A DNA stretch of 64,000 nucleotides from Dryomyza anilis. Taxonomy: Eukaryota; Arthropoda; Insecta; Diptera; Dryomyzidae. Below are positions 1-64,000 of the stretch, one piece after another. A program made the position numbers and the translations under genes. The stretch's first letter is position 1. Every line of letters starts with the position of its first letter. The stretch covers positions 36,352,032 to 36,416,031 of the forward strand of contig OX638135.1 in the NCBI GenBank assembly GCA_951804985.1. The letters are read 5' to 3'. Below the pieces are notes generated by a model. It saw nothing but the letters and a program-made list of their open reading frames with translations. It was not told the DNA's origin and made no database searches.

Positions 1-1
1 A

Positions 2-825
2 ATGTCGTTTCGCAAACGTAAATGTAACGCGATCCAAAAGCAACTTAATGATTTTAAAATTGCAATAGATAATGGAGAATTTATTGAGCTCGACGAGGTT
101 GAGCTTTCAATAAGACTTGAAATCGTAGAAAGTTTATATCAAAAATATGAAAACGCACAACTCAGTCTCGAGGAAGAGGATAACGATGAAATCGATAGTG
201 AGGCGGTTCTGCGGTTTTTATTGCCGTGAAGTCTGCTGTATTTAAGGCATTAAATCAACGTCGAATGCCACAAACTCTTCCGTCATCAACAATTCGGCAA
301 TATGCAATGGATGAAACACAACCTACGTTCGTCGTCGCGCAACCGAAGCCGCGTCTTCCAGTTTTGAAAATTCCGTCATTCAGTGGAACATTGACTGAGT
401 GGCCTGATTTTTTCTCCATGTTCCAGACCATCGTTGGAGGTGACGCTGAGTTAACCAAAATCGAAAAATTTCAGCATCTTCGCTCCTGTATGAGCGGCTC
501 AGCGTTGGACACGATTACGAAAAGGTTCTTGATATATTAAAAAAAAAGTTTTGATAATAAACGTCTTAATTTCCAGGCTCATATAAGAGAGATTGTTGGC
601 TTGCAAAAGGTGGAGGCAGGATCAGTATCACGGCTTAGAAATTTAAGTGATAAGCTGAATTCGCACGTCCGAGCGTTGTTGACCATGGGCACAAAAGATC
701 AAATTGCCGACTGTATACTAATACATATCGCAAGTCAAAAACTGGATATTGCATCGCAAACGAATGGGAGGAAGGACCACACAGTAGCGAAAAAACAAAC
801 TGGAATTCAATGGCATCGTTTTTGA
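2..825 (+). pseudogene. BEL/Pao gag, N-terminal and central part (frameshifted)
   Basis: Three open pieces (2-229, 226-540, 601-825) together resemble the Pao-type gag region. The first is acidic and helical-looking. The second holds the family hallmark LPVLKIPSFSGTLTEWPDFF, followed by EKFQHLRSCMSGSA. The third continues the domain (SRLRNLSDKLNSHVRALL). A frame change near 226 and a stop near 540, followed by an A-run, break the frame. Gag would form the particle that packages element RNA. Confidence 0.8.
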
Positions 826-863
826 AAAGGAGATGTCTTATGATGGAAAACGTTTAGTAGGCT

Positions 864-1226
864 ATGGTAAATAAACCAAGCGATCAGGTGAGCAAAAGGT
901 CAATTTCATATAACAGTAATCGAAAAGTTTTTGTTAACACGAATAATCCGGCACAACGATGCAAATATTGCAACTCATTCGATCATGCCATTTACAACTT
1001 TTCAAAGTTTCTTGATTTTACTCCCGGCCAACGTTTTAAAGAAGTAAAAAGGCTTAATCTCTGTTTAAATTGCCTTAAAGCAGACCATTCTATGAAATTT
1101 TGCAAACTTAATGGCTGTCGTTTTTGCTCTTCTAAGCACAATACGTTGCTACATGAACACCGATCCTCCACCTACCATAGAACCAATCCCCACAATCGAT
1201 ACTCCTACCACCTCAGTTGCCACTAA
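864..1226 (+). pseudogene. BEL/Pao gag zinc-knuckle region
   Basis: The Cys/His pattern is typical of the C-terminal gag of BEL/Pao elements: CKYC..FDHAIYNF, then CLNCLKADHSMKFC, then CRFCSSKHNTLLH. In the first knuckle the expected last Cys is Phe (YNF), so it should not bind zinc normally. The second and third knuckles keep their Cys and His ligands. It lies directly upstream of the protease fragment. Confidence 0.8.
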
Positions 1227-1336
1227 CAACCAATAATCTGCTCTTATTGTATCATTGACTGCGGACTCGCAATCGGAAATTTTAGAGTCGCCTCCAGAAG
1301 ATTACGTTTTTTTTAGCTACTGCCGTCGTCCTCATA

Positions 1337-1744
1337 AAAAATATTGCAGGTTCTCTAATTCCGTGTCGAGCGATACTTGACTCAGCTTCACAAGTTAATT
1401 TTATCACAAGCCGTCTTACTGGTCAGCTGAAAATTAAGTCTACAAAATCTACAACTATTATATCGAGAATTGAAAAGGCTGATTTGGTTGCAAATCAAAT
1501 CGTTCAAATATTTATACAAGCTCGAGCCGGCCAATATTCAACATCATTTTCATCCGTCGTCGTTCCAAGTATCGTTGATAATCAACCGAATTTTACCATA
1601 AATTATTCCGATTGGAATATACCATATAATTTGAAGTTGACTTATCCACTCGAAAAGTCGAAAATCATGTTGAACATACCTCAAAGATTACAAAAGAAGA
1701 ATCGGATTACGAACAATATTTTGTTGAAACGCATACTCGCTTAA
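1337..1744 (+). pseudogene. BEL/Pao aspartic protease region
   Basis: The frame starting near 1337 reads IPCRAILDSASQVNFI. This is the retropepsin-like motif of BEL/Pao proteases around the catalytic Asp; the usual D-S-G is D-S-A here. Similarity then fades toward the reverse transcriptase, which is in another frame, so a frameshift lies between about 1700 and 1750. Confidence 0.65.
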
Positions 1745-2406
1745 ACACAGGAGCTTATTCTGTTCGTTTGCCGATGAAAAAATCTCCACCTCATCTCGGT
1801 GATTCATATCATCATGCTTTACATCGATTCAAGAAACTAGAAGAACGTCTTCAACGTAACCCCGATCTAAAATCTCAATATACCAAGTTTTTGAAAGAAT
1901 ATAATGATCTTCAACACATGTCAGCTATTGATAGTATTCCCTCTGGAGTACCTTCATTTTTTTCGCCTCATCACTGTGTAATGAAAGCTGATAGCACAAG
2001 TTCCAAATTGTGCGTTGTTTTTGATGGTTCAGCACGTACGACCTCAGGATAATCTCTCAACTATATGTTAATGGCGGGACCAACAATTCAGCCGTCTCTT
2101 TTCAAATTGGGTTGACTGCTGATATATGTAAAATGTATCGTTGCGTTCGCGTAATATGAATATTTGCAATGTGTTTATGAATATTTGCATCCGATTTCAG
2201 ATCATTTTTTATTTTCGTTTCTCCCAACCACACATGCCAAAAGAACAACTAAGCGTACAGTGCTATCGTACATTGTTAAATTTTATGATCCGATTGGACT
2301 TATAGGACCCGCTATCACGAAAGCCAAAATATTTCTTCAAAGATTATGGAAGGAACGCTTGGATTGGGATGAAAGCATTTCATTAGAGATGCAATCAAAT
2401 TGGTAA
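1705..2406 (+). pseudogene. BEL/Pao reverse transcriptase, internally deleted
   Basis: The first part reads YSVRLPMKKSPPHLG, then FFSPHHCVMKADSTSSKLC and VVFDGSA, as in BEL/Pao reverse transcriptase fingers. After a stop near 2052 another frame shows MAGPTIQPSLF and TADICKMYR, the motif containing the first catalytic Asp. From about 2160 the sequence jumps to the connection region (KRTVLSYIVKFYDPIGLIGP). The YxDD catalytic block is absent, which indicates an internal deletion near 2150-2200. A stop at 2404-2406 separates it from the RNase H part. Confidence 0.85.
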
Positions 2407-2409
2407 AAT

Positions 2410-3342
2410 TTGTGTGAAGGATTCAAGCATGTAGGTAGTTGTTATTTTCCTAGGCTCGTGTTAATACCGAATGCAAAACTGGACGTTCATGCATTTTGTG
2501 AATCCAGTCTTGCGGCATATGGCGTGTGCATTTACATTCGCTCTGAGCATAATGATAAAATAAAAGCAAAATTGTTCTGTTCAAAGTCGAGAGTATCCTC
2601 GCTCAATGCGTTGACTGTGCCGAAGTTAGAATTATCAGCAGCACTATTGTTGGCGGAGCTCACAAATTCAATTATGGAAATGAATATATTTCAAGGAGAA
2701 TTTCACTGCTGGTCGGACTCTACTGTAGTTTTATCATGGTTGCTAGATGAGTCATCAAACTACAACATATTCGTTTCAAATCGTATAAGCCGTATCCAAA
2801 CCTTTACAAACAATGTGTATTGGCATCATGTTCCGTCCGAAATAAATCCGGCTGACATAATATCGAGAGGTGCTACATCTGAAGAATTGATAAGTTCAAC
2901 ATTATGGAATTCAGGACCTCCATTTCTTCTGAGGGCGCGATATGAATGGCCAGCCAGTCCTGCACGTCGTCGAGATCTTCCTGAGCAGCGCAAAACGGTT
3001 TTAATTATAACAACAAAGTTCACAGATTATTCAGTTAATTGCAAATATATAAACTCATTTAGTCGAATGCAAAGGATATATGCATACATTTATAGATTTG
3101 CTATTTCTAAATTAAAAGAAAGGTGTGCTGGGCCACTAACGATGATTGATATTCAGAAAGGAACGTATTTACTGATTCGTATAGTTCAAAGAACAAAATT
3201 GGTGTCCGATTATAAATTACTGGAGACAAACGAATGTATCGAAGCATCCAGCAATTTGTTATCTTTAAACCCATTTCTCGATTCACATGGCTTGATGAGA
3301 GTTGGCGGTCGTTTACGGAATTCAGAGTTGTATTTCGAATAA
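2410..3342 (+). pseudogene. BEL/Pao connection and RNase H domain
   Basis: This is the longest intact stretch of the element, 310 codons. It contains HAFCESSLAAYGVCIYIR, SRVSSLNALTVPKLELSAAL, then CWSDSTVVLSWL and the HHVPSEINPADIISRG motif typical of the BEL/Pao RNase H to integrase linker. RNase H would remove the RNA strand during reverse transcription. The end carries LMRVGGRLRNSE, the start of the integrase zinc-binding region, before a stop. Confidence 0.88.
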
Positions 3343-4458
3343 ATACACCCCATTATTTTGTCCAAGGCGCACCCGTTGACCAATTCTATTATATCATACT
3401 TCCATTTAAATGTCTACATGCAGGTCCACAATCTCTGCTAGCAACAATCAGACTTCAATATTGGCCTATAGGTGGCAAAAAAAAGTCATCAAAATACAAA
3501 ATCGATGTGTTAGATGTTTTCGAGTAAAGCCAAAAGTAATGGAACACATCATGGGAAACTTACCACAAGAACGAGTGCAGTCTCATCGCGTTTTTTTAAC
3601 AACAGGTGTAGTTTTGCGGCCCATTCTTCTATCGCTCAAAAATTCGACATAGACAGCCAATTAAGTGCTATATATGCTTATTTATCTGCTTTGCAACGAA
3701 AGCAGTTAACCTGGAATTAGTGAAGGAATTATCGATGTCATCATTTCTTTAAAAGATTTTGTTGTACTCGTGGGAACCCTATGTAAATTTGGTCGGATAA
3801 TGTCACGAATTACGTAGGTGCCAAAAATGACCTTGCTGATTTAAAAGAACTTTTCCTGAATGAAAGCCACATAAAAAAAGTGCAACAACAACGTTTGGAA
3901 GACGGTATCGATTGGCATTTCATACCTCCCAGATCACCACATTTTGGCGGTCTCTGAGAGGCCTCTATACAATTCGTCAAATTTCATCTTCTTCGTACTA
4001 TTGGTCTGTCCATATTGGACTTTAAGGAGCTTAGAACCTTATTCAGTCAAATCTCTACAATTATTAATTCTCGTCCTTTGTGTCCTCTTACAGAAAACGT
4101 TGATGATCTGGGAGTACTCACGCCTGCGCATTTTCTTGTTGGTGCTGCATTTACTTCAATCGTAGAACCAGACGTTTCCACGCTTAATATACATCGATTA
4201 GGTAGATGGCAGCGGGTTTGCTATATGCAGCAACTGTTCTGGAGAAAATGGAGCACAGAGTACTTAACATTACTTCAGCAGCGAATTAGTTGGCGATCGT
4301 CAACTACAAATTTAACTGTGGGCGTACTTGTTTTGATAAAGGATGAAAACATCCCGCCAATAAAATGGCCATTAGGCAGAGTAATAGAAATAATCAAAGG
4401 AGATGATAATGTTGTTCGTATTGCTGTCGTTCGGACCAGCAATGGTGTTACCAAGTGA
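3343..4458 (+). pseudogene. BEL/Pao integrase (zinc-binding, core and C-terminal domain), broken
   Basis: Fragments in changing frames match BEL/Pao integrase: HAGPQSLLATIRLQYWPIGG and CVRCFRVKP (HHCC region), then IWSDNVTNYVGAKNDLADLK with a catalytic Asp, and GIDWHFIPPRSPHFGGL. The next codon, normally Trp, is TGA, immediately before the catalytic Glu of the DDE triad (3956-3960). The C-terminal part at 4015-4458 is open: TIINSRPLCPLTENVDD and LTPAHFLVG, ending in WPLGRVIEIIKGDDNVVRIA. Confidence 0.87.
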
Positions 4459-4514
4459 GCTGTCGCCAAGCTGTGCGTTCTGCCAATCGAGGATGTTGAA
4501 AGCTTTGATCTTCC

Positions 4515-4527
4515 AACGGGGGGAGAA
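4515..4527 (+). other. polypurine tract of the BEL/Pao element
   Basis: An A/G-rich stretch (around ACGGGGGGAGAACG) lies just after the integrase C-terminal reading frame and just before the LTR-like sequence. This is the expected place and composition of a plus-strand primer. Confidence 0.6.
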
Positions 4528-4529
4528 CG

Positions 4530-4773
4530 TTCTGAGAACTATTTTTGTCTAGATCACACATTAATTTGTAACTTTTATATTTTGAGAACATCTGGCAACA
4601 ACCGGTTTGTTAAATGTCATTTTGTAAACATTAATAATTTCTCTTTATCATGCACTCACTCGTTGGTTGATCGGACACTTAAAAGGTCATGAGCACTCGG
4701 CTCTTTAAATTTAATTTTATATTGTAATAAATATTGTATTTGAAATCGACAAATTTCGTTTTAATTGAACACA
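4530..4773 (+). repeat. probable 3' LTR of the BEL/Pao element
   Basis: About 240 bp follow the polypurine tract, starting near TGAGAACT and ending near GAACACA, with an AATAAA signal around 4726-4731. The 5' LTR is outside the window, so the borders cannot be confirmed by comparison. The 4774-4918 stretch after it holds nothing recognisable. Confidence 0.45.
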
Positions 4774-6232
4774 AAAAGTGCAGTAAAAAGGCTTGCTGCT
4801 GTACACATATATTGTACATTTTATCATGAAATCAAAACATGTGTATGGGACTTTTATAAACAATTAATACATAAATCATAAACTAAAAATCGTTTTAAAA
4901 TATCGCAAGTGGTTTAGTATATATAAAATTGTAAAGTCGATTTTTTTTTATATTTTCCATTTTTTCTTTTTTTTTTTGAAAATTTGACTTTAACGGAAAT
5001 CTCCGTAAGTATTGTTTTTCTTCAGTAACATGTACTTTTGTTATATAGACAACATTACTGAGAATCTTTTAAATGATAAAACTTATCCAAAATATATTTA
5101 ACCAATCTGGCACCACTGGTCAAAATTCAAGTTTTTTAATTTTTTTTTTTACTTTGACCCCTACAGAAAAGTTTTTAAAGTCGAAAGTCAAATTTACGTA
5201 AGCAGTTTGAAGGACGAGTTATTTCTACGTATATTTGACCCTTGCTTAGTTTTTGCCCGACGAAGTCCAAAATGACTAATTTTTTGAAGAGACTTAGACT
5301 AAAACCTGTATATCTCACTTTATAATAAATATATTCCTAAAAATGTTATAATATAGCATAACTACATAAAACTATTATATATTAGGTAAAAGTTTCATGA
5401 CAATAAGGTTAATACTTAATTAGATATATTCAATCAAATTTTAACTTTTTTTTCTAATTTTTTTTTTTTTTTTTTCTTTGTTTTCAAAAAAAAAGTGTTC
5501 AGAAACTATATACAGATTGTCTTTATATTCGCCAAATAGATTCCTTGAAATCTTTTCTTTTCAATGATTCCATACACTTATATATTTACCTTACATATGT
5601 GTGCAAAATGTCATATTAATTAACATCATGTTTCATCAAAATTTCGTATTTTTTCATTTTATTTTGATTTTGCACACCTGCAGAAAAGTTTTCAAAGCTC
5701 AACGTAAAAATTTAGGTATGCAATTTGAATGATAAATTAGTTCTAAACATTTTTCAACCTCTCTTATTTTTTGTCCGTCGAAGTATATGTGCAGGGCAAC
5801 ATTATTCTTGGAAATATAAATTTTTTAAAAGGACTTGTCATAAAACCGTTATATCTACCTGTAAAATGTATATATTACCAAAGTATTTTTTATAAGTTCG
5901 AAGTATATAAGGTTAGTATTTAATCGCCGAAAGTTTCATGATGATAGGGTTAACTGTTATTTAAATATGTTCAATTAAATTCAATGTTAGTTTTGCATAA
6001 TTTCCCATACGAAATACAAAATTATCTACACCACACAGTGGGATAAAACTCAAATCTAGTTGGACAAAATAGCAAAAACGGAACACATCTAAAGACCTTA
6101 AAACTAATTCCATTAGATTTGTAATATGTTATATCACAGTACTGCATATTTAGATTTTCGCAGATGGGTCTCTGTGTTGCTATGGCAATGCATAAAGTAG
6201 TGTTATCTTACTTATCTTATTTTTATTATACC

Positions 6233-6990
6233 CTACACCTATGAGGTACAGGGTATATTAACTTTGTGCATATATTGTAACGCCCCTTAGGAGGCGTGTC
6301 CGGTATGGAAAAGTATATATATTCTTGATCAGCATCACTACCCGAGTCCGTTTATCCATGTCCGTCTGTCTGTCTGTCCGTCTTGCTGTCTTGCTGTCCG
6401 AATACAGAATAACTTGAGAAATACTTATCAGAATGCGATGAAATTTCGTCTCAATATATTTTAGCCAAAAGTAGGAACTGAGTTTGAAAATGAGCCAAAT
6501 CGGTCAACGGACACGCCCACCTCCCATACAAGTCACTTTTATATAACTCTTTCGGAACTAATAACTCGAAAAGTATTCAAGGTATAGTTATAAAATTTAA
6601 AAGGTATTGTTAGAATTCACCTAAAAATATGTGGTCCAAAAATGGGCGTGATCCGCCCACATTTTTTTTTTCATTATTTCCCGGGTTTTCATAGTCGAAA
6701 ATTGATCCGTAAATTATTAAAATCAAATCTATGAAATATTAGCCTTTCAAAATTTTAAATATAGGCGTGGTCCGCCCAATTATATTTTTCAATTTTTTTT
6801 TTAAGTTTTTTATACTTTATATAAATTTTTAATTTATGGGGATATAAGACGTAAATTTCTGATATATGAATAAAAAGGGTAAGCATTCCCACCAAAGGTG
6901 TAGGGTATTCCATAGTCGGGCCCGACCGACTATAAAAATCCGCCCCATGTGACCGAACTTACCCATGTGACCTAACTTTCCCAACTCGTT
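6233..6990 (-). mobile_element. mini-me-like element, copy 1 (minus orientation)
   Basis: Bounded by TATACCCTACACCTATG at the left and GGTGTAGGGTAT at the right, next to the hairpin ATAGTCGG-GCCCGA-CCGACTAT at about 6914-6935. It contains the conserved block AAGTATATATATTCTTGATC and a GTCTGTCTGTCTGTCC microsatellite near 6364-6385. It shares the same ends and core with the copies at 15.8, 32.0 and 60.8 kb. No coding capacity. Family naming is tentative. Confidence 0.75.
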
Positions 6991-7535
6991 GTATATTAAG
7001 CTTGCATTCTAAACGTAATATAAATTGAATGAATTTATATTGGACTTAAATTATACTTGTATATCATAAAACAATGAAATACCTTACTACTAACCATTAT
7101 TTTATTCTGGTAGCTCTCATACAAGAGCTTCAATAACTGTTATAAAAAGACACCAATTATGATTTTTATTTTTTTTTATTATGAGATTTTAAAAAATTGT
7201 GCAAAAATGTGTAACGGCTAACACACAAATTTGCATTTATTGATGTCTTTTCTACATAAATTATTGAATACATTTTGCATTTACTTGCATTTTTGTGATT
7301 TATGGACATATATAACTGTGAAAACAAGCTAAAAAAATATTCTTTTATATTTTGAATGCAATAAAAATGTTACATAAAAAAATGATGAGTCTTTTATATC
7401 GTTTTCAATAACACCGGAACAGCTTTATGTAGATTAATCATTAGATTTAGCGTTGGCCTAAAATTTTGCCAATATAGTCGAGTTCCAAAAAAAAAGAGCA
7501 ATTGAAAAACAGATTTCTTTTATTTTAAGTTTTTT

Positions 7536-7855
7536 AAAGGAGTTATGCAAAAATGTGTAACGTCTAACTTATATTTTCTAATATAAAAAGGATCCTTCTA
7601 TCCGACTATATCACTAGAAATTGCATACACCTGCATTTTTGGAAATTATAATCGATTTTGTATAAAAAAATACCGAAATTCGTAATATTTTGTCATTGAA
7701 GTGTTATTAAAGGAGTTATTCAAAAATGTGTATCGTCTAACTTATATTTTCTAATATAAAAAGGACCCTTCAATTCGACCATATCATTAAAAATTGTATA
7801 CACTTGCATTTTTGGAAATTATAGTCGATTTTGAAAAAAAAATACCCACTCTGTA
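7536..7855. repeat. tandem repeat, about 173 bp, 2 copies
   Basis: Two adjacent units start with AAAGGAGTTAT.CAAAAATGTG and share TCTAACTTATATTTTCTAAT and TTTTTGGAAATTATA. A more diverged relative (GTGCAAAAATGTGTAACG) lies at about 7198-7215. They sit in the spacer of the fold-back element. Confidence 0.75.
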
Positions 7856-8120
7856 GATCCTAAACTAATCGTTTTAACAATTTCAAAGTTCATAATTGTA
7901 CGAGTACGAGTACGCAGCAAGAATTAGGAGACCGAAATCAACCAGAATTGACAAGTTTCATTCCAGATTAAAATCCTTGTAGAACAGTATTATTGGTTAA
8001 ATAAAATATGGATATACTGATTGCATATTTGTCTTAAAAAATTGATTGCAATCTTAAATCAAAGCTGTGTTTAAGTAATCCAAAAATATATGTGAGTTTA
8101 GCAGATTCCGTACAAGCAGC

Positions 8121-8520
8121 TATAATTTTTGGAATAGTGGATAATACTGCCAAAATAGCGATATAATCCAATTTGTATTTTTAAGTGTTGCATAAGTTCG
8201 TAAATATGTCATATTCTTAAAAAGGATTATTTGGGAAGTGGACTTAGAAGTTGACCAAACGTTATAATTTTTGGAATGGTGGTTAGTACTGTCAATATAG
8301 CGATATACACCAAATTGTATTTTTAAATGATGTTATTTTAAATATGTTATTCTTAAATAGGATTATATGGGAAGTGGACTTAGAAGTTGACCGATCAGAA
8401 CAATTTTTGGAATAGTTGTTCGTATTGCCAAAATAGCCATATACACCAAATTTTATCTTCATATGATGTAAACGTTCGGAAATAAAAGATGTATTGTTAA
8501 AAATTTATATGGGAGGTAGG
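8121..8520. repeat. tandem repeat, about 135-142 bp, 3 copies
   Basis: Units begin at about 8121, 8263 and 8398 with ATTTTTGGAATRGT, followed by AATAGCGATATA and, in the first two, GGGAAGTGGACTTAGAAGTTG. The third unit ends in GGGAGGTAGGCGTGGC. Non-coding, in the spacer of the fold-back element. Confidence 0.7.
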
Positions 8521-9776
8521 CGTGGCAGATGCATAACACGACCCCTTTCATATACATCACATTTGCATTGATGTAATATAGCAATATATCATGTTATTTA
8601 ATTTTGTCCAGCTATAATTGTGCTTCATCCCACTGTGCACCAGAATCCAATTTTGTATTTCGTATTGGAAATTATGCAAAACTAACATTGAATTTGATTG
8701 AACATATCTAAATAACACTTAACCCTATCATCATGAAACTTTCGGCGATTAAATACTAACCTTATATACTTCGAACTTATAAAAAATACTTTGGTAATAT
8801 ATACATTTTACAGAAAGATATAACGATTTTATGACAAGTCCTTTTAAAAAATTTATATTTCCAGAAATAATGTTGCCCTGCACATATACTTCGACGGGCA
8901 AAAAATAAGAAAGGTTGAAAAATGTTTAGAACTATTTTATCTTTCAGATTGCATACCTAAATTTTTACGTTGAGCTTTGAAAACTTTTCTGCAGGTGTGC
9001 AAAATCAAAATAAAATGAAAAAATACGAAATTTTGATGAAACATGATGTTAATTAATATGACATTTTGCACACATATGTAAGGTAAATATATAAGTGTTT
9101 GGTATTATTGAAAAGAAAAGATTTCAAGGAATCTATTTGGCGAATATAAAGATAATCTGTATATAGTTGCTAAACACTTTTTTTTTGAAAAGAAGAAAAA
9201 TACAAAAAAATTAAAAATTTAGAAAAAAATTTGATTGAATATATCTAAATAAGTATTAACCTTATCATCATGAAACTTTTATCTAATATATAATAGTTTT
9301 ATGTACTATTAAAACATTTTTAGGAAATTATTTATTATAAAGTAAGGTATACCGCTTTTAATTTGTCTCTTCAAAAAATGAGTATTTTTGGAAAAATTCT
9401 GCCCTGCACATATACTTCACCGGACAAAAAATAAATGAGGGTCAAAAAGAAATAACTCGACTTTAAAACTGCTTAATTAAAATTTGACTATAGACTTTTG
9501 AAAACTTTTCTGCAGGTTGACCCCCTGCAGTACCAAAAAAAATAAAATTAAACAACTTGAACTTTGACCAGTGTTGCCAAATTGATTAAATATATTTTGG
9601 ATAAGTTTTATCATTTAAAACATTCTCAGTAATGTTGTCTATCAACAAAAAATATAACAAAAGTACATGTTACTGAAGAAAAAAAATACTTTCGGAAATT
9701 TCCGTAAAAGTCAAATTTTCCAAAAATAAAAAAAAAATGGGAAATAAAAAAAAATTTCGACTACAATTTTATATAT

Positions 9777-10745
<969 letters not shown>

Positions 10746-10983
10746 TTTTCTATAACAATTCTAATATGCAGTAAATACAATTAAATTTGTAGTAATGCAT
10801 TGACGGCAATACTATTATTAATTTCTAAATATTACAAAATGTGTCCTAAGTTACTTGCAAGTGCAATGGTCTTTAGGACTTTAATACTTTTCAGGGCTTG
10901 TTACATACGCGGGGAATGTTCCTAAGCTGGGAGGTATTTAGTCGGTGTTCACTGAAACAAATTAAAATGTAAAAAAATACTTA

Positions 10984-11149
10984 TGCCCGTAACTTCAACG
11001 AATAGATATCTACTGGTGCTTAGTTATCTATCGTGTAAGCAAAATTTCGTAACTTCAACGCATAGTTAAGGAGTAAAAACACCGGATAGGTAAGAGATAT
11101 CTGTTCGGTACGAACACCAATAGATATCTACTCGTTGAAGTTACGGGCA
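10984..11149. mobile_element. 166-bp MITE with TTA target duplication
   Basis: Terminal inverted repeats of about 36 bp (TGCCCGTAACTTCAACG at the left, its reverse complement at the right) enclose about 95 bp. The TIRs extend through TAGATATCTA. Direct TTA copies at 10981-10983 and 11150-11152 form a 3-bp target duplication, as in PIF/Harbinger-type elements. A third partial TIR copy (CGTAACTTCAACGCATAG) lies inside at about 11048. No coding capacity. Confidence 0.8.
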
Positions 11150-12379
11150 TTATTGTACATTTTGTATTTAATTACAATTTTATTTTAACATTTAGTAAAA
11201 TCTATGTTTAAACATGGAACGAAATTTAAGAATTAGTATTTTGTACTTAAATTATGAAAAGTAGCAGTAGGTTACATAAGAGTAGTGAAACAATAAATAC
11301 AGAAACACTGGATTGCTCTTTTCTAAACATCGCCTACCAGAGCCCTAGCCAGGATTTTCGTTCAAGGGGTTTATTGAAAAAAATATAATAACTTTTAGGA
11401 GAGTTCCTAAAAATACATTTGCGAATAAAATTGAAATATTTTTCAGTTTTACTAATTCATATTATGTATTTTCAAGTTGTAAATTAATTTTAGAATATTC
11501 CTGTTCGAAAAATATTTCATTTAATATTATTATGAATAACTAAAATGATAGAAAATGTTTTTTCATCAAATATATGAATGATATCAACCCATATTAAAAA
11601 ACCAAAAGTTGTTAAGTCTACCAAGTAAAAAAGTATTCTAACTCCAAATTGGATTGTATGTTTTTAAAATTGTTCATTATTGCTAGGATTTTTTTTTTTA
11701 TGTTTTATATATTTTAAATTGATAAAATGTGTTTTATATGTTAAATTTATACAAAATATTTCATTATTTTAAAGAATGTATAATGAAATTTATATCATTT
11801 AAGAGCGGGGGCGGTCAGAACCCCTATGACACCCTCCCCACCTTTAGCAAATGAGTTTATTAAATTAATTATTTGATTTATTGTATTGATTAATTATGCT
11901 CAATTAAAAGTATTTGATATATTTAGGTCGAATATTTTTTTCTGTGTATTCGGGAAAGTTTCGAGACTTTGGAGGTGTCTGTGACATGGCAGACTGGGTA
12001 GTTGTAATTTTTTTTTTAGTTTTCTCATATATTTATTTCACAAAAAGATAAAATCTATCTTTCGACTTTATTTCGCGTATTGGTTAAGTCTGACACAATA
12101 GGCTTACACAGTAACTGCACATTCAAATGAATGCCGAGTTGTCATGTATTATTTTTATGTAATATTCTTAGCATACATTAAGTCCGCAACCGTTTTATTT
12201 AAGCATATACCCTGAAAGCATTAACCCTTTTTAAGAAACTCCGAAAAACCTTCAGTTTTTAGCGGGTAACCTTCTATGTATGGAAACACTGGAATGTCTG
12301 AAAGAATGTTTGAAAAAGTCGGTTTATAAGAATGACGCAATACTTGCAAACTACATATTTTTTTATCGAACACATCACA
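11150..12379. other. AT-rich stretch, nothing recognised
   Basis: No credible reading frame, RNA gene or element ends were identified. A GC-richer patch near 11805-11850 (AGAGCGGGGGCGG) and CAGAGCCCTAGCC near 11338 could be remnants of element ends, but they do not pair convincingly. Confidence 0.5.
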
Positions 12380-12960
12380 TTGATTGTGATTAGATAAAAG
12401 TTGTGTAAATGAAGGCTATCGCTTGCAGTCCTTCGAAGAAATTTACAAAAAAAGGCACAAATGTATGAAATAGAAAAAAATAGTAATCTCCTAATCCGGA
12501 AACCATAATTTTTTGTTATTGGGATGATAATTTTTTGTTATATTTTACCACATTTATTGTGATTGCAATAAAGTTAGTGCGAATAAAGGATATTGCTTGT
12601 GGTCCTTGAAATAAATTTACATCCAAATACACAAATGTTTGCAAAAAAAATAATAATATGGTATTTTCTTCCATGTAATTTCTGCTAATCCGGGACGATA
12701 TCGGGATGGAATTGTTTTTATTTTATATCACATTGATTGTGATTTAAAAAAAGTTAGTGCGAATATACGATTTCGCTTGTGGTCCTTGGAAAAAATGTAT
12801 AACGAAATACACAAATATATGAAATTAGAATAAATATGGTAATTTTTGCCATGTAATTTGTCCTAATTTTTACCATATTGTGATTAGAAAAAAGTTAGTA
12901 CGAATGAATAATATCTTTAGGTTTAATTGATATACAACTTATTAACTTGACATCATATTA
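12380..12960. repeat. diverged tandem repeat, about 140-180 bp, 3 to 4 units
   Basis: Units start near 12383, 12556, 12736 and 12877 with ATTGTGATT...AAAGTTRGTGCGAAT, followed by GCTTGYGGTCCTTG and an ATACACAAATRT motif. The third boundary contains CCGGGACGATATCGGGAT. An inverted relative is present near 61465-61640, so this is part of a dispersed family. Confidence 0.7.
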
Positions 12961-13496
12961 CGCAAATCGAAATTTTTGACGTGAAATTTTACGAAATGTG
13001 GATGATACAATGGAATTTAGGTATTTTTATATTTTTTACACATAATGAATATAAATTTGTGTTAATAAAAATTTTGTATAATTCGTGTGTGTTGAGTTAT
13101 AATATGAAACACTAACCACTTAAAATCAAATAATTATATTTCTAATGAAAATGATAGTATATCACTATAATTTTCCTGCAGACCGGAAGCTACTTTTTCT
13201 TCAGAAGGTGTATTTTGTAAAATCCTAAATAACATTTTAGGGATTTGAGTGGATATGCAAGGATATCATAGTTATGTTGCAATATCTATTTACATATATT
13301 TATGTATGGAATGCAATTTTTTTACTAATTTTAAAGGCTCATATCTCTTAAACTATTAACGTTATAAGAAAACATATAACAGTGGGTCTTTTATTTATGT
13401 AAGAGTAAACAAAAAATAAAATTAAATTTTAAAAAATAGTTTTGTTAAAAAATTTTATCATTTTGTTCATCGTGTGACGTATGCACAACTCTAAAT

Positions 13497-15910
13497 ATCA
13501 CATATATGTGTAGGGTATTTATAGTCTGTTTAGACCGACTATATCTTTCATAATTCACACCAACTATCACAATTTTCCTACTTCAAAATTTTCCACGTCA
13601 CCTAACTTTCCTTACTGTTTTAAACTTTTATTATTCATTTATTCATTTTTACTAAATAGTTACCAATCTACAAACATAGTTATTAATTTGAATACTACAT
13701 ATTTATGTCACTCGAGAAGAATTCGGTTAGATAGAAAAATAGTAGAATTTGACTAATATGAATAAAATATTACTCAAATTCAAGAATTTGCCATCTGGAT
13801 ATAAAGAAAACACATTACTTATTTGTCAAAAAAAGTAAACAAACTTTATTCAACTGGATTTTCAGATGTTAATTTATGGATTATTAAAAACCAAAAAGGA
13901 CACGCAAAATTGTTGCTGTATTCATCGCAAAAAGAACACGTGTTAATGTATTGTTGTTGTTATCATCGATATTGCTCTGTCTGTATGTTTTGTTTTGCGA
14001 GGTCGCCATCTGTTTGTTAGTCTGCTTGTCTGTCTGTTGAAAGTAACTAAGCCAAATTTGTCTAGATATTCAGACATTAAGTTCTTAGGTATCAAAAAAG
14101 TAACTAAGTACAATTTGAAGGATTGTAAATTTTTTTCTTCATAGGTATCAAAAAACGGCATGATAAACAATGTTTGCATGTGTGTGTTTTCACGAATAGA
14201 ACAACAAAGCACAGCCAGACAAGCAAGCGTCTGTGTATGTATGAATGTTTCCTACGAATATTGGTATGGTTTCAGTTCGTAAACATAAATTTGGGTTCAA
14301 TTTTACGTAAATACCAAGTTAATTTCATTCCATTGTTATCTAAATGAACTATACAATGCTTATGGGTAACGTGCGGAAGGTTTATACATAACCAACAGAT
14401 GAGGCAACAGAAGAGGAGAAAGTGTATAAGTTAAGTAAACGGTTTCAGAATAATATACTTAAATATTAAATAATAATAATAATACAAATACCAATAAAGT
14501 AAACAATTCAATTAAATTAAGTATTCAAGAAAGTCATTTAATATAGAAAAATACATATAGGTAATAAAATTCTAAATAAACAATAAATTACGTAAAAAAT
14601 ATATTTTTTTTATGTTAGCTGCGAAATAATTGCTTTTAGTTACTTTCAACATATCGACAGATAGACACACGAACAAACAGTTGGCGATGACAGACGGACA
14701 AAGCAAAACAAAAGAAATCATAATAGCGACAAAGCAAGATCGACTATACGAACACGTGTTCATTACATTTGGGGACGAAAACAACAACAACATTTTTGAT
14801 ACCTAAGAAATTAATAATTGAATTCGAGAATAATTCTACTTAGTTACTTTTTTGATACCTAAGAAATTAATAACTGAATCCAAGAATAATTCTACTTAGT
14901 TACTTTTACTAAGAAAATCCATTTTTTGAAATTAAGAATTTTTCGGTTTAGCTGTATATCACTCCGTATACTTCTTGATTCCTTCTGGATTTTAGAACTT
15001 TTTTCCTTCCGTGTACTAGTTGAGATTTCATGGTCGTAATGTTGATAGATAGATCATGGCTGATTTTAAACTGTTTATAGGTTGTGAAAGGTGGGAAAGA
15101 GAATTCCAAACAAGATATTAATTGAATTGAAATGAAAAAAAGTGGACAAACAAATATTTTTTTAACAAAACATTTTTACTTAAATAAAAAGCAAACGAAA
15201 CATTCATTTGGTGTAAACATAGTTTTGTTACCCGCAAAATAAATCCACAAACGAAGTGTTCTTTGTATAATTTTTCATTTGTAAGTACCTCAATTTTTTG
15301 TATTTACATAATTGTATAACTGTTTCAATTTTAATAGTAATAAACTAATAATTGTAAATGTTTAATAATAACTCTTTTAAAAAATCATATACCAATAGCA
15401 CAATTTACCTAACCGCGTTGGTTACTTCTGTCCTTGCATTTATCGCATAATATTCTATAATGACGACAATCATGTCTAATGATCGAGATAGCACAGACCA
15501 CATAATTGGGTTCACCAGCTATTGCACTAACTTATTTATATTGTTAATCGTACGATTTAATTTTGTTAGCTTTATTTTTTTTTGACTGGCTAAATCATTT
15601 TTATTTTTTGGATTTTACGTTTTCAGTTAAACTCATCCAGAGTTAAACGGTATATACACATAATATACTGTTAAAAACCAACCTACTGTTAAAAACTACT
15701 CAATTTTAAAAGTTTTTATGTTGTAATTATTTAAAGTTTTGTTTGTTTTAATATTGATATATTTTATTTGTATTTGTAAAACTGATTTTAATTTTAAACC
15801 AGTTGGGAAGGTTAGATCACATGGGAAATTTTAAAGTAGGTGTAATTATGATAGTTAGGATTATCAAAATTATAGTCGGTCTAAGCCGACTATAAATACC
15901 CTACACATAT
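13497..15910. mobile_element. 2.4-kb inverted-repeat region (candidate fold-back element)
   Basis: The left end (about 13497-13620) matches the reverse complement of about 15790-15910, including the ATAGTC..CCGACTAT hairpin and the stretch around AAAATTTTCCACGTCACCTA. A second inner pair is also inverted: 13960-14160 against 14570-14910 (GAAAGTAACTA...GGTATCAAAAAAG). It has no transposase. The outer ends include the start of mini-me-like sequence, so it may instead be two opposed insertions. Confidence 0.55.
14793..14906. repeat. 56-bp tandem duplication
   Basis: Two adjacent copies of a unit starting TTTTTGATACCTAAG and ending TTCTACTTAGTTAC, differing by few bases. Inverted relatives lie at about 14080-14160. 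Confidence 0.85.
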
Positions 15911-16490
15911 GTGTGGTTACCATTCAAAGTGATATATAGGTCACCAGGGTATACGAATCCTGAAAATAACTACAAACATTCAATCGCTGAAGAATTTCCA
16001 TTCATTTGATACCCATATTTACAAATGGGTAGGTGTACCGAATTTCGATTTTTTTTTTGTGAACCACAAGTCTTTTCGCCGGAAAACTTTATTATCATGT
16101 ATTTGAGCATGATGTCAATATATATTTGACCAAAAAAGTTTACCTAAGCACGTATACATAAAAAATGATCTTTATATGTACATTTTATATGAGGTATTTG
16201 AACATAAGTGGTAGGATCATAGGTCTAAATGGACCGATCTCGCACATACAGCGTAGGTATATTAGTAATCTTAGTTATAAGTTTAATTTATCTAGCTCTT
16301 AAAAGTAGTAGGGATTTCAACAGACAGACAGACAGACAGACAGACAGACGGACATCGCTAAATCGACTCAGGAGGTCATGCTGATCAGGAATATATATAC
16401 TTTTCCATACCGAAGATGCTTCCTTCTAGGTGTTACAAACGGCGTACCAAACTGAATATACCCTTTCACTCTTCGTGTAGGGTATAAAAA
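15803..16490 (+). mobile_element. mini-me-like element, copy 3
   Basis: Starts with GGAAGGTTAGATCACATGGG, then the hairpin ATAGTCGG-TCTAAG-CCGACTAT (15872-15893) and ATACCCTACACATATGTG. It ends with an (ACAG)n tract at 16319-16348, GGACATCGCTAAATCGACTC, ATATATATACTTTTCCATAC and GTGTAGGGTATAAAAA. The copy at 31965-32655 looks nearly identical. No protein is encoded. Confidence 0.8.
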
Positions 16491-18806
<2,316 letters not shown>

Positions 18807-19132
18807 GCTTTTTTTATATCAATATTTTTTTCTTAGTTTAAAACATACATTGTGAGGAATGAAATCGTACCTCATTTCCTCCCACATCATGTCCAATTGG
18901 ACATACCTTTTTCATTCTTTCTTTGATACACTGAATTCATTTTTTTTTATATGTATATTGAACATAAATAAAATACTTATTTTTTACGCCAAGACAGTTT
19001 TAGTACTTACAACATTTTCAAAAAGTAGGAAATAATACCACCCTGCAACTGAACGACTGTTGGTAAGCACCAACAGTTGACACACTTCGTCAAGTGGAAA
19101 AGAGCTTTCGTTGAAAGCTCACAACGATCACC

Positions 19133-19166
19133 TATAAAAAGACCGCCACAACACTAGCAGTCAGTC
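19133..19166 (+). promoter_or_regulatory. LTR core promoter: TATA box and initiator
   Basis: TATAAAA at 19133-19139 is followed by TCAGTC at 19161-19166, a match to the arthropod initiator TCAKTY. The predicted start A at 19163 lies 30 bases from the TATA box, the standard spacing. It would start the LTR RNA just upstream of the 111-bp array. Confidence 0.7.
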
Positions 19167-19269
19167 GGTCGTGCGCGCACAGTCTAATCGAACAAGTTGT
19201 AGTCCGGAGTTCAGTCAACAATAAGCCGCCACAAGAGTCGGTCGTAAGTTACAAGTGAATATAAAATTA

Positions 19270-19935
19270 CACAACGACATTAACCGACGGGGAGTAGATG
19301 CCGTGCATTTCACTCCTAAGACATAGCATACAGTAGGCGGTGAGTGCAAGGTGTAGTACACTGACCTCTCTGTGACGGTTGACAACGAGAGTAACCGACG
19401 GGGAGTAGATGCCGTGCATTCCACTCCTAAGACAGAGCGTACAGTAGGCGGTGAGAGCAAGGTGCAGTACACTGATCTCTCTGTGACGGTTGGCAACGAC
19501 AGTAACCGACGGGGAGTAGATGCCGTGCATTTCACTCCTAAGACAGAGCGTACAGTAAGCGGTGAGAGCAAGGTGCAGTACACTGACCTCTCTGTGACGG
19601 TTGATAACGACAATAACCGATGGGGAGTAGATGCCGTGTATTTCACTCCTAAGACATAGCGTACAGTAGGCGGTGAGAGCAAGGTGCAGTACACTGACCT
19701 CTCTGTGACGGTTGACAACGATAGTAACCGACGGGGAGTAGATGCCGTTCATTTCACTCCTAAGATAGAGTGTACAGTAGGAGGTGGGAGCAAGGTGCAG
19801 TACACTGAACTCTCTGTGACGGTTGACAACGACAGTAACTGACAGGAAGTAGATGCCGTGCATTTCACTCCTAAGGCAGAGCGCACAGTAGGCGGTGAGA
19901 GCAAGGTGCAGTACACTAACCTCTCTGTGACGTGT
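19270..19935. repeat. 111-bp tandem repeat, 6 units, inside the solo LTR
   Basis: Units recur at 19284, 19395, 19506, 19617, 19728 and 19839, a constant period of 111 bp. Shared blocks are CCGACGGGGAGTAGATGCCG, TTTCACTCCTAAGACA and AAGGTGCAGTACACTGACC. Because 111 is divisible by 3, long frames stay open on both strands; they are not evidence of a protein. Confidence 0.93.
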
Positions 19936-20339
19936 AGCAATACAGTGACTGACAACGGGTACGCGCTACACAAACTGACTCTCGCGAGAACACATGAAGC
20001 ACAATAAGAGCAAAGTACTTCTCGTTAAACTACGCGCGACGACCACAACCACGCACGAAATTTAAGCGAAACAACTAAGGCTTAGAACAATAAAAGGGAC
20101 AGGGGAACAACAACGGATGATACAAACCCCTCTCTAAACCACGCTGCGACATTAGAAATAAAATTATTAATGTATAAAGTGTAATAATAATTATAAGTTA
20201 CTGTTAAATGTAAATAAAAAAAAATGCAAAAGTGAATAGATAATAAACTATATAAAACCCGAACTCTTTGTTTGTACGCGAACCCTGGACACTGGCGAGA
20301 TATACCCCGGCTAGGGAAGAAAAAGGTTCGTTACAACAT

Positions 20340-21530
20340 GTAGGAATGAGACCCACGACGTTTGAATACAAACACAAATTATTTTATATTTTCTATAAAA
20401 GTTTATTTAGCCCCTTATCACGTATCATTTTATTATCGTCTCGTTTTCAGTCCCCTTCGTCTAAAACTAGGGTAACGTATTTAAAACGTTTCATTCGTTT
20501 CGCTCTTTGATTCGCACGTTTGATCAATATTTTTGTTTTCCAACTATTTGTTTGATATACAAAAATTTCATTTATTTTTATCTTCGCGTATGATTTATAT
20601 AAAAAAACTCTCAAAACAAGCGTACTCAACGTTTTGTTTGATACATGAATTAAAAATTGTAGTCACACGGTATTCAACCGATTTTGAAACGAATTGTAGC
20701 CGATATCGTTGTTACCGGAAAATAAATGATCAAGGGGTTAAAATAATAAATTATCGTCCGTTCGAATTTAATGGCTGCCGTGTGAAACCTTCCTATTATT
20801 CTAAAAATGATGTTACCCAAATTCCTTAGTTAAAGGTCACTAAGTTTTGTATAATTTCTAAAGTGTCGTCTGTCCATGATTCTCCGTCCGTCTTACACCA
20901 CCCCCAACACACCATTTTGGTTTAGTTAAAGATAAAATATCAATATTTAATATATATTATTTAAAAAATTTCAGATATGTCCAAATCTTTGAAACCACAC
21001 CATCTGAAAAGATGATTTTTAGCTAATAACTTACAATTGTGTTGTTTTACCATACCATACATATTGGTGTTAAATAAATACGGAATGTAGTTAAAATAAA
21101 TGCAGAGTATGTATCTACATATTTCGGACGAATTAAAAAAGACAAAATGTAGTTATTTTCTATACAAAAGTATTAAAAATTGTATATAAATGCAGTAAAA
21201 TTATATATTACGTAGATTATAAAAAGGTGAATATGTATTAAGTGGTAATGAATTCTAGAGTCGAATTGCGTTTATGAAAAATAGTCTTTGCGATTGTAGA
21301 TAGTTAAATTTTGGCAAAATAAAATTGAGGCTTCTAATTTAAACGGTAAGATGTAGCTTATCAGAAAGATATGATGGAGTTTTGGAATATAAAAACTTTT
21401 GCAGAAAAATTCAGTTTCTTATATCCAGATTGTTTGCAATGCTACAAACTAAAATGCCCTTACTTACATCTTCGACATGTGAAAAACGTCTCAAGGGAAA
21501 AACATATCGCGTCATATTATTAAAATCTCC
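20340..21530. other. no gene recognised
   Basis: AT-rich, with small frames only on both strands (the longest about 98 codons) and without recognisable motifs. No repeat structure was seen. Confidence 0.5.
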
Positions 21531-21532
21531 TC

Positions 21533-22340
21533 TTAGGTCAGGAGTAACAGGAGTAACATTTAAAAAAGTTTGACTGCATGGGACGTGCCACTGCCCTTTG
21601 TTGAATCTATCCGTAGTGGCCATAGAGGAGGACTGACATAATGAGCGACTTATAGAGCGTAATTTTTGTCCGTCGAGAGAGGTCTCTGCTCCTCAATTGC
21701 CTACTGAGCCCAAAGTAACACCTATTGGCAAGAGTTATTCTTCGGATAATCTCCAGGCTGACATTGTTTACCTTGTTATGCTGGTACCTAGGTAGACGAA
21801 GTTGTGGCTGTCAATAGTGAGGTGTTGTCCAAGACGCCGGGACTCTTTGTTTGTTGAAACCAGGCACTTCGTCTTGTCCTCGTTCACCGTAAGACCCAAT
21901 CGACGCGATTCCCTCTCTAAAATGGAGAATGCTGCACTGACTGCTCGTACGCTCTGCCCAATGATGTCGAAATTATCAGCGTACCGAGCAGCATGGAACT
22001 CAGTCTTTCACATAATACACTCGTTAGAACCTAACACGCGATATTGAGGAGACATATCCCACGGTAGTTGGCGCGTATCGTGGGATCCCCCTTCTTAAGG
22101 ATTGGGCAGAGTATACTGAGATTCCATTCGCTAGACATGCTTTCATCTGACCATATTCTGCTGATGAGCTGATGCATGCTCGTTATGAGCTCATCGCCTC
22201 CAATCTTAAACAACCCAGCATGCAGACCATCCGATCCTGCGGCTTTGTTGTTTTTGAGCCTGTTGATGGCTGTGCAGGCCTCATCACGGTCAGGTGGCGG
22301 TATGTCAACGCCGTCGTCAGCAACTGATGTTGTCAAGCTG
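21533..22340 (-). pseudogene. reverse transcriptase domain of RTE-like element
   Basis: The minus strand reads IPPPDRDEACTAINRLKNNK and AAGSDGLHAGLFKIGGDEL, then LCPILKKGDPTIRANYRGIC. After a deletion it continues with EFHAARYADNFDIIG, NEDKTKCLVSTN and FVYLGTSI, and later LRIIRRITLANRCYFG. The catalytic YADD is YADN at about 21974-21985, and the block between ANYRGI and YADN is shortened. It has several stops and frameshifts. Confidence 0.85.
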
Positions 22341-22882
22341 TATTCTCTATCAGCGGAATAGTTGTCATCATCGCCTGCTAGATGATCAGCGAAGTGCTCT
22401 CTCTATAATCTTAGTGTACCCTGGACATCTGTTACTACATTCCCGCCATCGTCCTGACTGGAAGAGAGTTCGGTCTTTAAACCTCCGGTCAGGTGTCTTA
22501 TCTTCTGAAAGAATGTTTGAGCCTCGTTACTGCCGTCATGCATTTTAATATCTTCACACTCGCGTCTTTCTAATTCTCCTTTCTTGTGCCTGAAAAGATA
22601 TCTCCTCCTTCCTCTTCTCCCTATATCGCTCCTTCGCGGCTCGCGTAACTATATGCAGACTCTTCGTCAAACCACTTGTTCCGTAGTGGGCGTTGAAATC
22701 CAAGCATGTCCACTGCGCGCATATATCATCGAGAAGGGGAGTGCCTTGGGGAATCAGGTGTGAGATTCGAGCGGCATAGACATGTTCGGTCTGTTGTGTG
22801 TGCAGCTTACTGATGTCAAGCTTTCTTTGCTTGGGTTTGCGTGCATTTTTCGCAGCGCATAAGCGCGTGCGAACCTTGATTG

Positions 22883-23625
22883 CTAAATGAAGTGATCCGA
22901 ATCGATGTTGTCATTTCGGATCGAGAGTACGTCCATCACACTAGAAGCGTGCCTTCCGTCAATCACAACATGATCAATTTGGTTGCGCGTGATCTGATCG
23001 GGTGACCGCCACGTGGCCTTTGAGTATTGAAGATGCTTGAATTTAGTACTACTAATTAACATGTTTCGTACTGCGGCGAAATCGATCAGCCTCATTCCAT
23101 TGTCGGATGTGTTGTCGTGAAGGCTGAATTGTCCAACCGTTGGACCAAAGATACCCTTATGGCCCACATTGGCATTAAAGTCGCCAGTCACAATTTTGAT
23201 GTCGTGTCGGGGGCAGAGCTCATAGGCTTCGTCGAGCGCTCATAGAAGTTCTCTTTGGTTTCATCGTTCTTCTCATTCGTCGGAGCGTGTGCACAAATAA
23301 GGCTGATGTAGAAGTATTTAGCTTTGATACGGATTGTTGCCAGTTGTTCGTTCATGAGTGTGAGTCTAGGGACAAGGTGGCGGAGTCTCTTGCCAACTAC
23401 AAATCCTCTACCAAATTCATGCCTCTCCGTGTAGCAGCTGTAGTAAATGTTACAGTAAATGTAGTAAATGTTTAGAGCAGCCCTTTCCTGTCCATCGCAT
23501 TTTCTGGATTGCGGTGGTGTCAGGCTTGTATCTTTCGAGGACATCAACCAGCTGGATAGTGGCACCTTCCCTATAAAAGGTTCGGACATTCCAGGTGCAT
23601 ATCCGTAAATCATGGTATTTTATAC
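22883..23625 (-). pseudogene. APE-type endonuclease domain of RTE-like element
   Basis: The minus frame from about 23605 reads TWNVRTFYREGATIQLVDVL, then DTTAIQKMRWTG; the catalytic Glu normally found in QEMRW is Lys here. It continues with EFGRGFVVG and ISLICAHAPTNEKND, changes frame near 23210, and then shows TGDFNANVG, TWRSPDQITRNQIDHVVID and NIDSDHFI, the C-terminal Asp/His part of the nuclease. It would nick target DNA for target-primed reverse transcription but is dead as written. Confidence 0.85.
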
Positions 23626-23879
23626 GTTTGCGTAGGTTTTCATCGTGTTTTCGGGTCGGTATCCGAGGTATGTTATGTGTTTATGTTGAATCAGATTTTT
23701 CACAAGCCCAACGCACAACCCCCATTTTGGAAGGCCAATATCCCTATCTCGCTTGTCCCCGACCAGACCTCCCACCGGGGTTGAAACCCGATCTTCAGCT
23801 GGTTGCTCGGGTTAACGGGGTTCACCGACGCCAAGGTAAGACTAGGACTTTTGTGTGGTAACTAACGGATTTCGGAGTA

Positions 23880-24175
23880 CTGGATTGCGCATACACGACA
23901 CCATTCTGAACGTACACCATTCTGAACGAATCCTCATTATTAAAATATAATTCCCATTGATGGTGAACTTAATGCACTCTCATACAAAATTCACATGCTG
24001 TTTAAAAAAAAAAAATCAGAAATTTGCTTGAAATTTGTTCTTTTTCATTAATTTGTATGACGGATTATCGAATTCTCTCGCCGTCCGACTATGCATGTTC
24101 TTTGTTATTGTTTTCTTCCATCTCTTGTTTAACAACAAATCGTATTGAAAAAGCTGTGATGTTTTTGTTGTTACG
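23880..24175. other. no gene recognised
   Basis: Short AT-rich segment between the RTE-like remnant and the hammerhead-bearing repeat. No motif was identified. Confidence 0.4.
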
Positions 24176-24179
24176 CTAG

Positions 24180-24475
24180 TCTTGTTTGTAAAGCATGCTA
24201 TGCTAACGTGCATGACTACCAACTCCTGACGGTTCTGACGGTATGATTTCGAGCCCCAATCACACCGAATTCGTATATACGATTTATTTATTGTTATCAA
24301 TACGTCATCACACAAAGATCACTGATGAGGATACTTGGCTGTATCCGAAACGGTCCGTATGATCTTTGCTTTTGTTTTCAACTTGTTGTTGTTTCTTCAA
24401 AAAACTTTCAATAGAACTTAGCCATGACCTGGGCATTAGTCAGTTTGATGTCGGCTCTCTTCACATAGAAAAAAC
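24180..24475 (+). mobile_element. tRNA-like SINE-type repeat with hammerhead ribozyme, copy A
   Basis: The head has CTAACGTGCATG..., a B-box-like ATTTCGAGCCC at about 24246-24256, then ACCGAATTCGTAT, AATACGTCATCACACAAA and a complete hammerhead motif, ending around TGTCGGCTCTCTTC. The same order of blocks recurs at 24760-24860 plus 26022-26165. The A box is poorly preserved in this copy. The layout resembles the tRNA-headed, hammerhead-carrying Sm-alpha repeats of schistosomes; minimal hammerheads are also known from Penelope-like elements. Borders are approximate. Confidence 0.65.
24313..24368 (+). ncRNA. type I hammerhead ribozyme, copy A
   Basis: All core parts are present in order. Stem I 5' strand CAAAGATCA (24313-24321), CTGATGA (24322-24328), stem II GGATAC/GTATCC with loop TTGGCT (24329-24346), GAA (24347-24349), stem III ACG/CGT with loop GTC (24350-24358), cleavage-site A (24359), stem I 3' strand TGATCTTTG (24360-24368). 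Stem I is 9 perfect base pairs. The cleavage triplet is GTA, which fits the NUH rule. Predicted cut: after 24359. The 3-bp stem III is the minimal form seen in animal retroelements. Confidence 0.88.
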
Positions 24476-24860
24476 CTTCTAATAATGAATGCACGGTGGT
24501 TGTTTGCACCGATAAGCAGACAAGTTCCACATATGCAATGCTATCCCAGTACTTCCTATACAAAGTTGTTATACTAACAACAAGCATAGACCTGAAATAT
24601 GCGAAAAGAAGAACACGAATTAATAGTAACAACATTTAAAGCAAAACCAGTGCGTTACTCAAATGCAGTCGTTCTATCGATTGTCGGTACCACTCGTCGT
24701 TCTTGCCACAAAGTCTGTTCTAAAAATAGAACAGGTAAAACTGCAACTTAGACGAGTGATGGTTATGTGGTTCAGTTGCCGAGCACCTAGCGTGCTTGCT
24801 CCCAAATCCCGACGTTTCTGACTGCATGAGTTCGAGCCCCAACCGTACCGAATTCGTATG

Positions 24861-26021
24861 TGGGCCATTCCACACCAAATCGACCAGCGGTTGGAACTCA
24901 CCTTCTTCGATTTCAATGAAATTTGGGCAACTGATAAAGGGTATCGAGATATGCATTGACCAATTTTTTTGTGCTTCAATGTTACAAAAATGGGCAAAAA
25001 ATATCTTTTGTATGGTTGTTCATATTTCAATATCTCTTAAAGTAGAAATGTTAGAAACTCCCTTGCTGGCTTGTTTGAAAGCAAATATAACAAGCATTTA
25101 GACCAATTAAGTTGTAACTTCTAAACTTGAATATGTGGCCCGTTGTAATTATCCTTCAAAATTAATGTCATTAAAAAGACCCTTTTTAAAATTCTAAAAA
25201 AATCACATATTTTGCTTGATTTAATATAAATGTTCATGCTAAATTTTTATGATGGCATCATATTTAAAAAAAAAAATGTACTAAATTTTTATTTATTTTT
25301 TGAATTGAAAATAAATAAATTTTCTTTAAAAGTAAAATTTGCAATACTTTTTTTTAATGTATTTGTATCTCTGATTTCAAAAATGGCGTAATTTTTATCA
25401 AATTGTTTCTAGTTTTTGTGATATATACCATTCTTCGAAAAATGTAAAAACTATATCCCAAAATCAATATCTCAAAAAAAAAAAGATTCAATATGATAAA
25501 ACTGACACCATTTTAGAAATCAGAGTTACAAATACATTCAACAATGATTGCAACTTTTACTGTAGAAAACATATATTTTTTTTCAATACAAAAAGTAAAT
25601 AAAAATTTAGTAATTTAGTAAATTTAGTTTTAAAAAAGATGTTATTAAAATACCATAAAATATCAAAAAGACATCAATTTTTAAGTGCAAGGATAATGAC
25701 CACGGCCACATGTTAAAGTTTAGAAGATACATCCTAATTTCTCTAAACGCTTGTTCTATTAGAATTAAAACGAGCCATCAACGGGGTTCTAGCATTTCTA
25801 CTTAAGAGATATTGAAATATGAACAACCATAGAAAAGTAATGATTGGCCCATTTTTTTGTAATTTTGAAGCACTGTATCTCTGGAATTAAAGGTCGAAAA
25901 AAAAAATATTGGTCAATGCATATCATAATATGCTTTATCAGTTGCCCAAATTTTATTGAAATCGAAAAGGTAAAATCTCAAAATTTACTTTTTTTGTTTC
26001 GATTTGGAGTGGAATGGCCCA
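24861..26021. mobile_element. 1.16-kb near-palindromic inverted-repeat element
   Basis: Ends are TGGGCCATTCCAC and GTGGAATGGCCCA. Inverted similarity runs from the ends nearly to a centre around 25435, including CAACTGATAAAGGGTAT against its reverse near 25935 and AATATCTCTTAAAGTAGAAA against the reverse of 25798-25820. It has no coding capacity. It lies inside hammerhead repeat copy B. The target duplication is unclear. Confidence 0.8.
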
Positions 26022-26058
26022 TATATGAATTTTTTGTTATTATCAATACGTCATCACA

Positions 26059-26114
26059 CAAATATCACTGATGAGGATACTTGGCTGTATCCGAAACGGT
26101 CTGTATGATTATTG
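26059..26114 (+). ncRNA. type I hammerhead ribozyme, copy B (weaker)
   Basis: CTGATGA (26068-26074), stem II GGATAC/GTATCC with loop TTGGCT (26075-26092), GAA, stem III ACG/TGT with a G-U pair (26096-26104), A at 26105, then TGATTATTG. The core, stem II and loops are identical to copy A. Stem I (CAAATATCA with TGATTATTG) has 7 of 9 pairs, with two adjacent mismatches. It may cleave more weakly than copy A. Confidence 0.78.
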
Positions 26115-26184
26115 CCTGTGTTGTGTTTTAAATTTGTTGTCGGCTCTCTTCCAAATATAGTACATCGAAAAAACCTTTTAACTT

Positions 26185-26285
26185 GAAACCGGTATACCGA
26201 AACCGTTCCGTTTTAAAACCTTAAAATCGAAACCGTAACCGAAACGAGGAAGAAAAGGGAAATCGAAACCGTTATTCTTTTAGGT
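26185..26285. repeat. degenerate AAACCG-rich simple repeat
   Basis: Repeated AAACCG or AACCGAAACC motifs directly after hammerhead repeat copy B. A related ACCGGAAC patch lies at 18231-18365. Confidence 0.6.
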
Positions 26286-26429
26286 TTCCATCCTTGATTG
26301 TAAGTAGTTTCAACACTTTATATAATAATTGCGTTTACAGTTTTTTTGGAAAAATAGTTTTAAACACAACTATAACACCTTGCTACAAAAATTAAGAACA
26401 AATTTTGCACACTTAAAAATATAGATATG

Positions 26430-27080
26430 TACTTAAAACTACAGACCAATCCAAGGATATGTGCGTTCACCGTTTTTCTGGATCAATTCGTTTGCGGTTT
26501 TGAATTTCTATACGGGTTTAAATGCATTTGAAGTGCAAGTGCATATCACTTTTTAATATTTAGAAAAGTTTTTATTTCTGTGCGTCACTTTTAAAAACCA
26601 TGGATGGCATCTTGTAGCAGAAACCTCATAGATGATGAATTCCAAAAACGATTCACGATTACGATTCGTGGAATTACGTATACAATAATTCTAATTAATG
26701 TTATATTGATGGATTTAAAATCTAATGTCATTTACAACGAGAATTTTATGATTTTTTAAATACAAGTAAATTCCGTATACGAATTGATATCGCGAATCAG
26801 TTTTCGAACTCATCATCTGTGAGGTTTCTGCTACAAGATCCCATCCATGGTTTTTAAAAGTGAAGAGAAAAAATATAATACTTTCAAATATTAAAAAGTA
26901 ATATGCACTTCAAATGAATGTAAAACCCGGATGCGAATTGATACCACGAAGCGGTTATCGAATTCACGATCAAGGGGATTCTGGTACAAGATGCATTTAA
27001 TTGTTTTTGAAAGTGACGCAAAAAATATTTTTTTTTTAATTTCTTTCAAAATATGGTACACACATGCACTTTAAATCAGA
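26430..27080. repeat. inverted repeat around 26715, followed by a diverged third arm
   Basis: The CACTTTTAAAAACCATGGAT stretch at 26586-26605 and its continuation GATCTTGTAGCAGAAACCTCA (one base differs) recur inverted at about 26818-26862. Arms extend outward to ATTTGAAGTGCA on both sides (about 200 bp). A third, more diverged copy follows to 27080. The outermost left sequence (GACCAATCCAAGGATATGTG) recurs inverted at 27875-27900. Confidence 0.65.
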
Positions 27081-27081
27081 G

Positions 27082-27830
27082 CTCTCAATTACCCGGGTAC
27101 CCGGGTTTTTCGCGCTACCCAGGTAAGACCCCAGTAGTTCAAATACTCGAAAAACCCGGGTATTAAATGTTCGAACTACCCGGGTAATTTGTTCGTTCGT
27201 TTGTTGGAGCTATTCGTGTAGCACGTTTGTTCGAGTAGCTCGATTTCTCGTTCGTTGTTCGAGTAGCTCGATTGCTCGATCGTTGTTCGAGCTTCGAGTA
27301 GCTCGTTCGTTCTTTCGTTTGTTCGATTGACGATTGTTCATTTTATCGCTTGTTAATTTGTCTGTCCGTTCGTTTGCTTGATGTGAGAGTTGGTCGGAAG
27401 TGGTCGGAAAAATGTGGGTGGACAAAAGTGGGTGGGTGGGCAAAAGTGGGCGGAAAGTGATAAAAAGACTGACAAAAATTTTATTGCAGAAATCGGTAGC
27501 AGACATCGAGGGAAATCGAATGGTACCACTCTCAGTGGTCCCTGATCCCCAGAAGTCCGCAAACGAACGGACAGTGAAATTAACAAGCGATCAAATGAAC
27601 AATCGTCAATCGAACAAACGAACGAACGAGCTACTCGAAGCTCGAACAACGATCGAGCAATCGAGCTACTCGAACAAACGAGCTACTCGAATTGCTCGAA
27701 CAAACTACCCGGGTTTTGCGAACTACCCGGGTAGCTCGAACATTTAATACCCGGGTTTTTCGAGTATTTGAACTACCCGGGTATTACCCGGGCCTTCGAG
27801 CGCCCGTATGAAATCGAGAGCTCTGCTCTA
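27082..27830. repeat. inverted-repeat element rich in ACCCGGGT palindromes
   Basis: Both ends carry CAGAGCTCTC-type sequence, then clusters of the 8-bp palindrome ACCCGGGT (four on the left, at least four on the right) spaced by GTTCGAACTACC and ACTCGAAAAA segments, then CGAGTAGCTCG repeats. The arms face each other around about 27470. No coding capacity. A half-copy of the right arm recurs at 30640-30895. Confidence 0.7.
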
Positions 27831-27936
27831 AATGCATTTTAAAACCGAAAACGAATTGATCCAGAAAAACGGTGAACGCACATATCCTTGGATTGGTCTC
27901 TAGTTTCACGTACATGTGGATTTTTCCAGTGTGCAC

Positions 27937-28613
27937 TAGGGATGTCGATCCCGGAACGTTTTCGCAATCCCGGGATTTCGGGATTTCAAAATTACGATCC
28001 CGGGATTTCCACAAATGAAATCAGTATTATTTAAAGCATTTAAAATACTAACTTTAAGGTTTTCAAACGCCTTTAAATATAAAATTACTTGTACTAAGCT
28101 GAACACAGCTGTGGTAAAAAGTGTTAACCTTTATTCGATCTTAGGGTGAAATTTTATACTGTTAACTGGATTCGATCGAGTAAATATTTTACGTTATGTT
28201 CCATTATTACGCTGTCCAAGAAAATAGTATTATTATTATATTTGATAAGTAGCAGGAATATTTGTATACATTTGTGGAAGAGTTTTAACAAATTTAAAAC
28301 AAATTACATTTTTTTTTATAATTTTTCACTTTTGTTATAAATATTTATTATATTTAAACAATGCCAATATTTGATTAAACGCGAAAAATCGTTTCCAAAA
28401 GTTATTCAAAAAATAACCAAACTTTTTTATTCTGATTATAAAACTTTCGAAATACCCACTTTCTGAATTACTAAAAGAACAACGTAACCAATATTTTCAA
28501 ACTTTGAAATTTAATATAAAATGACGTCATTTTCGTCTAATATTCTTTAGATTTCAAATACAGAAAAAGGTACTTTAATGATATTTTTTTAATATTTTTA
28601 ATGTGTAACTTTA
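27937..28613 (+). mobile_element. 5' part of a hAT-type element (duplicate of 31014-31690)
   Basis: Starts TAGGGATGTCGATCCCGG directly after GTGTGCAC (27929-27936), the same 8-bp target copy that flanks the full element at 31014. Sequence from about 27560 to 28613, including DNA upstream of the target site, matches 30640-31690 closely, so this is a segmental duplicate and not a second insertion. It is truncated near 28613. Confidence 0.75.
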
Positions 28614-29384
28614 ACCCCCCTTTTGGGGGTCATGGACCACTCCAAAGCAGGGACTGTAATAGTTACGAGTAATATACAAAAAAATCAAAATTAAAAATAA
28701 TTTTTGAAAAAAACTTTTTTTTGTTCAGTAATAACGATTATTCTTGATTTTTAAAATTTTGCTCAGAAATAAAAGTCAAATTTCAATTTTTATTTTCAAA
28801 TTCAAAAATAAAAATTTAAAATTAATTTTTATTTTTTTTTTTGCTCGAGAATAACGATTATTTTTGATTTGTACTTTTTTTTACTCAAAAATAAAAATTA
28901 GGGTGCGGAGCTTTGTGCGTAATTTGTTGCGCAGCAAAAATGATGTTCGGACGATGAAAACGATAGACTCAAATACAAATTTGGGTCATGTTAGTGAACA
29001 CCTTCGATGGTCCACGTTGGATTGTGGTCAGTATTAACATTAATATGGGCCAGCAATAGGTAAAACTTGAAAACAAATTTCATTAAGAAAAAAAATTCTT
29101 TGTCATTGAATGTATAACAACTAGGAAGGTCAGGAAATCTAATGTTGCATGTTTGAAATCTATGGATGCATGCATAACACTCTAATTTTAATATAATATT
29201 AATATAGTTATTTTGTAATTGGAAATTGAAGTACGGATGCATTCAATAACAGACCATGTAGGAACTGCCGTACTTGACAACGTGGCCAATGCTTAGCCAA
29301 CCTTGAGCTTCCAAGTCATGGTTCATAAGTATTCGTCTAAGACTCGGCCAACCCTGATTAGCCAAGTTAATTAGACTTTCATCG

Positions 29385-29470
29385 GTGATTTATCTATACG
29401 GCATTGTAGTCAGAGAGCTCGGCCTACATTCTTATAGGATTGTAGTGCCAAACTATTATTATTATATGCA
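29385..29470 (+). repeat. diverged 3' end of the tRNA-derived SINE
   Basis: AGAGAGCTCGGCC, TTCT.ATAGGA.TGTAG and GCCAAACTATTATTATTAT match the last about 80 bp of the SINE copies at 34.0, 46.5 and 56.5 kb, with several substitutions. Confidence 0.65.
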
Positions 29471-29504
29471 AGGGATATACTCATCCAGGTGTGTCATTTT
29501 ACTA

Positions 29505-29785
29505 TATTTTTGGGTAAATCTGTTCCAGTGGGATTACAAAAGCACCCAAGTACGTCATTGGAACTTTGTTGGGTGAATCGGCTCCACAAAAGTATCCTAG
29601 TGCGTCCTTAGAACTTTTTTGGTTGTATCTGTTTCACTGGGATTATAACTTTGTAGGGTGAATCGGTTCCACAAAAGCACCCGAGTGCGTCCTTTGAACT
29701 TTTTTGGGTGAATCTGTTCCAGTGGGATTATAAAAGCACCCGAGTGCGTCATTGGAACTTTTTTGGGTGAATCTGTTTTGGTAGT
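29505..29785. repeat. irregular tandem repeat, 36-60 bp units
   Basis: Five units of GGAACTTTTTTGGGTGAATC followed by TGTTCCAGTGGGATTA and AAAGCACCCGAGTGCGTC, with internal deletions between units. Non-coding. Confidence 0.8.
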
Positions 29786-29794
29786 AGGTCATCC

Positions 29795-29995
29795 TGTAGC
29801 GTCGGTGGCTTGATTGGTTTGTGCGTCAACATCAAAAATAAAAATGATTATTACTTCGCTACCTCTTGGCTAACCTACGAGAGTAAAACATTACTAACAT
29901 AAGCTCTTTAAGCGGATTTAAACTACATTAACCATTAACCACTTTGCGTACAAATATAACACACACATCTCGGACAAATTATTATTATTAACGCT
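29795..29995 (+). repeat. diverged body of the tRNA-derived SINE
   Basis: GCTACCTCTTGGCTAACCTA, CGAGAGTAAAACATT, GTACAAATATAACAC and a terminal ATTATTATT match the SINE body and tail. The tRNA-like head is almost unrecognisable (GTAGCGTCGGTGGCTTGATT). Confidence 0.55.
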
Positions 29996-30284
29996 GACCA
30001 CCATCACACGTGAGCCATCGAAACTGTTCACTAACATCGCTCAAAATAGTTTTAGAGTCTATCGTTTCCATCGCATCATTTCCATTTTTGCTGCACAACA
30101 AATTGAGCACAACGCCTCGCACCCTAATTTTTATTTTTGAGTAAAAAAAGTATAAATCAAAAAATAATCGTTAAAAAAATCAAAAAATAAAAATCACTGC
30201 AAATTTCAATTCTGCATGCGAAAATATTTAATTCTGCATTCCCAAACCTGCGTACCTATTTTATAACACGTTGATTTTTTTCAT

Positions 30285-30640
30285 TAAAAAGAATAAGAAT
30301 AACCGTTATTTACGGTCTCTGCTCCAAAGGGTACTAATAGCATTCTAATGGTGTCCGCTATCGATTGGACCACTCCAAAGGGTACCATTAGTCTTCTAAT
30401 GAGGTTCGCTATCCATTTCCGCACTAACATTTTTTTGGCCAAAAAGTTGTTTTTGACCCTTTTTTGGGGGTCAGGGACCACTGAGAGTGGTACCATTCGA
30501 TTTCCCTCGATTTCTGCTATCGATTTCTGCAATAAAATTTGTTATGGTCTTTTTATCACTTTCCGCCCAATTTTACCCACCCACCCACTTTTGTCCACTC
30601 ACATTTTTCCAACCACTTCCGACCAACTCCCACATCAAGC
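30285..30640. repeat. repeats inverted relative to 27390-27545
   Basis: GGGTCAGGGACCACTGAGAG, TGGTACCATTCGATTTCCCT and the CCACCCACTTTTGTCCA stretch are the reverse complement of the segment at 27390-27545. Two shorter related units (CTCCAAAGGGTACYA) precede them at 30320-30410. Confidence 0.65.
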
Positions 30641-31013
30641 AAACGAACGGACAGACAAATTAACAATCGTCAATCGAACAAACGAACGAACGAGCTACTC
30701 GAAGCTCGAACAACGATCGAGCAATCGAGCTACTCGAACAAACGAGCTACTCGAATAGATCGAACAAACGAACGAACAAACTACCCGGGTTTTGCGAACT
30801 ACCCGGGTAGCTCGAACATTTAATAGCCGTGTTTTTCGATTATTTGAACTACCCGGGTATTACCCGGGCCTTCGAGCGCCCTTATGAAGTCGAGAGCTCT
30901 GCTTTAAATGCAATTTAAAACCGCAAACGAATTGATCCAGAAAAACGGTGAATGCACATATCCTTGGATTGGTCTCTAGTTTCACGTACGTGTGGATTTT
31001 TTCCAGTGTGCAC

Positions 31014-33711
31014 TTGGGATGTCGATCCCGGGACGTTTTCGCAATCCCGGGATTTCGGGATTTCAAAATTACGATCCCGGGATTTCCACAAATGAAATCA
31101 GTATTATTTAAAGCATTTAAAATACTAACTTTAAGGTTTTCAAACGCCTTTAAATATAAAATTACTTGTACTAAGCTGAACACAGCTGTGGTAAAAAGTG
31201 TTAACCTTTATTCGATCTTAGGGTGAAATTTCCTACTGCTAACTAGATACGATCGAGTAAATATTTTACGTTATGTTCCATTATTACGCTGTCCAACAAA
31301 ATAGTATTATTATTATATTTGCAGGAATATTTGAATACATTTGTGGCAGAGTTTTAACAAATTCAAAACAAATTAAAAAAATGTCCCTTTTGTTATAAAT
31401 ATTTATTATATTTAAACAATACCAATATTTGATTAAACGCGAAAAATCGTTTCCTAAAGTTATTCAAAAAATAACCAAACTTTTTTTTATTCTGATTGTA
31501 AAACTTTCGAAATACCCACTTTCTGTATTACTAAAAGAACAACGTAACGAATATTTTCAAACTTTGAAATTAATATAAAATGACGTCACTTTTGTCTAAT
31601 ATACTTTCGTTTTCAAATACAGAAAGAGGCACTTAATTAAACATTTAATGATAATTTTTTAATATTTTTAATGTTAAACTTTAAAATTTTTTAAAATAAG
31701 TTGTAGTTCTTAATTATATAAAATAAGTGATGTATCGATAATATTGTTGAGTTTGTTTTGTTTGCGACATTTCATTAATTTCGAAACAAATCATTTGACT
31801 TTGGATTGTAATTGAATAACAATTAAAAAAAAAATCGTTATCTGAATTAAAATTTTATGTCACTTGACTTTGAAACTTATAAATTTGTTTAAAATTACGT
31901 CCCTTTCGTCTAATATTTATTTTTTATAAAATATAGAAATAGGCACTAAATTAATAAAAACCAGTTTTGAAAGTTAGATCACATGGGAAATTTTAAAGTA
32001 GGTGTAATTATGATAGTTAGGATTATCAAAATTATAGTCGGTCTAAGCCGACTATAATACCCTACACATATGTGTGGTTACCATTCAAAGTGATATATAG
32101 GTCACCAGTGTATACGAATCCTGAAAATAACTACAAACATTCAATCGCTGAAGAATTTCCATTCATTTAATACCCATATTTACAAATGGGTAGGTGTACC
32201 GAATTTCGATTTTTTTTTGTGAACCACAAGTCTTTTCGCCGGGAAATATTATTATCATGTATTTGAGCATGATGTCAATATATAATTGACCAAAAAAGTT
32301 TCCCTAAGCACGTATACATAAAAATTGATCTTTATATGTACATTTTATATGAGGTATTTGAACATAAGTGGTCGGATCATAGGTCACAATGGACCGATCT
32401 CGCCAATTTTTTCGCACATACAACGTAGGTATATTAGTAATCTAAGTTATAAGTTTCATTTATCTAGCTCTTTAATTTTAAAAGTAGTACGGATTTCAAC
32501 AGACAGACGGACAGACAGACAGACAGCCGGACAGACGGACATCGCTAAATCGACTCAGGAGGTCATGCTGATCAAGAATATATATACTTTTCCATACCGG
32601 AGGTGCTTCCTTCCAAACTGAATATACCCTTTCACTCTTAGTGTAGGGTATAAAAACTAAATATTATAAGTGAAATAAGTAATTGAAGAGTGGGTGCAAT
32701 AAGAGTGTTATGTGAAAAAGTAAGTTTTGAGATATTTGAGTTTAAATTATTGGAATGTTTGCATCTCATAAATTAATGAACCGATATTATTAGTTCAAAA
32801 TTTTCATCAAAAATACTATATTAAATAAAGAACAAAATGTTACTTGTTAAATTTAAATATGCAAAATTTACAATATCAGAAAATTTAAATTTAACAAGTA
32901 CAAAAAATGTTGCTTTTATTTAATTTAGTATATATAACAGGGTCGTAACTGGGGTTAAAAAGGGATACATGACGCTACATAACAATGCATAGAAAGTCTT
33001 TTTTCTACTAGTCTTTTATTCATACAATATTTCACTTTTGAAAAACATTTAATTTATTTTGCTTATATTTCGCAAATAAAATTTTTCACGCATAAAAGCA
33101 AATTTGTATATTGTAGAGCAAGGTGTTATTGTCTAATATCGAAAAGCTACTTTCAGTATTTTCTTTTGTTGAATTTTAAAAATACAGGGACCAAAATAAT
33201 GGTTCATTAAAAAATTGGCTGTATTTTGAAAACTAGAGCCAAATTTTAAAAACTTATACCATTTTCAGAATCGGTGCCATAAATGTATCCAATATTTGTT
33301 GAACTTTTACTACACCAAACTTATTGTAGGATAGTTTAGTTAAAAATAAATTATAAGAAGGAATTAGATTCATCGAACGATGGTGGAAGCATTTACGTTA
33401 TGTTGTTTTTAATAATGTATACAAAATTTACATTTAGTTTATTTCATATTTAGAAAAGAAATAATATAGATAATATAGATCAAAATAAAAGACAATAAGA
33501 ATATTTTAATAATATGTTAGTGCCTTAGTTTAATATTACCCATTGACACAGTGAATATATGCATGATTGTTTATTTTATTTTCATAAATAGCAGCACTTT
33601 TAATACTATTTATAGCATTTTTCTAATCCCGAAAATCCCGGGATTTCAGTTTTGAATCCCGGGATTATTTTGGGACTGATTTTAGGCTCAATCCCGGGAT
33701 CGACATACCTA
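31014..33711 (+). mobile_element. hAT-type non-autonomous DNA transposon, 2.7 kb, with 8-bp target duplication
   Basis: Left end TTGGGATGTCGATCCCGGGA and right end (reverse complement) TAGGTATGTCGATCCCGGGA match at 18 of 20 positions. GTGTGCAC flanks both sides (31006-31013 and 33712-33719), an 8-bp target duplication as in hAT transposons. Both subterminal regions are full of CCCGGGAT. No transposase frame is visible. About 690 bp of it is a later mini-me-like insertion (31965-32655). Confidence 0.83.
31965..32655 (+). mobile_element. mini-me-like element, copy 4, inside the hAT-type element
   Basis: Same structure as the copy at 15803-16490: hairpin ATAGTCGG-TCTAAG-CCGACTAT at 32034-32055, TACCCTACACATATGTG, ACAGACAGACGG microsatellite, TATATATACTTTTCCATACC and GTGTAGGGTATAAAAA at the end. 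It lacks the GTGTTACAAACGGCGTACC block present in copy 3. Confidence 0.8.
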
Positions 33712-33719
33712 GTGTGCAC

Positions 33720-34006
33720 GGTGTAATCCCCGACAATTCGAGAGCAATTTTCTTAAAATCGTTACGTAATAAGAAATACTGAGTATGCAGTCAAAATCAG
33801 CAGCCGCGAATTATATAGAATTAAAATTTTTTTCTCGTTTTGTTGAGTAATGTCATTATACATATTAATATTTAATTGGTTCGATTTACTATTTTTTCGG
33901 TCACTGCAATTTTATCCGTCGTTTTCCATTAGATTTGTCTATCTTTTTCTTTATGTATAAATCGATATCAGTCGAAAACGAACAATTGTGTTACGTTTTT
34001 GAACGT
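33720..34006. other. no gene recognised
   Basis: AT-rich flank of the hAT-type element. Nothing identified. Confidence 0.4.
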
Positions 34007-34334
34007 ATCGTAGCCGCGGTATCGTAGCCGCGGTAGCTCAGTGGTTAGTGCGTTGGACTGCGAGCCGAGAGGTCCCCGATTCAAGCCTGGACTGGGGCTA
34101 ACAACATCTTTTCATAAAAACATGTTTCTATGCCGCGCTACCTCTCGTCAGTAAATGGCAAAACTACGAGAGTAAAACCATTGCCTATGAAAAGCTCTCA
34201 CCCTCCGTTCAGATTTGGCAATAAACTGTAGGTTCCACTTTGAGTACAAATATAACACGCACAATTCAAAATGGTGAGAGAGCTCGGCCGAAGTTCTATA
34301 CAGGACTGTAGCGCCAAATTATTATTATTATTAT
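34007..34334 (+). mobile_element. tRNA-derived SINE, copy 1
   Basis: The tRNA-like head has A box TAGCTCAGTGG (34034-34044) and B box GATTCAAGCC (34078-34087). The unrelated body includes GCGCTACCTCTCGTCAGTAA and GAGAGAGCTCGGCCGAAGTT, and the tail is (ATT)n. A 14-bp tandem duplication (ATCGTAGCCGCGGT) lies at the 5' end. It is not a functional tRNA gene: the body is appended and the anticodon arm pairs poorly. Confidence 0.85.
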
Positions 34335-34464
34335 CTATCTATATACTATCGAGCTAACGATGTAAGTCGGTATCAGTCGAAAACGAGAAATATTACTGAT
34401 TAAATTAAAAGAAAAACATTTTTAAATTAATCGATTTGATTAATTACCAATATTGCTAAAGACT

Positions 34465-34604
34465 ATGGCGCGTAACTATAGTCACTTTTAAACTGGAGTT
34501 TATTTTAATGTATAGCTTTTTGACATTTATTTTCATAGAAAAACTGTCAAAAAAGTCGTAATTAAATTTAAGCTCCAGCTTAATTTTGACTATTGTTACG
34601 GGCT
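34465..34604. mobile_element. 140-bp MITE
   Basis: Inverted ends of about 40 bp: TGGCGCGTAACTATAGTCA at the left and, reversed, AGCCCGTAACAATAGTCA at the right, both followed by a CTGGAG block. The GCCCGTAAC tip is shared with the MITE at 10984, suggesting one TIR family. The target duplication is at most TA. Confidence 0.65.
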
Positions 34605-34837
34605 TATGTATATATGTATTTACTTACCCAATAAGTGGAGTTTTTAGATTTAGGAATCCATTTAATTTTCGATTAATATTATTTTGAATAGGTGTTGCCG
34701 CTGATATTTGCTGTGGTTTTGTTGGCTGCACGGGTACCTCCTGTTGCATTTCCAGTGTAGTTGACTGTGGTAGTCTATGTTCGGTTATATAAATATATCA
34801 ATGTGTGATTTTATTAAAATAAATTCTATTTTTTTAT

Positions 34838-35639
34838 TATAATATAATATAATATAATATAATATAATATAATATAATATAATATAATATAATATAATAT
34901 AATATAATATAATATAATATAATATAATATAATATAATATAATATAATATAATATAATATAATATAATATAATATAATATAATATAATATAATATAATAT
35001 AATATAATATAATATAATATAATATAATATAATATAATATAATATAATATAATATAATATAATATAATATAATATAATATAATATAATATAATATAATAT
35101 AATATAATATAATATAATATAATATAATATAATATAATATAATATAATATAATATAATATAATATAATATAATATAATATAATATAATATAATATAATAT
35201 AATATAATATAATATAATATAATATAATATAATATAATATAATATAATATAATATAATATAATATAATATAATATAATATAATATAATATAATATAATAT
35301 AATATAATATAATATAATATAATATAATATAATATAATATAATATAATATAATATAATATAATATAATATAATATAATATAATATAATATAATATAATAT
35401 AATATAATATAATATAATATAATATAATATAATATAATATAATATAATATAATATAATATAATATAATATAATATAATATAATATAATATAATATAATAT
35501 AATATAATATAATATAATATAATATAATATAATATAATATAATATAATATAATATAATATAATATAATATAATATAATATAATATAATATAATATAATAT
35601 AATATAATATAATATAATATAATATAATATAATATAATA
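34838..35639. repeat. AATAT satellite, array 1 (left of Helitron)
   Basis: About 160 units of AATAT with no interruption visible. AATAT is a well-known Drosophila satellite. The reverse strand has no stop in any frame, which creates long IILYY reading frames of no meaning. The 34605-34837 stretch before it holds nothing recognisable. Confidence 0.97.
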
Positions 35640-35660
35640 TCCTATTAATATAATAAATCT

Positions 35661-35730
35661 GTTTGTTCGTTTGTACGTTTGTACGTTTGTACGTTTGTAC
35701 GTTTGTACGTTTGTACGTTTGTACGTTTGT
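35661..35730. repeat. TTTGTACG 8-bp repeat, about 8 units
   Basis: Perfect GTTTGTAC units close to the Helitron 5' end, running into the first 281-bp repeat at GTTTGTTCCGC. Confidence 0.9.
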
Positions 35731-36565
35731 TCCGCTTCTTCGTCTGAACGGCTGATCCGATTTCCATGAAATTTTTACCACAGATGCGGTATGGTCTGGA
35801 AGGAATGATAGGCTATATATGGGCGGGATTGGACAAAGAGGCGTGGCACCTCCCATACAACCTAAACTTTCAATGCGATATAACTCGGCACTTTCACCAC
35901 CTACGAACATGAAACAAAAAACTCAAATACAAAAAAAAAATAAAAACAAAAAAGCAAAAGCACAAAACAAAACAAAAGCAAAAATACAAAAACAAAAGCA
36001 ATCACGTTTGTTCCGCTTCTCCGTCTAAACGGCTGATCCGATTGTCTTGAAATTTTTACTACAGATGCAGTATGGTCTGGAAGGAATGATAGGCTATATA
36101 TGGGCGGGATTGGACAAAGAGGCGTGGCACCTCCCATACAACCTAAACTTTCAATGCGATATAACTCGGCACTTTCACCACCTACGAACATGAAACAAAA
36201 AACTCAAATACAAAAAAAAAATTAAAAACAAAAAAGCAAAAGCACAAAAAAAAACAAAAGCAAAAATACAAAAACAAAAGCAATCACGTTTGTTCCGCTT
36301 CTCCGTCTAAACGGCTGATCCGATTTTCTTGAAATTTTTACCACAGATGCGGTATGGTCTGGAAGGAATGATAGGCTATATATGGGCGGGATTGGACAAA
36401 GAGGCGTGGCACCTACCATGCAACCTAAACACGATATAACTCGGCACTTTCACCAGCTACGAACATGAAACAAAAAACTCAAATACAAAAAAAAAAATTT
36501 AAAAACAATAAAGCAAAAGCACAACACAAAACAAAAGCAAAAATACAAAAACAAAACCAATCACA
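35725..36565 (+). repeat. 281-bp tandem repeat, 3 units, in the Helitron
   Basis: Units start at 35725, 36006 and 36288 with GTTTGTTCCGCTTCT and contain CTGATCCGATT, GGTATGGTCTGGAAGGAATG, ATATATGGGCGGGATTGG and a long A/C-rich AAACAAAAGC tail. The unit resembles the 5' subterminal part of insect Helitrons (from memory). The third unit has an internal deletion near 36430. Confidence 0.9.
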
Positions 36566-36614
36566 TAAAACCACAATCCAAACTAAATGAATACCAAAAA
36601 AATGAAAGAAAAAG

Positions 36615-38452
36615 AAAAACAAACTCACCACACTAAAACTAACCAAACTAAAACTCACCATACTAAAATTCACCCTTAAATTAACCACATTAAAACCCAC
36701 CACACTATAATTCACCACACTAAAACTCACCACACCAAAATTCACCACACTAAAACTCACCACACTAAAACTCACCACACTAAAACTCACCACACAAAAA
36801 CTCACCACACTAAAACTCACCACACAAAAACTCACCACACTAAAACTCACCACACTAAAACTCACCACACTTAAACTCACCTCACAAAAATTCAACACAC
36901 TAAAACTCACCACACCAAAACTCACCACACTAAAACTCACCACACTAAAACTCACCACACTAAAACTCACCACACAGAATCTCACCACACTAAAACTCAC
37001 CACACTAAAACTCACCACACTAAAACTCACCACACTAAAACTCACCACACTTAAACTCACCACACTAAAACTCACCACACTTAAACTCACCACACAAAAA
37101 TTTAACACACTAAAATTCACCACACTAAAACCCACCACACTAAAATTTCACCACACTTAAACTCACCACACTAAAATTCACCACACTAAAACTCACCACA
37201 CTAAAATTTCAACACACTAAAACTCACCACACTAAAACTCACCACACAAAACCTCACCACACTAAAACTCACCACACTAAAACTCACCACACAAAAACTC
37301 ACCACACTAAAACTCACCACACTTAAACTCATCTCACAAAAATTCAACACACTAAAACTCACCACACTAAAACTCACCACACTAAAACTCACCACACTAA
37401 AACTCACCACACAAAATCTCACCACACTAAAACTCACCACACTAAAACTCACCACACAAAATCTCACCACACTAAAACTCACCACACTAAAACTCACCAC
37501 ACTAAAACTCACCACACTTAAACTCACCACACTAAAACTCACCACACTAAAACTCACCACACTAAAATTTCACCACAGTAAAACTCACCACACTAAAACT
37601 CACCACACTGAAACTCACCACACTAAAACTCACCACACTAAAACTCACCACACTTAAACTCACCACACTAAAACTCACCACACTTAAACTCACCACACAA
37701 ATTTTTAACACACTAAAATTCACCACACTTAAACTCACTATAACAAAACTCTCCACACTAAAACTTACCACACTAAAACTCACCACACTAAAACTCACCA
37801 CAATAAAACTCACCACACTAAAACTAACCACACAAAAATTCAACACACTAAAATTCACCACACTTAAACTCACCACACTAAAATTTCACCACACTAAAAC
37901 TCACCACACTAAAACTCACTACACTAAAATTTCACCACATTAAAATTCACCACTTTTAAACTCACCACATTAAAACTCACTACACTCAAATTTCGATACA
38001 CTGAAACTCACCACACTAAAACTCACCGCACTAAAATTCACCACACTAAAACCCACCACACTATAATTAACCACACTAAAACTCACCACCCTAAAATTCA
38101 CTACACTAAAACTCACCACAATAAAATTCATCACATTAAAATTCATCACACTAAAACTCACCGCAATAAAAATCACCACACTAAAACTCGCTACACTAAA
38201 ACACGCCACAATAAAACACGCCACATTAAAATTCACCACACTAAAACCCACCACACTATAATTGACCACACTAAAACTCACCACACTTAAAAACACCACA
38301 CTTAAACTCACCACACTCAAATTCACCACACTGAAACTCACCACACTAAAACTCACCACACCAAAACTAACCACAATTAAACTCACCACTCCAAAATTCA
38401 CCACATCTAAACTCACCACACCGAAACTTACTACATTAAAACCCACCACACT
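36615..38452. repeat. 15-bp minisatellite (ACTCACCACACTAAA), about 120 units
   Basis: Degenerate units with constant 15-bp period over 1.8 kb, in the Helitron. One strand is made almost only of A, C and T. Reading frames such as VVSFSVVSFS on the minus strand come from the period being a multiple of 3 and are not proteins. Confidence 0.93.
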
Positions 38453-38454
38453 AA

Positions 38455-38650
38455 AACTTCTACTGGGAAAAACTCTACGGGGAAGAATTCTACGGGAAAG
38501 AATTCTACCGGGAACAATTCTACCGGGATGAATTCTACGTTGAGAATTCTACGGGAAAGCGTTCTATGTGGATTTTCCGGGAAGATTTCTACTGGGAATA
38601 ATTCTGCGGAGAAGCGCAATCTGAGAAAAAATTGTCTTTGAGAAAAGTTG
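38455..38650. repeat. second 15-bp minisatellite (GAATTCTACGGGAAA type)
   Basis: About ten degenerate units follow the first array directly, with the same 15-bp period but different sequence. Confidence 0.75.
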
Positions 38651-38820
38651 TTTTGGCGGAGAATTATTTGGTTACCACATTTATAAAACCAATAAAAAAA
38701 TTTCAACAGCTAAGCACGAGCCCCTCATATAAAAAATAAAATGTTTTTTATATTAATAAAATTGCTCCATATCTTTGAATTCAGAAAATCTTGGCACGAG
38801 TCGTGCACGGGTCCAGCTAG

Positions 38821-40523
38821 TAATATAATATAATATAATATAATATAATATAATATAATATAATATAATATAATATAATATAATATAATATAATATAATA
38901 TAATATAATATAATATAATATAATATAATATAATATAATATAATATAATATAATATAATATAATATAATATAATATAATATAATATAATATAATATAATA
39001 TAATATAATATAATATAATATAATATAATATAATATAATATAATATAATATAATATAATATAATATAATATAATATAATATAATATAATATAATATAATA
39101 TAATATAATATAATATAATATAATATAATATAATATAATATAATATAATATAATATAATATAATATAATATAATATAATATAATATAATATAATATAATA
39201 TAATATAATATAATATAATATAATATAATATAATATAATATAATATAATATAATATAATATAATATAATATAATATAATATAATATAATATAATATAATA
39301 TAATATAATATAATATAATATAATATAATATAATATAATATAATATAATATAATATAATATAATATAATATAATATAATATAATATAATATAATATAATA
39401 TAATATAATATAATATAATATAATATAATATAATATAATATAATATAATATAATATAATATAATATAATATAATATAATATAATATAATATAATATAATA
39501 TAATATAATATAATATAATATAATATAATATAATATAATATAATATAATATAATATAATATAATATAATATAATATAATATAATATAATATAATATAATA
39601 TAATATAATATAATATAATATAATATAATATAATATAATATAATATAATATAATATAATATAATATAATATAATATAATATAATATAATATAATATAATA
39701 TAATATAATATAATATAATATAATATAATATAATATAATATAATATAATATAATATAATATAATATAATATAATATAATATAATATAATATAATATAATA
39801 TAATATAATATAATATAATATAATATAATATAATATAATATAATATAATATAATATAATATAATATAATATAATATAATATAATATAATATAATATAATA
39901 TAATATAATATAATATAATATAATATAATATAATATAATATAATATAATATAATATAATATAATATAATATAATATAATATAATATAATATAATATAATA
40001 TAATATAATATAATATAATATAATATAATATAATATAATATAATATAATATAATATAATATAATATAATATAATATAATATAATATAATATAATATAATA
40101 TAATATAATATAATATAATATAATATAATATAATATAATATAATATAATATAATATAATATAATATAATATAATATAATATAATATAATATAATATAATA
40201 TAATATAATATAATATAATATAATATAATATAATATAATATAATATAATATAATATAATATAATATAATATAATATAATATAATATAATATAATATAATA
40301 TAATATAATATAATATAATATAATATAATATAATATAATATAATATAATATAATATAATATAATATAATATAATATAATATAATATAATATAATATAATA
40401 TAATATAATATAATATAATATAATATAATATAATATAATATAATATAATATAATATAATATAATATAATATAATATAATATAATATAATATAATATAATA
40501 TAATATAATATAATATAATATAA
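38821..40523. repeat. AATAT satellite, array 1 continued (right of Helitron)
   Basis: About 340 uninterrupted AATAT units in phase with the array at 34838-35639. Before the Helitron inserted, the array was about 2.5 kb. Its right border (AAATATAATGTTCRTAATACA) is shared with two other arrays. Confidence 0.97.
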
Positions 40524-41171
40524 ATATAATGTTCGTAATACATTCATGTTACATTGTTTAATAACACAGCACAATACAAAAATTATCCGCAATCTATTTA
40601 GGATTTTCCGATGGACGTAAAATTCTAATCACTATCCCATACTCAGTTTTAACAGATTTCCTCAAGTTTTTGAGGTATTACGTAAAAGAAATTTAAAGCA
40701 ATTCACGGGGTTTTCTACATATTTTGGTTTATAACTTTTTACAGATTTTCACATTTCTCTTATATTCCATTGAGATTTCTTCAGCTAATATTTTTTTGTT
40801 GCGTAACATCTATGATTTTCATAATTAAATAAAAGTACATATCTTTTATCAAACTTGTTCTATAATTATATACTTCCTCTTACTTTGTTTTTGTAAATCA
40901 CTCTTTAAGTTTTCAACTTAAAGTAAAATTCACAAATTCGATTGAAAAATTTACCTAACTTTTTTGTTCGATATGAACATAAACAGGAACATATATTATT
41001 TTATTTTAAAAATATGAATATATAGTACGTGATCTTCATTTGACTTGATTGTAAGATACTGAGCCAAATCCATGGATAGTAATATATTTATGCAGAGCTA
41101 AATTCTATTGATTTAAGGTTTTTAAAATTCTATGAATAATTATATTGATTAAAAGTAGTACCACAAAAGAA
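40524..41171. repeat. segmental repeat, copy 1 (0.65 kb, truncated)
   Basis: Nearly identical to 42334-42981 and 52839-53487, beginning ATATAATGTTCGTAATACAT and including GGATTTTCCGATGGACGTAA. It stops at CCACAAAAGAAA, where AATAT array 2 begins. No genes inside. Confidence 0.92.
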
Positions 41172-42333
41172 AATATAATATAATATAATATAATATAATA
41201 TAATATAATATAATATAATATAATATAATATAATATAATATAATATAATATAATATAATATAATATAATATAATATAATATAATATAATATAATATAATA
41301 TAATATAATATAATATAATATAATATAATATAATATAATATAATATAATATAATATAATATAATATAATATAATATAATATAATATAATATAATATAATA
41401 TAATATAATATAATATAATATAATATAATATAATATAATATAATATAATATAATATAATATAATATAATATAATATAATATAATATAATATAATATAATA
41501 TAATATAATATAATATAATATAATATAATATAATATAATATAATATAATATAATATAATATAATATAATATAATATAATATAATATAATATAATATAATA
41601 TAATATAATATAATATAATATAATATAATATAATATAATATAATATAATATAATATAATATAATATAATATAATATAATATAATATAATATAATATAATA
41701 TAATATAATATAATATAATATAATATAATATAATATAATATAATATAATATAATATAATATAATATAATATAATATAATATAATATAATATAATATAATA
41801 TAATATAATATAATATAATATAATATAATATAATATAATATAATATAATATAATATAATATAATATAATATAATATAATATAATATAATATAATATAATA
41901 TAATATAATATAATATAATATAATATAATATAATATAATATAATATAATATAATATAATATAATATAATATAATATAATATAATATAATATAATATAATA
42001 TAATATAATATAATATAATATAATATAATATAATATAATATAATATAATATAATATAATATAATATAATATAATATAATATAATATAATATAATATAATA
42101 TAATATAATATAATATAATATAATATAATATAATATAATATAATATAATATAATATAATATAATATAATATAATATAATATAATATAATATAATATAATA
42201 TAATATAATATAATATAATATAATATAATATAATATAATATAATATAATATAATATAATATAATATAATATAATATAATATAATATAATATAATATAATA
42301 TAATATAATATAATATAATATAATATAATATAA
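41172..42333. repeat. AATAT satellite, array 2
   Basis: About 232 uninterrupted units, same orientation as the other arrays. Left border at CCACAAAAGAAA, right border identical to arrays 1 and 3. Confidence 0.97.
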
Positions 42334-43524
42334 ATATAATGTTCGTAATACATTCATGTTACATTGTTTAATAACACAGCACAATACAAAAATTATCCGC
42401 AATCTATTTAGGATTTTCCGATGGACGTAAAATTCTAATCACTATTCCATACTCAGTTTTAACAGATTTCCTCAAGTTTTTGAGGTATTACGTAAAAGAA
42501 ATTTAAAGCAATTCACGGGGTTTTCTACATATTTTGGTTTATAACTTTTTACAGATTTTCACATTTCTCTTATATTCCATTGAGATTTCTTCAGCTAATA
42601 TTTTTTTGTTGCATAACATCTATGATTTTCATAATTAAATAAAAGTACATATCTTTTATCAAACTTGTTCTATAATTATATACTTCCTCTTACTTTGTTT
42701 TTGTAAATCACTCTTTAATTTTTCAACTTAAAGTAAAATTCACAAATTCGATTGAAAAATTTACCTAACTTTTTTGTTCGATATGAACATAAACAGGAAC
42801 ATATATTATTTTATTTTAAAAATATGAATATATAGTACGTGATCTTCATTTGACTTGATTGTAAGATACTGAGCCAAATCCATGGATAGTAATATATTTA
42901 TGCAGAGCTAAATTCTATTGATTTAAGGTTTTTAAAATTTCTATGAATAATTATATTGATTAAAAGTAGTACCACAAAAGAAAATTTAAATCAAAAACGG
43001 TAAGCGTGAATTTGTAATTAATCTGAAGACTTAAAAAGTGATTTTTAAAAACTAAGTAAGAGGAATCATACAATTATGGATTTAGTTTCACATATAATAT
43101 ATATTTTTAATTAATTATGAAAACATAATATGTTATGCAATAAATAATAGGTCCACCTTAAAATAAATATTTTTTATGTCTGACTGGTCAGATTAATACG
43201 AAATTCATGAAGTTTTTTAAAAGTATTCTCAAAAGAAATTGGATAAATAACGCAAATCTGTGAAATGTTAAAGTCCAAGATATGTAAAAAAACACGAACA
43301 TTGACATATATTTGAATTACGTAATAACTGAGGCAGTCTGAACTGAGGCAATCTGAAAAAACTGAATATTAAGTAGGGATTAGAATCTTGAAATTCATCG
43401 GAAAATCATTCTAAGATAGTGGATAATTAAAAAAGGTCTTCATTTGTTGTCAAGTGTAATTTCATTAAATATTTTTACGATTTCAATAATTATGGTTTTC
43501 ATCTTGATTTTTGATTTTTATGTA

Positions 43525-44182
43525 CACTCAAAATAAAAAGTCTGTAACAGTAGCAAAAAAGGTTGCCAATATAGAAAAAATTTTTGATGAAAAGAGGAAA
43601 CCGCCGGATTCTGCTGAAACCGCAAATGAAAGTTTGCTATTTCAGGGAACTTTTTTTATGCTATTAGAGCAGACAATTTTAGCTATTTTAACAAATTGTT
43701 TGCTGTTAACTCCAATTCATAAAAAAAGAAAATAAAAAAATATATATTTTTAGTATTTTAATATTTTTTTTTATTTTTGATATATTTTTTTTATTTTTAT
43801 ATTATTATTATTTTTTACTATATATATTTTAATTATTTTATTTATCTCATATTTTTATTTTACCTTTATTTCACAAATTCACTCTTGCATGCGTGCATTA
43901 TTATTACGTATAAGAAATATCTCATTTAAATAAACATGTTGTCGAATAAGAGTCTACGAATTATAGACACATTTAGCTGCAGCGTCTCGTGACTATGGCG
44001 CCATCTAGTGCATGTTAGCTACACACCAGTGACACTAGCACGATCTTGATCACTAGCAGAACTAAGATTCCCAGCAAACAGTTCGCTGTTGCAGATAAAA
44101 GTATGCTGTAAATGCAAATTAAAGTGTGCTAAAATTTAGCAGTCAGAGTTTGCTATTAATAGCAGACTTTTTATTTTGAGTG
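43525..44182. mobile_element. 658-bp TIR element with TA target duplication (segmental copy 2)
   Basis: Ends CACTCAAAATAAAAAGTCTG and the exact reverse complement, flanked by TA on both sides, as in Tc1/mariner-type MITEs. A 74-codon frame (43511-43735) starts before the left end and has no recognisable motif. The interior GTTTGCTATTAATAGCAGAC and GTTCGCTGTTGCAG motifs resemble subterminal repeats. Confidence 0.82.
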
Positions 44183-44682
44183 TATGTTTATATATTTTGA
44201 GGTTGTTATATGAATGCACATAATGAAAATTTGAGTGTAAGAAAATGCGAGACTTGAGGACGGGTTGAAGACTGCACGAGCAGTGGCTACAATGTTTTGT
44301 TATTGTAACTTCGCTGTGACAGACCAATGCTTTGTTATTGTAACTTCGCCCAAGACTTAGTCAGAACTCACAGACTTATGCCTGGGTAATCGTTCTCGCC
44401 CAAGACTTGACAAACACTGTAATGTAGTTGTGGTATATATAGTTCTTTACTAAAACAAGTTTTTACAAAGACAATTCATCCACGGAATATTCTTTTTTGG
44501 ACTATTCGTCCCTGAAAATTTCCCTTTGAGAGTTTTTTTTTTGTCAGAAACCATTTTTTCCCGGACCATTCATTACACTACACAACAAAATGAGAAAAAA
44601 AAGTTTACGCAGTAAATTCCATTATTTTTGTATTATTGGAAATGACCCGCAGAATTTGAATATATGAATTAAAAAATTTTCT

Positions 44683-45945
44683 ATGGATAGGTTTACGAGG
44701 TTTCGGGCAATAACTTTTGTAATGAGCTTTCAAAAAGGTGGTCACATATATTTGTCAACATCTCGCGTTTTATAAAACGCATATGCTCAATTATTATATC
44801 GAATGAAAGGTTATTAAATATCCAATAAACAGTTTTTAAAGCACTTTGGAATTGGTTCACTGGTTTAAGACAACTCTATAGAAGAACTCGAAAAATGTAA
44901 ATATTTTCGACCAAAATTGTATTCAAAAATTCATTGAAAAAATGGCGAAAGATGGTGCACAGTTTGTAATATTCCAAAACTAGCATGCACATTAATAAAT
45001 AAAATATTGTTAAAATAAAAGAAATCTATGGACACATTTTGGGAACAAAAAAAATCTTGTGAAAGCATTACAATTGAGTATTAACTAAAAAAAAAATCGC
45101 ATTTTATGTTTATACCCTATACCCATGGGTTACATGTTATAAAATGTATGTGAAGATATTTTAGCGCCTCTAAGTTGGCATGAAAGGTATAAAAAAGTAT
45201 ATATTTTTTGATCAACATCACTTTCCGAGTGGATTTAGATATGACCGTCTATCTGACCGCCTATACACGATAACTTCAAAGCTGCTATTTCAAATGATGT
45301 GAAAATTATTATCAATATATTTTAGTAAAATAGTAATTCAAAGTTCGAAAATGAGTCGAATTAGTCAACGTAATCTACTACATCCACTACGAGACATGGG
45401 TTTACTTTTTAGGATCACATATCTCGTTAAGTATTAAAGATAAAGTTATAAAATTTAAAATTAATTACAAGCAATCAACAATAAATAGGTGCTCAAAAAA
45501 TGAGCGTGATCCGCTCACATTTTCAAGTTTTTATTTTTAAGCCTATTTGTATAGCACTCAATTATATTGCTTTCACATAACTTTTTTAATCTTCAAATTT
45601 TACCCATATCTTTTTGTCATTGATATTAGAAAAAGTGTCAACTAATTTTGGAAAATTAAAATATTTGTATCATCTTACTTTCTCGATTTTTTGTCCATAT
45701 TTTTAAATGATTTTTTTTTTAATTTTTGTTGAAAAAAATTTTCAAGTTCTCCTATCTTCTCTTAAACTAATGAAATAATTTAAAAATGTTCTGAAAAATG
45801 TTTATTGGATATTCAATTATCTTTCATTCAATATAACACATGTGATCACATGTGTTATTTAGAACGCGAGATATTTGCAAATACATGTGTGCACCTTTAT
45901 GAAACTCGGTTCAAAATTTATTATCCCATATTTTGTAAACCTATG
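44683..45945. mobile_element. 1.26-kb inverted-repeat element with mini-me-like insert (segmental copy 2)
   Basis: ATAGGTTTACGAGG at the left matches the reverse of TTGTAAACCTATG at the right. Inner arms share ATCTCGCGTT and GAATGAAAGGTTATTAAATA / TCCAATAAACA with the inverted segment at 45800-45880. The arms are about 200-230 bp and diverged. The spacer contains a partial mini-me-like copy. Confidence 0.7.
45111..45530 (-). mobile_element. mini-me-like element, partial, diverged (segmental copy 2)
   Basis: TATACCCTATACCCATGGG, then AAAAGTATATATTTTTTGATC, GACCGTCTATCTGACCG and GAGCGTGATCCGCTCACATT correspond in order to the minus-strand copy at 6233-6990. The hairpin end is missing. Confidence 0.65.
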
Positions 45946-45958
45946 TAAAGAAACATTA

Positions 45959-46261
45959 ATAATAATAGTTTGGCGCTACAGTCCTGTATAGAACTTCGGC
46001 CGAGCTCTCTCACCAATTTGAGCTGTGCGTGTTATATTTGTACTCAAAGTGGTGGGACCTAAGGTTTATTGGCGAATCCGAACGGAGGGTGAGAGCTTTT
46101 TCATAGGCAATGGTTTTACTCTCGTAGGTTTGCCATTTACTGTTGAGAGGTAGCGCGGTATAGAAAAATGTTTCTATGAAAAGATGTTGTTAGCCCCAGT
46201 CCAGGCTTGAACCGGGGACCTTTCGGCTCGCAGTCCAACGCACTAACCACTGAGCTACCGC
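45959..46261 (-). mobile_element. tRNA-derived SINE, minus orientation (segmental copy 2)
   Basis: Reverse of the family: the (AAT)n tail at the left, CTTGAACCGGGGACC (B box, reversed) and CCACTGAGCTACCG (A box, reversed) at the right. AGAAACATT occurs on both sides (45949-45957 and 46262-46270), a target duplication. It is also present at the same place in copy 3, so it predates the duplication. Confidence 0.88.
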
Positions 46262-46516
46262 AGAAACATTATTAAACCATATTTTCGGAATCAGGGCGTC
46301 ATTTTACATAATGAAAAATAACATTGAGTGCTGCGCAGAATGGCTGTTGTGTAGTGTTATCAGATAATTATTTCTCGAGATAATTTTTAACCATTCAGTT
46401 GAACAGCACATTGAATGTACACGAAGGGAAATATACTTCTAAAAGAAACAGTTTTGAATTTTAATAATATCAATAAAATTCTAAATTCAAATAATGTAGT
46501 AGTAGTAGTGGCGCAT

Positions 46517-46827
46517 CAGTAGCCGCGGTAGCTCAGTGGTTAGTGCGTTGGACTGCGAGCCGAAAGGTCCCCGGTTCAAGCCTGGACTGGGGCTAACAAC
46601 ATCTTTTCATAGAAACATTTTTCTATACCGCGCTACCTCTCGTCAGTAAATGGCAAACCTACGAGAGTAAAACATTGCCTATGAAAAGCTCTCACCCGCC
46701 GTTCGGATTCGGCAATAAACTGTAGGTCCCACAACTTTGAGTACAAATATAACACGCACACCTCAAAATGGTGAGAGAGCTCGGCCGAAGTTCTATACAG
46801 GACTGTAGCGCCAAACTATTATTATTT
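46517..46827 (+). mobile_element. tRNA-derived SINE, young insertion private to segmental copy 2
   Basis: 311 bp with A box TAGCTCAGTGG (46529-46539), B box GGTTCAAGCC (46573-46582) and an ATTATTATT tail. Flanked by the 12-bp duplication GTAGTGGCGCAT (46505-46516 and 46828-46839). Copy 3 has the empty site with a single GTAGTGGCGCAT at 57094-57105. This fixes the SINE's length and shows it inserted after the copies separated, or was absent from the source of copy 3. Confidence 0.95.
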
Positions 46828-46839
46828 GTAGTGGCGCAT

Positions 46840-47990
46840 AGAGGAATTGCCCGGTAGATATACCTGGCGCGAATCAAATAAACGCTCGCGGACCAAACTG
46901 GCTAAGGGAAGTATCACTCTGAAAATAAAAACAACATGAAGGTCGAAAGGTGGTCGAAACTTACGGATCCACACTCCAGCAACCGCAACCTCCTCGACAA
47001 GCAAAAGGATGCAAAAGCCCACTACGTGACAGGACCTCAGCGACAGGACCTGACTGCAGACGGGACCAACTGAAATAGACAAAGAGGAAACAACGTCCAC
47101 TATGCACAAATGCTCCCTCTTGCCAAAAACAGGACTGGACCTCAGCGTCAGACCGAAACTTGGCATCACCAGTGATCTTAAATCGTGCATATCGAAAGAA
47201 TCCTGGCACCTCATGCACTAAAACTACAAAAAGGGCCAGGTCTCATGAAGAATCGCTGGACAAAACGGAAAAAAACTAGATCGACCAGCTTCAACACTGC
47301 CTCGGAATTGCCGTTGGCCATCGTCGACCGTCCCGACTCAGTCCATCTGGCTGGTCGTGGGGGTCGCAATTTAAAGGGAGATACTGTCGGCGAACATGAG
47401 CGGGGAGGAGGTCAGTTTTTACGGTGCCGGTTAGCATAAGGGCGTTAAGGTTGTTGGAGTGACCAACAGGAAGTCAACAGACTTTCTAAAGCAAGCTATC
47501 AGCAGCCATGGCGATCTTTTTCCAGGCTCAATGCTTGACGTAATTCCCAGGACCTCGCTTCCTCTGAGATCGGTCATCGCAATGTGGATTCCGCCTCTCA
47601 TCCCGGTAGGACATGAGACCATACTGCGACTAATCGGCAATCAAAATAGTGAACTGAACACTGCTGGCTGGCGAAAATTCTCGTCAACCACCAGTAAGAA
47701 TGGGATGGGAAGTGACTACTTGATAGCAGTAGATCAAACGTCATCTTCCTATCTCAGAAAAAAATCAGGTCGCATTATGTTTGGCCAGGGGTCGGAAGGA
47801 AGACGTAGATGTGGCCTTAATTCAAGAACTATGGCTGGTTAAAGGCAAGCTTCAAGGCTTATGGCGGAGGTAATACAATTTGTATCTCCCTCAAATTGAT
47901 GGTAAGATAAGAACATGTATTCTCATTGAGAAATCAATTAGTAATAACGTTTTTTCTCTTCCATACAGTAACGGAGACCTCACTATGCAC
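46840..47990 (+). pseudogene. non-LTR retrotransposon ORF1-like/endonuclease-start fragment (segmental copy 2)
   Basis: The frame at 47459-47842 includes RSVIAMWIPPLIPVGHETIL, RLIGNQNSELNTAGWRKFSS and SKNGMGSDYLIAVDQTSSSY. This resembles the DUF4780-type domain found upstream of the endonuclease in some insect retroelements (from memory). Another frame then reads DVALIQELWLVKGKLQGL, the start of an APE-type endonuclease. It is truncated after AACGGAGACCTCAC. Frameshifted; not functional. Confidence 0.55.
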
Positions 47991-47994
47991 AGTG

Positions 47995-48884
47995 AATAAA
48001 TATTGACCAAAAATAATAACTGTTAAATTTTAATATGAGAAAAAATTGTAAGAGGATTTAAAGGCAGTTTCTTGAATCGTAAAAATCAAAAATAATATCT
48101 TAAAAGCTTGTAGATATATAGCCATACGATAATTCCGATGTTCGACTTGTTGTTAACAAAATATTTTTTTAAAACCATTTTGATTTGAAATCTTCTTATT
48201 AAAAATGTTATATTTTTCTATGTTAACATAGCAATAGACTTACAATTAGACTTAAATTATGTATACTTAGTAAATTTGTAATTAGAAAATGTTTTTGTGT
48301 CTATTTTATTTTGTGTAATCTAGGGATAGAGAATATTTTTAAATAATGTTTTGTAATTGTGGCATTTAAAACAAAACCGCACTTTAGATAGGAAAATAAG
48401 AAAAAGCTAAAAAAAGGCTATTCGCAAATTTTTGATATAATATTTTGACAAGTATGCTTAATATAAAAATAACTATTTACTTGCATCAACGTGGTATATG
48501 AAATAAAAATACGTGATATTTTTGAAGTCTGGCTGGATTTGTATATGTTAGAGCGGGAGGAAAAGGTTTTTGGCAATGATATCAAATGTTTTAAAAAGTA
48601 CCAATAGTTTGTTGGACTATTTATTATTGGACTATTGATTAAATAAAAAATTTAAAACAAATTAAAAGCGGCATATTAAATAAAATTGCAAAATTGGACG
48701 GATCAGGCCAATTTTTGAAAATATATTAGCGTGCTTACTTGACTCATATTGGTGAGAATAACATGTGTATTAAATTTCATTTGTTTACGACCATTTTCAC
48801 TATTTTTGGCCGCTGAGAATATGAAGATTCCCCACTGTGCGATGGTAGTATACGAACAAAAGGATAGCGAATCGTTGCTCCTAT
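47995..48884. other. AT-rich stretch, no gene recognised
   Basis: Non-coding sequence shared with copy 3 (58255-59147) and, down to about 48650, with 63000-63605. It may be degenerate element sequence. Confidence 0.5.
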
Positions 48885-50196
48885 CTTTTTTTTTATTTTT
48901 ACCGATTAACCAACAATAAGAAGATGAGGTAGTGTCGGTGAATATTTGTTTTGAATTTGCCAATATCAAAAATGTCAGGAAAAACTGACGCAGGGCGATT
49001 GTTCCATAAACGAATCGTGCGACTGAAGAACGAATTCTGTCTATAATGCGTGGTTCGAATCGTGCGACTGAAGAACGAATTCTGTCTATAATGCGTGGTT
49101 CTGTTGAGAGACGACTGGACTTCGAAGGGGTTGGCTTGGTTCGATTCCCGAGTAGATCGAAAGAACACACGACCTGGTGGAATCAGGCCATATATCTCCT
49201 TTGAATACTTACCATTGTAATACCTATAAAATGGCCTAACACACCCAACGGTCCTTCGATGCTCAAGAGAGCCAATAGAGGATGAAATATTTTCATCCCC
49301 TATTACATATATTTCACGTGGTTGGATTGGGTCCAGGAACTCCAAAGAAGATTTAGAAGTCCCTACCCATATGTGCGAGTTGTATTCCATCTTAGGCCGA
49401 ATATAGGTAGTGTAGGCAGTGCGTAAGTCAGCAGGTGTGAAGTATGTTTTACACAGTAATAAAAAAACCGAGGCACTTGGTCGCTTTTTTCGACACATCA
49501 AATGTGTGATCATTCCACTGGAGGTCACATTGAATCGATATACCCAGAAGGTCAAGAGCAGCTGACTGCACAATATCCACAGCACCCATATTGAGAGGAG
49601 GGAGGGGTGCATCCATTTTTTTGTGTGATAACAGACAACATTGGGACTTGCTTGCATTACTCTATTTGCCTACTCGGAGATTGATTTAAGGTCATTGTTG
49701 AGTGTGTCATTTATAGTGCGTCTTTTACTCTCAATCTCCAAAGAGTTTGGGCGCTTGTTGAACAAATACGAATGACAAATGTTACTGTCATCTGCAAAGG
49801 AATGAATTGGGTTCTGGTTCAATGACAGAAGGACATTGATAAATACCACAAATAGGGAAAGGGATAGTGCGTAACTGATGGAATGTGAACTGAGAACACA
49901 CGACCCTGGAGAAAACTCGATATCCATCGAGTAAAAGATTCACCGAAACCATATGCATTTAGTTTTTTATGCCACACTCGATCAAAAGCCTTGGAAATAT
50001 CCAGAGCGAGAGAGTAAGTTTGTTTACTCTACCCGAAAAGGTGAACACAATTATTCCACTTTTCGGAGATGACCGCCATCAAATCACCTGTGGATCTGGT
50101 CTTACGGAAACTATATTGTCGGTCACTAAGTAATTCGTTTCGCTCTAGATCGTCCACAAGGTGGAAATGAATTACGCTTTCCATTACCTTGGATAG
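48885..50196 (-). pseudogene. non-LTR reverse transcriptase, Jockey/CR1-like, cut by AATAT array (segmental copy 2)
   Basis: On the minus strand, from 50196: KVMESVIHFHLVDDLERNEL, QYSFRKTRSTGDLMAVISE, after a frame change HSFADDSNICHSYLFN (FADD catalytic motif kept), then LRTAYTTYIRPKMEYNSHIW and the C-terminal SFFSRTIRLWNNRPASVFPD. An A-rich tail follows the stop (48885-48900). Upstream sequence is replaced by AATAT. It has a 1-bp loss relative to copy 3 near 49887 and a private in-frame 45-bp duplication at 49012-49101. Confidence 0.85.
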
Positions 50197-52838
50197 AATA
50201 TAATATAATATAATATAATATAATATAATATAATATAATATAATATAATATAATATAATATAATATAATATAATATAATATAATATAATATAATATAATA
50301 TAATATAATATAATATAATATAATATAATATAATATAATATAATATAATATAATATAATATAATATAATATAATATAATATAATATAATATAATATAATA
50401 TAATATAATATAATATAATATAATATAATATAATATAATATAATATAATATAATATAATATAATATAATATAATATAATATAATATAATATAATATAATA
50501 TAATATAATATAATATAATATAATATAATATAATATAATATAATATAATATAATATAATATAATATAATATAATATAATATAATATAATATAATATAATA
50601 TAATATAATATAATATAATATAATATAATATAATATAATATAATATAATATAATATAATATAATATAATATAATATAATATAATATAATATAATATAATA
50701 TAATATAATATAATATAATATAATATAATATAATATAATATAATATAATATAATATAATATAATATAATATAATATAATATAATATAATATAATATAATA
50801 TAATATAATATAATATAATATAATATAATATAATATAATATAATATAATATAATATAATATAATATAATATAATATAATATAATATAATATAATATAATA
50901 TAATATAATATAATATAATATAATATAATATAATATAATATAATATAATATAATATAATATAATATAATATAATATAATATAATATAATATAATATAATA
51001 TAATATAATATAATATAATATAATATAATATAATATAATATAATATAATATAATATAATATAATATAATATAATATAATATAATATAATATAATATAATA
51101 TAATATAATATAATATAATATAATATAATATAATATAATATAATATAATATAATATAATATAATATAATATAATATAATATAATATAATATAATATAATA
51201 TAATATAATATAATATAATATAATATAATATAATATAATATAATATAATATAATATAATATAATATAATATAATATAATATAATATAATATAATATAATA
51301 TAATATAATATAATATAATATAATATAATATAATATAATATAATATAATATAATATAATATAATATAATATAATATAATATAATATAATATAATATAATA
51401 TAATATAATATAATATAATATAATATAATATAATATAATATAATATAATATAATATAATATAATATAATATAATATAATATAATATAATATAATATAATA
51501 TAATATAATATAATATAATATAATATAATATAATATAATATAATATAATATAATATAATATAATATAATATAATATAATATAATATAATATAATATAATA
51601 TAATATAATATAATATAATATAATATAATATAATATAATATAATATAATATAATATAATATAATATAATATAATATAATATAATATAATATAATATAATA
51701 TAATATAATATAATATAATATAATATAATATAATATAATATAATATAATATAATATAATATAATATAATATAATATAATATAATATAATATAATATAATA
51801 TAATATAATATAATATAATATAATATAATATAATATAATATAATATAATATAATATAATATAATATAATATAATATAATATAATATAATATAATATAATA
51901 TAATATAATATAATATAATATAATATAATATAATATAATATAATATAATATAATATAATATAATATAATATAATATAATATAATATAATATAATATAATA
52001 TAATATAATATAATATAATATAATATAATATAATATAATATAATATAATATAATATAATATAATATAATATAATATAATATAATATAATATAATATAATA
52101 TAATATAATATAATATAATATAATATAATATAATATAATATAATATAATATAATATAATATAATATAATATAATATAATATAATATAATATAATATAATA
52201 TAATATAATATAATATAATATAATATAATATAATATAATATAATATAATATAATATAATATAATATAATATAATATAATATAATATAATATAATATAATA
52301 TAATATAATATAATATAATATAATATAATATAATATAATATAATATAATATAATATAATATAATATAATATAATATAATATAATATAATATAATATAATA
52401 TAATATAATATAATATAATATAATATAATATAATATAATATAATATAATATAATATAATATAATATAATATAATATAATATAATATAATATAATATAATA
52501 TAATATAATATAATATAATATAATATAATATAATATAATATAATATAATATAATATAATATAATATAATATAATATAATATAATATAATATAATATAATA
52601 TAATATAATATAATATAATATAATATAATATAATATAATATAATATAATATAATATAATATAATATAATATAATATAATATAATATAATATAATATAATA
52701 TAATATAATATAATATAATATAATATAATATAATATAATATAATATAATATAATATAATATAATATAATATAATATAATATAATATAATATAATATAATA
52801 TAATATAATATAATATAATATAATATAATATAATATAA
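50197..52838. repeat. AATAT satellite, array 3
   Basis: About 528 uninterrupted units. Left border inside the reverse transcriptase at CCTTGGATAG, right border identical to arrays 1 and 2. The long IILYY frames in it are artefacts. Confidence 0.97.
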
Positions 52839-54054
52839 ATATAATGTTCATAATACATACATGTTACATTGTTTAATAACACATCACAATACAAAAATTA
52901 TCCGCAATCTATTTGGGATTTTCCGATGGACGTAAAATTCTAATCAGTATCCCATACTCAGTTTTAACAGATTTCCTCAAGTTTTTGAGGTATTACGTAA
53001 AAGAAATTTAAAGCATTTCACGGGGTTTTCTACATATTTTGGTTTATAACTTTTTACAGATTTTCACATTTCTCTTATATTCCATTGAGATTTCTTCAGC
53101 TAATATTTTTTTGTTGCATAACATCTATGATTTTCATAATTAAATAAAAGTACATATCTTTTATCAAACTTGTTCTATAATTATATACTTCCTCTTACTT
53201 TGTTTTTGTAAATCACTCTTTAAGTTTTCAACTTAAAGTAAAATTCACAAATTCGATTGAAAAATTTACCTAACTTTTTTGTTCGATATGAACATAAACA
53301 GGAACATATATTATTTTATTTTAAAAATATGAATATATAGTACGTGATCTTCATTTGACTTGATTGTAAGATACTGAGCCAAATCCATGGATAGTAATAT
53401 ATTTATGCAGAGCTAAATTCTATTGATTTAAGGTTTTTAAAATTTCTATGAATAATTATATTGATTAAAAGTAGTACCACAAAAGAAAATTTAAATCAAA
53501 AACGGTAAGCGTGAATTTGTAATTAATCTGAAGACTTAAAAAGTGATTTTTAAAAACTAAGTAAGAGGAATCATACAATTATGGATTTAGTTTCACATAT
53601 AATATATAAATTTATATAATTATGAAAACATAATATGTTATGCAATAAATAATAGGTCCACCTTAAAATAAATATTTTTTATGTCTGACTGGTCAGATTA
53701 ATACGAAATTCATGAAGTTTTTTAAAAGTATTCTCAAAAGAAATTGGATAAATAACGCAAATCTGTGAAATGTTTAAGTCCAAGATATGTAAAAAAACAC
53801 GAACATTGACATATATTTGAATTACGTAATAACTGAGGCAGTCTGAACTGAGGCAGTCTGAACTGAGGCAATCTGAAAAAACTGAATATTAAGTAGGGAT
53901 TAGAATCTTGAAATTCATCGGAAAATCATTCTAAGATAGTGGATAATTAAAAAAGGTCTTCATTTGTTGTCAAGTGTAATTTCATTAAATATTTTTACGA
54001 TTTCAATAATTATGGTTTTCATCTACATGAAAGTATAAGTTTGATTTTTATGTA

Positions 54055-54740
54055 CACTCAAAATAAAAAGTCTGTAACAGTAGCAAAAAAGGTTGCCAAT
54101 ATAGAAAAAATGTTTGATGAAAAGAGGGAACCGCCGGATTCTGCTGAAACCGCAAATGAAAGTTTGCTATTTCAGGGAACTTTTTTTATGCTATTAGAGC
54201 AGACAATTTTAGCTATTTTAACAAATTGTTTGCTGTTAACTCCAATTCATAAAAAAAGAAAATAAAAAAATATATATTTTTAGTATATTTTAGTATAATT
54301 TAGTATATATAATTTTTTTTTTTATTTTTGATATACTTTTTTTATTTTTATATTATTATTTTTTACTATATATATTTTATTTATTTTTAATTATTTTATT
54401 TATCTCATATTTTTATTTTACCTTTATTTCACAAATTCACTCTTGCATGCGTGCATTATTATTACGTATAAGAAATATCTCATTTAAATAAACATGTTGT
54501 CGAATAAGAGTCTACGAATTATAGACACATTTAGCTGCAGCGCCTCGTGACTATGGCGCCATCTAGTGCATGTTAGCTACACACCAGTGACACTAGCACG
54601 ATCTTGATCACTAGCAGAACTAAGATTCCCAGCAAACAGTTCGCTGTTGCAGATAAAAGTATGCTGTAAATGCAAATTAAAGTGTGCTAAAATTTAGCAG
54701 TCAGAGTTTGCTATTAATAGCAGACTTTTTATTTTGAGTG
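54055..54740. mobile_element. TIR element with TA target duplication (segmental copy 3)
   Basis: Same element as at 43525-44182, with identical CACTCAAAATAAAAAGTCTG ends. It is 686 bp because of small AT-rich insertions around 54280-54320. Confidence 0.82.
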
Positions 54741-55240
54741 TATGTTTATATATTTTGAGGTTGTTATATGAATGCACATTATGAAAATTTGAGTGTAAGA
54801 AAATGCGAGACTTGAGGACGGGTTGAAGACTGCACGAGCAGTGGCTACAATGTTTTGTTATTGTAACTTCGCTGTGACAGACCAATGCTTTGTTATTGTA
54901 ACTTCGCCCAAGACTTAGTCAGAACTCACAGACTTATGCCTGGGTAATCGTTCTCGCCCAAGACTTGACAAACACTGTAATGTAGTTGTGGTATATATAG
55001 TTCTTTACTAAAACAAGTTTTTACAAAGACAATTCATCCACGGCATATTCTTTTTTGGACTATTCGTCCCTGAAAATTTCCCTTTGAGAGTTTTTTTTTT
55101 GTCAGAAACCATTTTTTCCCGGACCATTCATTACACTACACAACAAAATGAGAAAAAAAAGTTTACGCAGTAAATTCCATTATTTTTGTATTATTGGAAA
55201 TGACCCGCAGAATTTGAATATATGAATTAAAAAATTTTCT

Positions 55241-56504
55241 ATGGATAGGTTTACGAGGTTTCGGGCAATAACTTTTGTAATGAGCTTTCAAAAAGATGGT
55301 CACATATATTTGTCAACATCTCGCGTTTTATAAAACGCATATGCTCAATTATTATATCGAATGAAAGGTTATTAAATATCCAATAAACAGTTTTCACAGC
55401 ACTTTGGAATTGGTTCACTGGTTTAAGACAACTCTATAGAAGAACTCGAAAAATGTAAATATTTTCGACCAAAATTGTATTCAAAAATTCATTGAAAAAA
55501 TGGCGAAAGATGGTGCACAGTTTGTAATATTCCAAAACTAGCATGCACATTATTAAATAAAATATTGTTAAAATAAAAGAAATCTATGGACACATTTTGG
55601 GAACAAAAAAAATCTTGTGAAAGCATTACAATTGAGTATTAACTAAAAAAAAAATCGCATTTTATGTTTATACCCTATACCCATGGGTTACATGTTATAA
55701 AATGTATGTGAAGATATTTTAGCGCCTCTAACTTGGCGTGAAAGGTATAAAAAAGTATATATTTTTTGATCAACATCACTTTCCGAGTGGATTTAGATAT
55801 GACCGTCTATCTGTCCGCCTATACACGATAACTTCAAAGCTGCTATTTCAAATGATGTGAAAATTATTATCAATATATTTTAGTAAAATAGTAATTCAAA
55901 GTTCGAAAATGAGTCGAATTAGTCAACGTAATCTACTACATCCACTACGAGACATGGGTTTACTTTTTAGGATCACATATCTCGTTAAGTATTAAAGATA
56001 AAGTTATAAAATTTAAAATTAATTACAAGCAATCAACAATAAATAGGTGCTCAAAAAATGAGCGTGATCCGCTCACATTTTCCATTTTTTATTTTTAAGC
56101 CTATTTGTATAGCACTCAATTATATTGCTTTCACATAACTTTTTTAATCTTCAAATTTTACCCATATCTTTTTGTCATTGATATTAGAAAAAGTGTCAAC
56201 TAATTTTGGAAAATTAAAATATTTGTATCATCTTACTTTCTCGATTTTTTGTCCATATTTTTAAATGATTTTTTTTTAATTTTTGTTGAAAAAAAAATTT
56301 CCAGGTTCTCCTATCTTCTCTTAAACTAATGAACTAATTTAAAAATGTTCTGAAAAATGTTTTTTGGATATTCAATTACCTTTCATTCAATATAACACAT
56401 GTGATCACATGTGTTATTTAGAACGCGAGATATTTGCAAATACATGTGTGCACCTTTATGAAACTCGGTTCAAAAATTATTATCCCATATTTTGTAAACC
56501 TATG
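55241..56504. mobile_element. 1.26-kb inverted-repeat element (segmental copy 3)
   Basis: Counterpart of 44683-45945, with the same inverted arms and the partial mini-me-like sequence at about 55669-56090. Confidence 0.7.
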
Positions 56505-56518
56505 TAAAGAAACATTAA

Positions 56519-56820
56519 TAATAATAGTTTGGCGCTACAGTCCTGTATAGAACTTCGGCCGAGCTCTCTCACCAATTTGAGCTGTGCGTGTTATATTTGT
56601 ACTCAAAGTGGTGGGACCTACAGTTTATTGCCGAATCCGAACGGAGGGTGAGAGCTTTTTCATAGGCAATGGTTTTACTCTCGTAGGTTTGCCATTTACT
56701 GACGAGAGGTAGCGCGGTATAGAAAAATGTTTCTATGAAAAGATGTTGTTAGCCCCAGTCCAGGCTTGAACCGGGGACCTTTCGGCTCGCAGTCCAACGC
56801 ACTAACCACTGAGCTACCGC
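56519..56820 (-). mobile_element. tRNA-derived SINE, minus orientation (segmental copy 3)
   Basis: Counterpart of 45959-46261. AGAAACATTA on both sides (56509-56518 and 56821-56830). Retains CTGACGAGAGGTAGCG where copy 2 has CTGTTGAGAGGTAGCG. Confidence 0.88.
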
Positions 56821-57105
56821 AGAAACATTATTAAACCATATTTTCGGAATCAGGGCGTCATTTTACATAATGAAAAATAACATTGAGTGCTGCGCAGAAT
56901 GGCTGTTGTGTAGTGTTATCAGATAATTATTTCTCGAGATAATTTTTAACCATTCAGTTGAACAGCACATTGAATGTACACGAAGGGAAATATACTTCTA
57001 AAAGAAACAGTTTTGAATTTTAATAATATCAATAAAATTCTAAATTCTAGAACTCATTATCTGAATATTAATAAAACAAATAATGTAGTAGTAGTAGTGG
57101 CGCAT

Positions 57106-58250
57106 AGAGGAATTGCCGGTAGATATACCTGGCGCGAATCAAATAAACGCTCGCGGACCAAACTGGCTAAGGGAAGTATCACTCTGAAAATAAAAACAAC
57201 ATGAAGGTCGAAAGGTGGTCGAAACTTACGGATCCACACTCCAGCAACCGCAACCTCCTCGACAAGCAAAAGGATGCAAAAGCCCACTACGTGACAGGAC
57301 CTCAGGGACAGGACCTGACTGCAGACGGGACCAACTGAAATAGACAAAGAGGAAACAACGTCCACTATGCACAAATGCTCCCTCTTGCCAAAAACAGGAC
57401 TGGACCTCAGCGTCAGACCGAAACTTGGCATCACCAGTGATCTTAAATCGTGCATATCGAAAGAATCCTGGCACCTCATGCACTAAAACTACAAAAAGGG
57501 CCAGGTCTCATGAAGAATCGCTGGACAAATCGGAAAAAAACTAGATCGACCAGCTTCAACACTGCCTCGGAATTGCCGTTGGCCATCGTCGACCGTCCCG
57601 ACTCAGTCCATCTGGCTGGTCGTGGGGGTCGCAATTTAAAGGGAGATACTGTCGGCGAACTTGAGCGGGGAGGAGGTCAGTTTTTACGGTGCCGGTTAGC
57701 ATAAGGGCGTTAAGGTTGTTGGAGTGACCAACAGGAAGTCAACAGACTTTCTAAAGCAAGCTATCAGCAGCCATGGCGATCTTTTTCCAGGCTCAATGCT
57801 TGACGTAATTCCCAGGACCTCGCTTCCTCTGAGATCGGTCATCGCAATGTGGATTCCGCCTCTCATCCCGGTAGGACATGAGACCATACTGCGACTAATC
57901 GGCAATCAAAATAGTGAACTGAACACTGCTGGCTGGCGAAAATTCTCGTCAACCACCAGTAAGAATGGGATGGGAAGTGACTACTTGATAGCAGTAGATC
58001 AAACGTCATCTTCCTATCTCAGAAAAAAATCAGGTCGCATTATGTTTGGCCAGGGGTCGGAAGGAAGACGTAGATGTGGCCTTAATTCAAGAACTATGGC
58101 TGGTTAAAGGCAAGCTTCAAGGCTTATGGCGGAGGTAATACAATTTGTATCTCCCTCAAATTGATGGTAAGATAAGAACATGTATTCTCATTGAGAAATC
58201 AATTAGTAATAACGTTTTTTCTCTTCCATACAGTAACGGAGACCTCACTA
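57106..58250 (+). pseudogene. non-LTR ORF1-like/endonuclease-start fragment (segmental copy 3)
   Basis: Same content as 46840-47990. The frame at 57724-58107 is identical in protein sequence to its counterpart at 47459-47842, so the two copies separated recently. Not functional. Confidence 0.55.
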
Positions 58251-59147
58251 TGCACAGTGAATAAATATTGACCAAAAATAATAACTGTTAAATTTTAATA
58301 TGAGAAAAAATTGTAAGAGGATTTAAAGGCAGTTTCTTGAATCGTAAAAATCAAAAATAATATCTTAAAAGCTTGTAGATATATAGCCATACGATAATTC
58401 CGATGTTCGACTTGTTGTTAACAAAATATTTTTTTAAAACCATTTTGATTTGAAATCTTCTTATTAAAAATGTTATATTTTTCTATGTTAACATAGCAAT
58501 AGACTTACAATTAGACTTAAATTATGTATACTTAGGAAATTTGTAATTAGAAAATGTTTTTGTGTCTATTTTATTTTGTGTAATCAAGGGATAGAGAATA
58601 TTTTTAAATAATGTTTTGTAATTGTGGCATTTAAAACAAAACCGCACTTTAGATAGGAAAATAAGAAAAAGCTAAAAAAAGGCTATTCGCAAATTTTTGA
58701 TATAATATTTTGACAAGTATGCTTAATATAAAAATAACTATTTACATGCATCAACGTGGTATATGAAATAAAAATACGTGATATTTTTGAAGTCTGGCTG
58801 GATTTGTATATGTTAGAGCGGGAGGAAAAGGTTTTTGACAATGATATCAAATGTTTTAAAAAGTACCAATAGTTTGTTGGACTATTTATTATTGGACAAT
58901 TGATTAAATAAAAAATTTAAAACAAATTAAAAGCGGCATATTAAATAAAATTGCAAAATTGGACGGATCAGGCCAATTTTTGAAAATATATTAGCGTGCT
59001 TACTTGACTCATATTGGTGAGAATAACATGTGTATTAAATTTCATTTGTTTACGACCATTTTCACTATTTTTGGCCGCTGAGAATATGAAGATTCCCCAC
59101 TGTGCGATGGTAGTATACGAACAAAAGGATAGCGAATCGTTGCTCCT

Positions 59148-60830
59148 ATCTTTTTTTTTATTTTTACCGATTAACCAACACTAAGAAGATGAGGTAGTGT
59201 CGGTGAATATTTGTTTTGAATTTGCCAATATCAAAAATGTCAGGAAAAACTGACGCAGGGCGATTGTTCCATAAACGAATCGTGCGACTGAAGAACGAAT
59301 TCTTTCTATAATGCGTGGTTCTGTTGAGAGACGACTGGACTTCGAAGGGGTTGGCTTGGTTCGATTCCCGAGTAGATCGAAAGAACACACGACCTGGTGG
59401 AATCAGGCCATATATCTCCTTTGAATACTTACCATTGTAATACCTATAAAATGGCCTAACACACCCAACGGTCCTTCGATGCTCAAGAGAGCCAATAGAG
59501 GATGAAATATTTTCATCCCCTATTACATATATTTCACGTGGTTGGATTGGGTCCAGGAACTCCAAAGAAGATTTAGAAGTCCCTACCCATATGTGCGAGT
59601 TGTTTTCCATCTTAGGCCGAATATAGGTGGTGTAGGCAGTGCGTAAGTCAGCAGGTGTGAAGTATGTTTTACACAGTAATAAAAAAACCGAGGCACTTGG
59701 TCGCTTTTTTCGACACATCAAATGTGTGATCATTCCACTGGAGGTCACATTGAATCGATATACCCAGAAGGTCAAGAGCAGCTGACTGCACAATATCCAC
59801 AGCACCCATATTGAGAGGAGGGAGGGGTGCATCCATTTTTTTGTGTGATAACAGACAACATTGGGACTTGCTTGCATTATTCTATTTGCTTACTCGGAGA
59901 TTGATTTAAGGTCATTGTTGAGTGTGTCATTTATAGTGCGTCTTTTACTCTCAATCTCCAAAGAGTTTGGGCGCTTGTTGAACAAATACGAATGACAAAT
60001 GTTACTGTCATCTGCAAAGGAATGAATTGGGTTCTGGTTCAATGACAGAAGGACATTGATAAATACCACAAATAGGGAAAGGGATAGTGCGTAACTGATG
60101 GAATGTTGAACTGAGAACACACGACCCTGGAGAAAACTCGATATCCATCGAGTAAAAGATTCACCGAAACCATATGCATTTAGTTTTTTATGCCACACTC
60201 GATCAAAAGCCTTGGAAATATCCAGAGCGAGAGAGTAAGTTTGTTTACTCTACCCGAAAAGGTGAACACAATTATTCCACTTTTCGGAGATGACCGCCAT
60301 CAAATCACCTGTGGATCTGGTCTTACGGAAACTATATTGTCGGTCACTAAGTAATTCGTTTCGCTCTAGATCGTTCACAATGTGGAAATGAATTACGCTT
60401 TCCATTACCTTGGAGAGCGCAGAGCATATTGCTATGGGTCGGTAATTGGCAGGGTTCGTAGCCTCACCCTTTTACGAAACTGGCTGGACATTGGCAACCT
60501 TCCAACACGATTGAAAATTTCTGTCGTGTGGAAAATGTTGAAAAGGTTACGCAACGGACAAGCCAGCCTTGACGCATACTACTTCAACACATAGGCAGAT
60601 ATGTCATCTGGCTCAGAGGTTTTCTAAAACCTTTTAAACTGCCCGAGTTCGAAAATGTATCTTCGGCATTGCAGAAGAAACAAAATCGTAATAAGAGTTG
60701 GAGTTGAAGATGTCACCTGATTCTTCAACGTTTTTACAAATGACCAGACATTTTTACTACCTCTGTGGTGGAGTAGGACCTTTTTACGCGGGTTTTGTTC
60801 GTGAAGATTAAGTTAGTTAGAATTATGTAA
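59148..60830 (-). pseudogene. non-LTR reverse transcriptase, Jockey/CR1-like, longer copy (segmental copy 3)
   Basis: Minus strand from 60830: PDDISAYVLK, KVANVQPV..KGEATNP, NYRPIAICSALSKVMES, QYSFRKTRSTGDLMAVISE, WHKKLNAYGFGESFTRWISS, HSFADDSNICHSYLFN, then the same C-terminus as copy 2. The GVPQGS block expected before LFVVFIN is not recognisable (it reads HSISYALSLS). Frame breaks occur near 59885 and 60200-60600. The 5' side is cut by the mini-me-like element at 60832. Confidence 0.85.
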
Positions 60831-60831
60831 G

Positions 60832-61460
60832 TCATAGTCGGTCTAAGCCGACTATAAATATCCTACACATATGTGATAATGTGTGTGGTGACCACTTATA
60901 AAGGTACAAAGATCACCAGGGTTTACAAATCCTGAAAAAACCTATAAACTTGAAATCGCTGAAGGATTTCCTTTCATTTGATACCCATAAGTACAAATAG
61001 GTAGGTATACCGAATTTAGATTTTTTTGGAGAACCACACGTCAGTTCCCGAGAAAACATTATTTTCATATATTTGAGCATAAAGGAAATATATATTTGGC
61101 AAAAAAAAGTTCACTTAAGCTCGTAAAGTAAAATTCATCCGTAGATGTAAATTTTGTGAGGAATTTGAACATAAGTGGTCGGTTCTCAGGTCACTAAGGT
61201 CCGATCATGCCGATCATGCATGATCTTGTTGGTAAAGCGTAGATATATAAGTAATCTAAATTAGAAGTTTCATTGATCTAGCTCTTCAAATTTTTCTGTA
61301 ATCGTGATTTCAACAGACAGACAGAGGGACAGACGAACATCGCTAAATCGACTCAGGAGATTATGCTGATCAAGAATATATATACATACTTCCTTCTGGG
61401 TGTTACAAACGGCGTACCAAACTGAACATATCTTTTCACTCTTAGTGTAGAGTATAAAAA
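60832..61460 (+). mobile_element. mini-me-like element, copy 7
   Basis: Hairpin ATAGTCGG-TCTAAG-CCGACTAT (60834-60855), CCTACACATATGTG, ACAGACAGACAGAGGGACAG, ATCGCTAAATCGACTCAGGA, TGTTACAAACGGCGTACCAA and AGTGTAGAGTATAAAAA in the family order. More diverged than the copies at 15.8 and 32.0 kb. Confidence 0.75.
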
Positions 61461-61464
61461 TTAA

Positions 61465-61645
61465 AAAAAATTCATCCCGATATCGTTCCCGGATTAGAAC
61501 AAATTACATGGCAAAAAATCGCAGTTTTATTTTAATTTTTTGTTAATTTATTCCAAGGACTGCAAACGATATCCTTAAAAAATAAAAAAAAATATTATCT
61601 TGATATCGTCCCCGGATTCGGTGAAATCACATGTTAAAAAAGTCC
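61465..61645 (-). repeat. inverted relative of the 12.4-13.0 kb tandem repeat
   Basis: Reverse complement shows CCGGGGACGATATCAAGAT and GATATCGTTTGCAGTCCTTG, matching units at 12556-12750. About one and a half units. Confidence 0.6.
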
Positions 61646-61779
61646 ACAAAATTCTCGAAGTTAAATATTTTTACATAACTTTTGTGAATCAATGGAAGAC
61701 ATTTTGTAAAGCATAACTACCTTGATATTTTTTTATTAAGTAAAAAAAAAGTCAACGAAATGTACTGATTTGTTTTGAA

Positions 61780-63000
61780 ATTATATAATTTTTGTTCACC
61801 GTGCGACGCTAAAAAAGCTAGTACGTCGTACCGAAATTCAGTGCAGTTCCTAAAGAAAATAGATAAGTTACAGAAGACTGAACTTACGGACAGGCAAAGG
61901 GATCTGATCAAGAGGCACAGGAAACTGGTGGCAAAGTTCGAACGGAGTTACCCTCCAGCAACCGCCTCCTCAACATCACTTCCATCGACAAGCAAAAGGA
62001 TGCAAAAGCCCACTACTGGCTCATTTACAACCCTCAGCGACAGGACCTGACTGCAGACGGGACCAACTGCAATAGGCAAGGAGGAACCAACGTCCACTAA
62101 GGACACAATTGCTCCCTCTTGCCAAAAACAGGACTGGACCTCAGCGTCAGACCGAAACTTGGCATCACCAGTGATCTTAAATCGTGCATATCAAAAGAGA
62201 ATACTGGCACCTCATGCACTAAAACTACAAAAAGGGCCAGGTCTGGTGATGATTCGCTGGACAAAACAGCCAAAAAACGAGATAGACCAGCTTCAACACT
62301 CCGTGGCGTTGTTGGCCTTCGTCAACCGTGTTGTCCATCGTCGACCATGCCGACTCCATCCATCTGACTCTCGTGGAGGCCGCAATTCAGAGGGGGATAC
62401 TGTCGGAGAAAGTTAGCGGGAGGAGGTCAGTTTTTACGTTGCCGGTTAGCACAAGGGCGTTAAGGTTGTTGGAGTGACCATCAGGAAGTCAACAGAGATT
62501 CTAAAGCAAGCTATCAGCAGCCGTGGCGACCTTTGGCCAGGCCCAATGCTTGACTTAATTCACATGTCCTGGATTCCTCAGAGATTGGTCATCGCAGTGT
62601 GGATTCCGCCTCTCATCCCGGTAGGACATGAGACCATACTGCGACTAATCGGCAATCAAAATAGTGAACTGAACACTGCTGGCTGGCGAATAATCTCGTC
62701 AATCACCAGTAAGAATGGGATGGGAAGTGACTACTTGATCGCAGTAGATCAAACGTCAGAAAAAATTCAGGTCGCATTAAGTTTGGCCTGGGGTCGGAAG
62801 GAAGACGTAGATGTGACCTTAATTCAAGAACTATGGCTGGTTAAAGGCAATCTTCAAGGCTTATAGCGGAGGTAATACAATTTGCATCTCCCTCAAATTG
62901 AAGGTAAGATAAAAACTTGTATTATCATTAAGAAATCAATTAGTAACAACGTTTTCTTTCTTAACCCCATACAGTAACGGAGACCTCACGACGCACAGGG
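61780..63000 (+). pseudogene. non-LTR ORF1-like/endonuclease-start fragment, third and more complete copy
   Basis: Contains an N-terminal part missing from the other two copies: SYRNSVQFLKKIDKLQKTEL, DLIKRHRKLVAKFERSYPPA, a basic helical-looking segment. It then aligns to them, with AVWIPPLIPVGHETILRLIG, NSELNTAGWRIISSITSK and, in the same frame at the end, RKEDVDVTLIQELWLVKGNL (endonuclease start). The frame at 62474-62866 joins the ORF1-like domain to the endonuclease start. It is interrupted upstream by frameshifts. Confidence 0.55.
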
Positions 63001-63870
63001 AGGATATAGTGGCCAATAATACTTTGTTAAATTGTTAAATTATAAGGTAGTTCCTTGACCCGTAAAAAAATATCTTAAAAACTTGTAGATATATAGTCAT
63101 ACGATAACATCAGATTTCGACTTGTTGTTAACAAAATATTTTATGAAAACCATATTGATTTGAAAACTTCTTATTAAAAATAATATTTTTCTATGTTAAT
63201 ATAGCAATAGATTAACAGTGAATAAATTATGAATATTTACGATATTTGTAATTAGAAAATGTTTTTGTGTCTATTTTATTTTGCGTAATCAAGGGATAGA
63301 GAATATTTTTAAATAATGTTTTGTAATTGTGGCATTTAAAAAAAATCGCACTTTAGATAGGAAAATAAGAAAAAGCTAAAAAAAGGCTATTCGCAAATTT
63401 TTGATATAATATTTTGACAGGTATGCTTAATATAAAAATAACTATTTACTTGCATCAACGTGGTATCTGAAATAAAAATACGTGATATTTTTGAAGTCTG
63501 GCTGCATTCGTATATGTTAGAGCGGGAGAAAAATTTTGTAGCAATGATATCATGTGTTTTAAAAAGTACCAATAGTTTGTTGGAATATTTATTATAGGAC
63601 TATTTAATAACTAATTAAAAAATTTAATGATTTAGAAGTATTTAAAACACCTACTTTCAGGATATTGAAAAGGCCTTTAATAATTTTTTAAGCTGTAGCG
63701 GTATCTAACCAATAATCATCTGGGTTAACAACATTCTAATTAGCATATTAATCATCTCCATGGCTGGAGTAGCTTCCGTGATAAAGTTAACAACGAGATG
63801 AATGCCACAAGGTAGAATACTCTCCCTCATCTGTGGTTCTCTGTGAATTAACTGACTTACTTACTTAAAT
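63001..63870. other. AT-rich stretch, no gene recognised
   Basis: Up to about 63605 it parallels 47990-48650. After that it is unique, ending in an ACTTACTTACTT run that is the tail of the next element. Confidence 0.5.
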
Positions 63871-63875
63871 GGCCC

Positions 63876-64000
63876 TTACAACCGTGGGTCAGTTTTGGCC
63901 GCTGAGATAAAGCCGCGCCAGTCGCTTCTGCTTTGCGCGCGCTGACGCCAGTTAGAAATACCAAGCGTTGTCAGGTTGTCCTCAACTTGGTCTTCCAACG
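63876..64000 (-). pseudogene. C-terminus of an RTE-like reverse transcriptase, enters from right edge
   Basis: The minus frame from the window edge reads LEDQVEDNLTTLGISNWRQR, then AQSRSDWRGFISAAKTDPRL and a stop at 63876-63878. This GISNWR..A..R..WR end is typical of RTE-like retroelement proteins in insects (from memory). A TAAGTAAGTAAG tail follows the stop. The rest lies outside the window, so whether it is intact is unknown. Confidence 0.75.

Follow-up and report, generated by a model that had tools for sequence, protein, structure and literature searches.

A probable decayed hammerhead copy from a dispersed retrozyme-like family in the fly Dryomyza anilis

Within the window, a 64,000-nt stretch of Dryomyza anilis DNA, positions 24313-24368 read like a complete type I hammerhead ribozyme, which raises the question of whether the motif is genuine and what kind of sequence carries it. 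The first-pass annotation had found all type I parts there in the right order, with a very short stem III, and we found this reading to be exact, including the 3 bp of stem III. The parts of this site, hereafter copy A, are as follows.

24313-24368, plus strand: hammerhead copy A, type I arrangement, predicted cleavage after A 24359 (GUA triplet)
24313-24321 and 24360-24368: stem I strands CAAAGATCA and TGATCTTTG, read from the letters
24322-24328: CTGATGA of the core
24329-24346, plus strand: stem II, 6 bp, GGATAC / loop TTGGCT / GTATCC
24347-24349: GAA of the core
24350-24358, plus strand: stem III, 3 bp, ACG-GTC-CGT with GTC as the loop
24359: A17

Copy A has the core CUGANGA...GAAA and a cleavage triplet of the form RUH, the criterion given in PMC7936874, and its three stems, with stem I open, have the type I topology. 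We scanned both strands of the window with a type I descriptor (stem I of at least 5 bp, stem II of at least 4 and stem III of at least 2) and found copy A as the sole match; the same descriptor matched 0 of 400 dinucleotide-shuffled windows. Judged by its sequence, the hammerhead motif at 24313-24368 is genuine.

The covariance-model check did not support the motif. Rfam gave 0 matches at the gathering threshold in the whole window and no hammerhead family up to E 10 in a 301-nt stretch at copy A. With a 72-nt stretch, the sole hammerhead model listed was RAGATH-1-hammerhead, which fell on the right bases below threshold (12.4 bits against a gathering value of 56.3, E 4.9), and an unrelated snoRNA model, SNORD109A, scored higher (18.8 bits, E 0.05). 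The missing match is a limit of the library rather than a defining feature of the motif, yet we count it as a failed test. In folding calculations, the hammerhead fold of the copy A monomer reached -15.6 kcal/mol against -18.5 kcal/mol for the minimum-energy fold. The minimum-energy structure of the copy A dimer was a double hammerhead (-45.1 kcal/mol), and in the dimer model ACGG.CCGU of stem III could pair between the two strands.

A type III alternative like the hammerheads reported from dipterans, with H17 at 24243 upstream of copy A, was rejected. It scored 15/16 at copy A, the best of 37,551 tested positions and 0/5000 in shuffles, on a score devised after the site had been seen. The fit is private to copy A, because other genomic copies read GGCATGAG there; it is absent at the second hammerhead of the window, copy B, and type III folding is less favourable than type I by about 13 kcal/mol. 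An origin in a transposase or other protein was rejected as well: three frames through the hammerheads matched 0 Pfam families, and two had no protein homologue.

The hammerhead had been taken to stand alone, and this view did not survive a genome search. Allowing up to two mismatches, the 34-nt core occurred at 294 places (145 + 149) in the 656.6-Mb genome (69 contigs), and the reversed core, used as a control in the same search, at none. Exact cores made up 97 of the 100 matches listed, both window copies included, and were spread over seven contigs. A genome search with the window region gave 675 first-look candidates, and all 40 that were scored matched at 80-100%. Viral and genome contigs scanned with exact and degenerate patterns gave 0 matches. 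Copies of 121 nt on different contigs were 97-98% identical. On contig C4, at 3902736-3902905, two exact cores lie in opposite orientation about 100 nt apart.

In 70 fetched loci, the parts follow the order tail, spacer, extension, tRNA-like head, hammerhead and tail, repeated in tandem, with one hammerhead per unit of about 600 nt (604 nt in locus L037). Cores are spaced 603 nt apart in L037, 593 in L031 and 583 in the window once a nested element is discounted; spacings in arrays were 608/586, 583/549/586 and 585. Leaving out 10 second fetches of the same place and 14 loci of an amplified group gave 46 mapped loci, of which 6, the window included, carry at least two cores in tandem; L024 is a rearranged three-core case. 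The longest stop-to-stop frame wholly inside the unit is 60 aa, and overlapping frames reach 80 aa (L037 unit), so the unit is non-coding. Folded as a circle, the unit is predicted to reach -158.9 kcal/mol, against -126.0 kcal/mol (sd 15.3) for 30 shuffles.

The amplified group consists of monomers that start at unit position 552. We considered these as a mini-element and rejected the idea: all lie in one common host repeat. Such monomers sit inside another amplified repeat at L045, L049, L052, L053, L059 and L060, and L063, L065-L068 and L070 belong to the same group, with several copies at 2.75-2.86 Mb of contig C6. One copy inside another repeat, passively amplified, accounts in this way for 12 of 56 distinct hammerhead sites.

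Alignment to the family unit resolved the element in the window into two units, the second of which is interrupted.

24203-24359, plus strand: first unit, 5'-truncated, with a head remnant and the hammerhead (unit ~448-604, from a blastn alignment with the L037 unit and the parts map of L001)
24360-24842, plus strand: opening part of the second unit, from tail through spacer and 5' extension to head (alignment to unit 16-504 begins at 24370)
24399-24409, plus strand: first AAAAACYTTC-type motif past the cleavage site, where 10/46 mapped 3' ends of related copies fall (unit 55-61)
24468-24479, plus strand: second AAAAACYTTC-type motif, where 25/46 mapped 3' ends of related copies fall (unit 132-145)
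24672-24755, plus strand: 'extension' block of the second unit, common to other genomic copies
24756-24860, plus strand: tRNA-like head of the second unit, A-box-like at 24768-24779 (1 mismatch) and B-box-like at 24829-24839 (2 mismatches)
24861-26020, unstranded: nested fold-back element with long inverted arms, interrupting the second unit (inverted repeats; boundaries approximate)
26059-26114, plus strand: hammerhead copy B, core identical, CTGATGA at 26068, GCC kept downstream
26106-26181, plus strand: second-unit tail, shortened by an internal deletion; the window element has its 3' end here

The unit alignment picks up again at 26022, past the nested element of about 1.16 kb. That element ends in sequence like TGTGGGCCATTCCAC on both arms and has a possible TA target duplication. 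Copies A and B have in common a 102-nt stretch of 89% identity, and the two heads (24216-24276 and 24799-24859) are 84% identical; between copies A and B alone, tests for selection were not significant (p 0.09 and 0.16), the hammerhead being no better kept than the head at p 0.16. Copy B has two mismatched pairs in stem I (A.A and T.T) and a G-U pair in stem III, and the minimum-energy fold of its dimer is not a double hammerhead. As mapped from its parts, the element in the window is an old copy of two units, interrupted by the nested fold-back element. The tandem map overturned the idea of two independent SINE insertions in the window, and a proposed relic of a second core upstream gave no alignment above shuffles.

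The first-pass annotation had called the setting fly-like, and the neighbourhood agrees. The nearest named relatives of a BEL/Pao ORF at 2407-3342 are in Drosophila, Anastrepha, Rhagoletis and Haematobia (~46-52% identical). This ORF, a match to Pfam Peptidase_A17, lies in a BEL/Pao retrotransposon remnant at 861-4458. The window also contains a tandem duplication of ~10 kb (38821-50193 and 51136-60414, 98-99.7% identity), to which a third piece at 61978-63627 is related more distantly (87%), and long arrays of a 5-base AT-only repeat at 34838-35655, 38821-42340 and 50193-52845. A second fold-back structure at 27118-27792 has arms more than 90% complementary and is related to 30462-30868. Six copies of a 111-nt tandem repeat occupy 19271-19932, and ~122 copies of a 15-nt minisatellite occupy 36621-38458.

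To define the family form of the ribozyme, we aligned 45 hammerhead sites, 44 of them together with 1 of the 12 amplified sites. By majority, the sites read CACAAAGATCA-CTGATGA-GGATAC-TTGGCT-GTATCC-GAA-ACG-GTC-CGT-A-TGATCATTGCCTGTG. In this form, stem I is interrupted: 5 bp, an A.A mismatch, 2-3 bp and a bulge with GCC come before the outer helix. A constrained fold of L022 leaves GCC as a predicted unpaired 3-nt bulge. The GGC of loop II is complementary to this GCC bulge (91-95% per pair, without covariation). The core is intact in 31/45 aligned sites and stem III is kept in 38/45; the core and all inner pairs together are kept in 10/45. At L022, the Rfam match was again sub-threshold only, to RAGATH-1-hammerhead, and at six family sites the hammerhead fold was computed to lie 3.3-7.5 kcal/mol above the free ensemble.

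These sites changed the reading of copy A, whose perfect 9-bp stem I had been singled out as the telling feature. At stem I pair 6, 40/45 aligned sites have A.A and 1/45 has A-T. Copy A has A-T in place of A.A and has lost five bases, the GCC bulge among them. Set against the aligned copies, its perfect stem I is thus a change private to copy A. Because the stem I bulge is lost, copy A is probably a weak or inactive ribozyme; by analogy with other natural hammerheads, it has likely lost a tertiary contact. A perfect-looking stem may be a private accident, and the family form must come from many copies.

Pairing of the stems in other genomic copies, the further expectation of the first-pass annotation, is mostly kept. 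Paired cells amounted to 93.6% in an alignment (A2) of 40 hand-chosen rows, a figure that leans high, since the five sites removed by hand (L011, L014, L024, L054 and the second of L048) included several damaged ones. In these rows, 0 pairs were changed on both sides, and shuffles gave 93.8% paired cells. This lack of covariation is expected for inserted copies that decay without constraint.

The 45 sites fall into two subfamilies of 30 and 15 sites, with ambiguous calls in 5/45, and their consensus sequences differ at 18/103 positions of the head, 0/70 of the hammerhead and 0/52 of the tail (head versus hammerhead, Fisher p 5.7e-5). The tail is also without subfamily differences, so the conservation is not specific to the ribozyme. 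In 13 aligned sites from loci found with a query that did not include the hammerhead, substitutions numbered 52/900 for the hammerhead and 147/1269 for the head (p 2.6e-6); the tail had 108/662, a count inflated by copies that end within it. On the reading that we favour, the family ribozyme was kept by selection in source copies.

The head of the unit carries an A box-like TGGTTCAGTAGC and a B box-like GTTCGAGCC (subfamily 1) or GTTCAAATC (subfamily 2), ~60 nt apart. The two B-box forms differ only at what we take to be degenerate positions of the B-box consensus. ARAGORN called no tRNA at the tRNA-like head, and A/B-box pairs of such quality arise by chance about once per strand (17 in 15 shuffles). 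A Pol III promoter in the head is a candidate only. Within the tandem unit the head has an internal position, and it is not where copies start.

We next consider how the copies end. Their 5' ends are scattered over the unit, with at most 4/46 in any 14 nt (uniform null mean 4.6). Their 3' ends are clustered: 25/46 fall in unit 132-145 (29 in 119-145), 10/46 in 55-61 and 7 elsewhere. Measured from the predicted cleavage site, the two clusters lie ~57 and 139 nt further on, each at an AAAAACYTTC motif. The 604-nt L037 unit has AAAAAC(C/T)TTC at positions 45 and 123 only, just 5' of the two 3'-end sites. For a Penelope-like element, ends of this type have been explained by reverse transcription that begins within the RNA, at two positions a short distance beyond the hammerhead (PMC11167929). 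One of 46 5' ends lay within 10 nt of the cleavage site, and this was a mapping artefact in L024. If hammerhead-cut linear RNA were the template, 5' ends should fall at the cleavage site. In the 46 loci they do not single out that site, so such RNA is not evidently the template, and we rejected it in this role. Flanking DNA at 40 loci was 76.5% and 76.2% A+T, compared with 69.0% in DNA 300-1200 nt away. Target duplications of score at least 10 were found at 2/46 loci, against 2.1% in mismatched pairs, with no excess over chance.

Together, these data make it probable that 24313-24368 is a decayed hammerhead copy of a dispersed, non-coding, non-autonomous retrozyme-like retroposon family with units of ~600 nt, in tandem or 5'-truncated partial-tandem copies. 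The family, its tandem unit, its ends, its AT-rich targets and its subfamily conservation are observed; the following life cycle is what we infer from them. A multimeric locus would be transcribed, possibly from the internal tRNA-like A/B boxes, and each hammerhead would cut at CCGUA^UGAU to release unit-length RNA. A host ligase may then circularise the units, as proposed for published retrozymes. Reverse transcription by a partner enzyme would start inside the RNA at either AAAAACYTTC site and stop at random, sometimes beyond one unit, which would produce the 3' ends, 5' ends and tandem copies that we see. Insertion favours AT-rich DNA, as observed in the flanks, without a detectable target duplication.

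The suggestion of retrozymes or Penelope-like elements in the first-pass annotation pointed in the right direction. In a non-autonomous Penelope-like element, a Penelope-type reverse transcriptase would copy unprocessed multimeric RNA, and cleavage would be unneeded for insertion. The tandem copies, 5' truncation, two internal sites and AT-rich targets of PMC11167929 are all matched here, and scattered 5' ends with no stop at the cleavage site also fit. However, the family hammerhead has 3 bp in stem III and its stem I is extended, unlike the minimal motifs that PMC7761336 describes for Penelope; a minimal Penelope hammerhead would have no stem III. A loose, exon-by-exon search of the genome for GIY-YIG (Pfam PF01541) gave one match among 8 scored candidates, and with one match only, no multicopy canonical Penelope partner is visible. 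We regard this explanation as plausible, although we lean against it. It is unlikely that the family is a tRNA-derived SINE moved by a LINE with a hammerhead in its body, like schistosome Sm-alpha, which PMC2770079 describes as a tRNA-Gln-related SINE with hammerheads. A- and B-box-like sequences do stand in the right order and the two B boxes vary only where the B-box consensus is degenerate, but the head is internal, copies do not start there, target duplications are lacking, and box pairs of this quality turn up by chance about once per strand.

Decay has to be weighed as well. If the ribozyme was once active and all present copies are dead, satellite-like repeats, one would expect what the aligned sites show, with few retaining the core and inner pairs, both window copies structurally damaged and one copy passively amplified inside another repeat. 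At least 97 exact 34-nt cores on seven contigs among the matches listed, and near-identical 121-nt copies on different contigs, argue against this inert-relic account, which we consider rather doubtful. A chance resemblance to a hammerhead would agree with the absence of an Rfam match at threshold and with the greater stability of other folds; the shuffled windows, the core and stems kept in a dispersed family and the invariance of the hammerhead between subfamilies make it extremely improbable. A more specific form of the retrozyme reading is tentative, and on balance we doubt it: a retrozyme with its own Pol III promoter, self-sufficient in making ~600-nt hammerhead-cut circular RNA, which a Penelope-type enzyme would copy from two internal sites.

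If true, a Pol III-promoter retrozyme would link three kinds of element that are normally considered separately: SINEs with a tRNA head, retrozymes with circular RNA and Penelope-like elements. Published animal retrozymes are said to be promoterless. In one genome, the fly family offers hundreds of dated copies whose 3' ends fall into two sharp classes, a candidate promoter inside the unit, and conservation that spans ribozyme and tail. Three questions thus become testable in a fly: does mobility require cutting by the hammerhead, does circular RNA serve as the template, and is the partner enzyme of Penelope type?

The first-pass annotation knew of no described hammerhead in such a setting in flies; the setting is not undescribed. 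Hammerheads are reported in Drosophila pseudoobscura, Rhagoletis zephyria, Musca domestica and Hermetia illucens, with type III topology (PMC7936874), and in interspersed repeats of Aedes aegypti (PMC3088659), and retrozyme-like repeats are said to occur in insects (PMC7229834). A full-text search of a collection that covers only part of the central literature gave no recognised description of the ~600-nt unit.

Dipteran and HDV-like type III hammerheads (PMC7936874) resemble the fly family in a 6-bp stem II, a YGGC loop (TTGGCT here), an inner stem I of 5 bp, a GCC that follows the cleavage site and can pair with the loop, and dipteran hosts. The fly family differs in being type I, with stem III closed and stem I open, and its GCC lies 9-11 nt past the cleavage site, behind A.A and 2 bp, and is followed by U rather than a purine. 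The schistosome elements Sm-alpha and Sj-alpha (PMC2770079 and PMC8490949) likewise combine a tRNA-like sequence and a type I hammerhead in a high-copy retroposon, whereas the fly family carries its tRNA-like head inside a tandem unit and its copies start elsewhere. Helenus and Ajax TRIMs are also short non-coding retroelements with a tRNA-like sequence in the repeated part, but animal Helenus (PMC10886601) has LTRs and 4-bp duplications; the fly family has no apparent LTR structure and no excess of duplications (score at least 10). Poseidon from Anolis (PMC11167929) and the fly family are alike in that copies are tandem or partly so, are truncated at the 5' end, end 3' in two classes a short distance beyond the hammerhead and lie in AT-rich targets, whereas the fly unit has no reverse transcriptase or GIY-YIG endonuclease frame of the kind found in Penelope-like elements. 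With animal non-LTR retrozymes (PMC7229834 and PMC7761336), the family shares a dispersed distribution and non-coding units that stand in tandem and contain one type I hammerhead apiece. Published units measure 150-400 nt, against 549-608 nt in the fly arrays, which fall outside that range; retrozymes seem to be without promoters (PMC7761336), whereas the fly unit has a candidate internal tRNA-like promoter; and retrozymes are known as circular RNA, the fly family from genomic sequence. On our best reading, this is a retrozyme-like family of the animal non-LTR kind, whose copies have Penelope-like ends and whose unit contains a candidate tRNA-like promoter.
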